A stretch of DNA of 59,488 nucleotides, taken from positions 11,062 through 70,549 of the forward strand of contig JABSPQ010000002.1 in assembly GCA_013214205.1 (NCBI GenBank). Direction: 5' to 3'. This DNA comes from Flavobacteriales bacterium. GTDB lineage: Bacteria > Bacteroidota > Bacteroidia > DT-38. The notes beneath the pieces were generated by a model. That model searched no databases. It worked only from the letters and a program-made list of their open reading frames with translations, and had not been told where the DNA came from. The position numbers and the translations under genes are program-made. Shown piece by piece: positions 1-59,488 of this stretch (the first letter of the stretch is position 1; each line of letters opens with the position of its first letter).

Positions 1-66
1 ATTTTGAGCATTGGCAATTATAGTTAAGAACAGGAGAGGAATTAATAAGAAGTGGTAATGGCGCAT
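1..66 (-). CDS. 5' end of a secreted protein, cut by the window edge
   Basis: Only the first 22 codons are inside the window. They read as a classic Sec signal peptide: a short basic/aromatic start (MRHYHF), a run of Leu/Ile/Phe, and a probable signal peptidase I site after IIANA-Q. The ATG is the complement of 64-66. The mature protein lies outside the window, so no function can be given. It lies downstream of, and on the same strand as, the amidohydrolase gene (93-nt gap), so the two could be co-transcribed. The short length is the main uncertainty. Confidence 0.5.
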   Translation of the reverse strand, partial: MRHYHFLLIPLLFLTIIANAQN

Positions 67-159
67 CGGTTACATTTTATGCTTTGCATTGGTAGTATTT
101 GGAGGCGCAAGATAAAATATATTTAAGAAAGGAGGGCTGATAAAGAATGCCGAAAATGA

Positions 160-1920
160 TTAAGGCAAATTACCCCTAATTACTTTCCCGTCCATTACAA
201 CAGCAGAGGGCATTACATTCTTAATCTCATATTTATCTACTTCAAATAGGTTTTTATCAAGCACTACAAAATCGGCCAATTTACCTGTTTCAATAGATCC
301 AAGGATGTTTTCTTTTCTCAACTGGTATGCTCCATTTTTGGTGTATCCTGTAACCAGTTGTTCAAGTGTTAATCTTTCATCACTAGGTGATCTGATACCA
401 TCGTCATCCGTTTCCCACCAATCTTTTGGGTACTGCCTATTGTGTCCTACCTGCATCCCGAAATAAGGGTTGATGTACGTTCTAAGCATATCGCCGCCCC
501 ACCATTCATCGCTCGAGAAAGTAACGGTAGCACCAAGATTAAAGAGAGATTTTGCTTTGTACATGTTCGAGTAGCGCTCTTCTCCTAATGATTCCTCCAC
601 CACATCATGGTGATTAACTCCTAGCCACCATGGAGTGAAATTGCATATAATGCCCAATTCTTTTATACGCGGTAAGTCGGTAGGGTCTATAAGCTCCAAA
701 TGTGCCATGGTTATTCTTGGATAGAAATCATCTTTGGCAATGGCTTTAGCAGCCTCAACTGCATCTATAACAGTTCTTACTGTAAGATCTCCAATTGTAT
801 GTACATGTAAGTCTAATTTTTCTTTGCTGAGCTCTAATAAAAAATCGCGAAGTTCTTCGGAAGTTAGTAGGGTGTTGCCAATGTAATTGGTGTCGTTTGC
901 ATACGGTTTAAGCAATCCTACAGAATGGTTTTCATTGATTCCGTCCATGAAAATCTTAACGGTGTTGAACTGGAGTAACGTACCACCGTATTCTTTTCTA
1001 TATCGCTTTACTTCGGAAATGGCGTTTTGAAGTCGCTTTGGTGTAAATACTTGATAGGTGCCTTCGTACCTGATAGGAAGCTTACCTTCTTTTTCTAATT
1101 TAGAAATTAAACTGTATACTAAATCACCATATCCTTTGTTTCCTGCATCGAATAGCGTGGTAACACCAAATTCGCTAAGGATCTTAAGGGTTGATTCTAC
1201 TTGTTCTTGATGTGATTTTAATCGCTCTTCTTCCGTAAGATTGAATTGGTTTACAAAATGTTGCACGCCAGCACCTTCTTTTATCCAGCCAGTTAGTTCT
1301 CCATTTTTATCTCTAGCATATATTGCCATACCTGGCCTTGGGTCGGGGGTGTCTTTGTTAACTCCAATCTTTTCTAGTGCTTTGGAATTTAACCAGAAAT
1401 CGTGTGCTGTAGAACTTTCAAACCATATCAGTCGGTCTGGTACCACTGCATCTAACACTTCCTTCTGAGGTCCTTCTGTGCCAGTTGCAAACATAGCGGT
1501 GGGCCAGCAGCAGAGTCTGAGCCATTCATCATCGGGATGGTTGTCGGCATACGCTTTTACCGAAGCCAATAATTCCTCTTTAGTTTCGCCTTCTACCTCT
1601 CCAAAATGTTCTACGCCACCATATCCTGGGTGAGAATGTGCATCTGTAAGCCCAGCGATAACTAATTTCCCTTCAAGGTTTATTACACGTGTACTATCGG
1701 TTTGGTAAATGGAAGCACCAGCAGAATCTCCCACATAAATAAATTTACCGTCTTTAACAGCCACAGCGCTTGCCCAAGGCTGTTCGGTATTAGATGTAAA
1801 TATTTTAGCACCGTAAATTATTAGGTTGGCACTTTCTTTGCTATTGTTTGAAGTCGAATTACATGAGCCTAGTATTGCTGCAATTATTCCTATGGTCCAT
1901 AAATTATTTTTGATGCTCAT
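160..1920 (-). CDS. amidohydrolase family lipoprotein (YtcJ-like, amidohydrolase 3)
   Basis: Predicted metal-dependent hydrolase of the amidohydrolase superfamily, YtcJ-like branch. The N-terminus is a lipoprotein signal with lipobox ILGSC (Cys20), so the enzyme is probably anchored in the periplasm or outer membrane. After a beta-sandwich start (LIIYGAKIFTSN) comes the metal-binding HxH in GLTDAHSHPG (His95, His97). Later markers are HTIGD, MAHLELID and the C-terminal FSSDEWWGG, which carries the usual Asp. The end returns to the sandwich fold (GKLADFVVLDKN). At 586 aa it is the normal length for the family. Members act on varied amides and cyclic compounds, so the substrate is unknown. A promoter candidate lies about 45 bases upstream of the ATG. 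Family call is secure, substrate is not. Confidence 0.9.
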   Translation of the reverse strand: MSIKNNLWTIGIIAAILGSCNSTSNNSKESANLIIYGAKIFTSNTEQPWASAVAVKDGKFIYVGDSAGASIYQTDSTRVINLEGKLVIAGLTDAHSHPGYGGVEHFGEVEGETKEELLASVKAYADNHPDDEWLRLCCWPTAMFATGTEGPQKEVLDAVVPDRLIWFESSTAHDFWLNSKALEKIGVNKDTPDPRPGMAIYARDKNGELTGWIKEGAGVQHFVNQFNLTEEERLKSHQEQVESTLKILSEFGVTTLFDAGNKGYGDLVYSLISKLEKEGKLPIRYEGTYQVFTPKRLQNAISEVKRYRKEYGGTLLQFNTVKIFMDGINENHSVGLLKPYANDTNYIGNTLLTSEELRDFLLELSKEKLDLHVHTIGDLTVRTVIDAVEAAKAIAKDDFYPRITMAHLELIDPTDLPRIKELGIICNFTPWWLGVNHHDVVEESLGEERYSNMYKAKSLFNLGATVTFSSDEWWGGDMLRTYINPYFGMQVGHNRQYPKDWWETDDDGIRSPSDERLTLEQLVTGYTKNGAYQLRKENILGSIETGKLADFVVLDKNLFEVDKYEIKNVMPSAVVMDGKVIRGNLP

Positions 1921-1963
1921 TGTGATTCCTTTATTTGTGCTAAAACAAGTGATTTAACCTGTG

Positions 1964-1993
1964 CTAAAATACAATATGAGAACTATATTCCAA
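1964..1993 (-). promoter_or_regulatory. Bacteroidota-type promoter for the amidohydrolase gene
   Basis: On the minus strand TTG (1991-1993) is followed by exactly 19 bases and then TATTTTAG (1964-1971). The known Bacteroidota sigma consensus is TTG-N19-TAnnTTTG, so seven of eight -7 positions are close to expectation and the spacing is exact. It would give a leader of about 35-40 bases. Prediction only. Confidence 0.4.
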
Positions 1994-2089
1994 TATCTAT
2001 TTTATGACGTGCCTACTTAGGCTATCCTATGTTAATTGCTTAACTTGCGTGCGCTATTATTTATAACACATAACCCAGTTCTTTATAAA

Positions 2090-2596
2090 ATGAAAAAACT
2101 TTTTCTTATTATTTTACTAGTTCCAATGCTAGCTATTTTGCAATCTTATATGGCTCCAGATAAACTATCAGAAACTTTACGGTGGAGCATTATTAAAACA
2201 GGTAAATCTATTGCCCTTTTCGAACAATGTTCAAGATCGGAGCCTGAATTTAAAAAACTGATTGATGTTGAACCTATAAGTTACGCTAAAGCATTTATTA
2301 GACTACAAGAGATGCAGGCTGTAATCGAAAAGAAGATTAGTAACAGATTAATCAACTATACAATTCAAGTTGCTGGTTTTAAGACCAAAGATAAAGTGGA
2401 AAAAATATATTTCAATTGTTTCTTAACGGATAAACATGCCGAGAAAGAAATGGATTGGCAGAACACAGCTGTTGTTAAGTGCGATGGCAGTAATGCTAAT
2501 TGGGGAATGGTTTACAATACCGAAACTAATAATTTCGAATTGCTTAAAACGAATGGCCCAGCAAGGGTTAACGTAGATAATGTTAGAGATCGTTAA
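2090..2596 (+). CDS. small secreted protein of unknown function
   Basis: 168-residue protein with an N-terminal hydrophobic segment (MKKLFLIILLVPMLAIL) that looks like a signal peptide or membrane anchor. The ATG at 2090 is preferred to an upstream in-frame ATG at 2036 because it puts Lys-Lys directly before the hydrophobic run. The rest is a mixed alpha/beta sequence with Cys residues and the segment YTIQVAGFKTKDKVEKIYF. I do not recognise a family. It is transcribed away from the amidohydrolase gene and is followed by a strong hairpin terminator. It is likely real because of the signal sequence, length and terminator. Confidence 0.6.
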   Translation: MKKLFLIILLVPMLAILQSYMAPDKLSETLRWSIIKTGKSIALFEQCSRSEPEFKKLIDVEPISYAKAFIRLQEMQAVIEKKISNRLINYTIQVAGFKTKDKVEKIYFNCFLTDKHAEKEMDWQNTAVVKCDGSNANWGMVYNTETNNFELLKTNGPARVNVDNVRDR

Positions 2597-2638
2597 GAGG
2601 TAATCCTTTCAACTAATATTTGATAAAACGGACTTCAA

Positions 2639-2675
2639 AAAAAGCCGGCTCCTTTTATAAAGAAGTCGGCTTTTT
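2639..2675. terminator. bidirectional rho-independent terminator
   Basis: An arm AAAAAGCCGGCT (2639-2650) pairs with AGTCGGCTTTTT (2664-2675), with one G-T wobble. The A-run on one side and T-run on the other allow it to stop transcription from both directions. It separates the convergent small secreted protein gene and the CxxC/barrel pair. Confidence 0.8.
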
Positions 2676-2693
2676 AAATTAACTAATATGCCC

Positions 2694-2759
2694 TTAATTA
2701 AGAACTCCTTTTTTAACGATGGTTTGTGCATCAACCGTTAAGCGAATAAAGTAAGTTCT
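2694..2759 (-). pseudogene. orphan T9SS C-terminal sorting-domain tail
   Basis: Immediately after the stop of the 426-aa gene, in the next frame (+1), the minus strand encodes 21 residues beginning RTYFIRL and ending KKGVLN, then TAA. This is the canonical end of a type A T9SS sorting domain (G-x-Y-F-V-R plus a basic tail). No start or upstream body in that frame belongs to it, so it is read as the leftover 3' end of a deleted secreted-protein gene. Alternatively, an indel near 2760 could fuse it to the preceding barrel gene. That is unlikely, since the paralogue ends normally at NPRLF and barrels do not carry this tail. Confidence 0.5.
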
Positions 2760-2760
2760 T

Positions 2761-4041
2761 TTAGAAACGTGGATTTACTACGCTGTTGTATATAGATCCA
2801 AATGTATAACTGATGCCAACATCAAAACCAAACTCATAGCCGGTTGCTAAACGTTGCTGTTGCAGTAGTATTTCTTCAGCAGTTGCTTCTTCTTTTGGAA
2901 GCTTTAATTGATTTCGAATAATTGCGGAATTTAAGCGAAGATCTAAGGATAAACCTTTGGTAATGTTAAATTCGAAATCACTGAAAAAACTAACTTCAAA
3001 TTTCGAAGGATCGTGAAGGTAAACGAAATAGGAGGGTGCTAGATAAATACCTCCCCAATTGGTTTGAATACTGTATCGGGCTTGAATGCTGTTAAATAAT
3101 AAAATTTCTCTGTCTTTGTCATAAATTGTTGTTTCTAAATAATCGTAATAATTGTATCCTATTCTATAAATAAATTTAAAACTCCTTTTCGCAGATTCTG
3201 AATAAGGATAGATGTTGAATTCAACTTGAGGAGAAACAGAAACGTTAAGGCTATAGTTGTTGTAAGTTGAATTGTATGCTCCTACATATGAACCGAAAGA
3301 CCAGTGATCTGTTAAGCTTTTTACAACAGAATTTCTAATCGCAGAAAAGTTGTTGGTTGCAATGTAAACTTCACCATCATCATATTTGTATATTGATTGA
3401 TTTGATGAATATTCTGCTGAAAACCCAATCTTCCATTCTTCAGTAACTTTATTTGCGCTTATGTCTACATCAATATATGTTTGCTGTCTTTGCTCTTGGG
3501 CACTTAAGCTGCCATAAATACCTGCTCGGTACACCCAGTTATTCCATTTGTTTTCGCTGGTATCATTCTCTTCAGCTTCCTCAAAGTCGAAGGTGATATA
3601 TTTTCTGGCCGGTGTGTGTGCAACATATTTCATTAGGCCTAATGTTAGTACAGATAATCTTGCTTCACGTCTATCATCGTTGGTGGCATTACTTTCCGTA
3701 GTACATTTTAGTGTGTCGTTTTGGCCTGCAAATCGGTTCAGTCCTGTAAACGTTAATTGGTATTCGTTTCCACCCGAACCCGTTCTTTGACTAACATATA
3801 GTACTTGAACATCTGCTACTTTTCTATCTCTTACATAATTAACATAGGATATGTTTTGTCGGATAAAATTCATGTCGCAGTAACCACAATCAACATAAAC
3901 CTTAGGACCTAAATTGGTGGTGTCTGTTTCTATGCTTTCTTCTTGAGCACTGCCAGCACTTGCCACTGCAAACAAAACTCCCATAACAAGCACCAGTCGC
4001 TTAAGGCTGTTTAAAAGGGCGATATTTTTAATCAATCTCAA
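2761..4041 (-). CDS. CxxC domain plus outer-membrane beta-barrel-like protein (paralogue 2)
   Basis: 426 aa, secreted (signal peptide ending SAGSAQ). The N-terminal domain starts with VDCGYCDMNFI (Cys52, Cys55) and contains SYVNYVRDRKVADVQVL. From about residue 160, after KWNNWVYRAG, alternating strands rich in Tyr/Phe run to a C-terminal NPRF, which suggests a beta-barrel in the outer membrane. Proteins with this CxxC + YVRDR-like beginning occur in Bacteroidota as uncharacterised proteins; I know no function. It overlaps the upstream paralogue by 4 bases (ATGA-type), so the two are translationally coupled and probably act together. An orphan T9SS tail follows the stop. Confidence 0.75.
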   Translation of the reverse strand: MRLIKNIALLNSLKRLVLVMGVLFAVASAGSAQEESIETDTTNLGPKVYVDCGYCDMNFIRQNISYVNYVRDRKVADVQVLYVSQRTGSGGNEYQLTFTGLNRFAGQNDTLKCTTESNATNDDRREARLSVLTLGLMKYVAHTPARKYITFDFEEAEENDTSENKWNNWVYRAGIYGSLSAQEQRQQTYIDVDISANKVTEEWKIGFSAEYSSNQSIYKYDDGEVYIATNNFSAIRNSVVKSLTDHWSFGSYVGAYNSTYNNYSLNVSVSPQVEFNIYPYSESAKRSFKFIYRIGYNYYDYLETTIYDKDREILLFNSIQARYSIQTNWGGIYLAPSYFVYLHDPSKFEVSFFSDFEFNITKGLSLDLRLNSAIIRNQLKLPKEEATAEEILLQQQRLATGYEFGFDVGISYTFGSIYNSVVNPRF

Positions 4042-5288
4042 AATAATCGCGGGTTAACAATATTGTTGTTTAATGCGCCAAACGAGTAGCTTATGCTTAG
4101 GTTAATTCCATAATTGTAACCAGATGCGAAAGTTCTTTGTTGGAGTAAAAGATCTTCTACCGAAGCACCACCTGCAGGCAAATTCAACTGATTCCTGATA
4201 AGTGATCCATAAAAACTCGGATTCAATGATAACCCTTTGGTTATTCGGAATCTCATGCTTGTATTGAAGCTTATTTCATACTTAGAAAGATCGTGGTAAT
4301 AATGTTTTCCGGAGAGCCTTATACTAATTCGTCCCCAATCTTGCTGTGTTTCATAGCTAATACTCATAAAGTTAGAGAATAATATTTCTCTATCTTCCCC
4401 ATATACGGTCGTTTCAAAATACTCGTTGTAGTTGATCTCTGGGCCACTATAAATGGTTAACATGCGTTCGGAAGATTCTGAATAAGGGAAAAAGTTATAT
4501 TCAATCCTAGGTGCCACGGTGGTGCTGAATTTGTAATTGCTATAAATTGAATTCTTCACGTTTCCCCAAGCACCCACCGACCAGTGACTATTGATACTCT
4601 TTACCGTTTTATTACTAAAGAATAGAGATTCAGTGAGGCCTTGAACTGTTTCGTCATCAATTTTATAAAAACTTTCTTCTCTGTCGTAATCAGCATAAAA
4701 CATGATCTTCCAGTCTTCTGTTACTCTTTTAATATCAATGTAAGTGCCTATATAGTATTCCTGCGTTAAATCTTCAAATTCAGCATCTACATCCAAGCCA
4801 ATTTCAAAAACCCAATTATTCCATTTGTCGTCGGCGTTTTCGTCTATTACAGGTGCTTCATGGTCAATTAGTATTTGATCTTTGGCCGAAGTGTGGCTTA
4901 AATAACGAATCAACAATATTGTTAATGTAGACTGAAGTTCTTCAGCTTGTTCCAACGAATCTTGAGATGAGATTTGGTAGGAGAGGATATCGTCAACTCC
5001 TTTAAACACTCTTAGTCCCTTTACGGTCATTTGAATGGAACTATCGTTTACGGAATTGTTTTGAAGGATTTCAACCGAAACATCAGCGCCGGCCTGATCT
5101 GTTATGAAATGTAAATAGGGCAGCGATTTTTGGAGAGAATCCATAACGCAGAAATCACAAGTAAGGAGAACGTTTAGTTTACTGTCGTCTCGTTTGTTCT
5201 CATTAGTTTGAGCAGATAGAAAATTACCGCCTATCAACGACAGAAATAGTGTAACTAATAAAAACTTGATGTTCTTTGCTGAACTCAT
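4038..5288 (-). CDS. CxxC domain plus outer-membrane beta-barrel-like protein (paralogue 1)
   Basis: 416 aa with a signal peptide ending GGNFLSAQ. It is laid out like its downstream neighbour: CDFC (Cys44, Cys47), an approximately 110-residue N-terminal domain, DKWNNWVFEIG, then a long barrel-like region ending NPRLF. The two share block after block (PYSESSERML versus PYSESAKRSF; TKGLSLNPSFYGSLIRNQL versus TKGLSLDLRLNSAIIRNQL), so they arose by tandem duplication. It is the first gene of the pair; a TAnnTTTG box lies upstream. The function is unknown. A CxxC in a secreted protein could be a disulfide or metal site. Confidence 0.75.
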   Translation of the reverse strand: MSSAKNIKFLLVTLFLSLIGGNFLSAQTNENKRDDSKLNVLLTCDFCVMDSLQKSLPYLHFITDQAGADVSVEILQNNSVNDSSIQMTVKGLRVFKGVDDILSYQISSQDSLEQAEELQSTLTILLIRYLSHTSAKDQILIDHEAPVIDENADDKWNNWVFEIGLDVDAEFEDLTQEYYIGTYIDIKRVTEDWKIMFYADYDREESFYKIDDETVQGLTESLFFSNKTVKSINSHWSVGAWGNVKNSIYSNYKFSTTVAPRIEYNFFPYSESSERMLTIYSGPEINYNEYFETTVYGEDREILFSNFMSISYETQQDWGRISIRLSGKHYYHDLSKYEISFNTSMRFRITKGLSLNPSFYGSLIRNQLNLPAGGASVEDLLLQQRTFASGYNYGINLSISYSFGALNNNIVNPRLF

Positions 5289-5347
5289 CTTTTTTTATCG
5301 CTCTGTGAAGTGCTTAAGGTATTATTTGAATTAGGACTGTTCTACTA

Positions 5348-5355
5348 CAAATGTA
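5348..5355 (-). promoter_or_regulatory. -7 box (TACATTTG) upstream of the barrel pair
   Basis: The minus strand reads TACATTTG, a perfect Bacteroidota -7 element (TAnnTTTG), about 60 bases before the ATG of the first paralogue. No TTG lies 19 bases upstream, so only half of the promoter signature is present. Confidence 0.3.
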
Positions 5356-5473
5356 GTTTAGCGCTGGGGATTTACCTAGTAAAAAGACCCTCAAGCAGCT
5401 TTTGACAACTAAATACTTATTGTAGGTTTAAGTAGAAAAGACTAAATGTGCTCCTACAGATGCTTAAGCAAGC

Positions 5474-7033
5474 CTAATTAACGGGCTTACTTTTTCGCCA
5501 GCCAGCTTTTAATTGTGCCGAAAGCAATTCAACAGTTTCTACATGCGCCGTTTCCATAGCCAAATTTTTATTCTCTTGTGGATCTATAAAATGGTCGAAT
5601 AATTCCTTTCCAATTAATTCGCCTCTAACTTGCTCTTCTTTATTCCATAAATACCATTCAACATATCTGTATTGATCTGTTCGGATGGTATAACCCATAC
5701 GTTCAATATCTTCAGCCTCAGGAATAAATCGGCCTAATAAATATTGGCTGTAAGCTGCTGTTTTCCATGCTTTGTCTGGGTTTTCTAACAGAGGAGCTAA
5801 ACTGGTTCCTTGAAGATATTTAGGAACCTCAAAGCCTGTCATTTCGCATAAAGTAGGGTAAATATCAACAAACTCTGTAAGGGCATTGCTCATGGCTCCT
5901 TTAGATTTAACATTATTACCGCTTATAATTAATGGCACTCTGGTATCAATTTCGTAGTTCGACATTTTACCCCAGCTATTGTGGTTGCCCAATTTCCAAC
6001 CATGATCTCCCCATAGAACAATAATTGTGTTCTCTGCCAAACCAAGTCGTTCTAATTCATCAACAAGTCTGCCTACTTGAGCATCTATGTACGATACACT
6101 TGCATAATAGCCATGCTTCATTTCTTTTTGTCTTGCTTCGTCCCACGGTTTTTCGCTTGGTAATGGTAAATCTTCGCTTCCAGTATATCTTCTTAATTCC
6201 CTATCACCATGTACAGCATAAGCCGGACTTCCTTCTGGTATATATTGGTTCTCTGCCAGTGGAATTGAATCTCTATCGTACATGTCCCAATATTTTTTTG
6301 GTGCATTAAAAGGAAGGTGTGGTCGGTAGTAGCCAACCGACAAAAAGAAAGGTTTGTTGTCAGCTTTCAAATCTTTAAGGATCTCAATTGCTTTTGTAGT
6401 TTGTGCTCCATCAAAATATGCTTCGTCGCTTACATCAGCGCTTTCTGTAGAATGTGCTTTGGTATAGTAGTGGCCAAATTCATCTGGTGATTCCCCATCT
6501 GCTCTCATCTTTTCAATTTTCTTATTTTGAATGGCTAAATTTTCTTCGCCAGCATAAACTGCATCGGGATCAAAAGGGAATTGTTTGAGCAAAACCTTTT
6601 TTGTCCAAGATAAGCTGTCGGTACCGCTATTGTGATATGTTTTGCCTATGCCTATAGAAGTGTATCCGCTGTTTTTAAAGAATTGTGGTAAAGTAACCAC
6701 GTTTGGTAAAGTATTTCTAAATTCTTGATCTAAGTCCCAAACTTTAATGGTATCTGGTCTGAGGCCAGTAAGCAAACTTGAACGAGATGGATTGCAAACT
6801 GCTTGTTGGCAATAAGTACGATTGAAAGTAACACCTTGCGCAGCCAATTTATCGATGTTGGGAGTTTTGATTAATGTGTTGCCGTAACAACCCAATTCGG
6901 GTCTAAGGTCATCTATTGGAATAAATAGAATGTTTGGCATGACGCGCTCAACTTCAACTTCTACTTTTTCTTCGGGTACATTAGTACAACTACAAACTAT
7001 GCTTAATAAGGCAAATAAGATGATTTTATTCAT
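5474..7033 (-). CDS. sulfatase, iduronate-2-sulfatase-like lipoprotein
   Basis: 519-aa type I (formylglycine) sulfatase. The lipoprotein signal has Cys14/Cys16 in SIVCSC. Metal ligands are expected at the Asp pair in LFIPIDDLRPELGCYG (Asp41, Asp42). The activation motif is CNPSR (Cys80 to Arg84), matching C-x-P-x-R, so Cys80 must be converted to formylglycine by an anaerobic or aerobic maturase not in this window. WGDHGWKLGNHNSWGK supplies the later metal and sulfate contacts. The opening and the DHGWKLGxH block are those of iduronate-2-sulfatase-like enzymes. It probably removes sulfate from a uronate- or hexosamine-containing polysaccharide. It sits near a second sulfatase only at the far end of the window (57.6 kb). 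Confidence 0.93.
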   Translation of the reverse strand: MNKIILFALLSIVCSCTNVPEEKVEVEVERVMPNILFIPIDDLRPELGCYGNTLIKTPNIDKLAAQGVTFNRTYCQQAVCNPSRSSLLTGLRPDTIKVWDLDQEFRNTLPNVVTLPQFFKNSGYTSIGIGKTYHNSGTDSLSWTKKVLLKQFPFDPDAVYAGEENLAIQNKKIEKMRADGESPDEFGHYYTKAHSTESADVSDEAYFDGAQTTKAIEILKDLKADNKPFFLSVGYYRPHLPFNAPKKYWDMYDRDSIPLAENQYIPEGSPAYAVHGDRELRRYTGSEDLPLPSEKPWDEARQKEMKHGYYASVSYIDAQVGRLVDELERLGLAENTIIVLWGDHGWKLGNHNSWGKMSNYEIDTRVPLIISGNNVKSKGAMSNALTEFVDIYPTLCEMTGFEVPKYLQGTSLAPLLENPDKAWKTAAYSQYLLGRFIPEAEDIERMGYTIRTDQYRYVEWYLWNKEEQVRGELIGKELFDHFIDPQENKNLAMETAHVETVELLSAQLKAGWRKSKPVN

Positions 7034-7253
7034 GAATCTAAATTAATAGTTTTGAATGAATTGCTAATAATTGATTGATGTATTTTAATTATTATTTGCG
7101 TTGTAAATAAATTAATGGAACGATGTTTGATAAAACCGTGCTATCAGTAATTTCTGTTAATAACATTAAAAAAATACGAATTTTTACGCTGCATTGGATT
7201 CAATCAGTTCAATAGAAAATCTTAACTTCTCAAAAATTTAAAAGGATCACCCT

Positions 7254-8387
7254 ATGACAAAAAGAATCTCAGTTTCATCACTTACCATATTATTGCTTTC
7301 AACGCTTTCATGTTCTTTATTCGCGCAAACAACAGATCACGATCATGCCCAGCATACCCATGGTAACGAGATAGCGCATAATCATCAACATCCAACTACT
7401 CCTGAAACAAAAAATACGGATCAAGCTAAATTGGTAACGGGGCAAGGGGATTTTGTTTTTTCATGGGACAAAGAATTAACTGCTGCTCTTCCTAAAGAGG
7501 CTATTGAGTTTGAACCCGATATGCATGGTGGTTTTAACGAAGACCCCGAAACAGGAATTGTGTATACAGGAATTCCTGGTTATGGATTGTGTACAATTAG
7601 TCCTGATTTAACGGAATGGAAATTATTAGGGAAAGACGAACGCTTAAAGGATAACATTCATGGCATTACTTTCTTTATTCATAAAAAGGTAAAATACCTT
7701 GCTGTTGCGCAAGAACACAAAAGAGTACTTGTATTAACCTTGGATGGCAAGATTGTGAGCGAAATTGTAAAGCCAACGGGAGATGAGTTTAAGTTTGAGG
7801 CGGCTAACGCATATTATTTAACCGAGAAAAGCAATTTTGGTGTAACAGATGTTGCTTATTTAGACGGTACTATATATGTGGCGCACGGTTATTCTAAAGG
7901 CGATTTTATATTAACGATAAAGGAGAAAGGTGGAACTTGGAGTTGGGGCAGCTTGGCTTGGGGTGGCAAAGGGCATGAGCCTGGTCAATTTCATACGGCG
8001 CATGGTGTTTATGCGCACGAAGATCACATTCTTGTTTCTAACAGAGCCGCTGGCGAATTGGTGAAGTTTACCAAAAAAGGTGAGTTTGTTGAGAGTTTTG
8101 AAGACATTCCGGTAGGGAGTTTGGTTTGCAATGTTTCTTATAAAGAAGAGCATTATTTTTTGAATGCTTTAAAAGCAATTGGTAAACAGAAATCGGCTCC
8201 TATATATGTGCACGATGGTAAGATGCTTAAGTCTACTATTATTGCAGGAGATTTAGGAATTCCAGTTTTAACTAATATTCATCAAGCTTGGCCACACATT
8301 GTTACTGCCGAAGATGGAACTAAGCAACTTTATTTATTGGTTCACGGTTGGAACATCGGCAAGTTTGCTGTGTTGAAGATGGAGTAG
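7254..8387 (+). CDS. secreted beta-propeller-like protein with His-rich N-terminus
   Basis: 377 aa with a signal peptide ending LFAQ. The mature protein starts with a His/Asp cluster (DHDHAQHTHGNEIAHNHQH) able to bind Zn, Cu or Ni. The remainder has repeated short strands of the kind GTIYVAHGYSKGDFIL, KVKYLAVAQEHKRVLVL and KQLYLLVHGWNIGKFAVL, consistent with an NHL/six-bladed propeller. I recognise no catalytic set. AAGGA lies 8 bases before the ATG. It is divergently transcribed from the sulfatase and convergent with the ATPase. A role in metal binding or as a binding scaffold is inference only. Confidence 0.7.
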   Translation: MTKRISVSSLTILLLSTLSCSLFAQTTDHDHAQHTHGNEIAHNHQHPTTPETKNTDQAKLVTGQGDFVFSWDKELTAALPKEAIEFEPDMHGGFNEDPETGIVYTGIPGYGLCTISPDLTEWKLLGKDERLKDNIHGITFFIHKKVKYLAVAQEHKRVLVLTLDGKIVSEIVKPTGDEFKFEAANAYYLTEKSNFGVTDVAYLDGTIYVAHGYSKGDFILTIKEKGGTWSWGSLAWGGKGHEPGQFHTAHGVYAHEDHILVSNRAAGELVKFTKKGEFVESFEDIPVGSLVCNVSYKEEHYFLNALKAIGKQKSAPIYVHDGKMLKSTIIAGDLGIPVLTNIHQAWPHIVTAEDGTKQLYLLVHGWNIGKFAVLKME

Positions 8388-8440
8388 GAGTGCTCCTCTA
8401 AAAACAGAAGTTGGATGTTTCTTTTGGATATTAAAATAAA

Positions 8441-9589
8441 CTAAGACTTCTTTTTAGACTTTACTTCTAAGTAAATAAAATCCCTGAAATTTGCTCGGTT
8501 AATTCCTGTATCGGTTGATTTGTAACTATTCGTGAATGTTTTTGGAAACTTGATTTTCTTTTTTTCATTCCATTTGAATTCATAGCCAAAGTATGAATCG
8601 TTAACTTTTTCTATAAAATCAACTTCTTGCTGCTGAGTTGTTCTCCAAAAATAAAATTGACGTAGGTCCTTGTTTATACTAATTTGTTTTACCCTTTCAC
8701 TAACCAAGAAGTTTTCCCACAATATACCTACATCCTTACGAATTGATAATGGCTGAAGTTGCCCTATTACTGCATTTCGGATGCCATTATCGTAGAAGTA
8801 GATCTTGTTTTTTGCTTTAATCTCGTTCCTTAAATTACCGCTTAATGGGCTTAATCTGAATATGATGTAGGCTTTCTCTAAAATGTCTATATAGGCATCT
8901 ACAGTTTTGGGAGCTATACCTAATGTTTGCGCCAACTCTTGCAACGATACTTCGCTACCTATCTGATATGCTAAGGCTTGAAGCAACTTTTTAATCACGG
9001 TTGGCTTCTTTAAGCCTTCGTACATCAAAACGTCTTTGTATAAGTAGCTTTCTGTTAACTCAATTAATATTGATTCTGGGTTCTCTTCATTGCTAAGTAC
9101 ATCGGGGTAAAATCCGAAGATCAGCCTGTTTTCGAGGTCTTGCTCGGCTTTAACGTATCCTATATGGTTTTCCCATTCTTTCCAGGTGATAGGCCAAATA
9201 TTATATGTGCGTTTTCTGCCAGTAAGTGGTTCGTTTAGTTTGCTATATAGATCAAATGATGATGAACCGCTTAAAATTAATTGTACGTTTTTAAACTTAT
9301 CTGTAATAATTTTAGAGGTAAGTCCAATGTCGGTTATTCGCTGTGCTTCATCAATAAATATAATTTTATTGCTTGCAAGCATTGTTTTTATTTGTTGGGT
9401 ATTAGGTCTGTTGAGTAAATTTTGAACGGTTGCGTCATCTCCATTCAAAATCAATACTTCGTCGTGATATTTATGTAAGATACTTTCCAACATTGTTGTT
9501 TTACCAACTTGTCGTGGACCACTTACAATGATTGCTTTCCCTTTAAAAAAAGCTTTTTCAATCTTGTCTGTTTGTACTCTATATATCAT
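8441..9589 (-). CDS. AAA-type ATPase with DUF4143 domain
   Basis: About 382 aa. Walker A is GPRQVGKTT, followed by a Walker B-like IIFIDEAQR and a sensor region LILSGSSSFDLYSK. The C-terminal half (TLGIAPKTVDAYIDILEKAYIIF, then KIYFYDNGIRNA and FYFWRTTQQQEVDFI) is the DUF4143 winged-helix/nuclease-like region. These proteins are widespread and of unclear role; they have been linked to toxin-antitoxin-like and mobile contexts. The chosen start MIYRVQTDKIEKAF matches the usual N-terminus of the family. An upstream in-frame ATG at 9643 would add 18 residues, but that ATG is part of unit 1 of the adjacent 32-bp repeat array. Confidence 0.88.
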   Translation of the reverse strand: MIYRVQTDKIEKAFFKGKAIIVSGPRQVGKTTMLESILHKYHDEVLILNGDDATVQNLLNRPNTQQIKTMLASNKIIFIDEAQRITDIGLTSKIITDKFKNVQLILSGSSSFDLYSKLNEPLTGRKRTYNIWPITWKEWENHIGYVKAEQDLENRLIFGFYPDVLSNEENPESILIELTESYLYKDVLMYEGLKKPTVIKKLLQALAYQIGSEVSLQELAQTLGIAPKTVDAYIDILEKAYIIFRLSPLSGNLRNEIKAKNKIYFYDNGIRNAVIGQLQPLSIRKDVGILWENFLVSERVKQISINKDLRQFYFWRTTQQQEVDFIEKVNDSYFGYEFKWNEKKKIKFPKTFTNSYKSTDTGINRANFRDFIYLEVKSKKKS

Positions 9590-9632
9590 ACCATTAATTT
9601 GATTAAAGGTATGGGTTTTTAAGAGTAATTCC

Positions 9633-9855
9633 CTGAAAAACATAATATTTAGGGAATTGAATACTCGGAAAATATAATATTCAAGTAATTGAATGCTTAA
9701 AAAACATGATATTTAAGGAATTTAATACTTGAAAAACATAATATTTAAGGAATTAAATGCTTAAAAAACATAATATTTAAGGAGTTGTATGCTTTAAAAA
9801 CATAATATTTAAGTAATTGAATGCTCAAAAAACATAATATTTAAGGAATTGGATG
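9633..9855. repeat. 32-bp minisatellite, seven units
   Basis: Seven head-to-tail units: 9633-9663 (31 bp), then exact 32-bp units starting at 9664, 9696, 9728, 9760, 9792 and 9824. Each is close to CTTAAAAAACATAATATTTA followed by AGGAATTGAATG, with a few substitutions and no length change after unit 1. There are no unique spacers, so this is not a CRISPR. On the minus strand every unit carries an ATGTTTTT-like start, and the one in unit 1 begins the longer version of the ATPase ORF. From 9856 to 10053 I see no gene or further repeat. Confidence 0.92.
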
Positions 9856-10053
9856 TTTGGGATCTCATCATGCAGCTATCCACTACATATCTGTGTTTTT
9901 GGCATGGATTTTACAATACACAGCAGGATGGTTAAAAGTGGAATGAATAATAAATTTAAATTCATACAACGCTTGGTATCTATTCTAATTTAAAACCAGA
10001 TTATAATCTATAAATTCACCAAGTTGAAACAAGGTATAACCAATTATTCAATC

Positions 10054-11010
10054 ATGAAAAAACTCCTTCTTATTCTTCCTGTTCTATTATTGTCTATTGT
10101 AGCTCAAGCACAGCTTAAGGCCTTAATTATCGACGGACAAAATAACCACAAGGTTTGGCCTAAGTCTACCATAATGATGAAGCAATACTTGGAAGAATCA
10201 GGATTGTTTACAGTGGACATTCAGCGAACTAAATATACCTGGAGAGCGGAACGAGAAGAGGCATTTTTGCCTTTAGCTGGTGTAGGAAGAACAGAAGACT
10301 TAGAAAAGCCGAAATCTGATCCTGATTTTGCACCTAACTTTAAAGACTACGATGTGGTGATTTCTAACTTTGGATGGAACACAGCAGATTGGTCGGAAGC
10401 AACGCAAAAAGCATTAGACGATTATATAGAGAATGGTGGTGGGTTTGTTTCCATTCATGCTGCCGATAATTCTTTTCCTAATTGGGAAGCATACAATAAA
10501 ATGATTGGTATAGGTGGCTGGGGAGGCAGAACCGAAAAAGATGGGCCTTATGTTTATTATGATAACGACGATAAGTTGGTAAGAGACGATTCGGAAGGTA
10601 AGGGGGGCTCGCATGGTCCGCAACACGAGATTCCAATTACTGTTCGAGTAAAAGATCATCCAATTACGAAAGGGATGCCTACACATTGGATTACTACCAA
10701 AGACGAATGCTATGCCAAGTTAAGAGGACCTGCGGAAAACATGATTGTATTGGCCACAGGTAAAGATATGTCGGGCGAAGCGCCAACAGACAGACACGAA
10801 CCAATGTTGATGGTAATTGATTATGGAAAAGGACGCATATTCCATTCTACTTTGGGCCACGATGATTATTCGATAGAAGGAGTAGGGTTTATTATTTCCT
10901 TTTTAAGAGGAGCCGAATGGGCCGCTACTGGTAGGGTTACCATTCCAATCCCTGAGGATTTCCCTACAGAAAAAGATGCTACTAATAGGAAGTTTGAACT
11001 TAAAAAGTAA
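10054..11010 (+). CDS. secreted ThuA-like domain protein
   Basis: 318 aa with a signal peptide ending IVAQAQ. The start is ATG at 10054 rather than an in-frame TTG at 10024, because the basic-hydrophobic signal begins there. The body is a ThuA (trehalose-utilisation, glutamine-amidotransferase-like) fold: LKALIIDGQNNHKVWPK opens it, then YDVVISNFGWN, the nucleophile-elbow-like GGGFVSIHAADNSFPNW, and DYGKGRIFHSTLGHDDYS. ThuA proteins in Bacteroidota and Planctomycetota often sit beside membrane-bound dehydrogenase/cytochrome c proteins, as here (45 bases to the next gene), and are linked to sugar oxidation pathways. The precise reaction is not established. Confidence 0.9.
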   Translation: MKKLLLILPVLLLSIVAQAQLKALIIDGQNNHKVWPKSTIMMKQYLEESGLFTVDIQRTKYTWRAEREEAFLPLAGVGRTEDLEKPKSDPDFAPNFKDYDVVISNFGWNTADWSEATQKALDDYIENGGGFVSIHAADNSFPNWEAYNKMIGIGGWGGRTEKDGPYVYYDNDDKLVRDDSEGKGGSHGPQHEIPITVRVKDHPITKGMPTHWITTKDECYAKLRGPAENMIVLATGKDMSGEAPTDRHEPMLMVIDYGKGRIFHSTLGHDDYSIEGVGFIISFLRGAEWAATGRVTIPIPEDFPTEKDATNRKFELKK

Positions 11011-11055
11011 TCGGAGGACAACAACTTTCTAAAACATTATTCAATACATTTTATA

Positions 11056-13341
11056 ATGAATCAATTCTTTTCATTTTCTACCATTTTTGCCGTTGCAATA
11101 CTAGGTTCTTGTACTTCTCAGCCAGAACCTAATCTCGAAAAATATTCCGACGAAGACATCGCAAATCACGATACGTTAAAAGTCGATTTAAACCATCCCG
11201 ATTTAAATGTACTTTCTCCACAAGAGAGCATGGCGCTTATGGAAATGCAGCCAGGTTATAGCCTGCAGCTGGTGGCTTCCGAACCTATGGTGCAAGAACC
11301 GGTATTGGTTGTGTGGGACGGCGATGGTAAAATGTATGTAGCCGAAATGAACACTTACATGCAAGATGCTGATTTTACTGGTCAGGATTCTGCTGTATCG
11401 CGCGTAGTTTGTTTGGAAGATACAGATGGCGATGGCGTAATGGACAAAAGAACTGTGTTTGCTGATGGCTTATTGATTCCAAGAATCATATTACCATTAG
11501 ACGGTAGAGTGATAATAGGAGAAACACATACCCTCGATTTATATGTTTATGAAGATACGGATGGCGATGGCAAGGCCGATACAAAAGAGTTAATTTTTGA
11601 TGGCGGCGACAGAGGTGGTAACATGGAGCACCAGCCATCTGGCTTAATTTGGAATTTGGACAATTACCTCTACACCACTTACAACCAATACAGACAGCGC
11701 TATAAAGATGGTAAAATCGACAGTGTGGGCATACCAAATGGAAGAGGCCAGTGGGGACTAACGCATGATGATTACGGTAAGGTTTGGCTAGTAAATGCAG
11801 GCGGCGAAATTGGCCCGTTATGTTTTCAGCATCCCATTCATTATGGGGCGCTAGAGATTGAACTTGACAGCACAGACCAATGGAAAACCGTTTGGCCAAT
11901 AGATAAAATACCAGATACACAAGGAGGTCGCCATCGTTTGAGATATGACAATACGCTTAATTATTTTACAGCTACTTGTGGTCAAACTATTTTTCGAGGA
12001 GATCGATTGCCTGAGGATATTCGTGGTGAGTTGTTTTTCTGTGAGCCTGTGGGACGTTTAATTAGGCGTACACAAATTGATGATGTAAATGGTAAAGTTG
12101 TGCTCTCAAACCCTTACGAAGCAGATAAAGGTGAGTTTATGAGAACTACAGATGCGTACTTCCGACCTGTAAATATGGCTTCTGGGCCAGATGGTTGTAT
12201 GTATATAGTAGATATGTATAGAGGAATTATTCAGCAGGGTAACTGGACAAAACCAGATTCTTATTTACGTGGAATTATCGATACGCTAGATATGGCTAAG
12301 GTGATTAACAATGGTAGAATTTATAGAATTGTGCACGATGATTTTAAGCGTGATACGGTGCAACCTCAGTTGTTAAAAAAGACTGCCAAGGAATTGCTCA
12401 CGTATTTGGCTCACGTTAATGGCTGGTGGAGATCTACTGCTCAAAAACTGATTGTTTTGAAACAAGACAAGTCGATAGTACCAGCTTTAAAGGAAACTGT
12501 ATTTGCTAGTTCAAACGAATTGGAACGAATTCATGCGCTCTGGTGCTTGGAAGGACTCGAGGTAGTTGATAAAGACATCATCAAGAAAATCATTAAAGAA
12601 GGCGATGACAATTTGAAAATTCAGGCCATGAGAGTTGTAGAGCAATCTGTACTTGATGGAGACGAAGAATACTTTGAGATATTCGCTGGCCTTGATGCAC
12701 ATAAAAACCCCAAAGTAGTTGTTCAATATGCCCTCACATTAAGGCGTTGCATGAAGGCAGATTCGGAAGAAGCGTTGCTGAAAATTCAGAATAAACATAA
12801 AGGGACAGAGGGACTAGATGAATATTTTGAAGCATTGCTTTACACTTACGAAGAAGAAAGAATATGGGAGGCGGAAGCGTTAAGACAAAAAGAAAACCGA
12901 CCAACTTTTGAATTGGGAGAGAAGCATTATACTGCTTTGTGTGCCAGTTGCCATGCAGAAGATGGTGATGGGGTAATAGCTGGCGACATTAGATTGGCAC
13001 CTTCTTTTTGGAGAAGTGAAATTATTGGAATAGAGAATCCAGACAATCTTATTCGCATTGCGTTGCACGGACTTAAAGGGTCTCTTAGAGGTGAAACTTA
13101 CGGTGCAGACGTAATGACTCCATTAGAATCCAATAATGATGAGTACATCGCTGCCGTGTTGTCGTACATCCGTAATACTTTCCGCAACGAAGCTTCGTAC
13201 ATAACACCTGAGCAAGTGGCGAAAATCCGTGCAGAAACAGAAGGACACGAAATGTATACACAAGAGGAGTTAATGGAATTAGATTCGGCGTATGCCAAAA
13301 CGGTTGAAGAGATTTTGGAATGGAAGAAATCCAGAAAGTAG
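11056..13341 (+). CDS. membrane-bound dehydrogenase-like lipoprotein with C-terminal heme c
   Basis: 761 aa. Lipobox AILGSC. The N-terminal two-thirds is the PVC-type/sorbosone-dehydrogenase-like propeller (PGYSLQLVASEPMVQEPVLVVWD) with two calcium-type loops, EDTDGDGVMD and EDTDGDGKAD. A middle helical/HEAT-like stretch follows (ELERIHALWCLEGLE). The C-terminal cytochrome c domain has CASCH (Cys629, Cys632, His633) and a probable axial Met687 in DVMTP. The predicted role is oxidation of a sugar or alcohol at the cell surface with electrons passed through heme c. It forms an operon with the ThuA gene before it and the lipoprotein gene 4 bases after it. A second ThuA/cytochrome c pair exists at 43.7-47.9 kb. 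Confidence 0.9.
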   Translation: MNQFFSFSTIFAVAILGSCTSQPEPNLEKYSDEDIANHDTLKVDLNHPDLNVLSPQESMALMEMQPGYSLQLVASEPMVQEPVLVVWDGDGKMYVAEMNTYMQDADFTGQDSAVSRVVCLEDTDGDGVMDKRTVFADGLLIPRIILPLDGRVIIGETHTLDLYVYEDTDGDGKADTKELIFDGGDRGGNMEHQPSGLIWNLDNYLYTTYNQYRQRYKDGKIDSVGIPNGRGQWGLTHDDYGKVWLVNAGGEIGPLCFQHPIHYGALEIELDSTDQWKTVWPIDKIPDTQGGRHRLRYDNTLNYFTATCGQTIFRGDRLPEDIRGELFFCEPVGRLIRRTQIDDVNGKVVLSNPYEADKGEFMRTTDAYFRPVNMASGPDGCMYIVDMYRGIIQQGNWTKPDSYLRGIIDTLDMAKVINNGRIYRIVHDDFKRDTVQPQLLKKTAKELLTYLAHVNGWWRSTAQKLIVLKQDKSIVPALKETVFASSNELERIHALWCLEGLEVVDKDIIKKIIKEGDDNLKIQAMRVVEQSVLDGDEEYFEIFAGLDAHKNPKVVVQYALTLRRCMKADSEEALLKIQNKHKGTEGLDEYFEALLYTYEEERIWEAEALRQKENRPTFELGEKHYTALCASCHAEDGDGVIAGDIRLAPSFWRSEIIGIENPDNLIRIALHGLKGSLRGETYGADVMTPLESNNDEYIAAVLSYIRNTFRNEASYITPEQVAKIRAETEGHEMYTQEELMELDSAYAKTVEEILEWKKSRK

Positions 13342-13345
13342 TATC

Positions 13346-14152
13346 ATGCTAATAAAATTTAAAAACCCAATAGGAAATACTTGTATGGTGCTTCTTGTGG
13401 TGCTTTTTAGTATGTCGTGCGAGAACAACGGCTCGGAAGAAAAAGGGGATGCGGTTACTGCTGTAGCCAAAGAAACCAACCTAGCTCAAGAGATCATCGA
13501 TAAAGCAATTGGTTTTTCTGGTTTGGCGGCATTAGATACCAGTACAGTTCAATTCACTTTTAGAGACATTGTATACCGATACCAACGAGATTACGGTTTA
13601 TTTGAATATCAAAGAATTCAGTTGGATTCGAGCGGAGTTGAAACTAAAGATGTGCTAAATAATGATTCGATGACTAGATCCATTGATCAGGTACAGGTGT
13701 CTTTAACTGACGAATGGAAGCAGAAATACTCTAACTCTATAAACTCGGTAATGTATTTTGCATTTCTTCCTTATAAGCTAAACGACGATAGAGTACTGAA
13801 AGAATATCTCAATCAAATCGCAATTAAGGGTACCGATTACCACAAGATAAAGGTTTCGTTTGAGCCAAGAGAAGGAGCTGACCACAAGGATGACGTGTTT
13901 ATCTATTATTTTGACGTAAAGGATTATAGCATGGATTATTTTGCTTACGAATACTTTACAGATGAAGGTGGATTCAGATTTAGAGAAGCATTTAACTCAA
14001 GAAAAAATAAGGGTTTAACCATACAAGACTATCACAATTACAAACCGATTGATACCGTTGGTGTTCATCTAGAGCGGTTAGATGAACTTTTTGGGAGTGG
14101 AGAGCTTAAATTACTTTCGGAAATCTTAACGGAAGAAGTATCTGTAAAGTAG
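13346..14152 (+). CDS. DUF6503-like lipoprotein
   Basis: 268 aa with lipobox FSMSC. Start ATG 13346, four bases after the stop of the cytochrome gene; a longer in-frame start inside that gene is less likely. The mature protein (QEIIDKAIGFSGLAALDTS, FTFRDIVYRYQRDYG, VMYFAFLPYKLNDD, VFIYYFDVKDYSMDYFAY) has the strand pattern of the DUF6503 family, which may be a LolA/LppX-like lipid- or substrate-binding fold. It is the third gene of the ThuA/heme c operon, so it may serve as an accessory lipoprotein there. Family assignment is from memory of the motif pattern. Confidence 0.75.
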   Translation: MLIKFKNPIGNTCMVLLVVLFSMSCENNGSEEKGDAVTAVAKETNLAQEIIDKAIGFSGLAALDTSTVQFTFRDIVYRYQRDYGLFEYQRIQLDSSGVETKDVLNNDSMTRSIDQVQVSLTDEWKQKYSNSINSVMYFAFLPYKLNDDRVLKEYLNQIAIKGTDYHKIKVSFEPREGADHKDDVFIYYFDVKDYSMDYFAYEYFTDEGGFRFREAFNSRKNKGLTIQDYHNYKPIDTVGVHLERLDELFGSGELKLLSEILTEEVSVK

Positions 14153-14372
14153 AAGCTTGATGTTTCCGCAAACAACGCATCTTAATCCTAACTTTTACTT
14201 GCTTTATCGAGTAAAGATACAGCGCTTCTACAAGAAGTCATTAGCACTTATAGTTACAGATACATTGATTATGCACTATATTTCATACGTTAAAGTTAGC
14301 TTGCGTAGTTGATATTAACCCAAACCAAACCAATTCCTAGCAAGATCAAACACATAAACCCAAATCACTTTT

Positions 14373-16148
14373 ATGCTTAAAACGGGTATTTCTTCAATAA
14401 AAAAAATAACGACTGGCTTAGTCGCTGTTTTAATTTCTACATATTGTTTAGGCCAAGGACTTAATGTTGAATTAGGCATTAACAGTGCATACGATCAGCA
14501 ACCAAAGTCTAAAATAGTATATATTGATGAGTTTACTTATTTGTTGGTTCATTATGACGAAGAATCGAACAGTTTACAAAAACTAGATACCAATGGCAAT
14601 GTGCTTTGGCAAGTAATACCAGGATAAAATTCATCTCCATCTAATTATCTGTGGTCGGTTAATAACATGATTGCTGCTAATGATGGAGGGGTATATGTTA
14701 GTGGTATTAATCAAGTATGCGACGTGATTGGAAACTGTGTTGTATTTATTGAAAAGATTAGCGCTAATGGAACTGTTGAATGGACTACAACATTCACGGA
14801 TGAATATTGTAGTAATCTGTATTGGTATACTTCTCATCCCGCGTTATCTCTTTCCTCCAACAACCAGTTGTTTTATTTCAAAGGGAGATTATGACGAATC
14901 ATCAATAGTAATACTAGATACCACGGGTAATTATTATTACGATTATAATCATTTTTTAGATTTTGACAACGATGATTTTGATGAATATTATCTATTTGAA
15001 GAGTTTAATACCGACTATGATCTATTAAGTGAAATAGCGGTTTTAAGTGATGATATTGTAGTTGCGAGCAGAGAAGACATGTTGGTGCAGTTGTTTGTTA
15101 ACACTCCAAACGAACTTAATTTGGGTAGCTTCATTAAAGATATTAAGGCAATGGATGATACCCTCTATGTACTTACAACCGACAGTATTTTTGTTCTAGA
15201 TACTTTACTTCAAAAACTAGCCAGTACTCATGTTGTTGGATATTCCGATTATTCAAACCTTAAAGTAGCTGATAATACAATTCAGTTTATCTCAAGCACT
15301 AGCATGCAAGAACACGTAATTACCCTCAATAAGGAGCTACAACAAACTAATTTAATATCCTTTGATATCGATTTAGAATCTTCGCAAGCTAAAGACTTCT
15401 CATCAACGCATTTTTCGTGTGCCAAGAGTTTTGCATTAACAAAATAAACAACTGTTCGCTACTTCGATTATTCGATGACCAACGACGAGAATGCATTTGT
15501 AAATACCACTGATATAGGGATTAGTAAACTTGATATTTACCAGACAACCTACAGGCAATCCACATTTGATGAGAGCTATTTTACTATTACGATTGCAGCA
15601 AATGCACTTTTGGTAAATTATGGTCCCAATACATTAGACAGTTGCTTGATTAGTTCTCTCTTTCATCCGGGCTATTATTGTTATGCAGTTTATTTTTCGG
15701 AAAAGTTTACCGATTTAAACTTAGCACCGGGCGATTCTGTTTGGCTTGATTTGGGAATGTACTACGAGCAGTATACCCGGTTTACAGATACGATTTTTGC
15801 AAATACATGTTTGTATACAAGCCACCCCAATGGTGTAACCGATTTAAAAGTAGATAACGACGAATATTGTGAATCTGTTTTATTCCAAATTATTGGGATA
15901 ATTGAGGTTGAATTGAATCAGGTGAGTATCTCGCCTAATCCTACGCAAAAGGGAATTACAATAGACTTAGGAGCGAAAGTTAAAGACTTTACCATCAATG
16001 TGTATTCCTTAGAAGGCAAGTTGGTAAGCAGTACAAATGCGAATAATATTGATAGAACTAGTCTCATATTAATGAACCAAGTGGGATTTATTTCGTCGAA
16101 TTGATTTCTGAAACTCAACGAAAAACGTATAAGGTAATCAAGGAATAA
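14373..16148 (+). pseudogene. decayed T9SS-secreted propeller-like protein gene
   Basis: A single former gene in pieces. It starts with a signal peptide (ends STYCLGQ) at ATG 14373. An in-frame TAA interrupts it at 14625-14627. A +1 shift in the GGG run near 14882 moves the frame, a second in-frame TAA lies at 15445-15447, and a lost base in the AA run near 16071 moves the frame again. Read through these, the protein ends SGIYFVELIS...KTYKVIKE, a T9SS type A sorting tail, at TAA 16146-16148. The body has Asp/Tyr-rich strands such as KIVYIDEFTYLLVHYD and DTLYVLTTDSIFVLDT, like a repetitive propeller. With two stops and two shifts it cannot make a full product. Confidence 0.85.
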
Positions 16149-16161
16149 GATTGGTTAAATG

Positions 16162-16190
16162 AAAAAAAGGCCTCGTATTTCAACGAGGCC
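16162..16190. terminator. hairpin terminator between convergent genes
   Basis: GGCCTCG (16169-16175) pairs perfectly with CGAGGCC (16184-16190). Seven A's precede it (16162-16168), which become a U-tract for leftward transcription, so it mainly ends the SASA esterase/peptidase operon on the minus strand. Confidence 0.75.
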
Positions 16191-16348
16191 ATCATAAACC
16201 AAACAAGCTCGGGGCATGAAACTCCTAGACCTGAACCGCTAAATTACTACGTATATTTTTGTTAATCTATGTATCGATAGAAATTGTCGGTTGAATGAAG
16301 AAGGGCATCTGTGAATAGTATTCTTCTTCCTGTCAAATTAGGAAAACC

Positions 16349-17122
16349 TTACCTAGTTTTTTGTGTAGCCTGAATCTTTAACATCTCTTTGGCATAACGT
16401 TGCCCGAAGATTATTATGCTTTTTGTGTCAAAATGTAAATTGTCGTGGGTTGTTAAGTTTACCGCGCTAGCGCAACTCGTAAAAGGCAATACACTCGATA
16501 ACTTCATCATCACTTCATTTATCTCTTTATGAGACCTGTTGTTGGGGTGATAACAAACTTGCCCAGCTACAAAAGGTAAATCAGGTAATCCTAGGTCTTC
16601 TCTAAGGTTGGTTACCAATAGCTTTAAGTCTGCAAGGTAAGTTGAAGGATCGCTTGCGTTAGCTTCTCCTTGATGCCATAAAACACCTTTGAGGTTGCCA
16701 TGTTTCTGGGCTGCTTTTGCTCTTTTTATAGCCTCGTCGTAGTATGGAGTTCCTTTTGCCCAGCCTTCAATTCTTGTACCTCCTTTGGCATTTACCACCA
16801 AACCAATTGGCTTCGATTTATCTTGCTCCAACATTGCTTTGGCAAACGAATAGCCAGGGCCCATTCTTTGTTTGGAGAGATCCTTCCTAACGGTAGAATA
16901 CTTATTCAACGGGTTTTGCGCTATTTCCCATTCGCCAGTATAATCTAACAAGTAACAGCCTGCGATAGGTAGAGAATCGTTTTCACCAATGGGGGTACGT
17001 CCAGCCATGTTAGACTGACCAATTAATAGATAGAAATCTAAATCAGTAATTTTTGTTTGGGCAGAAGCAGATAGTGCCATAAGGCCTACTAAATTAAATA
17101 AGAGAATAAAAATCAACTTCAT
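16349..17122 (-). CDS. sialate O-acetylesterase-like SGNH hydrolase (SASA domain)
   Basis: 257 aa, secreted (signal ends LSASAQ). The block I motif GQSNMAGR holds the catalytic Ser37. WHQGEAN and the late HDNLHFD supply the oxyanion and the Asp/His of the SGNH triad. This is the carbohydrate esterase 6 / SASA family, which removes acetyl groups from sugars in polysaccharides. It is 51 bases downstream of a metallopeptidase-like gene on the same strand and is probably co-transcribed with it. The whole length is the catalytic domain, with no extra module. A second SASA enzyme lies at 31982-32821. Substrate unknown, but acetylated glycans fit the sulfatase/lyase setting. Confidence 0.9.
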   Translation of the reverse strand: MKLIFILLFNLVGLMALSASAQTKITDLDFYLLIGQSNMAGRTPIGENDSLPIAGCYLLDYTGEWEIAQNPLNKYSTVRKDLSKQRMGPGYSFAKAMLEQDKSKPIGLVVNAKGGTRIEGWAKGTPYYDEAIKRAKAAQKHGNLKGVLWHQGEANASDPSTYLADLKLLVTNLREDLGLPDLPFVAGQVCYHPNNRSHKEINEVMMKLSSVLPFTSCASAVNLTTHDNLHFDTKSIIIFGQRYAKEMLKIQATQKTR

Positions 17123-17173
17123 ATTGGTAATATTCCTTCTTATTAAATCCAGTAGGCATTTAGGATACTAATG

Positions 17174-18247
17174 TTATTCGAATCGGTAATCTCCCGTAAC
17201 GATCCAGCCGTCTGTAATTCTATCTGGATCTTCTTCTCCGTGTGCTTTTAACAACTCTTTAAAGTCTTCCACAGTAAGCTTTCTATTTAAAGCATTATGA
17301 CGGAAGCATGCGTTGGTAAATTCGTCGCCGAATTCCTTGTTCACTTTATCCCAAAACACCATTGCTTTTGTTCCTTCATACTTATAACCGTATTTCTTTT
17401 CAGATAACGGAAAGTCTTTATCGGTTCCTTTAAACTCATCCCAAAACTTCATGTCTTCATTATAGTTTTCACCTTCAATAAAGTTTCCGCCGTACTCAAT
17501 CATACCTTGATAGCCAATATAATCTGCCAGCCCTTCGGTAACCCAGCTAGGTCTGCCACCTGCATTCCAAATATGAACAAACTCATGCATCAACGTCCAT
17601 TCGCTTGCTTTGTCTAACGAGCACAAATATGCATCTGTAGGGCCAGCTAAGCCGAGTGCTTTAAGTTTTAGATTCTCTAAAACCATGTAAGGATTGAACC
17701 CAGGAAAAGGAACACCCGATTTTTTCTCATAAGCAGGAATAGCTCTTTTTAATAAACCCAACATGTGATTTGCAAGCTCTCTGTTTTTTGTTTGGTAAGT
17801 AAATTCAACCCTTAATTCAATTTCTTTAAGAGGAATAACCACCACTTGCATTTCGAAATCGCCTGTATCAGGCACAATTGTATCGTTTATGTTTACTGGG
17901 TAATCTGTAATTACCTTGTAATCAGGCTTGTAATAATCTTTGTAGGCTTGCCATTCTGTTACAACCAGTAATTGCGAATCGCTCAACATAGTTAGAGGGA
18001 AATCAAAAATCCTTCTGTACTCTTCGTTAGTTACAAATATTCTCTTGCCGGTAACCTTAACAATTTGTGCTTTAAACTCCCATCCATCAGCATCAATCAT
18101 ATGAGTATTAATCTTTAAAATACTGTCGGGTGTTTGAAAAGTTGGAGGTGGAGCTTTTGTTTCCGTTTCGCCACACGAGGTAAATAGTAATGAACCAATG
18201 GCAATGGCAGATAGCCAGCTTAAAAGCGTCGTTTTTTCAGATTGCAT
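17174..18247 (-). CDS. putative zinc metallopeptidase lipoprotein (basic secretory protein-like)
   Basis: 357 aa with lipobox LFTSC (Cys25). The zinc site is HEFVH (His221 to His225) with a third ligand candidate in WVTEGLADY (Glu238), a gluzincin-style arrangement. The block following it (YGYKYEGTKAMVFWDKVNKEFG) resembles the basic secretory protein (BSP) peptidase family. The N-terminal 150 residues contain beta-strands (AQIVKVTGKRIFVTNEE) of unknown function. It probably acts outside the inner membrane. It is the first gene of an operon with the SASA esterase and has a good promoter candidate 45 bases upstream. The BSP assignment is likely but not certain; the peptidase motif itself is clear. 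Confidence 0.75.
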   Translation of the reverse strand: MQSEKTTLLSWLSAIAIGSLLFTSCGETETKAPPPTFQTPDSILKINTHMIDADGWEFKAQIVKVTGKRIFVTNEEYRRIFDFPLTMLSDSQLLVVTEWQAYKDYYKPDYKVITDYPVNINDTIVPDTGDFEMQVVVIPLKEIELRVEFTYQTKNRELANHMLGLLKRAIPAYEKKSGVPFPGFNPYMVLENLKLKALGLAGPTDAYLCSLDKASEWTLMHEFVHIWNAGGRPSWVTEGLADYIGYQGMIEYGGNFIEGENYNEDMKFWDEFKGTDKDFPLSEKKYGYKYEGTKAMVFWDKVNKEFGDEFTNACFRHNALNRKLTVEDFKELLKAHGEEDPDRITDGWIVTGDYRFE

Positions 18248-18291
18248 GTAGTTGTTGATTAGATGTTTAGGTTTCTTGTAATATGCTTATA

Positions 18292-18320
18292 CAAATATAT
18301 CCCGAAATGTGGTTAGTCAA
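18292..18320 (-). promoter_or_regulatory. Bacteroidota-type promoter for the peptidase/esterase operon
   Basis: On the minus strand, TTG (18318-18320) is followed by 18 bases and TATATTTG (18292-18299), a perfect TAnnTTTG box. The leader would be about 40 bases. Spacing is one short of the usual 19. Confidence 0.45.
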
Positions 18321-18449
18321 CTAAATTAAGCATGAATCTTAGTCAATGCATCCCGTTCTGTACTGTTTAGAAATAAACTATTTGAATATTTTGATAAAAT
18401 CTGCCTAAATAAGCCGTTTTATTAGGATCGAATTACAACGCTAAACAGC

Positions 18450-20500
18450 CTATTTCGACAAGTAAACCTTTTTGGTAATGCTTGTTTTTTCCGTAGTTAC
18501 TCTTACAAAATAAACTCCCTTTTTGTTTATCTGAATTTTAGCTCTGTTGCTGATGGAAGCTTTGCTAACTTCTCTACCCGACAAATCATAAATAGAAATT
18601 TTGCCACTTATACCTACAATTGTAATCACGCCATCATATCCTGTTATAGATACATCGCTTTCATTTAATTGAGTAATGCCTACACCGCTGCAATCCAATC
18701 TGAACTCTGCAGTAGCAGGTAATTTATCAGACCAGTTTGTATTGGCCCAATCAACATCATCCACTTGCACACATTGTAAACTGGGGTTAGGGGAGAGTTC
18801 TAATGTGGTAATTTTTGAGGTATTACCATTTTGAAGATTAATGGAAACAAGGTTGGCGTTGCCGCTAGCTTTAAAATATGTTAAAGCTGTGTTGGCAGAA
18901 GCGTCGATAATAGTTAAATCGTTATCGGTCAAGTCGAGTGCTGTAATTGAAGTGTATGCTTCAATGCCTGTCATATCGGTAATACCTTTATCGGATAATA
19001 ACAAATACTTAGTATACGACTTAGCTTCTGTAACAGATATTTCATCATCGTTATTCGGATCATAGTTCGTATAGCTGGTTAAGTAATCTTTTAACTGTGC
19101 ATCCGGAATGTATACAATCATTGTATCCTCCGAATTTTCGTTAGAGCCAGTCCAACTAGGATTACAACTTCCACTACCCGTCCCATAAGTGTACTTAATC
19201 AGGGCGTAGTCAGCGTCAACAGTTGGAAACATTGCTCTACCAATCGTCATTAGTCCTCCATCACAAGTTAACAGTAAATCCATTGCTAAATCATTATATC
19301 CAGTGCCAGCGTTGTAATAAATGTTTTTAAAAGTATAGCCATTAGTTCCGAAGGACGTGTTTAGAGAGCCATCCATATTTAAAGCTGCCAATGTAAAGTC
19401 GTAATCATAAGTATCCCACTCATTGTCTACAATGGTATCGGCAGACGTTGCCGCAATAATTATTGCTGTATCACCAGCTACTTTAACCGAGGCGCAAAAA
19501 CTAGTAGCTCTTGGTCTAAATGTTGCATCACCATCCGTTCCAAATGTGCTGTCGATTACACCGTTTGAATTAAAACGCCTTATTAGCATCTCCCTATTAC
19601 TAGATGATAGATCGTATGTACTTGATCCACAAACTAGGATTTTACCATCTCCCTGAAGATCCAATTTGTGAATTCTTGTGCTGGAATTCATTTTTGAATA
19701 GGTAATTGCTTTTCCGTTCACGCCAAAAGTATCATCTACTGTACCATCTTCGTTGTACCGCATTAGTAACTGACCTTCGTTAGATGAAACGTAGCCAACA
19801 ACAACAACAATTTTACCATCTTCTTGAATTTTAACGTCTGTAAATTCTGCGTATTCATTCATAAAGGCAACAGTGTCTACACCTGTTCCGTTAAAAGTAA
19901 GGTCTAGCATTCCATCTGCCGTGTATCTTGAAATCATCATATGACAATCAGATATCGCTGAACAGGACCTACCTACAGCTATAATTTTATCATCAGGCTG
20001 TATTGCAATTTTAAGAATACCATCGGAATGGCTTAATATTTTGCGGAGTGTGGAACCACCTGTGCCAAATGAAAAATCTGTAGTACCATCGCTTAATAAT
20101 CTTGTGATAGCGGAATACCCTTGGGAGCTATATGTTAATCCAGCAGTAATTATTTTTCCGTCAGATTGTAAATCGATTGTTTTGCCCATGTCATCTGAGC
20201 CTGTAAGGAATTGGAATACAATACCACCTTCACCAAAAGTATCATCTAGCGTGCCATCCGTATTGTATCTGGCAATTCCAAAAGTGCTTTTGAATGCATC
20301 ATAATTAACGGCATCTCCAATTACCAATACTTTTCCGTCTGGTTGTTCTACGCCACTATAAGCTTCATCTATAAAGATCCAGTTGGGTTCGAAGTTGAGT
20401 GTGTCACTCCATCTCCGCTAAAACTGTTGTCGATAGTTTGGCCAAATGTTGATGGAAAGAAAGCTAATGATACAAATGAGAGTAGTATTAGTTTTTTCAT
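18450..20500 (-). CDS. T9SS-secreted delta-60 repeat protein, frameshifted near its start
   Basis: The main frame (18450-20327, 625 aa) has repeats of the delta-60 type (RYNTDGTLDDTFGEGG, RLLSDGTTDFSFGTGG, RYNEDGTVDDTFGVNG), each with DGKI(I/L/V)-like strands, probably forming a propeller. A leucine-rich-repeat-like stretch follows (YLLLSDKGITDMTGIEAY), and the end is a T9SS type A sorting domain (KKGVYFVRV...KKVYLSK). That frame has no signal peptide. A signal peptide (MKKLILLSFVSLAF, ending FGQ) starts at 20500 in another frame and joins the body if one base is restored near 20401-20408. So the gene is either broken or carries a sequence error. Role unknown; probably a surface or secreted repeat protein. 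Confidence 0.8.
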
Positions 20501-20766
20501 AATTTATTTTTATGGTTAGTGATCTTGTTGTTTAGTAAGTGATTGATTTACCGAATTTAATAAATTTATATTAAATGATATCGATCCGAAAAATTTAGAA
20601 AATGTGATTAGTTTATAAGTAAGGGATATTCAAAAGCTATTTATCTTGATGTGAATCGATTTTTCTTTTTAGTGTTTAAAACTAGTGTCCTTCAAATATA
20701 AATCGTGCTAGGATTGAAGGGTAGCAAATACTAGTTTCGCGGTATAACACTTATAGAAGTAAAGAA

Positions 20767-21855
20767 ATGGGAGAATTTCATCAGTTAACATTGTCGGGCG
20801 TTAGCAAATCTACCGCAGATTGCACAGTACTATCATTTAATGTTCCAGAAGAACTAAAGGATGCATTCGCCTATCAGCATGGGCAATACTTAACGCTTAA
20901 AAAAGATTTGAACGGGCAAGAAATTAGAAGGTCTTATTCGTTATGCTCTAGTTCTGTCGATAATAAATGGGAAGTAGCAGTTAAAAGAATCCCTGATGGT
21001 GTGTTTTCAAATTATGCAAACGATCAATTGTCTGTTGGCGATAGTCTTGATGTAATGACGCCCATGGGAGCTTTTACGTCTCCAATTACTCCAGATGCTA
21101 CTAAGAGTTATGCGCTATTTGCTGCAGGTAGTGGTATTACTCCTGTAATGTCTATTGCTAAAACCGTATTGGCTTTAGAGCCCAATAGCACCATAAAACT
21201 GTTTTATTTAAATAAGAATTCTAGTTCCATCATCTTTAAAGATGAGTTGGAAGAATTGAAAAATAAGTATGCAGGCAGGTTGGAAGTTTACCACTTTTTA
21301 ACTCAAGAGCAACTGAGTGAACCTTTGTTTAATGGCAGGTTCAACAAAGAAAAATTACAAGAGATAGCTAATAATTACCTCAATCTTCAATCATTAGATC
21401 ATTGTTTTGTTTGTGGCCCTCAAAAAATGACTTTCCTAATTAAGGATGAATTGGTGGCTCTTGGTTTAGATGCGAACAAGGTACATTTCGAACTTTTTTA
21501 TGTTGATGCTACTGATGAGACCTGTTCAACTGAAACAGCTAGTAGTGGCGGTGCTGTTACAAATGATTCAGATCACACGATGGTTACCATTATTGAAAGA
21601 GGCGAGAAAAGAGAATTTCAAATGAGTAAAGACGGTGAAACTGTTCTTGAAGTTGCAACCGAAAAAGGGCTTGATATTCCATTCTCTTGTCAGAGTGGAG
21701 TTTGCTGCACCTGTATGGGTAAAGTAATAGAAGGTTCCGTTGAGATGAAGACAAACTTTGCTTTAGGCGAAGATGAAATGGACAAAGGGTTTGTTTTGGT
21801 TTGTCAGTCGGTACCAACTTCAGATGTTTTGGTAATTGATTTCGATCAGAATTAG
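20767..21855 (+). CDS. ferredoxin reductase (PaaE/GbcB-like) with FAD, NAD and 2Fe-2S domains
   Basis: 362 aa soluble reductase. Domain order: FAD-binding barrel with RRSYSLCSS (Arg54, Arg55), NAD-binding domain opening with FAAGSGITPVMSI, and a C-terminal plant-type 2Fe-2S ferredoxin with Cys308, Cys313, Cys316 and Cys346 (CQSGVCCTC...CQS). It transfers electrons from NAD(P)H to an oxygenase. The next gene on the same strand is a Rieske oxygenase with a choline-monooxygenase/GbcA-like layout, so the two probably form a two-component oxygenase. PaaE, the phenylacetyl-CoA epoxidase reductase, has the same architecture, but no paaABC genes are present. The electron-transfer role is certain, the partner inferred. 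Confidence 0.9.
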   Translation: MGEFHQLTLSGVSKSTADCTVLSFNVPEELKDAFAYQHGQYLTLKKDLNGQEIRRSYSLCSSSVDNKWEVAVKRIPDGVFSNYANDQLSVGDSLDVMTPMGAFTSPITPDATKSYALFAAGSGITPVMSIAKTVLALEPNSTIKLFYLNKNSSSIIFKDELEELKNKYAGRLEVYHFLTQEQLSEPLFNGRFNKEKLQEIANNYLNLQSLDHCFVCGPQKMTFLIKDELVALGLDANKVHFELFYVDATDETCSTETASSGGAVTNDSDHTMVTIIERGEKREFQMSKDGETVLEVATEKGLDIPFSCQSGVCCTCMGKVIEGSVEMKTNFALGEDEMDKGFVLVCQSVPTSDVLVIDFDQN

Positions 21856-21875
21856 TTTGAACGTTTCTTCAAACT
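21854..21875 (+). terminator. hairpin overlapping the reductase stop codon
   Basis: AGTTTGAA (21854-21861) pairs perfectly with TTCAAACT (21868-21875) around a 6-base loop. No U-tract follows, so it may be an mRNA 3'-end stabiliser or weak terminator between the reductase and the oxygenase. Confidence 0.3.
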
Positions 21876-22282
21876 GAAACATTATTGCTAAGTTTGAGGT
21901 TATATAATTGATCATGGCACAATTAGGAAATTCATATTTTTCGTTTAAATCGGTTCAATACATCGATTTTTATCCAATGTGGTCTCGCATATCCACAGTG
22001 CCCGTTTTGTTTTACATGTACTATATGCACAAGGGAATCTTAAAAAGATAACTCTTTGTTTGCAGGTGGGTTTTCATCCACTGACAAAAATCTATTCGAG
22101 TTCTATTTCGAATTCGATTGGGTTTAAGCTCAACTTATAGCCAATGCTATATGCTGCACTACGTTTCATTACAGAAAAATCACGCTAGTTTATAAAGTAA
22201 GATTTACGAATTAAGAATCGCGTTTTAACTAAAAAACGATTGATTAAAATTTGTATTTCTTAACAGGCTCATAGGGTCTGTA
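21876..22282. other. intergenic stretch between the reductase and the Rieske oxygenase
   Basis: About 400 bases with no convincing gene. A 45-codon frame opens at the ATG at 21914. In the neighbouring frame the same DNA has four Cys at regular spacing (CPFCFTCTIC, near 21999), which could be a frameshifted small metal-binding protein or chance. No tRNA fold or terminator with a U-tract is visible. AGGG 7-10 bases before 22283 may serve as ribosome binding site for the oxygenase. Confidence 0.3.
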
Positions 22283-23485
22283 ATGCATGTTGTTATGACA
22301 ATTATTAAAGCACAAGAAGTAATTAAGAATGAGTTTCAAAAGAGAGGAGAAGATTACCCAATTAAGGATGGAGAAAGAACGCTGCCCGGGAAATATTACC
22401 ACAGCGAGGAAATTTACAAAGAGGAGATAGAGAAGATTTTTTATAAGTACTGGATTTTTGCGTGTAGGGCAGAAGAGTTAGCAGAAGCTGGTGATTATAA
22501 ACTGGTACAGGTTGAAGATGAAAGCATCATTATATTGCGAGAAACAGAAACTGAGTTTAAAGCGCATTTTAATGTGTGTCGTCATCGTGGTACACAGCTA
22601 TGTGTAGAAGAGAAAGGAAAGTTTGAAAACAACTCGATTCAGTGTCCATACCACGCTTGGACATACGGATTGGATGGTAAGCTAAAAGCTGCCCCAATGA
22701 TGAAAGAGGAGAATGGATTTACCAAAGATAAATGTGCGTTGCATAAAGTACACATTCATAATTGGGAAGGCTTTTTGTTTATTTCTTTAGCTGTAGAACC
22801 GATCCCGTTTGAAGTACAAATGGAGGGACTTATGGGTAAGTGGGCTGACTACAATTTGAGCGAATTGCGCATTGCTCATAAAATTGAATACAAGCTTAAA
22901 TGCAACTGGAAACTGATTTTGCAAAACTATCAGGAGTGCTATCACTGCCCGGGTGTACATCCATTGCTTACTCAGTTAACAGGTGTGCAATCCGCACGAC
23001 ACGATTTTGAAGACGGCGCCGTAATAGGAGGTTATATGGAACTTACCAAGGAGAGCATGACAATGAATGGTGAAGCGGCTTCTAAACCGATATGCGATGT
23101 GGATGGCGACGACATAAAAAAGGTTTATTACTATTCTGTATTTCCGAATATGCTATTAACTCCTCATCCCGACTTTGTGCTGTTTCACCACATAACGCCC
23201 GATGGACCTGGTAAAATAACCAACAATTGTTATTGGCTTTTTCATCCAGATGCCATCAAGGATAAAAACGGACAAGCGGGGATTAAATCGGCTGTAGAGT
23301 TTTGGGACATCACCAACAAGGAAGATTGGGCAGTATGTGAGCAAATGCAGTTTGGTACTAAATCTATCAGGTTTACCAGAGGGTATTATTCTGGAAGAGA
23401 AGATATCCTACACAAATTGGATAAAGAATTAATAAAGGTGCTAGGTCATAAAGATCCCCATGCCGAATTTGATTCTGATTCTTAA
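22283..23485 (+). CDS. Rieske non-heme iron oxygenase alpha subunit (GbcA/choline monooxygenase-like)
   Basis: 400 aa. Rieske 2Fe-2S ligands: CRH (Cys99, His101) and CPYH (Cys121, His124). The mononuclear iron site is in NYQECYHCPGVHP (His221, His226) with Asp348 in NKEDWAVCEQMQ as third ligand; Glu218 may bridge to the Rieske centre. The CYHC-x-x-VHP pattern and length match the choline monooxygenase / glycine betaine demethylase (GbcA) group. A likely reaction is oxidative N-demethylation of glycine betaine or a related quaternary amine, with electrons from the reductase encoded upstream. Other quaternary amines (stachydrine, carnitine) remain possible. An alternative start at 22295 would lose four residues. 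Confidence 0.9.
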   Translation: MHVVMTIIKAQEVIKNEFQKRGEDYPIKDGERTLPGKYYHSEEIYKEEIEKIFYKYWIFACRAEELAEAGDYKLVQVEDESIIILRETETEFKAHFNVCRHRGTQLCVEEKGKFENNSIQCPYHAWTYGLDGKLKAAPMMKEENGFTKDKCALHKVHIHNWEGFLFISLAVEPIPFEVQMEGLMGKWADYNLSELRIAHKIEYKLKCNWKLILQNYQECYHCPGVHPLLTQLTGVQSARHDFEDGAVIGGYMELTKESMTMNGEAASKPICDVDGDDIKKVYYYSVFPNMLLTPHPDFVLFHHITPDGPGKITNNCYWLFHPDAIKDKNGQAGIKSAVEFWDITNKEDWAVCEQMQFGTKSIRFTRGYYSGREDILHKLDKELIKVLGHKDPHAEFDSDS

Positions 23486-23584
23486 CCTCTATTACCAATC
23501 TCTATTTCAAGTGTCCACTTGGAATAGCAACAAGGTCGCATAAAATGGATAATTACACTCATAAGTGGACGCTTGCGATAGAGG
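23486..23584. repeat. long imperfect inverted repeat
   Basis: Outer arms CCTCTAT (23486-23492) and ATAGAGG (23578-23584), and inner arms GTCCACTT (23513-23520) and AAGTGGAC (23563-23570), pair around a central 42-base loop. It lies directly behind the oxygenase stop, and both arm pairs are perfect. It could be a palindromic intergenic element or a transcript-end structure. There is no clear U-tract. Confidence 0.5.
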
Positions 23585-23616
23585 GTAATTAGTGAATATT
23601 TTCCACCAAAAAAACA

Positions 23617-23646
23617 TTCGAAAAAAGGTCTAAAACATTAGATTTG
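23617..23646 (+). promoter_or_regulatory. Bacteroidota-type promoter for the giant repeat protein
   Basis: TTC (23617-23619), 19 bases, then TAGATTTG (23639-23646), a perfect TAnnTTTG -7 box with a one-base deviation in the -33 element. The ATG is about 60 bases downstream. Confidence 0.45.
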
Positions 23647-23709
23647 ACGGGCATTAAAATGCTTTGGTACAGAATATGCAAAGCGAATTGAAAGAATAGC
23701 CGAAATCCT

Positions 23710-26700
23710 ATGAAAAGAATCCTAACCTTAGTTGTACTAGCTACCTTATTAGCGAGTAGTTTATACGCGCAAAGCATTTACAAAGTGAACTACGATAGGG
23801 ATTCTCGTTGGTTCTGGGGAGTAAACATGGGAGGTACTGGCATGTACCAATCAGAAATAGAATCTAAAACATCTTTGGGTTGGGGGGCAGTTTTTGGTAA
23901 ATCTATCGGAATGCGAGAACGAAATCATTTATCCTTTGATCTTCGTGGTAGATTTTTTGCAGCTTACTTTGTAGGGCAGGCAACAGATAATTATGATCTA
24001 AATAGTTCAAATCTTGCACCATCCACATATAGAGACAACCTTTCTGAATATGAAAACACCCTAGGTTACTTTATTCCGAATTACAAAACCCGTTTAGTGA
24101 GTGGATCACTAGAGTTGGTGGTAAACACCAATAGCCTCCGACATAGAACAGGATTAAACTTATATGCATTTGCTGGTATAGGCGCAAAAGGGTATAGAAC
24201 ATCCGCCGACCTTTATAATGATCCATTCTTTTCATCAAGCATATACGACTACAGCCGTTTTCAAGAAAATACTCAGAAATACATTTTACGTGAACAAGAC
24301 AATAGCTATGAAACCGAATTGGTGGGATCTAAAGGCAAAAAGGTAATTACTTGGATGCCTTCTCTAGGAGCAGGTTTAAGCATTCAGCTAGCACCCCGAT
24401 TTGCAATAGGTGTAGAGCATAAAATGACTTGGACACGAACAAATGATTTTGATGGAATGCCAACTGATTTTACTGGTGAGGCCACCAACAACGACATTTA
24501 TCATTATGGAGCTGTTACTCTAAAATTCCACATTTTTAAACATAGAGCATTTAACGAAGACAAGCATAATACGGCTGTAATACCACCTGCGAAAGTGATT
24601 CCGCCTCCGCCCGTTAAGCCTAAAACACCCGACAGAGTAGTACCGCCAGTAAAAGAGATTCCTGCATCAAAACAACTACCTGTAGTAAAAATTTATGATC
24701 CGAGCACTAGTTCATATGCAGTGGAAGAAGAGCTATTTATATTATTGGCCAAGGTTTACCATGTAGATGGAAAATCGAACATTACATTTAAGCAAAATGG
24801 GATTGTAAGTACAAATTTTAACTACGACACAAATTCAGATAGATTTTTGAGTAAGGTTGTATTGAAACCGGGTAGAAACATCTTCGAAATAACTACTACT
24901 AATAGCGCTGGGTCAGACTACGCATCTACCATAATCGTTTACGATAAGGAAGAAGTATTACCGATTCGACCTCCGCCAATTGTTACTATTATACGACCAT
25001 CTGTATCGCCAAAGCAAACAAATAACAGTACGTTTAGGCTTAGAGCAACGGTGTTGGAAGTTGATTCTAAATCTCAAATTAAAGTTTACCTCAACAGGGT
25101 AATTTTAACCGACTTCACCTACAACATAAATACCAACGTTCTTTACGCACCACTTAATTTAATGGAGGGGCACAATAAGGTTACTGTTACTGCAACAAAC
25201 AAAATGGGGTCGGACAGTAAAACTGCCGAGATTAATTATGTTGTGTCTGCGAAAAAACTACCACCTATTGTAGAGTTTAATAATCCTGCTTCCAACCCAG
25301 CTAAGTCAACTCTTTCCACATATCATGTTGAAGCTACCGTTTTAAATGTAGAGGGTAAATCAGATATCACAGTTAAATTGAATGGCTTCGAAACTACGTT
25401 GTTCAGTTACAACAGTGCTTCTAAAGTTATTAAGCTCAATGTAAAGTTGATTGAAGGCGCCAACTTGATTGAAGTTGAAGGCGTTAACGAAGTAGGAGAC
25501 GACAAGAAGAACACAACCATTTTTTATCATAAAAAAGAAGTGGTTCAACTTCCCATTGTTGCTTTCTTAAACCCTGCGGTAGATCCAATTAAAGTTTACA
25601 AAAACAATTATAGCATAGAAGCTAAGGTTCAGTTTGTTGCTGGATCGGGATACATCGATTTAAAAGTTAACGGAATAATATCAACGTTGTTCTCATACAG
25701 CAAATCGTCGAAACTAATGACATTTAATGTCAATTTAATTGAAGGCGCCAACGTGATCGAGATTAAGGGAACAAATAAATTCGGATCGGATGTAGAAACA
25801 ACTATCATCGTTTACAAGAAGGAAGTTTTAAAAGCGCCTCCTGTTGTTACTATTACCAGACCAACTGTAGATAATAAAGTGTTTGCTAGCGCCAATAAAA
25901 GAGTGATTGCAGAAGTATTACATGTAGATAGTAAATCGCACATTGTTGTAACGGTAAATGGTGTATCCACTACTTCGTTTAAATACAACACACAAACCAA
26001 AGTTCTTATACTTCCTGTTGTATTAAAAGTTGGTTCGAACGTTGTTGAAATAACGGGAACCAATTCGGCAGGATCAGATTCGGATAAACGCCTTATCATA
26101 CATACGCCTCCTAAAGTGCCATCACCACCAACAGTCGACATAACTAGCCCAATGTCGTCGCCATTTATTGCACAAAGTGAGGTGTTCCGATTCGCTGCGA
26201 AAACAACCAACATCGAATCTAAATCGCAAATCGAATTAACGATCAATGGCGATGTTATTCCGTCTGCAGCCTATACATTAACCAGTACACATCAAATCGT
26301 ATATCGTGCAAACCTAATTACAGGGAACAACATCTTTAAAGCAAGTGTGGCGAACGATGATGGAACAGACGACGATATGGTAATTGTTGTTATAAAAGAG
26401 CAGGAGCCATGTGTAATTCCAACTGTAGGTTATATTTCTCCAGTACCTTATTCAACTATAGATGTTGCCGATCAAAAGGTTGAAGCGCAGATTAACAATT
26501 GGTCGGAAGGAACAATCGTAAAAATGGAAGTAAATGGGGTTGGAGTTGGATATACTGCTTATAGCGAAAGTACTTCTCTAGCAACAGCCAACATTAGATT
26601 AAACGAAGGGTCTAACGCTGTTATAGTAACTGTTTTTAACGATTGTGGAACGAATAAATCCACCTTTACACTTACTTACCAAATGCCAGATGCACCTTGC

Positions 26701-29700
26701 GACGATCCTGTTTTAACTACTATCGGCGATGCTGCTTTTGCTACATTAACAGAAACAGCAACGGTTTCTGTAGGGGCCACTCATATTGAAAAAGCAAGTG
26801 AAATTCGCGTAAAACTAAATGGAACAACAGCGCCATTTAAATTTGATGCCGGTACAGGTTCAATTACAATTGATGCGAATTTATCGGTTGGCAACAACTC
26901 AATAATTGTAACAGCTACTACCGATTGTGGTTCGGCAGTTGCTAGCATCAATATAAACAGAGAAGTATGTGAAGAGCCTACTATCATTGCGGTTTATCCA
27001 CTTCCTAAGGCAAGTACAGATAAAGCCACCGCAAAAGTAAAAGCGAGTATTACAAACGTTATCTCTTCAGAAATTACTTTATTAATTAATGGAGTAGCTC
27101 AACCATTTAGCTACGATCAATCTTTGGGTACGCTAGTAGCTACTGTTGCTATAACTGTAGGAAATAATAGTATTGCTATATCGGCTACCAATGCCTGTGG
27201 TACTGTTAAAAAGCGAACCCGAATATATAGAAAGGAACCTTGTGCCGAAATAGTGTACAATTTGATTTCTCCATCTCTTGCAGAAGTTACTTCGGCCGAA
27301 GATAAATATACGGTTCAACTGAATGCTGCTGGCTTGCTTGCATCTAGCCAGATTAAAGTAACATTTAACGGAGCTAGCCAGCCGTTTACTTTTGATGCCG
27401 TAACTGGCGACATTAATGTAGATGAGCTTACACTTGTTGATGGAACGCATGCATTAAAGGTGGTTATGACGAACGATTGCAGCACTAAAACTGTTGATTA
27501 CAAGATCAGTTATAAGGGATGCGAGAAGCCTCTTATTAAGATTGAAGGATTTGCGAAAGGCACAATCTTTACAAATCCAGAGTTTATTTTAAAGGGAAAG
27601 GTGCTAAATGTAAATAGTGCCGACGACATTGTTATTAAGCATAAAGGTGTGGCGATAGATTTTACTTATGATTTAGCAACACATACGTTAACTGCTACAA
27701 TAACGCTGGTTGAAGGGAAAAATGGAATTAATATTTTAGTTAATGGTTGCGAGAAAGCGACAAGATTTGTTAACGCAAATTACGAAGTACCGTGTGCAGG
27801 TATTACAACATCGCTAATGATGCCGGCTGCTCTCAATCAAAGTGTTGTTGAGCCAGCTTATGCAATTAGCTTAACGGTAAATGGCGTGGACGACCATTCG
27901 CAAATTAAAGTAAACCTAAACGGATCAACAATTCCTTTTACATACACTGCCAGTTCTAAAGTTGTGGAGATAAACGGAATTACACTTATCGATGGTGCCA
28001 ATGCAATTAAGGTAAACGCGACCAATGCATGTAGTGTGGCTAATGTGGTTTACAATATTGCTTACGATGGCTGTAAACCACCAGTTATTACTAAAGGAAA
28101 CAATGCTGCTAATGTTGCTGAAGCTCACTATGCGTATACGGCTACCATCACTAATATTAGTGCAGAAAGCGACATTACATTCCTAGTTAATGGCGCGTCA
28201 ACTTCGTTTGTTTTCGATGTTGCCACTGGCGACTTCAGTTCGGAAGTTGTATTGAAAGAAGGCAGCACCGATTTTAAAATTGAAGCGAATGGGTGCGAAA
28301 CTCAGACAGCAACTTCAGCTACCGTTTACGAAATACCTTGCGAGCAGTTGGTTTATGCGCTTAGTGTGCCAAATAGTTTGTCTGTTTCTGTTGCCGACGA
28401 AACTTATTCAATTGAATTAGTTGCACAGCACGTTACTAAAAACAATATTTCGCTAACACTCAATGGAACAAGTCAACCTTTTACATTCGCAGACGACTTA
28501 GTAAAGATTGCTGGTATTAGCTTAAAAGATGGTGCAAACAGTGTTGAAGTTAGTTTAATGAACGATTGCAGTAACGAAACAATTACATATTCAATTACCC
28601 ACGATCATTGTAATACGCCAGTAATAGATCTGTCAGCCAATGCTACAGCGTCTACCAGCGCGTCTTATTCGCTTACAGCGTCAGTTTCTAATATAGATGT
28701 AAAAAGCAACATTAAAGTACTTGTAAATGGTGCTTCTGTGGCGTTTACATACAGCACTACAACAGGTACATTAACAAGTTCGGTTACTTTAAATGAAGGC
28801 GATAATGAAATTGAAATTGTAGCGAACGGTTGCGAAAATGCAAGTGATAAGTTTACAGTTAATTATGAAACACCATGTGCTGCTCTTACTTATTCGTTGG
28901 CTTCGCCGTCGTCTACAACCGCTACGGTGGAAGAGAGTGGATACGCCATTACGCTTAATACAACAGCGATTGTTGCTAAGGGAGATGTAACGGCTACTTA
29001 CAATGGCAATCCAAATGCCTTTAAGTTCGAGTCAAACGTGATTTCTATCTCCGATTTAACGTTAAAGGAAGGCGACAATGCGATTGTAGTTAATATGAAA
29101 AATGCTTGTAGTACCGAGCAGGTGACATATGCAATTTCTTATGAACCTTGTAATCCACCTGCAATTACATTAACCAGTTCTACAGCCACTGTGGCGGACG
29201 CTTCGTATGATTTAACAGCAACTGTTTTAAATGTTACTGCTAAAGAAGATATTAGGATTAAGTTAAATGGTGTTAGTGTCCAATTTGTATACGATAGTGA
29301 ATCTCATGGAATCAGCAAGTCTGTAACATTGCTAAAAGGGGAGAACACAATTAAAATTAGTGCCTACGGATGCGATAACAGTGCTGCAACATACAAGGTA
29401 ACTTACGATGTGCCAGTTATAATTACCAATACAGAACCTGAGGATAAACAAGGTTTATATGGTGGTCATATTGATGTGGATACCGATCTGTCGTGGGGTG
29501 GAGCAACAAACGGACACGTGCACGAATACGATAACAAATACAGCACAACTACTGTCAATTATTTTAACCTACAAGACGAAAAGCTTACCAATATTAACAG
29601 GGGAATAAAAGATGCCAATCAGCGATTTATAATTGTTGTTGGTAATGCAGACCTTTCTCCTGGAGCTTATATATGGGTTAATGGAGTTAAAAAATCTGTA

Positions 29701-30876
29701 AAGGCTTACGACAATAAGTCTGTTGAATCGCTTCCTATTTATTCAATTGGTTCAGGAGTTTTAGGAACAACTCAGCTAAAATCGCTAAAGGTTAGTTTTA
29801 GTTTCGACGCCTTATCTTCTGGGCAAGTAATTCCTACCAATACCGGAGATGTAAAAGGAAACGTTGCTGGTAAAAATGGCGAATGGAGAAATGGTGCACT
29901 TACCATACAGGCTATTCCGGTTGATGAAGACGGTAAATTAGAAGGTACGTTAGATCTTAGCAAAACTAGTGGTGGGGTTCAGGGAGTTGCTTCAAAATGT
30001 TCGGGAATGCTATTTGAATCTACTATTTTCTGGCATTGGAAAGGAGATTCTTATCATAAAACTACATGGGGTTTTGATGGGGCTGCAGCAAGTGCAAATG
30101 GGCCTACAACCAACGATAGCGATTGTATAAGCTATAAGGTTGAAGAAGAGACAATGGGAAAGGCAGGCAAGGCAGACCCAGCAGGTAAGAAACCTGCCGG
30201 AAAGAAAAAGCCTGAAGAGAGTGCTGTGAAAAAATCAGCGCCAAGTACGAGTCAAATCCAGAAAAAGAGGCCAGCTACAACTACAACCGCAGGAGGAAAT
30301 AAAAAGCCCGTAAATAATGCAAAACCCGGAGGTGGTAAAAGAACAGTAAGTAGTTCGAAACCTGTTGCCGCTAAAAAGCCAACTACTGCTAAGGAACCAG
30401 TTACTAATACAAAGCCAACGAGCACAGTTAAGCCCGGAGGTAATAAAAAGCCGGCTAGTAACACAAGAGCAGGAGGAGCGAAAAAACCAACTGGAGTTAA
30501 AAAGCCAGTAGGAAATATTAAGCCAACTAATACAGTTAAACCTGGAGGCAACAAAAAGCCGGCTGGTAGTGGAAGACCAGCTGGAGCTAAAAAGCCAGCG
30601 GCAGCAGCTAAAAAGATTACTTATATTAGTCCAAGAACAGGTTCAGTAACTTCTAAGTCTCCTACATATACAATCAAAGCGAAAGTAGTTGGAGTAAAAT
30701 CGAAGGCGGAAATTAGAGTGTTTGTAAATGGTAAGGCTACAACCGCGTTTAGTTGGAATAGATCTACTAAGGAATTAGTCGCTAGAGTGCCTTTGAAAAA
30801 AGGACAAAACAAAGTCAGAATCTCAGCTACAGGAGGAGGGAAGCCAGTTAATAAGACTTATACGATTACACATTAA
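23710..30876 (+). CDS. giant 2388-aa surface protein: barrel-like N-terminus, 18 Ig-like repeats, basic tail
   Basis: Signal peptide ends SSLYAQ. Residues 21-285 look like a small outer-membrane barrel (FWGVNMGGTGMY, HLSFDLRGRFFAAYF, LGAGLSIQLAPRFAIGVEH). A Pro/Lys/Val linker (about 286-322) would cross the wall-side space. Residues 323-1912 hold 17 Ig-like repeats of about 90 aa, typified by EVLHVDSKSHIVVTVNG, then FKYN, then an L-x-x-G-x-N-x-(I/V)-x-(I/V) strand and a Cys- or Gly-containing turn. Residues 1913-2145 are a distinct domain (GGHIDVDTDLSWGGATNGH). Residues 2150-2302 are Lys/Pro/Gly/Ala-rich, and 2303-2388 an 18th repeat. There is no T9SS tail. The likely role is an adhesin or cell-envelope scaffold. 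I do not recognise the central domain. The gene is intact over 7 kb. Confidence 0.85.
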   Translation: MKRILTLVVLATLLASSLYAQSIYKVNYDRDSRWFWGVNMGGTGMYQSEIESKTSLGWGAVFGKSIGMRERNHLSFDLRGRFFAAYFVGQATDNYDLNSSNLAPSTYRDNLSEYENTLGYFIPNYKTRLVSGSLELVVNTNSLRHRTGLNLYAFAGIGAKGYRTSADLYNDPFFSSSIYDYSRFQENTQKYILREQDNSYETELVGSKGKKVITWMPSLGAGLSIQLAPRFAIGVEHKMTWTRTNDFDGMPTDFTGEATNNDIYHYGAVTLKFHIFKHRAFNEDKHNTAVIPPAKVIPPPPVKPKTPDRVVPPVKEIPASKQLPVVKIYDPSTSSYAVEEELFILLAKVYHVDGKSNITFKQNGIVSTNFNYDTNSDRFLSKVVLKPGRNIFEITTTNSAGSDYASTIIVYDKEEVLPIRPPPIVTIIRPSVSPKQTNNSTFRLRATVLEVDSKSQIKVYLNRVILTDFTYNINTNVLYAPLNLMEGHNKVTVTATNKMGSDSKTAEINYVVSAKKLPPIVEFNNPASNPAKSTLSTYHVEATVLNVEGKSDITVKLNGFETTLFSYNSASKVIKLNVKLIEGANLIEVEGVNEVGDDKKNTTIFYHKKEVVQLPIVAFLNPAVDPIKVYKNNYSIEAKVQFVAGSGYIDLKVNGIISTLFSYSKSSKLMTFNVNLIEGANVIEIKGTNKFGSDVETTIIVYKKEVLKAPPVVTITRPTVDNKVFASANKRVIAEVLHVDSKSHIVVTVNGVSTTSFKYNTQTKVLILPVVLKVGSNVVEITGTNSAGSDSDKRLIIHTPPKVPSPPTVDITSPMSSPFIAQSEVFRFAAKTTNIESKSQIELTINGDVIPSAAYTLTSTHQIVYRANLITGNNIFKASVANDDGTDDDMVIVVIKEQEPCVIPTVGYISPVPYSTIDVADQKVEAQINNWSEGTIVKMEVNGVGVGYTAYSESTSLATANIRLNEGSNAVIVTVFNDCGTNKSTFTLTYQMPDAPCDDPVLTTIGDAAFATLTETATVSVGATHIEKASEIRVKLNGTTAPFKFDAGTGSITIDANLSVGNNSIIVTATTDCGSAVASININREVCEEPTIIAVYPLPKASTDKATAKVKASITNVISSEITLLINGVAQPFSYDQSLGTLVATVAITVGNNSIAISATNACGTVKKRTRIYRKEPCAEIVYNLISPSLAEVTSAEDKYTVQLNAAGLLASSQIKVTFNGASQPFTFDAVTGDINVDELTLVDGTHALKVVMTNDCSTKTVDYKISYKGCEKPLIKIEGFAKGTIFTNPEFILKGKVLNVNSADDIVIKHKGVAIDFTYDLATHTLTATITLVEGKNGINILVNGCEKATRFVNANYEVPCAGITTSLMMPAALNQSVVEPAYAISLTVNGVDDHSQIKVNLNGSTIPFTYTASSKVVEINGITLIDGANAIKVNATNACSVANVVYNIAYDGCKPPVITKGNNAANVAEAHYAYTATITNISAESDITFLVNGASTSFVFDVATGDFSSEVVLKEGSTDFKIEANGCETQTATSATVYEIPCEQLVYALSVPNSLSVSVADETYSIELVAQHVTKNNISLTLNGTSQPFTFADDLVKIAGISLKDGANSVEVSLMNDCSNETITYSITHDHCNTPVIDLSANATASTSASYSLTASVSNIDVKSNIKVLVNGASVAFTYSTTTGTLTSSVTLNEGDNEIEIVANGCENASDKFTVNYETPCAALTYSLASPSSTTATVEESGYAITLNTTAIVAKGDVTATYNGNPNAFKFESNVISISDLTLKEGDNAIVVNMKNACSTEQVTYAISYEPCNPPAITLTSSTATVADASYDLTATVLNVTAKEDIRIKLNGVSVQFVYDSESHGISKSVTLLKGENTIKISAYGCDNSAATYKVTYDVPVIITNTEPEDKQGLYGGHIDVDTDLSWGGATNGHVHEYDNKYSTTTVNYFNLQDEKLTNINRGIKDANQRFIIVVGNADLSPGAYIWVNGVKKSVKAYDNKSVESLPIYSIGSGVLGTTQLKSLKVSFSFDALSSGQVIPTNTGDVKGNVAGKNGEWRNGALTIQAIPVDEDGKLEGTLDLSKTSGGVQGVASKCSGMLFESTIFWHWKGDSYHKTTWGFDGAAASANGPTTNDSDCISYKVEEETMGKAGKADPAGKKPAGKKKPEESAVKKSAPSTSQIQKKRPATTTTAGGNKKPVNNAKPGGGKRTVSSSKPVAAKKPTTAKEPVTNTKPTSTVKPGGNKKPASNTRAGGAKKPTGVKKPVGNIKPTNTVKPGGNKKPAGSGRPAGAKKPAAAAKKITYISPRTGSVTSKSPTYTIKAKVVGVKSKAEIRVFVNGKATTAFSWNRSTKELVARVPLKKGQNKVRISATGGGKPVNKTYTITH
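27250..29415 (+). repeat. four A/B double repeats (about 540 bp each) inside the giant gene
   Basis: Repeats 10-17 alternate between two kinds. A-type repeats start like YSLASPSS, carry QIKVNLNG and FTF, and end NACS...YDGC. B-type repeats start P-(A/L/V)-I, carry ITFLVNG, and end NGCE...YE(I/T)PC. The pair is about 180 residues and occurs four times, so a two-repeat unit was amplified as a block. Each repeat in this part has two Cys, suggesting disulfides within or between neighbours. Repeats 1-6 lack them. Confidence 0.7.
30157..30614 (+). repeat. Lys/Pro/Gly/Ala-rich low-complexity coding region
   Basis: About 150 residues of KKPAG, KPGGNKKP and similar words. The phrase TVKPGGNKKPA occurs twice, 36 residues apart, marking an internal duplication. 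The composition is strongly basic, resembling histone H1 tails. In a surface protein it could contact anionic polysaccharide, lipopolysaccharide or DNA. Long reading frames on the opposite strand here are composition artefacts. Confidence 0.8.
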
Positions 30877-30905
30877 CACTGTCAAGTCGAGTGTGCCGAA
30901 CAGCC

Positions 30906-30952
30906 GTGTCAGTTCGAGTGCTCCCGTCTTACGGGAGTGTATCGAGAACACA
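30906..30952. repeat. palindromic intergenic element acting as terminator
   Basis: Core stem CTCCCGT (30921-30927) with ACGGGAG (30931-30937), flanked by GTTCGAGTG and TGTATCGAGAAC, followed by a T5 run at 30954-30958. The outer GTTCGAG.../...ATCGAGAAC words are those of a dispersed palindromic repeat that I recall from other Bacteroidota intergenic regions. It lies just behind the giant gene and probably ends its transcript. Confidence 0.6.
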
Positions 30953-30983
30953 GTTTTTAGCTATAATGCAATGCATTAGCACC

Positions 30984-30991
30984 TACATTTG
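30984..30991 (+). promoter_or_regulatory. -7 box (TACATTTG) before the CSSCH protein gene
   Basis: A perfect TAnnTTTG about 53 bases before the ATG at 31044. No TTG is found 19 bases upstream. Confidence 0.3.
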
Positions 30992-31043
30992 ATTTATCCA
31001 ACCATAACATTAGTTTAGCTAATACATTTAAAATCGTATTAAT

Positions 31044-31887
31044 ATGTTGGGTTATTATAAAATACATAGGCGTTTTATTTATTTTATACTGTTAAGTGTA
31101 GGAGCCTTACTACTGTTTCAAAGTCTTAAACATGGCCCCTGCTAATATTGATGGATTTGATCGTACAGGAGGTCCTTTGTGGCCTGAAGACTGTTCATCT
31201 TGCCATAGTGGAGGCGACTACAATCCAGCTATCGAAATCTCATTTAAAGACATCGATGGCTTTGCTGTAAGTTCATACATCCCAGGTAATACATATAGAA
31301 TGGAAGCATTGGTATCTGGCGATATTCCTATGGGATCCGCAGTATTCGGTTTTCAAGGTATGGCATTGACTGATGCAAATGTTCAGGCTGGAGATTTTTC
31401 TAATCCAGGCGACTTTACTCAAGTTGTCTTGCTAGATGGCGTTGAATATGTTGAACAGTCGGAACCACCAACAGACAATGAAAGCTTTTTGTTTGAAGCA
31501 GAATGGACAGCTCCGGCAGTCGGAACAGGTGATGTAACAATTTATGCTTGCGGCATTGTTGGAAATGGAGATGGTGATAAAGAAATTGATTCTCCTGCAC
31601 CTCCAATAACTGTGTTGTTAACCGAAGATTCGGAAACTAGTATGTCTGATATTTCTCGTGATTTTACTTCTTTAATTTATCCCAATCCTGCGGCTAACTA
31701 TATCGAAATCTCTGAGATTGAAACAGGTAATTCTAACGTTAGAATAATTAATACAGCAGGTAAAGTTGTAAGAGAACAAGCATTTATTAAGAATCGAATA
31801 AGTGTGGTTGACTTACCAACAGGGCTCTACTTTGTTCAGGTCAGTAATTCGACAAGAAATTACATTGGTAAGTTTCTTAAAAAGTAG
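31044..31887 (+). CDS. T9SS-secreted 'CSSCH' Reeler-like protein, frameshifted near its start
   Basis: The body (31132-31887) contains WPEDCSSCHSGGDYNP, a single C-x-x-C-H near the mature N-terminus, a beta-sandwich domain of the Reeler / choice-of-anchor V type (YIPGNTYRMEALVSGD, FGFQGMALTD), and a T9SS type A tail (LPTGLYFVQV...KFLKK). The in-frame ATG at 31132 gives no signal peptide. An ATG at 31044 in another frame gives one (FIYFILLSVGALLLF) and joins as HGPANIDGFDR if the C4 run at about 31135-31138 is one base shorter. So the gene is either broken or carries an indel error. Role unknown; the CxxCH may bind heme. Confidence 0.75.
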
Positions 31888-31981
31888 AATGGCTTTTTTA
31901 AATCGAATGGATTAAAAAACTACGAGCTACTCATTAATTCTTTATGTTCGTACCCGAGCAAATTGAACTACCAAAGATCAA

Positions 31982-32821
31982 ATGTTAATTATTAAAAGAT
32001 TATTTGTCGCAATAATATTAATGACATTAGCCAGTTGTTGGAATGCGGAATCAGGAAATGACGAAAAAGAAATGCGTCCAGTAAAAGTGTTTTTATTAGG
32101 TGGGCAGTCGAATATGGAAGGCTGTGGCTTCGTTAAAAACAGAGCAGAAGAATATTCAACTCACCCCGAAAATGTAGTTATCTGGGATGCCACAATTAAA
32201 AATTGGACAACATTAGAATCGGATTCTATTGTAATAGATAGAGATTCATTATTCGGACCAGTGATTGGATTCTCACACCTGCTAGCAAAAAAATATCCCT
32301 ACCATACCATCGCTATTATTAAAGTAGCTGCGGGCGGAACAACCTTGTGGAGAGATTGGGCGCCAGAAGGAGTTATGTATAAAGACTTTAAATTCACAAC
32401 TGGTCAGGCGTTAAAACAACTTAGCGATAGCGATGCCAACTATGAGATTTGTGGAATGCTTTGGATGCAAGGAGAAACAGATTCGGAATTTAAAGAACAT
32501 GCAATAGCTTACGAGCAAAACTTAGAAGTGCTAATTGCCGATGTACGCTCTTTATGTGACAACAAAAATCTTCCGTTTGTAATGGGACGAATTTCATCTA
32601 GCTTACTTAAAGAAACACCTTGGAATTTCGATCAGACTGAGTACACTCAAAAATCACAGGACAATGTAGCTGCAAATGATGACCACGCCTTCATCATCAA
32701 TACCGACACGCTAACCACTTGGACAGACAACACGCATTTTGATGCTGCATCTCAAATTTGGCTGGGTAACAGAATGGGAGAGGTGATGCTTGACGAATTG
32801 ACTGATCTTTCAAGTTTCTAA
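31982..32821 (+). CDS. sialate O-acetylesterase-like SGNH hydrolase, lipoprotein
   Basis: 279 aa with lipobox TLASC (Cys19). SASA/CE6 motifs: GGQSNMEGCGF with catalytic Ser43, LWMQGETDSE and DNTHFDAASQIW. It is the lipid-anchored counterpart of the SASA esterase at 16349-17122, with which it shares only the family motifs. It is expected to deacetylate glycans at the cell surface. Its last four codons and stop (LSSF, TAA) lie inside the first copy of the 25-bp repeat family, so the repeat has contributed or replaced the C-terminus. Confidence 0.88.
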   Translation: MLIIKRLFVAIILMTLASCWNAESGNDEKEMRPVKVFLLGGQSNMEGCGFVKNRAEEYSTHPENVVIWDATIKNWTTLESDSIVIDRDSLFGPVIGFSHLLAKKYPYHTIAIIKVAAGGTTLWRDWAPEGVMYKDFKFTTGQALKQLSDSDANYEICGMLWMQGETDSEFKEHAIAYEQNLEVLIADVRSLCDNKNLPFVMGRISSSLLKETPWNFDQTEYTQKSQDNVAANDDHAFIINTDTLTTWTDNTHFDAASQIWLGNRMGEVMLDELTDLSSF

Positions 32822-32919
32822 CTTGGAAGACAGGAACAATTTAGAACTTGGAAGACAGAAACAGTGTGCAACTTGGAAAGAGAAAACAGTTTGTAACCTA
32901 GAAGACGGAAGAACACATT
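32806..32919 (+). repeat. 25-bp tandem repeat, four units, left of the sigma/ankyrin operon
   Basis: TCTTTCAAGTTT (32806-32817) leads into four units of exactly 25 bases starting at 32820, 32845, 32870 and 32895. Each begins AACTTGGAAGACAG or close to it. The same leader and units recur in direct orientation at 36833-36908, on the other side of the operon. Confidence 0.85.
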
Positions 32920-32938
32920 ATACCTATCGCTCAAAAAA

Positions 32939-35344
32939 TCATCTCCACTGATGAATTTGAATTGATAAGAAAACTTGAAACGATCTATGGTATTCAGCCT
33001 TTTCTTCGTTAGAATTTGCGTCAATAAAATAGTTATAGGTATTATTAGAAGTAGGAGTGAGGCCATGCTTATATCTTACTCCAATCGCTAAAGATGTTCC
33101 TCGTAGAAAGCTAATTTCAGACACAGCAGCTAATTCAAACTTATTATTATAATGTCTTTTAAAATTGCCTTTTATATAGTCGGAACCACTGTCCGCAATG
33201 TAATTGATATTAGTTCCAATTAAATAAGAAACATCTAATCCAGCTCCAAAAGAAAACCCTGAATTATGCGAACCCGAATTAAGGAAAAGCTTGTTTACCA
33301 ATAGTGGCATTTCTATATAACGCAATTGGATTTTCTCGTTGGCATCATTCTGCTTTGTAAAAGTTTGATATCCTTTAGTCGTTATACCAGGTTCAATCTT
33401 AAAGTTGAATTTTCCATAATTAAAATCGAATCCCAAATTATAGTTCGACGAAACAATCGGATTCATTGTTTGTTTCTGCTTGTTAAACGGATTGGGATTG
33501 TTGCCAAAGTAAGCGTTAGAAAAATTGGATCCATATAAAAAATAGAACCTTTTATTTAAAACCAGCTTGGACTTATAGGAGTTTAAAACTTCATCTTCAA
33601 CTTTCAAAAATGAATAATCAGTGTTATTCCTTTTATAACTTTTATTTCGCTTGGCTGTATCGTAGGCCGTTTCACCTTTATCGGTTCGGATTGATTTATC
33701 TACGCCCAACGAAATCAAATAGTTCAAAATTTCGGTGCTCTTGGTTGAAGTAACAGCGCTGTGCAAAACAGAGCCGTAAAATGTGTTAAAGTCAATTTTC
33801 TTATAATATTTCTCCATTTTTTTTAAGAGAGCAACGTCAGTACCTCGTCCATTTATTACTGTTTCTAATATGGGGCCAGATTTTCTTACTCTATCCATAT
33901 CTAAACCGTTATCAAGTAAAATTTTAAACTTCTCATCAAACCAACTTTTATTTGCATAATAAGAAGCCATTAATTGTCCAAAGGCTCTGCGGTCTCTTTC
34001 GTTTATTTGCATCCCGATTTCGAATAGATACTTTAATGCTTGCGGATTGCCCACCCAAATGGCTGTATTAAGGGGAGAACTGACGCTAGAAATATCGTCC
34101 TTTTTGAAATAGTTGAGCTCGTTTAGTTTTTTTAGAATATCGATATTTCCATCTTTAGTACGTATTGCCAACATAAATAATTTCGACATAAAACTGTGTT
34201 CAAGTTTGAATCCATTCTCTTTTAGAATCTCATACTTTTCATTAAAACCTTTTTGTTGTTCTTCCGATTTTGGGTCGAATTTATAGAAAAGGGCATTACC
34301 AAGATTACTTCCTTCAGCGGCTCCTTTGTTGTATGATTCTCTCACGTCATCTGGTGTTCCTATCGCAAGGTTATAGGTTAGAATTGAATGTCCATTCACT
34401 TCGTCCTTAATTCGTACTTCTTTAACTGATTGCGTAAAATATTGGTCAACAACTTCACCACCTGTTCGTTCTCTCTCAACAGACTTAATCTTAGTATTCG
34501 ATTTGTTTGTAATAAACCGAATGCTCTCTTTAGGCAGTCCGGGGAAAGTGTATTCTTTGTCGGATACCCTTATCATTTCAAACAATCCGCCTTCAAAAGG
34601 AATATTTACATACAATGTACTGTCCGTATATTCCATTGTAAACACAGTCCAACCATCTGTATAATATGTTTTAAGACCTTCAATAAACTCCATCGACGAA
34701 GTGCTTCCTGCGCTATGTTCTGTTATCGTGCCAGCAATATCCAATGTTTCCACTTCTTGCAAAGTCGTTACATTCTGAATCAACTCAATAGGCTTTTCGC
34801 TACCTATAATTTGCGAGGCATTAACTTGAACCGTTTTGTAACCGAGGTAACTAATATTGATCGATTCCTTTAATCGAGATGATGGAATTTGGAGTTCGAA
34901 ATAACCATCTTCATTGCAAGCTGCTCCAAGGGTAGAATTGTTTACTAAAAGGGAAGCGTAAGCCGCAGGAGCCTTATTGGGAAGCAGTTTTACATAACCC
35001 GAGATCTTAGTTTTATCTACCGTCGTTATTTTATTGAGTACAACTTGCTCTCCAATTTCTTTGTACTCTATGGCATAATTAGTTTTTAAATAGTCGAGAA
35101 ATTTTTCAAGTGGAGCATTGTTTAACTTGATAGATGCCGAATTCTGATCCAACACTAAATTTGAATTATAGAAAAATTGAACATCGCTATTGCTCGCCAC
35201 AGAGTCCAGAACAGTCTTCAATTTAGCATTGGTTAAATCAACCGAAACTTCTGTTTGCAACAACGATTGTCCGTTGCATACAATACTGATTAGTATCAAT
35301 AGAAGAAGAGTCGAAAAAGATTTCATGTTTTTCTTAAATGTCAT
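32939..35344 (-). CDS. STN + carboxypeptidase-regulatory-like + ankyrin + beta-barrel outer-membrane protein
   Basis: 801 aa. Signal peptide MKSFSTLLLLILIS ending CNGQ; starting at Met7 (35326) would remove the overlap with the anti-sigma gene. Residues 28-105: STN domain (VDLTNAKLKTVLDSVASNSD). 113-192: carboxypeptidase-regulatory-like domain (ISGYVKLLPNKAPAAYASLL). About 200-390: unrecognised. 422-568: ankyrin repeats, clearest at SVLHSAVTSTKSTEILNYL then KGETAYDTAK. 598-801: PorT-like barrel (NYNLGFDFNYGKFNFKIEPG, FSFGAGLDVSYLIG). STN domains normally precede TonB-dependent transporters and signal to FecR; here the plug/barrel is replaced. As the third gene of an ECF sigma/FecR operon it is likely the surface sensor or effector. 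Confidence 0.85.
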   Translation of the reverse strand: MTFKKNMKSFSTLLLLILISIVCNGQSLLQTEVSVDLTNAKLKTVLDSVASNSDVQFFYNSNLVLDQNSASIKLNNAPLEKFLDYLKTNYAIEYKEIGEQVVLNKITTVDKTKISGYVKLLPNKAPAAYASLLVNNSTLGAACNEDGYFELQIPSSRLKESINISYLGYKTVQVNASQIIGSEKPIELIQNVTTLQEVETLDIAGTITEHSAGSTSSMEFIEGLKTYYTDGWTVFTMEYTDSTLYVNIPFEGGLFEMIRVSDKEYTFPGLPKESIRFITNKSNTKIKSVERERTGGEVVDQYFTQSVKEVRIKDEVNGHSILTYNLAIGTPDDVRESYNKGAAEGSNLGNALFYKFDPKSEEQQKGFNEKYEILKENGFKLEHSFMSKLFMLAIRTKDGNIDILKKLNELNYFKKDDISSVSSPLNTAIWVGNPQALKYLFEIGMQINERDRRAFGQLMASYYANKSWFDEKFKILLDNGLDMDRVRKSGPILETVINGRGTDVALLKKMEKYYKKIDFNTFYGSVLHSAVTSTKSTEILNYLISLGVDKSIRTDKGETAYDTAKRNKSYKRNNTDYSFLKVEDEVLNSYKSKLVLNKRFYFLYGSNFSNAYFGNNPNPFNKQKQTMNPIVSSNYNLGFDFNYGKFNFKIEPGITTKGYQTFTKQNDANEKIQLRYIEMPLLVNKLFLNSGSHNSGFSFGAGLDVSYLIGTNINYIADSGSDYIKGNFKRHYNNKFELAAVSEISFLRGTSLAIGVRYKHGLTPTSNNTYNYFIDANSNEEKAEYHRSFQVFLSIQIHQWR

Positions 35345-36188
35345 TTGAAGTGATTATGTATTTATGATTGGTTTTTTTATAGTTGAGATTCAAGCCATGG
35401 GTAAGCACCATAAGCATGTTCTCTAGAGTTGGATCAACGAAGGTGCCTGTCCCTCGTTTTTCGTATATAGCTGGTTCGGCTATTTCTATTTCAACATTAA
35501 AATAAGCTTCTAACGTTTTTTCAATAACGACTAGGGGAGTATTATCGAATATTATTTTCTTGTTTTTCCAAGCTAAAAAATTCATGTCTTCATTTAGCGA
35601 TTGAAGTATTTTATGACTCACAGCATCTACTGTCGCCAGGTCGCCTTTCACTAATTCTACTTTTCCAGCATTGGTTTTGTTTACATGCTCAAACAACACT
35701 TTACCTGTTACCACCGTAATCTCTACAGATTCTGCATCGCTGTTAATGTTGAATGATGTGCCAAGTACAGTAGTTTTTGTTTCGGCTGTATAAATAGTAA
35801 AAGGCCGACTCGCATCTTTCTCTATCTCAAAAAATGCCTCGCCTTTTAAGTCAATATTTCTAGTTTCAAAATCTGGCGAATAAGAAACTTCACTGTTTTT
35901 GTTCAGCCAAATTTTACTGTTGTCGGGCAGTGTTATTTCTTTAATTTCTTGCAGAGATGCAATGGTAACTTCGTTGCTTGTAAATGTGCTTTGATAAAGA
36001 AATCCCAGACCAATTAGCAAAGCAATACTAGCTGCGTATTTCAACAACGTACTGCTTTTGCTTGCTTGGTTTTTAGACGCAATTGAACTCCAAATTCTTT
36101 CTTTTTTATCTTGAGCAATTTGCTCATGAACGGTTTCAGAATCGGCTACTTTCTCTTTGAAAAAGTTATCAAATTCATTTGTTTTCAT
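35334..36188 (-). CDS. FecR-family anti-sigma factor (DUF4974)
   Basis: 284 aa. A cytoplasmic N-terminus (FFKEKVADSETVHEQIAQDKK) is followed by one membrane helix (about 47-66, YAASIALLIGLGFLYQS), then the periplasmic FecR domain (EIKEITLPDNSKIWLNKNSE, FEIEKDASRPFTI) and the C-terminal DUF4974 (FDNTPLVVIEKTLEAYFNVE). It should hold the sigma factor encoded upstream inactive until a signal comes from an STN-containing outer-membrane protein, here the ankyrin-barrel protein. It overlaps the sigma gene by 14 bases and the receptor-like gene by 11, so the three are coupled. Confidence 0.92.
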   Translation of the reverse strand: MKTNEFDNFFKEKVADSETVHEQIAQDKKERIWSSIASKNQASKSSTLLKYAASIALLIGLGFLYQSTFTSNEVTIASLQEIKEITLPDNSKIWLNKNSEVSYSPDFETRNIDLKGEAFFEIEKDASRPFTIYTAETKTTVLGTSFNINSDAESVEITVVTGKVLFEHVNKTNAGKVELVKGDLATVDAVSHKILQSLNEDMNFLAWKNKKIIFDNTPLVVIEKTLEAYFNVEIEIAEPAIYEKRGTGTFVDPTLENMLMVLTHGLNLNYKKTNHKYIITSNDI

Positions 36189-36720
36189 AAGGCTGTATTT
36201 TGTTAAGTTGACCGATAATGTGGGCTCTTGCTTTCTTCAATTGCGACTTAGATGTATTAACCGAAATCTTTAATAAATCGGCAACCTCTGTATGTTTATA
36301 GCCTTCAATTGCGAACAAATTAAATATGGTTCTGTATCCAGCGGGCATCTCTTCAATTATTTTCATAACTGCTTCTACATCTATGTTAGATGAGAAGTCT
36401 ATGTCTAAGTCACTGTCGGAAATTACCGTCATGTCTGCTTCAAACTGCAATGGCTTGCGGGCGTTGATGCTTGTAATGCAATCGTTAATAACAATGGTTG
36501 TAATCCATTTTCTAAGGCTATCTTCTCCTCGGTATTCAAATTTTGCAATGCTCTTAAACACTTTTGTAAATGCTCCGGTAACAACATGCTCTGCACTAAA
36601 ATGATCGTTTAAATACCTCATTGCTATGTGATACATTTTGTTGTAGTAACCATCAAACAGCATGCGCTGCGCCTTATGGTTATTTTCAATACACTGTTTT
36701 ATTAATTCTTGCTCCTCCAA
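36175..36720 (-). CDS. ECF RNA polymerase sigma factor, FecI-like
   Basis: 181 aa. Region 2 is visible in MYHIAMRYLNDHFSAEHVVTGAFTKVFKSI and region 4 in MPAGYRTIFNLFAIEGYKHTE followed by VADLLKISVNTSKSQLKKAR. It directs RNA polymerase to its own small regulon, probably including this operon. The only start at the correct place is TTG (36718-36720). A GGAGGAG run lies inside codons 2-4, so a slightly later non-ATG start is possible. A 21-bp palindrome lies 60 bases upstream. Confidence 0.9.
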   Translation of the reverse strand: MEEQELIKQCIENNHKAQRMLFDGYYNKMYHIAMRYLNDHFSAEHVVTGAFTKVFKSIAKFEYRGEDSLRKWITTIVINDCITSINARKPLQFEADMTVISDSDLDIDFSSNIDVEAVMKIIEEMPAGYRTIFNLFAIEGYKHTEVADLLKISVNTSKSQLKKARAHIIGQLNKIQPYENK

Positions 36721-36779
36721 AAGTCTAATTATCGGCTTTTAATAGTATAACACATCAAAATGCAAAAGGGTTGTCTCAG

Positions 36780-36800
36780 GTTCTCAAATATTTTGAGAAC
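36780..36800. promoter_or_regulatory. 21-bp palindrome upstream of the sigma operon, possible operator
   Basis: GTTCTCAAA (36780-36788) and TTTGAGAAC (36792-36800) are perfect inverted repeats around TAT. The position, 60 bases before the sigma start and between it and the repeat array, suits a repressor or activator dimer. The absence of a T-run makes a terminator unlikely. The rest of 36721-37139 has no gene other than the repeat array. Confidence 0.5.
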
Positions 36801-36832
36801 AGTTCTAAGTTAAACCAAAATGTTCACACCGC

Positions 36833-36908
36833 TCTTTCAAGTTTGCAACTTGGAAGGCGGTGCAATGCAACTTGGAAGGCAGAAACCATTTGCAACTTGG
36901 AAGATGCC
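36833..36908 (+). repeat. 25-bp repeat family, second locus, right of the sigma/ankyrin operon
   Basis: TCTTTCAAGTTT (36833-36844) is followed by units starting at 36847 (22 bases), 36869 (25 bases) and 36894 (partial), each beginning AACTTGGAAG. These match the array at 32806-32919 and have the same orientation. The two arrays lie about 4.0 kb apart and bracket exactly the sigma, anti-sigma and ankyrin-barrel genes. Confidence 0.8.
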
Positions 36909-37139
36909 AACGTTAAGGAGATCATTATCGAACTTGAATTTAGAACTAGAATTAAAGCTATCATAAGAACTTCATCTATGTGGGCTCTGCCAATACAATA
37001 AATATTAAGGTAGGCTAATGCAGCTATTATCTTGGTAAGTTTGTGTGTAACAACGTTAAAGCTTTTATTTTGATAGGTGTTATTATGAGGCGCTTTAGTA
37101 TATTCACAATCATTTACTAATTTTTAAACGATATAAATT

Positions 37140-37922
37140 ATGCAAAATAGAAATGGTCAAGATGTCCTCGATAGTTCGGCAGAACTAATGAGAAAAGACG
37201 GATTTGTAATTATGGCAGATTTTTGTTCTGAGGAATTAATTAAAAAATTAGGTGATACGGCAATACAACGACTAAAAGATTTGCGAGAAACCCTAGGAGA
37301 TAAAGAGATAGGAATTGGTAGCTCGGCTGGATACAAGGAGATTTGTTTGCGTTCTCGTGGGAGATGGGACGCACTTATTTCGCCCAAAGAATTTGGCTAT
37401 GAGCCTGAAAACCTACCTTGGTATCCGCTAATGCAAGAGATGCTAGGCGAAGATTTAGACTTTGGAATGAGTGGCATAATTTCCTCCGAGCCTAATACAC
37501 CCGAGCAAAAATGGCACATAGATTCACCACATGAAGGTGCGGAATTATTACCCGTACATCACATTCAAGTACTAATTGCTATAAATGATATTCCTGTAGA
37601 AATGGGCCCAACCGAATTTGCGCGTGGTTCACATATTCTTAGCAATCACATAAACAAAACCAAGCTACCTATGGAGCAAATGGTATATCAAGCCGACGGA
37701 ACAAGTCCTGAAACATTGGTTGGAGGCACGGAGTACGCTGTGCCAGAAGCCGTGCAAAATGACATAACCGCTGGTACTTGCATTGCTTTTGATGATAGGG
37801 TGCTGCATCGTGGAGGACAAAATAAATCGAGTAAGAATAGGCATGTAATCTATTTTACTTATACCAAAAAAGGGTATAATCTCAGCACGCATTGGGAATC
37901 TGATGCTTCTGTTTTCGACTAA
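37140..37922 (+). CDS. phytanoyl-CoA dioxygenase (PhyH) family protein
   Basis: 260 aa Fe(II)/2-oxoglutarate-dependent dioxygenase. The iron triad is visible: His126 and Asp128 in KWHIDSPHEG and His223 in DDRVLHRGGQN, with Arg234 as the 2-oxoglutarate anchor. MGPTEFARGSH is the usual link between them. No signal peptide, so cytoplasmic. The family hydroxylates fatty acyl, amino acid and small-molecule substrates, so the target cannot be named. It stands alone, with its own upstream region after the repeat array. Confidence 0.88.
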   Translation: MQNRNGQDVLDSSAELMRKDGFVIMADFCSEELIKKLGDTAIQRLKDLRETLGDKEIGIGSSAGYKEICLRSRGRWDALISPKEFGYEPENLPWYPLMQEMLGEDLDFGMSGIISSEPNTPEQKWHIDSPHEGAELLPVHHIQVLIAINDIPVEMGPTEFARGSHILSNHINKTKLPMEQMVYQADGTSPETLVGGTEYAVPEAVQNDITAGTCIAFDDRVLHRGGQNKSSKNRHVIYFTYTKKGYNLSTHWESDASVFD

Positions 37923-38001
37923 ATGTCTTTTAACTATTAAGCTAGAAGTAATAACGAAAGCAGAACTTTTTGAATTGAAAATCTTGTGTGGGCGTGATGC
38001 T

Positions 38002-38055
38002 CTACCCGAAACTCGTCCCGACATTTATCGTCGGTGAGCCCAAAGCGAAGGGTAG
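38002..38055. repeat. palindromic intergenic element
   Basis: Outer arms CTACCC (38002-38007) and GGGTAG (38050-38055) enclose an inner GTCCCGAC/GTCGG(T)GAG stem. It resembles the other GC-rich palindromes of this window, found between genes and more GC-rich than the surroundings. Confidence 0.45.
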
Positions 38056-38093
38056 GAGCGATTGTGAACATCGTAAATCTTTTAATCATTCGG

Positions 38094-38118
38094 GAGGACT
38101 GTGTTAAGGCAGTTCCTC
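38094..38118 (+). terminator. hairpin downstream of the PhyH gene
   Basis: GAGGACTG (38094-38101) pairs with CAGTTCCTC (38110-38118) with one bulged base, followed by a T-rich stretch (CTTAATGTTTTTTATT). It fits a rightward terminator for the PhyH gene, 170 bases after its stop. Confidence 0.4.
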
Positions 38119-38193
38119 TCTTAATGTTTTTTATTCTCTAATCTTCTTATTCTTTTTGTTTTCCTTTATGGACGGCGGGTAATATGGTGTTTG

Positions 38194-39216
38194 TTAAAAT
38201 GGTAAATCTTCTTCTTTCGTAGCTTGAATAGTATCTTCTTCTTTATATTCAAAAAAGTTGTTCTTCACTACTTCATCGATTATAGTAATAACCTCTGAAG
38301 GCAAGTCTAAAATATTTGAAGCAATTGCCTCCTTCAACTTAACTTCTTTTGTGTTACCAGAACTGGTAACTGCGGATACTTCTGTGAAGCCCCTTAAATC
38401 AAATCTTGAAAGCACTCTCGAATAATGCGAGGATAAAATATTCTTAATGTCGTTAATTTTTCCCCATTCAATAATGTGAGCCACTTCGTTTTCTTCTTGC
38501 CACCCTGTCAGCAGTTTGTTTCGACCAGCATCCACGATGTAATGAAGCATTAAAAGTTCATCTTCTTTTAATTTTCGTTCTGTTACCAATTTGATGAGTT
38601 TCGAATACAAATTATTCGAAGTAGCATCATACGGATGTGTAATTGGGGCATGTAAAGTTGGGATTTCGGTTATTATACTTTGCCCTTCTTTATTTTTAGT
38701 GACGCTAATACTCGTTTCCTTCGCTTTTACGGACGATTTAATAGTGCTAATTTCTTGAATGAATTTTTTTACACTTTGTGAAATTATAACAGGGTTTTGT
38801 GTTATACTGAAATTTACAGATAGCGCTTGAATAAATGACAATATCCGTTCTTCGTCGTTAATATAGAATCCTATCTCCCTGGGATCAAGCGCACCATTTT
38901 GAAATTCTTTACTAGATAAATCAAAAGTTGGAGTGAAAATAGTGGCGTGTTCATTTTCTATTATCCAGGCTGCACCCATTTCATTCAGACAAGCAACACT
39001 TTCGTAATATTCTTCAGAAAGCAAATAAATGACAAATGGCTTTTCTTCAATTTGAGATTTTAGCCAATTAAAAATATTCTTGCCTACCGGGATTCCAAAA
39101 GCAATATTACTAGTGAATATTATTTCAATGTCTTTTACACCAATATTTCTGAGAAGATCAACCAACAAATTACCATAGTCTTTGTTTTTGGAAGTATGCG
39201 ATATAAATATTTTCAT
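38194..39216 (-). CDS. TIR-domain protein, possible anti-phage effector
   Basis: 340 aa. Residues 1-130 are a TIR fold: MKIFISHTSKNKDYGNLL is the first strand and BB-loop side, KPFVIYLLSEEYY the central strand, and SVACLNEMGAAW holds the expected catalytic Glu79 of NADase TIR domains. Residues 200-340 are a helical region (SKLIKLVTERKLKEDELLML) of unknown family ending in acidic residues. There is no signal peptide, so cytoplasmic. Bacterial TIR proteins commonly act in anti-phage defence by destroying NAD or making signalling nucleotides. It is 94 bases behind a two-TM coiled-coil gene on the same strand, which suggests an operon. Confidence 0.85.
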   Translation of the reverse strand: MKIFISHTSKNKDYGNLLVDLLRNIGVKDIEIIFTSNIAFGIPVGKNIFNWLKSQIEEKPFVIYLLSEEYYESVACLNEMGAAWIIENEHATIFTPTFDLSSKEFQNGALDPREIGFYINDEERILSFIQALSVNFSITQNPVIISQSVKKFIQEISTIKSSVKAKETSISVTKNKEGQSIITEIPTLHAPITHPYDATSNNLYSKLIKLVTERKLKEDELLMLHYIVDAGRNKLLTGWQEENEVAHIIEWGKINDIKNILSSHYSRVLSRFDLRGFTEVSAVTSSGNTKEVKLKEAIASNILDLPSEVITIIDEVVKNNFFEYKEEDTIQATKEEDLPF

Positions 39217-39310
39217 AGTGTATGTATTTGTTGTTAGGCTGGCTGTTATGTTCGGCTATTAGAATTTTAATACGAAAGGCAAAAAGGTTTTTATATAATG
39301 TTGTGGGGAT

Positions 39311-39811
39311 TTAACTCTCCTTATGTTTTTTATTAAATTCTGCATTGAAATGATCTTGATATAATCCGTTGCCCTTAAAAGTTAAACGATAATATGGTAA
39401 ACTGTGAATTCCTATTTTTTCCTCAACGATATCGTTAATTAAATAGAACTCTTTTAATTCACTTCCAGTTCCTTTTGGGAAATCTTCATTTTCTCTAATG
39501 TGTTGAGCCACACTCATAAATGATCCGAAAACTTTTTTGTTTGATTTCAATTCATCAAAATCGGACGATGAGTAACTGCTCGATGAATTTCCTGATTTTG
39601 AAGCATTCTTTCTTTTGGGCAAGTCAACTTCATGTTTCCTAATTCGCTCTTCCAGTTCCGAAATATCATTCTTTAACAGCTCTTCGTTAAGGTTGTTTTT
39701 TTCTATTATCTTATCAAATTCAAACTCTTTCTCTCTGATTTCTTTTCTAATCTCAATAGATTGCTCCATTGTCAATAACTGTTTTCTTTCGATCTTATTA
39801 ATTTTTATCAA
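39311..39811 (-). CDS. coiled-coil C-terminal half of a split two-TM membrane protein
   Basis: The frame runs from a TTG at 39811 to 39311 (166 codons). It begins IERKQLLTMEQSIEIR, continues as a charged coiled coil (EFEFDKIIEKNNLNEELL), has a Ser-rich linker (SGNSSSSYSSSDF), and ends in a small globular segment (VFGSFMSVAQHIRENEDF). It overlaps the upstream two-TM frame by 14 bases in a run of five A's. Removing one A gives continuous WRIDKINKIERKQLL. I therefore read the two as one protein of about 265 residues, broken by a homopolymer indel or joined by frameshifting. Function unknown; next to the TIR gene. Confidence 0.65.
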   Translation of the reverse strand: MIKINKIERKQLLTMEQSIEIRKEIREKEFEFDKIIEKNNLNEELLKNDISELEERIRKHEVDLPKRKNASKSGNSSSSYSSSDFDELKSNKKVFGSFMSVAQHIRENEDFPKGTGSELKEFYLINDIVEEKIGIHSLPYYRLTFKGNGLYQDHFNAEFNKKHKES

Positions 39812-40109
39812 TTCTCCACATTTTGAATTTCATGCTAAGCCAAAATGCACCGTTAGAAACAAATGGAACTAAAGTGATGAAGATCGCAGTAGAAATTAAT
39901 GGAAGTGTAACTAGTAAGTGTATGTTATACAGTTCGTCAACTATGTAATCGATTTTGTTAACACTTATTTTATCCTCACTAATAAACAATGTGAGGTAAA
40001 TAATCTTCCAATTGCAGGCCAACCACGAGGTAACAAAAGTTCCGAAAAGTGGGCTAATCACTCTTTCGTATAAAATGGCGTTCGTAGATTTCTTTAGTTC
40101 CGACAACAT
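39798..40109 (-). CDS. two-TM N-terminal half of the split membrane protein
   Basis: 103 codons starting MLSELKKSTNAILYERVISP. Two hydrophobic stretches are present (SWLACNWKIIYLTLFI and LLVTLPLISTAIFITLV), then KFKMWRIDKN and an early stop. Hypothetical proteins with this beginning (ERVISPLFGTFVTSWL, NWKIIYLTLF) usually continue into a coiled coil, which here lies in the next frame. The likely product is an inner-membrane protein with a cytoplasmic coiled-coil arm. It is first in the possible operon with the TIR protein, 222 bases from the divergent sugar operon. Confidence 0.65.
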   Translation of the reverse strand: MLSELKKSTNAILYERVISPLFGTFVTSWLACNWKIIYLTLFISEDKISVNKIDYIVDELYNIHLLVTLPLISTAIFITLVPFVSNGAFWLSMKFKMWRIDKN

Positions 40110-40330
40110 ATTTCTCTAAATTAAGTAATTCTAATAACTTGCGGAAAGGAGGGGAAGGCTACAAATTAATTAAGCTCAACAATTCAGCAAACAGGATTAT
40201 GATGTTTATTTCTAATCTACACAACACCAAATCCCACCTACAACTTACAACACAAGTTAAACAGGATAGGCAAGGATAGAAATAAGAGGCAACGTTCGTT
40301 ATTTTATCTTAAGTTTAAACAAACAATAAG

Positions 40331-41170
40331 ATGAGAATAGGAATCAACATGCTATTATGGACAGACTACGTTACGCCAGCGCATTTTAGCATAATAGATG
40401 AATTACAAAACGTAGGATACAACGGAGTAGAAATCCCTTTGGGAGATGGAGATATTTCTCACTACAAAACCATAGGCAACTATCTTTCTAGCAACGGAAT
40501 GGGCGTAACATGTGTTACTTCATTAAGTCCAGATACCAATATTGCCAGCCCCAACCAATCGGTTAGAGAGGCAGGTTTAGACAGACTAAAATGGGCTATA
40601 GATAGAGCGTATGTAATGAATTCGGAAATTATATGCGGCCCATTTCATTCTGCGTTTGCACATTTTACTGGCGTGCCACCAACTGCCGACGAAAAGAAAT
40701 GGAGCATCGAAATGTTGCACAAAGCAGGAGATCATGCCCAGCAAGCCGACATCATTTTAACTCCCGAAGCCCTCAACAGATTCGAATGTTATTTGGTAAA
40801 TACAATGGCCGATTTAAAAGATTTATTAGATCAAGTAAATCATCCCAATGTGCAAGCCATCTACGATACGCACCATGCCAACATCGAAGAGAAAAGTCAG
40901 GAGCAAGCTATTTTAACAATTAAGCCTCACCTAAAACATGTGCACATAAGCGACAACGATAGAGGTACACCTGGCAAAGGACAAGTAAATTGGGGCGAAG
41001 TTTTTACAACCTTAAAAGAAATCAATTACGATGGTTGGTTAATGATAGAAGCCTTTAGCAGAAACTCACCAGATTTTGCCAACGCAATTAATGTGTGGCG
41101 AGAATTCTCGGAAACAGAAGAAGTGTACAAAGAAGGGTTTGATTTTATAAATAAAAGCTGGAACAACTAA
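40331..41170 (+). CDS. sugar phosphate isomerase/epimerase (TIM barrel) 1
   Basis: 279 aa, xylose-isomerase-like/AP-endonuclease-2 TIM barrel, closest in look to D-tagatose 3-epimerase. Metal-site residues are expected at TPEALNRFEC (Glu), IYDTHHANIEE (Asp/His), HVHISDNDRGTPGKG (His) and WLMIEAF (Glu). It should move a hydroxyl or carbonyl on a ketose. It is the first gene of a nine-gene operon; its stop shares a base with the ATG of the next gene (TAATG). No signal peptide, so cytoplasmic. Confidence 0.9.
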   Translation: MRIGINMLLWTDYVTPAHFSIIDELQNVGYNGVEIPLGDGDISHYKTIGNYLSSNGMGVTCVTSLSPDTNIASPNQSVREAGLDRLKWAIDRAYVMNSEIICGPFHSAFAHFTGVPPTADEKKWSIEMLHKAGDHAQQADIILTPEALNRFECYLVNTMADLKDLLDQVNHPNVQAIYDTHHANIEEKSQEQAILTIKPHLKHVHISDNDRGTPGKGQVNWGEVFTTLKEINYDGWLMIEAFSRNSPDFANAINVWREFSETEEVYKEGFDFINKSWNN

Positions 41171-42069
41171 TGCAAAAACCTAAGTTTTCTATTGGCAGTT
41201 GGGCGTTTTCATTTGGCCCGTTCGAGGATAATCCTTGGTCGTTTGAAAAGTTTATAACCTACGCAGCAAATGCTGGATATAATGGCGTTGAAATTAATGG
41301 CTTCGAACCACATCCACATCCCGATACATACAACACACCGCAAAAGTGTTCGGAATTAAAGCATTTGATCACCGATCATGGATTGGGGATTTCGGGTTAC
41401 GCACCCGATTTTAGACACGTACCTGCTGCGGAAGTTCCAATGAATGATCACATTGCAGTAATTGAAAAAACGTTGGCGTTCTGCAACAACATGAATATCG
41501 ATACTCTTAGAGTAGACACAATTAGTCCGCCAGATGAATTGAGTAAGGAAGAGTACAACGTAAGGTTTGATCGACTTGCAAAAACGTGGCACCAAGCGGC
41601 AGATGTTTGTAAAAAAGCGGGGGTGAAATTGGTGTGGGAGTTCGAACCGGGTTTCTGGCTCAACAAACCAAGCGAAGTGGTAGACATTGTTAAAGCGGTA
41701 AATCACGATAACTTTAAAGTGCTTTTTGATACAAGTCATGCCTACATGTGTTCGGTTGTTGGAGCACGACAAATAGGCGAGAAGGAAGTATTGGCTGGTG
41801 GCGTTGCAGAGTTTGCTAAAAACCTAAGCGGACACATTGGTCACTTTCATTTAATAGATAGCGATGGTTCGTTACACGGAGAAGAGACCAGTACCCATGC
41901 GCCATTTGGAACAGGGAATATAGATTTTGTAGAAGTAATCTCTTCCATTAAAAACGAGGTAGAACAACTTCCATGGTGGTGTTTCGATTTCTGTTTTTGT
42001 CCAACCACCGAAGTAGATGCTAAAAAAGCCATCCCATTTGTAGATCATGTAATTAGTCAGATTAAATGA
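41170..42069 (+). CDS. sugar phosphate isomerase/epimerase (TIM barrel) 2
   Basis: 299 aa, same superfamily as its neighbours but clearly different. Blocks: GYNGVEINGFEPHPHPDTYN, VWEFEPGFW (Glu), VLFDTSHAYM (Asp/His), GHIGHFHLIDSDGS (His) and WWCFDFCFCP, where the usual final Glu is replaced by Asp-Phe-Cys, an oddity at the metal site. It overlaps the hydrolase gene by 4 bases. The three TIM barrels in one operon suggest successive isomerisations of an unusual sugar. Confidence 0.88.
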   Translation: MQKPKFSIGSWAFSFGPFEDNPWSFEKFITYAANAGYNGVEINGFEPHPHPDTYNTPQKCSELKHLITDHGLGISGYAPDFRHVPAAEVPMNDHIAVIEKTLAFCNNMNIDTLRVDTISPPDELSKEEYNVRFDRLAKTWHQAADVCKKAGVKLVWEFEPGFWLNKPSEVVDIVKAVNHDNFKVLFDTSHAYMCSVVGARQIGEKEVLAGGVAEFAKNLSGHIGHFHLIDSDGSLHGEETSTHAPFGTGNIDFVEVISSIKNEVEQLPWWCFDFCFCPTTEVDAKKAIPFVDHVISQIK

Positions 42070-42866
42070 GACATTTTGTAGATGCTAATGGAATAAAAAT
42101 CAGCTACCAAGTTTTCGGACAAGGAGATCCACTGGTATTAATAATGGGATTTGGAGCCGATGGCAACGTTTGGGAAAAGCACCTGAACGAATACCAAAAG
42201 CATTTTAGGTGCATTGTGTTAGACAATCGTGGTGTGGGAGAATCCGATCAACCAGCGGGCCCATATTCCACCAAAGTGATGGCGGCCGATGTTGTTGCAG
42301 TAATGGATCATGCCAAGGTTGACAAGGCAAAAGTTGCAGGCATTTCTATGGGTGGAGCCATTGCCCAAGAGTTGGCTTTAAACTATCCTGCAAAAGTGAG
42401 TGCGTTGGTTTTAGTAGCTACTTGGCCCAAGTTTAACAATTATGCAAAATCGGTTTACGAAAACCTCAAGAACTTAAGAGTAACAAGTAAATCGGATGAT
42501 TTTATGGCATTGCTGCAACTCTGGATTTTTGCACCACCGTATTATCAGGATGGTTTGGCCGATTTAAAAGACGGACAGAATGCTGCCATAAATAACGACA
42601 CCCCACAAACTCAAAACGGATTTGAAGGCCAGCTCGACGCATGTATTAACCATGATACCATTGATAGATTGCACAGGATTAAAGTGCCTACTTTAATTAC
42701 CTGTGGCGAAATGGATATTTTTACTCCGCCTGCATTTTCTAAGATTTTACACAATGGCATAAAGAATTCGGAGTACGTTTCTTTTCCTGAAGCAGGGCAT
42801 GTGCATCATTGGGAAGACCTCGAAAGATTTAACAAACTAACAACCGAATTCTTTTTAACTAATTAG
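42066..42866 (+). CDS. alpha/beta hydrolase
   Basis: 266 aa, cytoplasmic. Nucleophile elbow GISMGG (Ser94), preceded by LDNRGVGESDQPAG. The acid is probably the Asp in CGEMDIFTPP and the base the His in AGHVHHWED. This is the common 3-oxoadipate enol-lactonase/esterase-like subgroup, so in a sugar operon it may open a lactone, an expected product of sugar dehydrogenation, or remove an ester group. That role is inference. It lies between the second and third TIM-barrel genes. Confidence 0.9.
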   Translation: MRHFVDANGIKISYQVFGQGDPLVLIMGFGADGNVWEKHLNEYQKHFRCIVLDNRGVGESDQPAGPYSTKVMAADVVAVMDHAKVDKAKVAGISMGGAIAQELALNYPAKVSALVLVATWPKFNNYAKSVYENLKNLRVTSKSDDFMALLQLWIFAPPYYQDGLADLKDGQNAAINNDTPQTQNGFEGQLDACINHDTIDRLHRIKVPTLITCGEMDIFTPPAFSKILHNGIKNSEYVSFPEAGHVHHWEDLERFNKLTTEFFLTN

Positions 42867-42869
42867 TAG

Positions 42870-43682
42870 ATGAGCAAAATTAAAGTTGCGTGCGAAACAT
42901 ATACTTGGCAAATGCCAGGCGAGGGTTATAAAGGCAAGCTAGATCACATTATGGGCGTGGTTAACAATTCTGGGTTTGAGGGCATTGAACCTGAAACGAG
43001 TTTCTTCCACCACTTGTCTGATCCTATTAAAATGAAGGAAGTGTTGGACAAACATCATTTAAAATTAACCGCGCTTTGTCATGTAGAAGATTGGCTGGGA
43101 ACCCAAGAAACCGAAACCGAAAAAGCCAATGCCGATAAATGGATCGACTTTCTTGCTCATTTTCCTGATACCATTTACCTGATGGTTCAAATGCCAGGAA
43201 CGGACAGAAATAATTTGAAGGAGCGACAAGCCAACTTGTTGTCGTGTGTAAACGATATTGGCCAACGGGCATCCGATAAAGGCATCACCTGTTCCTATCA
43301 TCCCAATTCTCCCGAAGGATCGATTTATAGAACGGAGGCAGATTACAAGATTTTGTTGAATGGATTGGACAGCACTGTAGGCTACACTCCAGATGTTGGA
43401 CACATGGCAAAAACAGGTATGGATCCGTTAAGCATCATCAAGCAATATAGAGATCAAGTTAATTTGGTTCACTATAAAGACATGTTCGATGATGGAAGTT
43501 GGGCACCAACAGGCGAAGGAATTATTGATTTTGATGCCATCACAAAATATTTGATTGAAACCAATTACGATGGTTGGATTGTAATGGAAGATGAATGCGA
43601 CGAATGCATTACAAACCCTGATGGTGTTACTTTGAACGATGGAAACTTTATCGATGCCAACATCCGATCTTTACTAAGCTAA
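42870..43682 (+). CDS. sugar phosphate isomerase/epimerase (TIM barrel) 3
   Basis: 270 aa. Blocks: KVACETYTWQMPGEGYKGKL, GFEGIEPETSFF, SYHPNSPEGSIY, YTPDVGHMAKTG, VNLVHYKDMFDDGSW and GWIVMEDECDE. It has the usual alternating strand/helix pattern and late Glu of the family. Reaction not assignable from sequence. It is 3 bases from the hydrolase and 14 from the ThuA gene. Confidence 0.88.
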   Translation: MSKIKVACETYTWQMPGEGYKGKLDHIMGVVNNSGFEGIEPETSFFHHLSDPIKMKEVLDKHHLKLTALCHVEDWLGTQETETEKANADKWIDFLAHFPDTIYLMVQMPGTDRNNLKERQANLLSCVNDIGQRASDKGITCSYHPNSPEGSIYRTEADYKILLNGLDSTVGYTPDVGHMAKTGMDPLSIIKQYRDQVNLVHYKDMFDDGSWAPTGEGIIDFDAITKYLIETNYDGWIVMEDECDECITNPDGVTLNDGNFIDANIRSLLS

Positions 43683-43696
43683 ACAAATACAGTACT

Positions 43697-44851
43697 ATGA
43701 AATATTTAAACCTCTTTATTATCTCCATATTTTGGATGGCGTGTGGTTCACCTAACGAGTCCTCAGAATCTTCAACGAATGAGGAAGCAGTAGAGGACGT
43801 GTCCTCCATAGCTTTAGCGACGGAGGAATGGCTCACAATGACTGGAAAGGCAGACAAGCCAAATGTCGTATTGATTGCAGGTGATGAAGAATACCGATCG
43901 GAGGAAGCATTGCCGATGTTGGCAAAAATTCTGTCGGAAACACATGGCTTTAATTGTACCGTATTGTTTGCACAAGATCCTGCCAAACCCGGAATTGTTG
44001 ATCCCAATTATTTGAACAACATCACTGGATTGGATCAATTAAAAACAGCCGATTTGATGATTATGTTTACCCGTTTTAGAGCGTTGCCAGATGAGCAAAT
44101 GAAATACATCGACGATTATTTAATGAGCGGCAAGCCTGTAATTTCTATCAGAACAGCCACCCATGCATTTTGGTTCAAGGGTATAGAAATGGAATCGAGT
44201 TACCGACACTATTGTAATTCTTACCAAAGCGAAGATGAGTGGAACAAGGGCTATGGCGGCTTAGTAATGGGCGATAAGTGGTATTACCATCATGGTGGGC
44301 ACAAGTTTCAAAGCACAAAAGGGTTGATTGCTTCAGGTGCCGAAAATCACCCTGTTCTTAATGGAATTGAAGACGGTGACATTTGGGGCCCTTCGGATGT
44401 TTACGGAGTAAGATTGCCTTTGCCCGGTGATGCACAACACCTTGTATTAGGCCAAGTAACGGTGAGAGCAGGTGAATGGGATTCAACCGATTCGAGGTAT
44501 GGCATGCGACCAACCGATAGCGTATTGGCACCACATGTAGATTGGGAAGACGAAGGGATGATGGACGTTAATTTAAACGACCCAATGATGCTGATAGCGT
44601 GGACAAAAACATACCAATTACCCAACGGGAAAGCTGGAAAATCGTTTAGCTCTACCATTGGTGCGGCAACAGATTTAATTGCAGAAGGAACCCGAAGATT
44701 GATGGTGAACGCCGCATTTTGGTGCTTAGATTTGGAAGTCCCAGAGAAAGCCAATGTTGATGTAATTGGCACTTACGAACCGACTGCATATAAGTCGTTT
44801 CCCGACAGTATTTGGGACAACAGAGATTTGAAAATTTCAAGTTTACAATAG
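43697..44851 (+). CDS. ThuA-like lipoprotein
   Basis: 384 aa with lipobox WMAC. ThuA fold: PNVVLIAGDEEYRSEEALPM, LKTADLMIMFTRFRALP, GKPVISIRTATHAFW, GWGD-free but with VMGDKWYYHHGGHKF and MLIAWTKTYQLPNG. It differs from the ThuA protein at 10.1-11.0 kb by being a lipoprotein with an acidic N-terminal linker. It is followed at once by the DUF6797/cytochrome c lipoprotein, repeating the ThuA/heme c pairing seen at 10-13 kb. This suggests that both act at the same membrane face on the same type of sugar. Confidence 0.88.
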   Translation: MKYLNLFIISIFWMACGSPNESSESSTNEEAVEDVSSIALATEEWLTMTGKADKPNVVLIAGDEEYRSEEALPMLAKILSETHGFNCTVLFAQDPAKPGIVDPNYLNNITGLDQLKTADLMIMFTRFRALPDEQMKYIDDYLMSGKPVISIRTATHAFWFKGIEMESSYRHYCNSYQSEDEWNKGYGGLVMGDKWYYHHGGHKFQSTKGLIASGAENHPVLNGIEDGDIWGPSDVYGVRLPLPGDAQHLVLGQVTVRAGEWDSTDSRYGMRPTDSVLAPHVDWEDEGMMDVNLNDPMMLIAWTKTYQLPNGKAGKSFSSTIGAATDLIAEGTRRLMVNAAFWCLDLEVPEKANVDVIGTYEPTAYKSFPDSIWDNRDLKISSLQ

Positions 44852-44864
44852 TAAAACATAAGGT

Positions 44865-47800
44865 ATGCGTTATTTAATTGGTTGCTTAATTTTTGTTGTA
44901 TTGCTTTCAGGCTGCGGTTCCGAAGATAATTCGGGCACATGGGATGTGGTTATGAATTTTGAAGACGGTGAGTATACTGCTGTTTTAAGATTCGAAAATA
45001 AGGATGGAGAATTTGATGTAGCCATGAATTCAATGTCGGATGGAAAATACAATGTCGAAAAAATCGAGATCACAGGCAATCAATTTGTTCTTGACTTTAA
45101 TAAGTGGGACGATATATATGGATTGAAAGGCGTTATTGATGGCAATACAATTAAGGGAGACATATATTTAGATGGTGAAAAAACGGAGGATTATTTCTCA
45201 GCCACCAAGCAATCTGGCGAACTGGTAACCATTGATAGATCGAAAATAGAATACCTGTTGTCGGACGAAGACGTAATGGAAACCGAACAAAACATTGATC
45301 ATGCGGGGTTAATTGAGGAACTAAACCAAGGTTCGATTGGAAGAGGACGTAGAATTTATAATTCCAATTGCATCAACTGTCATGGAACCCAAAAGCTAAC
45401 AGGATCGATTCCTACTTCATTAAAGTTTTGGAAAGAGTCTTTTAAAACAGGAAGCGATCCATTTTCGATGTATCAAACCATCACGAAGGGTTTTGTACAA
45501 ATGCCACCTCAAGTAACTATGACGCCTCGTGAGAAGTACGACGTGATTGCGTTTATCCGAGAGCGTTTAATTGCTGATGACAACGAAGATCAGTATTATA
45601 AAACTACTTCAGGGTATTTGGCAGGTTTACCCAAAGGCGATTCTAAAGGCCCCAAACCTGTGGCGCACACACCATGGTCGAATCAGGATTATGGCAGCTT
45701 TCTAATCAATACATACGAGTTGTTGGATACCAGCAAAGCACAACCACGTCCTTATGGTGGTGGTTCGCCAGTATCAGACGAAGATCTTTCGACGAACAAC
45801 TTTGCTTACAAAGGCATAGCGGTTCGGTTGGATAAAGGAGATGGCGGAGTGGCCAAAGGAAAGGCGTGGATGATTTTCGATCACGATGTAATGCGTGTTG
45901 CAGGCGGCTGGACAGGCGATGGTTTTATTGATTGGGATGCAATTCTTTTGAATAACAGACACAACACGTATCCACGTACAATTGGGAAACTGCATTTCGA
46001 AACACCTGTTGGTCCTGGTTGGGCAAACCCTGCTAGTGGTTCGTTTGACGATCCTAGGTTTACTGCAAGAGACGGGAGGCAGTTTGGACCACTACCAAAA
46101 TCGTGGGCCAACTATAAAGGAATCTATCACCATGGCGACAACATCATAATTTCTTATTCTGTTGGTAGCGCTAATGTTTTGGAACAACTTGGCGTAATTG
46201 AAAATGGCGATTCGCCTGTGTTTACAAGAACTTTAAATATCACAGCGCCATCTGATTTATTGAAAATGAAAGTCGCACCAATTTCTAATTCAGTTCAAAT
46301 TTCTGGTACTGGTGCAACAATAAAAGAAGAAGATGGCTTTTATATAGTACTTGTAGAAAAGTCAAAAGCTGCTCAAATTAGACTGTTTATTACTGGTGGT
46401 GATGCTGCTGACCTAGATCAAATTGTTGCAGATAATTCAGAAGTTGAAACCTTAGATAAGTATACCCAAGGTGGCCCAGCTCATTATCCACAGGAGGCAA
46501 CAAGCGTTGTTACAACCGGAAACGATGATGGAATGTTTGCCGTAGATCACCTCACGCCTCCATTTAAAAATCCTTGGAATTGCAGGATGAAACTCAGCGG
46601 GATTGACTTTTTAAAGGATCAGAACAAGGGTGTGATCTGTACAACCGATGGCGATGTATTTATTGTTACTGGCTTAACGGATAACAACGGACAGCTTAAA
46701 TGGAAAAGGATTGCAGCTGGTCTGTTTCAGCCATTAGGGATTAAAGTAATTGATGAGAAAATCTATGTATCGTGCCGAGATCAAATTGTTTTGCTCAGAG
46801 ATTTGAACGGAGATGAAGAGACAGATTTTTACGAAAGTTTCAACCACGATCATCAGGTAACCGAGCATTTTCACGAATTTGCAATGGGATTACAAGCTGA
46901 TAAAAAAGGCAATTTGTATTATGCCAAAAGTGGCCGACATGCCCGAGAGGCACTTGTACCACAACATGGTACTTTACTAAAAGTGAGTAGCGATGGATCG
47001 AAAACAGAAATTTTAGCAAATGGTTTTAGGGCTGCAAATGGAATCTGCATTAATCCAGATGGTGGCTTTTTGGTTACAGATCAAGAAGGACATTGGAATC
47101 CTATGAATCGGATTAATTGGATAAAGGGTGGAGAGAGAGGAAAGTTTTTTGGCAATATGTGGGGATATAATCCGCCTAAGGATACATCGAGAAAGGCAAT
47201 GGAACAACCAATGGTTTGGGTGGACAAAATCTTTGATCGATCGCCTGCCGAGTTGCTGTGGGTAGAGAGCAAAGGTTGGGGCGACTTAAATGGTGGACTT
47301 TTAAATTCGTCGTTTGGCTACGGTAAACTGCAATGGGTGTATCATGAAGAAGTGGCAGGACAGAAGCAAGGTGGTGTTATCGACTTGCCCGATACTGATT
47401 TTAGAACAGGGGTAATGCGTGGAAGATTCCACCCGACAGATGGCAATTTGTACATCTGCGGAATGGCTGCATGGGGTTCGTCTAACAACACGCGCATGGG
47501 CGATTTTTACAGGGTTAGATATACTGGTAATACAATTACGATCCCGTTGGAATTGAGTGCAACTGAGGAAGGAATGTCGATGACATTTGCCAATAAACTG
47601 AGTAAAGAAAGTGCGTTGGATAAATCGAATTACGAAGTGAAAACATGGGAGTTAATAAGGAGTAGTAATTATGGTTCTGATAGGTACAATGAAAAAACAT
47701 TAGAGATAAGTGATGTTGTACTCAACGCAGATGAAACAGGAGTGAGGTTGTTGTTAAACGACATTGTACCTGTAGATGTAATGACGATTGAATACAAGAT

Positions 47801-47879
47801 TGTTAATGCTGCTGGCGACAGTTTAAAAGGAACTGTTCAAAATACGATTCACAATTTGGCAAAATCAATTGCCCAATAA
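44865..47879 (+). CDS. DUF6797/cytochrome c/sorbosone dehydrogenase-like lipoprotein
   Basis: 1004 aa. Lipobox VLLSGC (Cys17). Residues 20-120: small beta domain. About 150-235: cytochrome c with CINCH (Cys169, Cys172, His173) and axial Met213 in VQMPP. About 255-500: DUF6797 (PWSNQDYGSFLINTYELL, AWMIFDHDVMRVAGGWTGDG, GPGWANPASGSFDDPRF). About 540-920: propeller with GLFQPLGIKVIDEKIYVSCR and NGICINPDGGFLVTDQEGHW. Predicted heme-linked sugar oxidase at the periplasmic or outer face. The order of heme and propeller is opposite to the 11.1-13.3 kb protein, where heme c is last. In the operon it lies between ThuA and ribulokinase. Confidence 0.88.
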   Translation: MRYLIGCLIFVVLLSGCGSEDNSGTWDVVMNFEDGEYTAVLRFENKDGEFDVAMNSMSDGKYNVEKIEITGNQFVLDFNKWDDIYGLKGVIDGNTIKGDIYLDGEKTEDYFSATKQSGELVTIDRSKIEYLLSDEDVMETEQNIDHAGLIEELNQGSIGRGRRIYNSNCINCHGTQKLTGSIPTSLKFWKESFKTGSDPFSMYQTITKGFVQMPPQVTMTPREKYDVIAFIRERLIADDNEDQYYKTTSGYLAGLPKGDSKGPKPVAHTPWSNQDYGSFLINTYELLDTSKAQPRPYGGGSPVSDEDLSTNNFAYKGIAVRLDKGDGGVAKGKAWMIFDHDVMRVAGGWTGDGFIDWDAILLNNRHNTYPRTIGKLHFETPVGPGWANPASGSFDDPRFTARDGRQFGPLPKSWANYKGIYHHGDNIIISYSVGSANVLEQLGVIENGDSPVFTRTLNITAPSDLLKMKVAPISNSVQISGTGATIKEEDGFYIVLVEKSKAAQIRLFITGGDAADLDQIVADNSEVETLDKYTQGGPAHYPQEATSVVTTGNDDGMFAVDHLTPPFKNPWNCRMKLSGIDFLKDQNKGVICTTDGDVFIVTGLTDNNGQLKWKRIAAGLFQPLGIKVIDEKIYVSCRDQIVLLRDLNGDEETDFYESFNHDHQVTEHFHEFAMGLQADKKGNLYYAKSGRHAREALVPQHGTLLKVSSDGSKTEILANGFRAANGICINPDGGFLVTDQEGHWNPMNRINWIKGGERGKFFGNMWGYNPPKDTSRKAMEQPMVWVDKIFDRSPAELLWVESKGWGDLNGGLLNSSFGYGKLQWVYHEEVAGQKQGGVIDLPDTDFRTGVMRGRFHPTDGNLYICGMAAWGSSNNTRMGDFYRVRYTGNTITIPLELSATEEGMSMTFANKLSKESALDKSNYEVKTWELIRSSNYGSDRYNEKTLEISDVVLNADETGVRLLLNDIVPVDVMTIEYKIVNAAGDSLKGTVQNTIHNLAKSIAQ

Positions 47880-47889
47880 TTATTAGAAT

Positions 47890-49539
47890 ATGGGAGCGTC
47901 GCAATATACCATTGGACTAGATTTTGGATCGGACAGCGTAAGAGCTTTGGTGGTTAATGTGGATACTGGCGAGGAAGTTTGCACTGCTGTTTCTAATTAC
48001 AAAAGATGGGCAGCAGGACAGTATTGCATTCCGCATAAAAACCAGTTTCGCCAGCACCCCAAAGATTATATAGAGTCGATGATTGAGGTGGTTAACGCCG
48101 CTTTAGATCAAACGGATAATGATGTAAGAGAAGGAATAATTGGTATTGGTGTCGACACCACGGGTTCTACACCTTGCCCGGTTGATGGTGCTGGAATTCC
48201 ATTGGCACTTACAGCAGGCTTTGAGGAAAACCCGAACGCCATGTTTCATTTGTGGAAAGATCATACCGCTATTAATGAGGCTGCTGAGATTAACGAAAAG
48301 AACAAAGATTCGGATGTTGATTACCTCAAGTATGTTGGCGGTATTTATTCATCTGAATGGTTTTGGGCAAAAATTATTCATACCAATAGGGCCGACGAAG
48401 ATGTCAGAAATTCGGCCTACACATGGGTAGAACATTGCGATTGGATTCCGTTTATGTTAACGGGTGGAAGCGATGCAACCGAAATGAAAAGAAGCGTATG
48501 TGCTGCTGGTCATAAAGCATTGTGGCACCAAGAATTTGAAGGAATGCCGTCTAAAGATTTTTTAACGAAATTAGATTCGAGCTTAGCCAACTTTAAAATA
48601 GAGTTATTAAAAGAGGCACATACTTCTGATGAAGTGGCAGGAAGTTTAAACGAAGAATGGGCTGACAAATTAGGTTTGTCGAGTAAGGTAGTTGTAGCCG
48701 TTGGCGCATACGATGCGCATATGGGTGCAGTTGGTGGAGAAATTGAATCTGGGTTTTTAAGCAAAGTCATAGGAACTTCTACATGCGACATTATGGTAGC
48801 ACCACTTGAACCGAATGAGCATTTGGTAAAAGGAATTTGTGGACAAGTTAATGGTTCGGTAATTCCGGGGATGCTAGGTTTAGAAGCTGGACAATCTGCC
48901 TTTGGAGACGTTTATGCATGGTTTAAACAGCTGCTTGTTTGGCCGCTAAAATATGCAGGTGATTCAATTTCGGAAGCTGCAATAAAAGAAATTTCAGATG
49001 CTATAATTCCGAACTTGGCAAAAGAAGCCGAGCAGATTGCACCCGAAACCGACGATGCTGTTGTGCTCGATTGGTTGAACGGCAGAAGATCACCAGATGC
49101 AGACCAATCATTAAAAGGAGTTCTATCAGGACTTAATTTAGGAACGGATGCACCACGTGTTTTCAAAAGCTTGGTAGAAGCAACTTGCTTTGGCGCAAGA
49201 AAAATTACTGAACGATTCGACGATGAAGGTGTCGAGATTAAAGGCGTAATAGCATTGGGAGGTGTGGCAAAGAAATCAGCTTATGTAATGCAAACGCTTT
49301 CGGATGTTTTGCAGATGCCAATAAAAGTGGGTAAGTCGGAACAGACATGTGCCTTGGGTGCAGCCATGTTCGCAGCCGTAGCAGCAGGCAAATACAATAG
49401 GGTAGAAGAAGCCATGAAAAACATGGGTGCTGGTTTTGAAAAAACGTATCAACCTAACAAAGCAAGAGTAGATGTATACAATCACTTGTATGCTAGATAT
49501 TGTAATTTAGGCGCGGCAATTGAATCAATAGAAGAATAA
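47890..49539 (+). CDS. araB: ribulokinase
   Basis: 549 aa FGGY-family kinase, full length. IGLDFGSDSVRALVVNVDTG is the phosphate-1 motif, GIGVDTTGSTPCPVD the ribulokinase signature, and IGTSTCDIMVAP and IALGGVAKKS the later ATP-site motifs. AraB-type ribulokinases phosphorylate L- and D-ribulose, and some act on ribitol or L-xylulose. It directly abuts araD (stop and start adjacent). There is no araA (L-arabinose isomerase) in the window, so the ketose may come from one of the three TIM-barrel enzymes upstream. Confidence 0.93.
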   Translation: MGASQYTIGLDFGSDSVRALVVNVDTGEEVCTAVSNYKRWAAGQYCIPHKNQFRQHPKDYIESMIEVVNAALDQTDNDVREGIIGIGVDTTGSTPCPVDGAGIPLALTAGFEENPNAMFHLWKDHTAINEAAEINEKNKDSDVDYLKYVGGIYSSEWFWAKIIHTNRADEDVRNSAYTWVEHCDWIPFMLTGGSDATEMKRSVCAAGHKALWHQEFEGMPSKDFLTKLDSSLANFKIELLKEAHTSDEVAGSLNEEWADKLGLSSKVVVAVGAYDAHMGAVGGEIESGFLSKVIGTSTCDIMVAPLEPNEHLVKGICGQVNGSVIPGMLGLEAGQSAFGDVYAWFKQLLVWPLKYAGDSISEAAIKEISDAIIPNLAKEAEQIAPETDDAVVLDWLNGRRSPDADQSLKGVLSGLNLGTDAPRVFKSLVEATCFGARKITERFDDEGVEIKGVIALGGVAKKSAYVMQTLSDVLQMPIKVGKSEQTCALGAAMFAAVAAGKYNRVEEAMKNMGAGFEKTYQPNKARVDVYNHLYARYCNLGAAIESIEE

Positions 49540-50241
49540 ATGAGCGCATACAAAACCATTAAACAAGAAGCGTACGAAGCAAACATAAAACTGCCTGAAC
49601 TAGGCTTGGTGCTTTTTACATTTGGTAATGCCAGCGCAGCAGATAGAGACAAAGGCGTTTTTGCAATTAAACCAAGCGGTGTGGCTTACGACGATTTAAA
49701 AGTTGAAGACATGGTGATTGTTGATTTCGAAGGGCAAACTGTCGAAGGTTCAATGCGTCCATCGTCAGATACCAAAACACATGCGGTGCTGTACAAGGAG
49801 TGGAGTTCTATAGGAGGAATTGTACACACGCATTCTACTTATGGAACTGCTTGGGCACAAGCTCAATTAGATATCCCTATTTATGGAACCACCCACGCCG
49901 ACTACTTAGCTGGCGATGTGCCGTGTGCTCCAGTAATGTCGGACGAGATGATTAAAGGAAATTACGAGTACGAAACAGGTTATCAAATTGTCAATTGCTT
50001 TAAGGATAAAAGCATCTCTCCCGAAGAAGTTGAAATGATGATTGTAGCTAATCATGCTCCGTTTACTTGGGGAAAAGATGCCGACAAGGCGGTTCACAAT
50101 AGCGCTGTGTTAGAAGAAATTGCTAAAATGGCCTGGCTCACTCAATCCATTAATCTGAATGTGCCAAGATTAAAGGATAGCCTGATAGAAAAGCATTACA
50201 AAAGAAAGCACGGCGATGATTCTTATTACGGCCAGCCTTAA
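49540..50241 (+). CDS. araD: L-ribulose-5-phosphate 4-epimerase
   Basis: 233 aa class II aldolase/epimerase. Zinc ligands His96, His98 (VHTHSTYGTAW) and His172 (ANHAPFTWG), with Asp77, line up one residue off from the E. coli AraD positions (95, 97, 171, 76). GTTHADYLAGDVPC is the typical AraD block. It converts L-ribulose-5-phosphate to D-xylulose-5-phosphate, linking this operon to the pentose phosphate pathway. Confidence 0.93.
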   Translation: MSAYKTIKQEAYEANIKLPELGLVLFTFGNASAADRDKGVFAIKPSGVAYDDLKVEDMVIVDFEGQTVEGSMRPSSDTKTHAVLYKEWSSIGGIVHTHSTYGTAWAQAQLDIPIYGTTHADYLAGDVPCAPVMSDEMIKGNYEYETGYQIVNCFKDKSISPEEVEMMIVANHAPFTWGKDADKAVHNSAVLEEIAKMAWLTQSINLNVPRLKDSLIEKHYKRKHGDDSYYGQP

Positions 50242-50264
50242 GATTTAAATCGTAACAGCAACTT

Positions 50265-51161
50265 ATGTGGATTCTGCTCGGTGTACTTTCGCTGATCTCT
50301 TTAGGGATTTACGACATTTTAAAGAAGCTTGCTCTTGATAATAATGCAGTTTTGCCTGTGTTGTTTTTCGCAACACTGTCTAGCGCCATTCTATTTATTC
50401 CATCGCTTATTGGCTCGTTGGCTTTTGATGGTTTCGACCAATATGATAATTTTTATATCCCACCGCAAGGATTACAATTTCATATTCACATCCTTATAAA
50501 AACGGTTATTGTCATCTCCTCGTGGATTTTATCCTACATGGCGCTAAAGCACTTGCCCATTACAATTGTATCGCCCATAAGATCCACTGGCCCTGTTTGG
50601 ACACTAATAGGTGCCATTTTAATCTATGGCGAAGAGTTAACCATCCTACAATGGGCAGGTATGACGGTGGTGCTAATTTCTTTTTACTTTTTCTCAAGAG
50701 TCGGGAGGAAAGAGGGCATAAACTTTAAAACAAACAAGTGGATTTGGTTTCTTGTCGCAGCTACTTTTATTGGTACGTTGAGTACGTTGTACGATAAGTT
50801 TTTGATAGATCATTACAACCGTATTGCTGTACAGGCGTATTTCTCTTTTTATCAGGTGCTAATAATGTTGCTCGTCTTGGCCGCTTTTTGGTTCCCAAAA
50901 AGAAAGGAACTCACCCCGTTTAAATGGCATCCTGCAATTGCGTTTATCGGCATTGTATTGGTACTTGGCGATTTCGCCTATTTCTACGCCATAACATACG
51001 AGGATTCGTTGATCTCTATTTTGTCGCTACTCAGAAGAAGTAGTGTTATTATCTCGTTTGGCGTAGGAGCGTTTCTTTTTAAGGAGAGCAATACCAAGCA
51101 AAAGGGTTTAATTCTGTTGGGTATCATAGCAGGTATTTATCTCATCATTCTAGGGCAGTGA
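50265..51161 (+). CDS. EamA/DMT-family transporter
   Basis: 298 aa integral membrane protein with about ten hydrophobic helices and an internal repeat, as in the drug/metabolite transporter family. Helix-forming stretches include WILLGVLSLISLGIYDILKK at the start and ILLGIIAGIYLIIL at the end. The conserved PITIVSPIRSTGPVWTLIGA occurs in the first half. It is the last gene of the nine-gene operon, and so a candidate uptake or efflux route for the sugar or a product. It ends 6 bases before a strong hairpin. Confidence 0.88.
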   Translation: MWILLGVLSLISLGIYDILKKLALDNNAVLPVLFFATLSSAILFIPSLIGSLAFDGFDQYDNFYIPPQGLQFHIHILIKTVIVISSWILSYMALKHLPITIVSPIRSTGPVWTLIGAILIYGEELTILQWAGMTVVLISFYFFSRVGRKEGINFKTNKWIWFLVAATFIGTLSTLYDKFLIDHYNRIAVQAYFSFYQVLIMLLVLAAFWFPKRKELTPFKWHPAIAFIGIVLVLGDFAYFYAITYEDSLISILSLLRRSSVIISFGVGAFLFKESNTKQKGLILLGIIAGIYLIILGQ

Positions 51162-51166
51162 CTCAC

Positions 51167-51216
51167 TGACTTGTACTAAAATAGGTTTTTGTGTCAACCT
51201 ATTTTAGTACAAGTCA
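51167..51216. terminator. 21-bp perfect inverted repeat between convergent genes
   Basis: The arm 51167-51187 is the exact reverse complement of 51196-51216 (21 of 21 bases) with an 8-base loop TTTGTGTC. It lies between the convergent ends of the EamA gene and the beta-helix protein gene, so a bidirectional terminator is the simplest reading. The stem is AT-rich (TACTAAAATAGGTT) and no separate T-run follows. Confidence 0.75.
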
Positions 51217-51221
51217 AGTCC

Positions 51222-54221
51222 CTACCTCTTAACAAGCTTCAAGCTCCCTATACTATCAACCCTCAGAAAATACATCCCTTCATTCAATCCCGATACATCC
51301 AAAGCCCCACTATAAACCTCACTAAAAACCAATTGCCCATTCAACCCAAACACACTAACAACTACCCCCCTTTTCAAATTCTCAATATGAATCAAATTCT
51401 CAGCAGGGTTTGGATAAACAGCAATAGCAATGCTATTGCTTAGCTCAATCACACTTGTAAAAGGATTAACCTTTACAATCAACACCTCATCTAAAAAGAT
51501 AAAATCCTTGTTAGTAGCAGCTCCCTTAAAAGTAATGGTGTGTACGCCCGAATCTAGCAGGAGGGTATCAGTTATAAAAAACTTTAAGTATTGCGACAAA
51601 CCAGTTGCACCAGCAACGGTTATTATAGTTGTCACCTTAACGTCGTCTATGTAAACTTGCAGTTCAGGAGCTTTATCCTTGTTAATCCCTGCTCTAAACT
51701 GAATGAAATAATTGTCTGCTTCGAGTAAATAGATACTTTGAGAAACCGAAGCATCCGTACCAGTTATAAAACCAGTTTGCACACCCTCAGGAGTATCCAA
51801 CGCATCTAAATCGCTACCATTCTCCTGCACGCCAGCGTTGTTATATGTATACGTCCAGCCAGTTCCTATAGGAGCATGTTCGTAATTAGAAATAACAGGG
51901 TCTTCAAAACTTCCATTAATTAATTCGGTAGTTATCCGTGCAATATTGTTTTCACCACCACCTTCAGAATATAAAAGTGTAGGTTTCTCACTTTCTGTTG
52001 AGGCGGTTTCTTTACTGTAAATGTCAGATGAGTTAGTAGAACTCCACACCACAATTTTAAGCGAGAGCGTTTGATCGGAAGCAAGCTCTGCTGATACCTC
52101 ATTGGAAAGATCCCATTCCAATATCGAACTTAATTCATTTGTTTGTACCCCCAACGAAACACCGGCAGATGGCGCATTGTTAAAAGTAATTCCAGTTTCT
52201 GTCCAGCTATCATCCGCCACTAAAAACAACTCATAAACATTCGTGTTGGCGCCGGTAACAGTAAGGTTAAGTTTAGCAGAACCAACTTCCGAGGGTAGGC
52301 TAGTTAAATCGAACTTGATAAAACCTTCTTGCGAGGTGCTTGTATCTTCGGCTCCAAAGTTTAACGAAATAGCCGTAGTTCCAAAGTTACTATCGGCATC
52401 GCCACCCAAAACATAAGCGTCTTCAATCGCCTTAATTTCGAGGCTGCTCGCTAAGCTTACTTCGTTGGTTGGGGCAGAAGCAACAACACCAACCACGGCT
52501 ACAACTCGATATGTAAAGTTGTAAGAAGCAGGCAGCGCAGTGTGAGAATAAGTAGTAATATCGGCATTAACCATTGCTAAAGTTGTCCACGTTTCATTCT
52601 CAATTATTTCAATTGCAAATTCTTGTTCAGTGTCTGCGTTGTCTGTCCAAGTCAAATCAATTTGATTTCCGTTTAAAACAGCAGCTAAATCCGTAGGAGC
52701 GGAGGGAGTCAATCTATCTTTAAGTTGAGCCATGTACAAATTAGGAATATCTGTAATTGGTGTGTTATGAGATTCCACAACACCAAGGGTACCAACATAA
52801 CCGTCGAATTGCCCTGCTGCCCTAATATTGCCAGTACTACCAATAACCCAGTTGGTATAATTGGAAGGAGGGTTGTGAACAATCATTAATGGTGCTTTAC
52901 AATTCCACAGTACATTTTGAGCGCCAGCCCAACCATGTCCACTTCCTGAACAACGTCTGTTTTGAACATTGATTTGATTATTGTCATCAACATTGTCCCA
53001 AAGTGTACCTGTACACCATCTGTCGTGAGGACCAGAATCAGCGGTTTGTTTTAAAGCTTTACAATTTACATATGCATTGGGACCTGGTGTCAGAGATAAT
53101 TGTGCAAAAGCATGGCGGCCGTCCTCCGATTCGCAATTTTTAGCAAGTACAAGATCGCAATCATCTAAAATAAATCCATACATCTTGCCACCTGTTCTAA
53201 CGCACTTAAACTCGTATGCGCCACAGTTTTCAATGGTTGTTTGATATGTCCCATCATAAATTTGAAACCCATGATAGAAATAATATGCTTTAACATTTCG
53301 TACCCAAGCATTTTCTATTTTCCTGAATTTAATCGCAATTTTCGCGTGTTTTTCGTCGTCGTCTGATGCATAGGAGGTCAATAAGCGGATGTGTTCAATG
53401 CCGCATTCTTCTATTTTACCTGGCCAAGTATATTTTGCTAAAGTGGCCGAACTATAAGTGTTCCCAATTGGGTCAACAACAGGAGCATCGAGGGTAATGG
53501 TGTCGCCATTTACATTCATTACTCTTCTTTTGTATTTGATAGTTTTCTCACCCCAGCTTGTATGTCCAGTTCCACAAAATGTTGCCAAATTATCCATTTC
53601 TAACAATGCAGCCCAGGCTAGGTTGTTTACAACTGTCAAAATCACTCGATCGCCAATTGAGAATGTGTGGCCTGTTTCTACCGTAATGTTTTTTGAACCA
53701 ATAGGTACATAGCTATCAGTTATTGCTTTTTTAGTAATTGTGTCTATTATGGCAAAATCACTGCCATAAAAATCAAATAAAATTACTTTGTTGGTGTCGT
53801 TAATTTCGATGATAGTTCCGTTTTCATCGCTTCCTTCTCCTCTTATAACTACTCCGCTACTGGTAATGGTAAATGGGTCGTGTACTTCGTAATAACCAGC
53901 TGTTAATAAAATCGCTCCTCTATGTCCGTTGGCATCCTGTGGCATTGCAGCAACTGAATCAATGGCATTCTGAATTTCAGCCCACCTGTTTCCTGTGCCC
54001 GGATTCAGCGTTACCTTAACTGGTACATCGGGAATTACTTTCTCACCCTGGTGATAGCCCACATTGCTAAAGTCGGGGATAATGTTTCCATTGGCATCTG
54101 GTGTGTAAGTGAGCTTGCCCTGTGCGTCTATTGAAACGAGGTTGCTTGTTTGTGCATATATTGAGAAATTCAATGCGAAAAGGCAAATCGTTAAAAGGCT
54201 CAGTTTAGTAAGAGTTTTCAT
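51222..54221 (-). CDS. T9SS-secreted right-handed beta-helix protein, possible polysaccharide lyase/hydrolase
   Basis: 999 aa. Signal peptide ends SIYAQ. About 90-500: right-handed beta-helix with GYYEVHDPFTITSSGVVIRG, VKAYYFYHGFQIYDGTYQTT and the family-typical SGPHDRWCTGTLWDNV...GSGHGWAGAQNVLWNC. About 505-590: fibronectin III (LAAVLNGNQIDLTWTDNAD). About 595-755: DNRLRE-type domain (DSNFGTTAISLNFGAED). About 765-910: carbohydrate-binding-like domain (NGSFEDPVISNYEHAPIGTG). End: T9SS type A tail (LNEGMYFLRV...LKLVKR). Secreted and surface-attached. Similar beta-helix proteins act on uronate polymers, but no catalytic set can be confirmed here. It is divergent from the PL8 lyase. Confidence 0.88.
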   Translation of the reverse strand: MKTLTKLSLLTICLFALNFSIYAQTSNLVSIDAQGKLTYTPDANGNIIPDFSNVGYHQGEKVIPDVPVKVTLNPGTGNRWAEIQNAIDSVAAMPQDANGHRGAILLTAGYYEVHDPFTITSSGVVIRGEGSDENGTIIEINDTNKVILFDFYGSDFAIIDTITKKAITDSYVPIGSKNITVETGHTFSIGDRVILTVVNNLAWAALLEMDNLATFCGTGHTSWGEKTIKYKRRVMNVNGDTITLDAPVVDPIGNTYSSATLAKYTWPGKIEECGIEHIRLLTSYASDDDEKHAKIAIKFRKIENAWVRNVKAYYFYHGFQIYDGTYQTTIENCGAYEFKCVRTGGKMYGFILDDCDLVLAKNCESEDGRHAFAQLSLTPGPNAYVNCKALKQTADSGPHDRWCTGTLWDNVDDNNQINVQNRRCSGSGHGWAGAQNVLWNCKAPLMIVHNPPSNYTNWVIGSTGNIRAAGQFDGYVGTLGVVESHNTPITDIPNLYMAQLKDRLTPSAPTDLAAVLNGNQIDLTWTDNADTEQEFAIEIIENETWTTLAMVNADITTYSHTALPASYNFTYRVVAVVGVVASAPTNEVSLASSLEIKAIEDAYVLGGDADSNFGTTAISLNFGAEDTSTSQEGFIKFDLTSLPSEVGSAKLNLTVTGANTNVYELFLVADDSWTETGITFNNAPSAGVSLGVQTNELSSILEWDLSNEVSAELASDQTLSLKIVVWSSTNSSDIYSKETASTESEKPTLLYSEGGGENNIARITTELINGSFEDPVISNYEHAPIGTGWTYTYNNAGVQENGSDLDALDTPEGVQTGFITGTDASVSQSIYLLEADNYFIQFRAGINKDKAPELQVYIDDVKVTTIITVAGATGLSQYLKFFITDTLLLDSGVHTITFKGAATNKDFIFLDEVLIVKVNPFTSVIELSNSIAIAVYPNPAENLIHIENLKRGVVVSVFGLNGQLVFSEVYSGALDVSGLNEGMYFLRVDSIGSLKLVKR

Positions 54222-54640
54222 TAAATGATTTTTTATGCCCTCACATCAAATTTCACGACTTGTGAATAACTGACATGCAAAAACTTGCTATTGTGCAAAG
54301 TATAAATTAAATACACTCGATTGTATTACAATTAGTGTTACATAGCATAATTAGTATTGAGGTATCTGTAGTTAGGATTTGTTGATTCCTTTTATTGATT
54401 ATATAAAAATCAACATAGTTAATATACGATTAATTGCAAAAATAACCCTTTTGGATGTACAGAATAACAAAAGAAAACTTTTATACTGTATTTTGGAAAA
54501 TTATTCATCTGTGCCCTGTTTTAGTGAAAACTTATTCTTAAATATTCACATTTTCAAGGTTTATGAACTGGTTAGACAGCACAGGACACCATATCAATAT
54601 TTACGAACTATATTTAGTAGATCATATCAACTTAAATGCA
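54222..54640. other. divergent intergenic region between the beta-helix protein and the PL8 lyase
   Basis: About 420 bases, very AT-rich, holding the promoters for both divergent genes. I find no exact TTG-N19-TAnnTTTG match. A reading frame starting at 54563 extends the lyase by 26 residues, but the signal peptide begins at 54641. No RNA gene or repeat seen. Confidence 0.5.
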
Positions 54641-57043
54641 ATGCGCCATACCATTAAAGTACTAATCATAGCTTCCATAGCATGCCTATGCTCAATCAAT
54701 CTATTCGCTCAATCATTCGACTACGGTGCTATGATAGAACGAATTCAAGATGAACTAAGGACAACAAACAATGGAAATATCTATAAAACAGATACTTGGG
54801 TTGACTCCATGAATGTTGATGGAAGTTGGAACGACATGCCCTACGGCCAAAACATTTCTTCTAGCGACAACACTCATCTCGATAGATTGGTGACCATCGC
54901 TCAATATGCCACAAGTCCTAGCCATCCGAAGTATGGCGATAGTACCTATTTAGACGCCGTTAAATTTGGTTTAAATTACTGGGTAGGCTCAAATTCGCTA
55001 AGCCTCGCCAATGGTGAATGGTGGTTTGTTAGGCTCTATTGGCCACAAAGAGTTGGAATGATTTTAACCTTGATGCGCGAATTTCCTGGATACACCAATC
55101 AGGGTACACTTGCCATATCTGAAGACGAAGTTTACACTACGGTGTTAGACGATCAAGTAAGTAAACTCGACTTCTGGGGATTGGGTGCCAATATGATGGA
55201 CGTAGGGCTGCATTATATCTATAGAGGAATTTTAGAGGAAGATTCTGTTCAATTAATGGCAGTGAGTGCTTATCTAGAAAGCAACATGTCGAGCAACATT
55301 AGAAGCGATTATTCATTTCACGAACACGGTGCTCAAATGCACATCAACAGTTATGCAGGGGTATTTGCCAATGTTACAATAAAACTGGCGCACTACTTGG
55401 CAGGCTCGCCAGCAGAGTTCGACAAAAGTAGTGGCAACTTTAACGACTTGGTTAGTATGATTAAATACTACCAGATTAACAGTACACGTGGACATTACTG
55501 CGATTTTAGTGGTTTGGGTAGGGGCATTGCCGGTATTGGTTTTGCGAAGGCTTGGTTCGTTAATTATCCCTTAGAAAAGTTAGCGGAGACCATTGATACA
55601 GCAAATGCCGATTATTATTTGGGTATTATAGAAAGGAACAACGGTAATAAACCACCGTCCTATTTAAGCTATCCATACAACATGCATTATTGGGAATCCG
55701 ATTACGCGCAACATGTTAGGCCTGAGTTTTACTTTTCTGTTAGAAATGTTTCTACCAGAACAAGATCTACAGAAATGGCAGGAGACGCTCAAAACTTAAA
55801 AGGCAACTTTTTGTCTAATGGAGCCACCAACATATTGGTAGACGGAGATGAGTACAAAGAGGTACATGTACTTTGGGATTGGTCTATGATTCCGGGAACT
55901 ACCATACCATATGTAGAAACACTTCCCGCTATGCCGCAAGGTGGTGTGGTGGCAGGTAAAACTACCTTTGTTGGCGGAGTGTCGTCTAACAATTACGGAG
56001 TAACTGCCTACGACAACCTTAAAAAAGTGAGAGCCAATAAAGCTTGGTTTATGTTTGATGAAGAAGTTGTTTGTTTAGGCTCCTTTGTTGCTGGAGCCGC
56101 AAGTGATGTACGAACAACAATTAACCAATGCAACGGAGAAGATAGTGTTTATTATTCGTTGGATGGCGTTAACGAAATTGCTGTTGGCGTAGCCGATATC
56201 GTTATTATGTCCAACAGTTTTCGTTGGGTTAGGCACGACAAGGTAACTTACCATTTTCCCGATAACGACACCATTAAGTTTACTCTCAAAGAACAATCTG
56301 GTACTTACTATTCTATAAATGCTGGCGCAGGATCAACAGATACTGTTTATGGAGATGTATTTACATTGTGGCAACATCATGGCGACGCTCCTAAAAAGCA
56401 AACTTACGCCTATATACTTGCTCCCAACGATACGTCATTGGCACAGGCTCAAAACTATTTGCTCGATAGCATCAACATTGTTACCAATACAGATTCCATT
56501 CAGGTAGTTTACCACAGAACATTGAATATTTATCAAGCAGTATTTTATAGAGAAGGTACGTTTTCACACAATGGTATAAGTATTACCGTCGACAAGCCTT
56601 GTGTGGTAATGTTGCAAAACGATTCCTTACTATCCATAAGCGATCCAACTCAAACCGAAAGTGAATTATACATTGTAGTTAATAAGGCTGGCAAAGCTTA
56701 TTCCGACAACCTTGCGCTTCCAACCGAAGGGATGAAAGGTTCTACATTGAGTGTTTCACTAAATGATATGAGTATAACTTCTGTAGAAGAAACTACAGTT
56801 ATCGCTACAGGTTTAAGGGTTTATCCTAATCCTGTAACCGATAATTTTACCATAGTCTTAAATCAAACCGAGGAATCTGTTACGGTTTCTATCTACGACA
56901 TTACTGGTAGATTGATATCTCAAAATGCTTATTCAAATACTAATAAAATTAACCTTAGCGGAAAGGTTTTGGCTAAAGGAATCAACCTTGTAAAAGTTGA
57001 AACAAGCACTCAAAATTTTACTGCAAAGTTGATCAAGGAATAA
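54641..57043 (+). CDS. polysaccharide lyase family 8 (chondroitin AC/hyaluronate lyase-like), T9SS-secreted
   Basis: 800 aa; the ATG at 54641 places the signal peptide (MRHTIKVLIIASIACLC, ends LFAQ) at the start. The alpha-toroid has NGEWWFVRLYWPQRVGMILT, GANMMD with catalytic Asn184, SFHEHGAQMHINSYAGVF with His229 and Tyr238, and SGLGRGI with Arg294. The spacing matches PL8 enzymes (His to Tyr nine residues). HYWESDYAQHVRPEFYFSV, in the beta domain, is typical too. The end is a T9SS tail (RVYPNP...KLIKE). It cleaves glycosaminoglycan-type uronate bonds by beta-elimination. With the sulfatase 530 bases downstream, it suggests degradation of a sulfated GAG. Confidence 0.92.
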   Translation: MRHTIKVLIIASIACLCSINLFAQSFDYGAMIERIQDELRTTNNGNIYKTDTWVDSMNVDGSWNDMPYGQNISSSDNTHLDRLVTIAQYATSPSHPKYGDSTYLDAVKFGLNYWVGSNSLSLANGEWWFVRLYWPQRVGMILTLMREFPGYTNQGTLAISEDEVYTTVLDDQVSKLDFWGLGANMMDVGLHYIYRGILEEDSVQLMAVSAYLESNMSSNIRSDYSFHEHGAQMHINSYAGVFANVTIKLAHYLAGSPAEFDKSSGNFNDLVSMIKYYQINSTRGHYCDFSGLGRGIAGIGFAKAWFVNYPLEKLAETIDTANADYYLGIIERNNGNKPPSYLSYPYNMHYWESDYAQHVRPEFYFSVRNVSTRTRSTEMAGDAQNLKGNFLSNGATNILVDGDEYKEVHVLWDWSMIPGTTIPYVETLPAMPQGGVVAGKTTFVGGVSSNNYGVTAYDNLKKVRANKAWFMFDEEVVCLGSFVAGAASDVRTTINQCNGEDSVYYSLDGVNEIAVGVADIVIMSNSFRWVRHDKVTYHFPDNDTIKFTLKEQSGTYYSINAGAGSTDTVYGDVFTLWQHHGDAPKKQTYAYILAPNDTSLAQAQNYLLDSINIVTNTDSIQVVYHRTLNIYQAVFYREGTFSHNGISITVDKPCVVMLQNDSLLSISDPTQTESELYIVVNKAGKAYSDNLALPTEGMKGSTLSVSLNDMSITSVEETTVIATGLRVYPNPVTDNFTIVLNQTEESVTVSIYDITGRLISQNAYSNTNKINLSGKVLAKGINLVKVETSTQNFTAKLIKE

Positions 57044-57166
57044 AAGGGTAGAAGCCTAGAAAGCATATTATTTTAAGTACCTAATCTCAAACAAAACCAA
57101 ATAAAACGAAATGCAAAGCAGCTCCTCTCTCAACCTTCGTAGCGAAGCGAAGTAGGTAAGGGGATG

Positions 57167-57189
57167 CAGTCACGCGGCACGCGTGACTG
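57167..57189. repeat. perfect GC-rich hairpin
   Basis: CAGTCACGCG (57167-57176) pairs with CGCGTGACTG (57180-57189) over a 3-base loop. No T-run follows. It may belong to the same class of GC-rich intergenic palindromes as 30906-30952 and 38002-38055. Confidence 0.6.
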
Positions 57190-57419
57190 AGCGGTCTAGT
57201 GGACATTAGCAGAACTGAGCATTATACGAAAGCAGCCTGCAGGATAGCAGGAAAGCCTATAATTACCCCAATCCATCTTTACGCTAATGGATGGATGCAA
57301 TATAGATACAGATTAGTAACACCAGAGACAAATCGCGATGAGATTGCTATTGGACATTGATTAGACACGGTTTAACTACGGGGGAACCTAAGAAGAGCAT
57401 TGAGTGAAGAGCAAGAGTT

Positions 57420-57491
57420 TTGAGGAGTGATGGGCTGTTCAGTTAAGTGTATCACTGATTAAGGTTCTGTTCATAGTCCATCACTCCTCAA
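57420..57491. repeat. 14-bp inverted repeat with 44-base spacer
   Basis: TTGAGGAGTGATGG (57420-57433) and CCATCACTCCTCAA (57478-57491) are perfect inverted copies. It lies 80 bases before the sulfatase ATG, so it may be a 5' leader structure, a paired regulatory site or a small remnant of a mobile element. Confidence 0.55.
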
Positions 57492-57573
57492 CAATAAACC
57501 ATCAACTATAATTCTACCTCCTTTAATTACCTCCATCTTCCATAAAGCTCGAAAAAATGGTAATTTTAACCAT

Positions 57574-59106
57574 ATGAAAAACATAAATAGAGTTGTTGCC
57601 ATTATAGTATCTATAATTGCTTTGTCTGTGCAAGTAAGCCAAGCACAAAAAAAGCCCAATATCATATTCTTCTTTACCGACGATCAATCCTACGATACTC
57701 AAAGAGCATTTGGCAATCCAGATGTTAAAACACCCAACTTAGATAAACTAGCTGGTAAGGGTGTAGTGTTTTTAAGACATTATAATACCACCGCAATATG
57801 CGCTGCTAGTAGAGCCAATGTAATGGCGGGCATGTACGAGTATAAAACAGGCTGTAACTTCGATCATGGCGACATGGGTACAAAACAATGGTCTACATCA
57901 TATCCTAAATTGTTAAAGCAAGCTGGCTATAAAGTTGGTTTTGCTGGTAAATTTGGCTTTTCTATTTCCGACGAAGAAGGTTTAACTGCAGAAGGAGAAG
58001 AAGGCAATGTGGCTCAAAGTGATTTCGATTATTGGGCAGGTGCACCAGGACAAACCTCCTACAAAACTGCCGAAAACGAACACCTTTCTCAATATGCAAA
58101 TATGTATCCACATAGCTCAAGGGCGTATGGTGCAGCCAGTATAGATTTTATCGACAAAGCTGTTGAAGAGGGCAAGCCCTTTTGCATGAGTGTATATTTT
58201 AAAGCACCTCATCGTCCTGTTGAGCCTGACCCAAAGTTTGACGCTATCTATGAAGACACCAAATTTAGAAAGCTGCCCAACTATGGCAGAAAGGCTGGTG
58301 AGCATTTAGCTCCTCAATCTAGAATGGGCCGACAGTACGATCGTTTTGAAGAGTGGGGATACGATACTAAAAAAGACTATCAAGAGGCATTAAGGAAGTA
58401 TCATCAGTTGATTTACGGTGTAGATTATTCTATCGGAATGATATTAAATGAACTAAAAGCATTGGGAGTTGACGACAATACGGTAATCATATTCTCGTCC
58501 GACAATGGTTATTACAACGGTTCACATGGTTTCGGTTCTAAAGCATTGCCTTATGAAGAAGGAGCGAGGGTGCCGCTTATTATTTCTGACCCTAGAAATA
58601 AGAAAAGCAAAAGCATGAGAAAGAGTAGTGCCTTAACTGGTAATGTAGACATCACTGCTACGATTCTTGATTTAGCAGGCGTTCCAATTCCTACTAATTA
58701 CGATGGTGTTAGTTTGATGCCATTGCTGCTTAAACTAGAAAAACCAGTTAGAGCTTCGTTGCCAATTATTCAAGTATGGGGCGGTGAGGAAATACATAGT
58801 TTAACAGTATTGGACGGACAGTACAAATACATTTACTGGTATTTTCAAGACGAGAAAAAGGAGTTGAAACCAACCGAAGAATTGTTCGACATACTTAACG
58901 ACCCGTACGAAATGGAAAACCTCGCTGGCGAATCTGAATACGCAGTACCGTTGGCAAAATTGAGAGATTTATATGACGATCAGATTGAAGCGTGGAAAAA
59001 AGAAGGGGTGAAGTACAACAATTACGAAAAGTACGGTGTGCTCTTAGATCGCAACATCGCATGGCACGATAAAGAGTTAATGGTAAAGGAAATCGAGGAG
59101 AAGTAG
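57574..59106 (+). CDS. sulfatase (type I, formylglycine-dependent)
   Basis: 510 aa with signal peptide ending VSQAQ. Metal Asp pair in IIFFFTDDQSYDT. Activation motif CAASR (Cys76 to Arg80), the C-x-A-x-R variant, followed by ANVMAGMYEYKTG. IIFSSDNGYYNGSHGFGSK gives the later Asp/Asn/His metal and sulfate ligands. It is secreted rather than lipid-anchored, unlike the sulfatase at 5.5 kb. It follows the PL8 lyase on the same strand after 530 bases, so it is likely part of the same sulfated-polysaccharide function but with its own promoter. Confidence 0.92.
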   Translation: MKNINRVVAIIVSIIALSVQVSQAQKKPNIIFFFTDDQSYDTQRAFGNPDVKTPNLDKLAGKGVVFLRHYNTTAICAASRANVMAGMYEYKTGCNFDHGDMGTKQWSTSYPKLLKQAGYKVGFAGKFGFSISDEEGLTAEGEEGNVAQSDFDYWAGAPGQTSYKTAENEHLSQYANMYPHSSRAYGAASIDFIDKAVEEGKPFCMSVYFKAPHRPVEPDPKFDAIYEDTKFRKLPNYGRKAGEHLAPQSRMGRQYDRFEEWGYDTKKDYQEALRKYHQLIYGVDYSIGMILNELKALGVDDNTVIIFSSDNGYYNGSHGFGSKALPYEEGARVPLIISDPRNKKSKSMRKSSALTGNVDITATILDLAGVPIPTNYDGVSLMPLLLKLEKPVRASLPIIQVWGGEEIHSLTVLDGQYKYIYWYFQDEKKELKPTEELFDILNDPYEMENLAGESEYAVPLAKLRDLYDDQIEAWKKEGVKYNNYEKYGVLLDRNIAWHDKELMVKEIEEK

Positions 59107-59177
59107 TCTTTCTAAAACGAATCGTTACCCCAACCTGATATGTGGAATTGCAACAAAATAATGGAGTTTAAGTTAAG

Positions 59178-59488
59178 CTATGCCGCCTGATTAAATTGAT
59201 GATTATTGAGATTAAATTGTTCGATTGATTTGTTGCCTAAGTGGGAGTGCCTTCTTTTTCTGTTATACCACGTTTCCAGCCAGTCGAAAATTGACATTTC
59301 TGCTTCGCTTTTAGAAGTGTAACATTCTCTGTAAACGCATTCTGATTTTAACGTCTTGAAAAAACTTTCGGCCACAGCATTATCCCAGCAATTTCCTTTA
59401 CGACTCATACTTTGGGTTACTTTACCTGAGAATGAGCCAAGGATAGCTGTGAATTTCGTACAGGCATATTGCACTCCACGATCCGAAT
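59178..59488 (-). mobile_element. IS3-family transposase, C-terminal part of the catalytic (OrfB) domain
   Basis: The frame runs off the window edge and is read from SDRGVQYACTKF: SDRG carries the second catalytic Asp of the DDE integrase core. NCWDNAVAESFFKTLKSE carries the Glu, and WYNRKRRHSHLGNKSI the usual end of the IS3/IS150-like OrfB. Only about 103 codons are inside the window. The element end is somewhere between 59107 and 59178 (possibly near TGATATGTGGAATTG at 59137), but its inverted repeat cannot be matched without the other end. Confidence 0.92.

Follow-up and report, generated by a model that had tools for sequence, protein, structure and literature searches.

In the analyzed window, a stretch of 59,488 nucleotides from a Flavobacteriales bacterium, nine open reading frames follow each other on the same strand between positions 40331 and 51161 (Table 1). 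In gene order, their junctions consist of overlaps of 1 and 4 bases followed by gaps of 3, 14, 13, 10, 0, and 23 bases, and the same-strand cluster of nine genes that an earlier note on this DNA had described was thus recovered in full, with all junctions lying between -4 and +23 bases. Promoter and terminator counts within the operon were at the level of shuffled sequence; promoters of the host may be of another type. Downstream of the nine genes, the window also contains a PL8 and a sulfatase gene.

Table 1. Predicted genes of the nine-gene cluster; coordinates refer to the window.
Gene	Coordinates	Strand	Predicted product	Basis
1 (T1)	40331..41170	+	PF01261 barrel, ketose 3-epimerase of the D-tagatose/D-psicose/L-ribulose 3-epimerase family	PF01261
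2 (T2)	41170..42069	+	PF01261 barrel, hallmark of the module	PF01261, 118 bits
3	42066..42866	+	alpha/beta hydrolase, PcaD-like	TIGR02427, 156 bits (cut-off 256)
4 (T3)	42870..43682	+	PF01261 barrel, closest to inosose dehydratase IolE	PF01261
5	43697..44851	+	ThuA-like protein, lipoprotein-like N-terminus	similarity to a protein of locus L028
6	44865..47879	+	lipoprotein with cytochrome c (CBB3), DUF6797, and beta-propeller	profiles
7	47890..49539	+	AraB, L-ribulokinase	TIGR01234
8	49540..50241	+	AraD, L-ribulose-5-phosphate 4-epimerase	NF006047
9	50265..51161	+	EamA-family transporter	PF00892

Related loci were collected by means of exact peptide patterns of T2, and the resulting sample of 46 loci, whose T2 proteins share 47–78% identity with gene 2, is therefore biased to close relatives. 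The loci belong to Bacteroidota, Planctomycetota (including Sedimentisphaerales), Lentisphaerota, Verrucomicrobiota, and Chloroflexota, and furthermore to Paenibacillaceae and other Bacillota, Actinomycetota, and Spirochaetota. Next to T2 (46 loci), they encode the hydrolase (43), T3 (42), T1 (37), and the ThuA-like protein (28). In this comparative search for the gene set, T2 and the hydrolase recur across phyla in company with the barrels of genes 1 and 4, far above chance. The EamA gene, a member of the operon here, is present in none of the 46 loci, which rules it out as a component of the module and does not bear out its inclusion in the system by the earlier note. No T2 was found in 149 further genomes from the genus and class of the host, a search in plasmids yielded remote barrels alone, and one genome (G183) contains T2 as the sole member of the module set. 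Judged from these sequence comparisons, the module is patchy in this genus and class and widely shared elsewhere, and the nine-gene cluster represents a single instance of a conserved catabolic module found in many phyla. This module is apparently undescribed, as a literature search for the pathway or the gene combination returned no matching description; most subscription journals were outside its coverage, and an earlier description is possible.

Gene 7 exceeds the cut-off of the L-ribulokinase profile TIGR01234 (605.7 bits; cut-off 583) and resembles the solved enzyme 3qdk with an E-value of 3e-101. Its positions K209, D275, and E332, which we take to be catalytic from 3qdk, are retained in 11/11 AraB proteins of the module. 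Gene 8 passes NF006047 (360 bits; cut-off 257), stays below the equivalog cut-off of TIGR00760 (309 bits; cut-off 389), and matches the solved AraD 1jdi with an E-value of 1e-72; H96, H98, D121, and H172, presumably the His and Asp ligands, are found in 9/9 AraD proteins of the module. Both profiles and catalytic residues indicate that the two genes encode a genuine AraB and a genuine AraD. The AraA_N profile (PF02610), which matched the positive controls from E. coli, B. subtilis, Bacteroides, and others, yielded zero matches across the whole 5.1 Mb, 97%-complete host genome. The occurrence of araB and araD without araA, as claimed before, is thereby confirmed, also with regard to an araA gene linked elsewhere in the genome, which had been named as an observation that would speak against this view. 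The proposed end of the pathway, the conversion of L-ribulose to D-xylulose-5-phosphate, is likewise regarded as well supported by comparison. In addition, the host encodes XylA (xylose isomerase) on contig C132 with an adjoining FGGY kinase, which is taken as a xylulokinase. D-xylose therefore has its own route and does not need the nine-gene operon.

For T1, the closest solved relatives are the D-tagatose 3-epimerases 7dz5/7dz2 (E-value 1e-38). The protein reaches 163 bits with the D-psicose 3-epimerase profile NF051856 (below the equivalog cut-off of 300) and only 43 bits with the profile of the phosphate-type L-ribulose-5-phosphate 3-epimerase, NF009688 (cut-off 317); it additionally matches IolO. 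In an alignment to the P. cichorii enzyme 2ou4, the metal ligands as well as the substrate-contacting Glu, His, and Arg are present. E146, E152, D179, H182, R211, and E240 are kept in every module sequence covering the respective site, and H205 in 33 of 38, with Gln in the other five. Since it scores far higher with the former type, T1 is assigned to the free-ketose rather than the phosphate-type 3-epimerases. With AraB and AraD acting downstream, the simplest reading of its reaction is the interconversion of L-xylulose and L-ribulose; enzymes of this family are promiscuous, so that a C6 substrate is possible as well.

The epimerase role that the earlier note gave to the TIM barrels is thus supported for gene 1, which would catalyze an epimerase step, and not supported for genes 2 and 4. 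For T2, no sequence relatives were found in the PDB. Its predicted model (pLDDT 93.7) is nearest to the uncharacterised fold 2zds, and the fold search was discarded as a guide to the reaction because it returned only the general sugar isomerase/epimerase fold; isomerase, decarboxylase, and eliminase are the candidate activities. T3 is most similar to IolE (3cny; 9e-11), scores 85 bits with the IolE equivalog profile (below the cut-off of 290), and weakly resembles the 2-hydroxy-3-keto-glucal hydratase 8ro4 (E-value 1e-4). These two resemblances make a keto intermediate likely. Known decarboxylase profiles were matched by none of the three barrels. The closest profile of the hydrolase, that of an enol-lactonase (TIGR02427), is matched below its cut-off (Table 1), and its Ser-Asp-His triad (Ser94, Asp217, His245) is intact, each residue being retained by 95% or more of the copies in the module. 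A role as lactone, ester, or C-C hydrolase is proposed for this protein.

Gene 5 yielded no significant direct match in Pfam, including PF06283 (ThuA). It is named here after its similarity (32% identity in an alignment covering 80% of gene 5) to a PF06283-matching protein encoded at positions 6531-7310 of a Paenibacillaceae-type locus (L028). The heme motif of gene 6, C169-x-x-C172-H173, is invariant in six homologues, and its N-terminus, judged by eye, is lipoprotein-like. A fold search gave the PQQ sugar dehydrogenase 3a9g as best match (E-value 1e-7) for a low-confidence model with a mean pLDDT of 58.6, the quality of which was too poor for further structural detail to be used. Motif, N-terminus, and this low-confidence fold match are in accordance with the extracytoplasmic heme-c dehydrogenase previously postulated, and gene 6 is proposed to be an extracytoplasmic sugar dehydrogenase. 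In the Paenibacillaceae loci, a Zn-dehydrogenase takes the place of the DUF6797 protein. Over all 46 loci, the former is present in 18 and the latter in 6, never both in one locus; this exclusivity may reflect a functional replacement or, since it follows phylum, lineage alone. DUF6797 was mentioned in no paper within our literature search, which had most subscription journals outside its coverage.

Module-bearing genomes were also profiled for AraA, AraB, and AraD, with a distance of up to 10 kb defining linkage to the module. AraA is present in 22 of 35 such genomes. In 8 of the 11 genomes that lack AraA and possess AraD, araB and araD adjoin the module, as compared to 1 of the 22 genomes with AraA (Fisher p=1e-4). 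Exclusion of Paenibacillaceae gives p=0.002, and thinning of close relatives p=0.02. The exceptions G159, G161, and G171 contain AraD and no AraA, with araBD not within 10 kb of the module. Among AraD-bearing Bacteroidota, AraA is missing from 5 of 12 genomes with the module, and 8 of 67 randomly chosen genomes are without any AraA_N match. In the majority of the 46 loci, araB and araD are not located inside 10 kb; most of the unlinked genomes encode AraD elsewhere, and two module-bearing MAGs (G152, G153) contain neither an AraB above 60 bits nor an AraD. The AraB tree requires five changes between the linked and the unlinked state, at least four of them forced by well-supported branches, and module-linked copies fall in several clades between which the gene order varies. 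According to this tree, the linkage between araBD and the module has changed several times, gains not being separable from losses by the AraB tree alone. In two Saprospiraceae genomes (G150, G151), the only full-length AraB lies in the module and AraA and AraD are located together elsewhere, and in a Chloroflexota genome (G163) the only AraB and AraD lie in the module and AraA on another contig. If the arabinose pathways of these three organisms work, the kinase of the module would be an L-ribulokinase.

Taken together, we consider it fairly probable that the module leads via L-xylulose and L-ribulose to D-xylulose-5-phosphate. A sugar would at first be oxidized, here by the DUF6797/cytochrome-c lipoprotein and in Paenibacillaceae perhaps by the Zn-dependent (alcohol) dehydrogenase. 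The oxidized sugar or sugar acid would then be converted to L-xylulose by barrels and hydrolase, where L-xylulose itself, the order of steps, and the chemistry of T2, the hydrolase, T3, and the ThuA-like protein are the conjectural parts. T1 would subsequently epimerize L-xylulose at C3 to L-ribulose, AraB would phosphorylate the latter to L-ribulose-5-phosphate, and AraD would form D-xylulose-5-phosphate. As L-ribulose would be supplied by T1, AraA would be bypassed. The earlier interpretation is supported for AraB and AraD without AraA, the endpoint, one epimerase step, and the heme-c dehydrogenase, and not supported for the EamA transporter and the three epimerases.

Two possibilities concern only the upstream half of this pathway and overlap with the proposed route. 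In the first, a hexose or hexuronate would undergo oxidative decarboxylation, with dehydrogenase and hydrolase providing an aldonate and a barrel decarboxylating its 3-keto form to L-xylulose. By our own stereochemical derivation, L-galacto-, L-gulo-, or L-ido-configured hexoses or hexonates (L-galactonate, L-gulonate, or L-idonate) could yield L-xylulose in this way, and the relationship of the hydrolase to enol-lactonases would fit. Neighboring genes offer partial support: GH95, GH29, and a PTE-family hydrolase lie within ~35 kb of the module in Flagellimonas, and GH29 adjoins the module of an Anaerolineales MAG (L020). Overall, the neighbors differ between loci and point to no single glycan: the Flagellimonas set also includes SusC/SusD-like genes and a sulfatase-like gene and is partly present in Allomuricauda, L020 additionally has GH127, and Paenibacillaceae loci adjoin GH43 and oligosaccharide ABC transporters. 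GH29 was dismissed as a general substrate marker, as it lies within ~35 kb of only three module loci and is absent from the host genome. Considering also the missing match to decarboxylase profiles and the fact that described L-galactose pathways proceed via D-tagaturonate and not via AraBD (PMC12632266), a decarboxylation seems rather unlikely, even if it is the best placed of the alternatives.

Slightly less credit is given to a 3-keto-glycoside route, in which C3 oxidation by the DUF6797/cytochrome c protein or the Zn-dehydrogenase would be followed by beta-elimination by T2 or the ThuA-like protein, hydration of the keto-glycal by T3, and reduction and isomerisation to L-xylulose or another pentulose. 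This route is compatible with an ending in AraB and AraD; to our knowledge, however, no known version of it ends there. The heme-c/PQQ-like architecture of gene 6 is in line with it, as is the distant relationship of T3 to the 3-keto-glucal hydratase, yet this similarity is weak and IolE is the better fit. Enzymatic beta-elimination of 3-keto-glycosides as such is established (PMC10628242).

More doubtful is an AraA-free L-arabinose pathway with T2 or T3 as a non-homologous L-arabinose isomerase and the other genes serving arabinose oligosaccharides. The retention of AraBD in the absence of AraA and the GH43 and GH127 genes adjoining the Paenibacillaceae and L020 modules, respectively, would agree with it, but many module-bearing genomes possess a real AraA (see above), and no role would be left for T1, the hydrolase, the ThuA-like protein, and the dehydrogenase. 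E. coli AraB takes several 2-ketopentoses, and AraB and AraD could accordingly be passengers or act on another pentulose, e.g., D-ribulose, with an unrelated end product of the module, as the many loci without nearby araB and araD might suggest; this is the least plausible reading, since the recurrent linkage tracks the absence of AraA, AraD is found elsewhere in most unlinked genomes, and neither D-ribulose nor D-xylulose would require AraD.

The proposed route via L-xylulose and L-ribulose shares AraB, AraD, and the end in D-xylulose-5-phosphate with the canonical L-arabinose operon (araA, araB, araD). It differs by the lack of AraA in the genome and of a regulator among the nine genes, by five to six conserved additional upstream enzymes, and by the separate AraA that many module genomes keep. 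The L-ascorbate (ula) and L-lyxose/L-xylulose pathways of enterobacteria likewise use a 3-epimerase of the PF01261 fold linking L-xylulose and L-ribulose forms, followed by a 4-epimerase; their epimerase (UlaE type) acts on phosphates, whereas T1 resembles free-ketose epimerases. T1 shares family and catalytic residues with D-tagatose/D-psicose/L-ribulose 3-epimerases, yet does not reach the equivalog cut-off that NCBIfam sets for D-psicose 3-epimerases, and the substrate given here for T1 is a predicted one. With inositol catabolism, the module has in common that T3 is nearest to IolE and that T1 matches IolO, both far below the curated cut-offs; unlike there, AraBD are present and IolG, IolD, and IolB are absent among the nine genes. 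The dual L-glucose/L-galactose pathway of Luteolibacter LG18 (lgu genes) also combines a sugar dehydrogenase with a 4-epimerase for an unusual hexose and has relatives in Bacteroidota and Planctomycetota, phyla that carry the module as well, but it ends in D-tagaturonate and KDG without AraB and AraD (PMC12632266).

When AraB and AraD occur without AraA, the arabinose pathway would usually be considered defective or incomplete; in this case, their presence is explained by a conserved module, which suggests that many phyla have a second way of arriving at L-ribulose. In its widest form, which we put forward tentatively and hold to be nearly, though not quite, an even matter, the proposal is that of an undescribed multi-phylum pathway by which plant and algal glycans would be used through a sugar, or sugar acid, so far unrecognised. 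This pathway would run via L-xylulose and L-ribulose and involve one or more new barrel reactions (that of T2) as well as a sugar dehydrogenase of the heme-c/DUF6797 type, and araBD would have joined it several times where the arabinose pathway is absent. Testable functions are thereby offered for the T2 barrel family and for the uncharacterised DUF6797/cytochrome-c lipoproteins. For automated pathway tools, the module is a caution that araBD alone are insufficient for calling arabinose use.

Just downstream of the operon, the nine-gene sugar cluster of the window, lie genes for a secreted CBM96 protein, a PL8 lyase and an SGSH-type sulfatase, which possibly constitute a separate sulfated-glycan locus. 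On the upstream side, the TIR-domain protein is perhaps a defence gene, and the gene for the PhyH dioxygenase showed no recurrence across the module loci. Also in the window, a putative FecI/FecR-like pair of sigma factor and anti-sigma factor, recognised by eye (35334-36720), precedes a CarbopepD_reg_2/STN protein.

Features of the window on either side of the operon
Feature	Window position	Strand	Location
Rieske ring-hydroxylating oxygenase alpha subunit	22283-23485		upstream of operon
PhyH dioxygenase	37140-37922		upstream of operon
TIR-domain protein	38194-39216	-	upstream of operon
Secreted CBM96 protein	within 51222-59106	-	just downstream of operon
PL8 lyase	within 51222-59106	+	just downstream of operon
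SGSH-type sulfatase	within 51222-59106	+	just downstream of operon

In the Bacteroidota genomes G316, G392, G413, G449, G275, G285, G368, and G376, the gene adjoining AraD matches the L-arabinose isomerase profile AraA_N only weakly (37-46 bits); it may encode an arabinose isomerase that has diverged, or else an isomerase of some other kind.

Second and third paralogues of T2, the hallmark barrel of the module, were found in Lentisphaerota genomes at 38-40% identity (L060, 6434-7342; G162, C213; G182, C162). Near the Seonamhaeicola module (L053, 5061-8417), a glucose/sorbosone dehydrogenase domain (PF07995) is fused to ThuA.

Paenibacillaceae-type modules are adjoined at ~14.8-18 kb by genes for a fatty-acid-desaturase-like enzyme and a ferredoxin reductase (loci L028, L030, L031, and L034), joined in L031 and L034 by a Rieske-like ferredoxin; the desaturase-like gene is present in L033 and L047 as well. 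These genes perhaps represent a monooxygenase whose substrate would be an O-methylated sugar.
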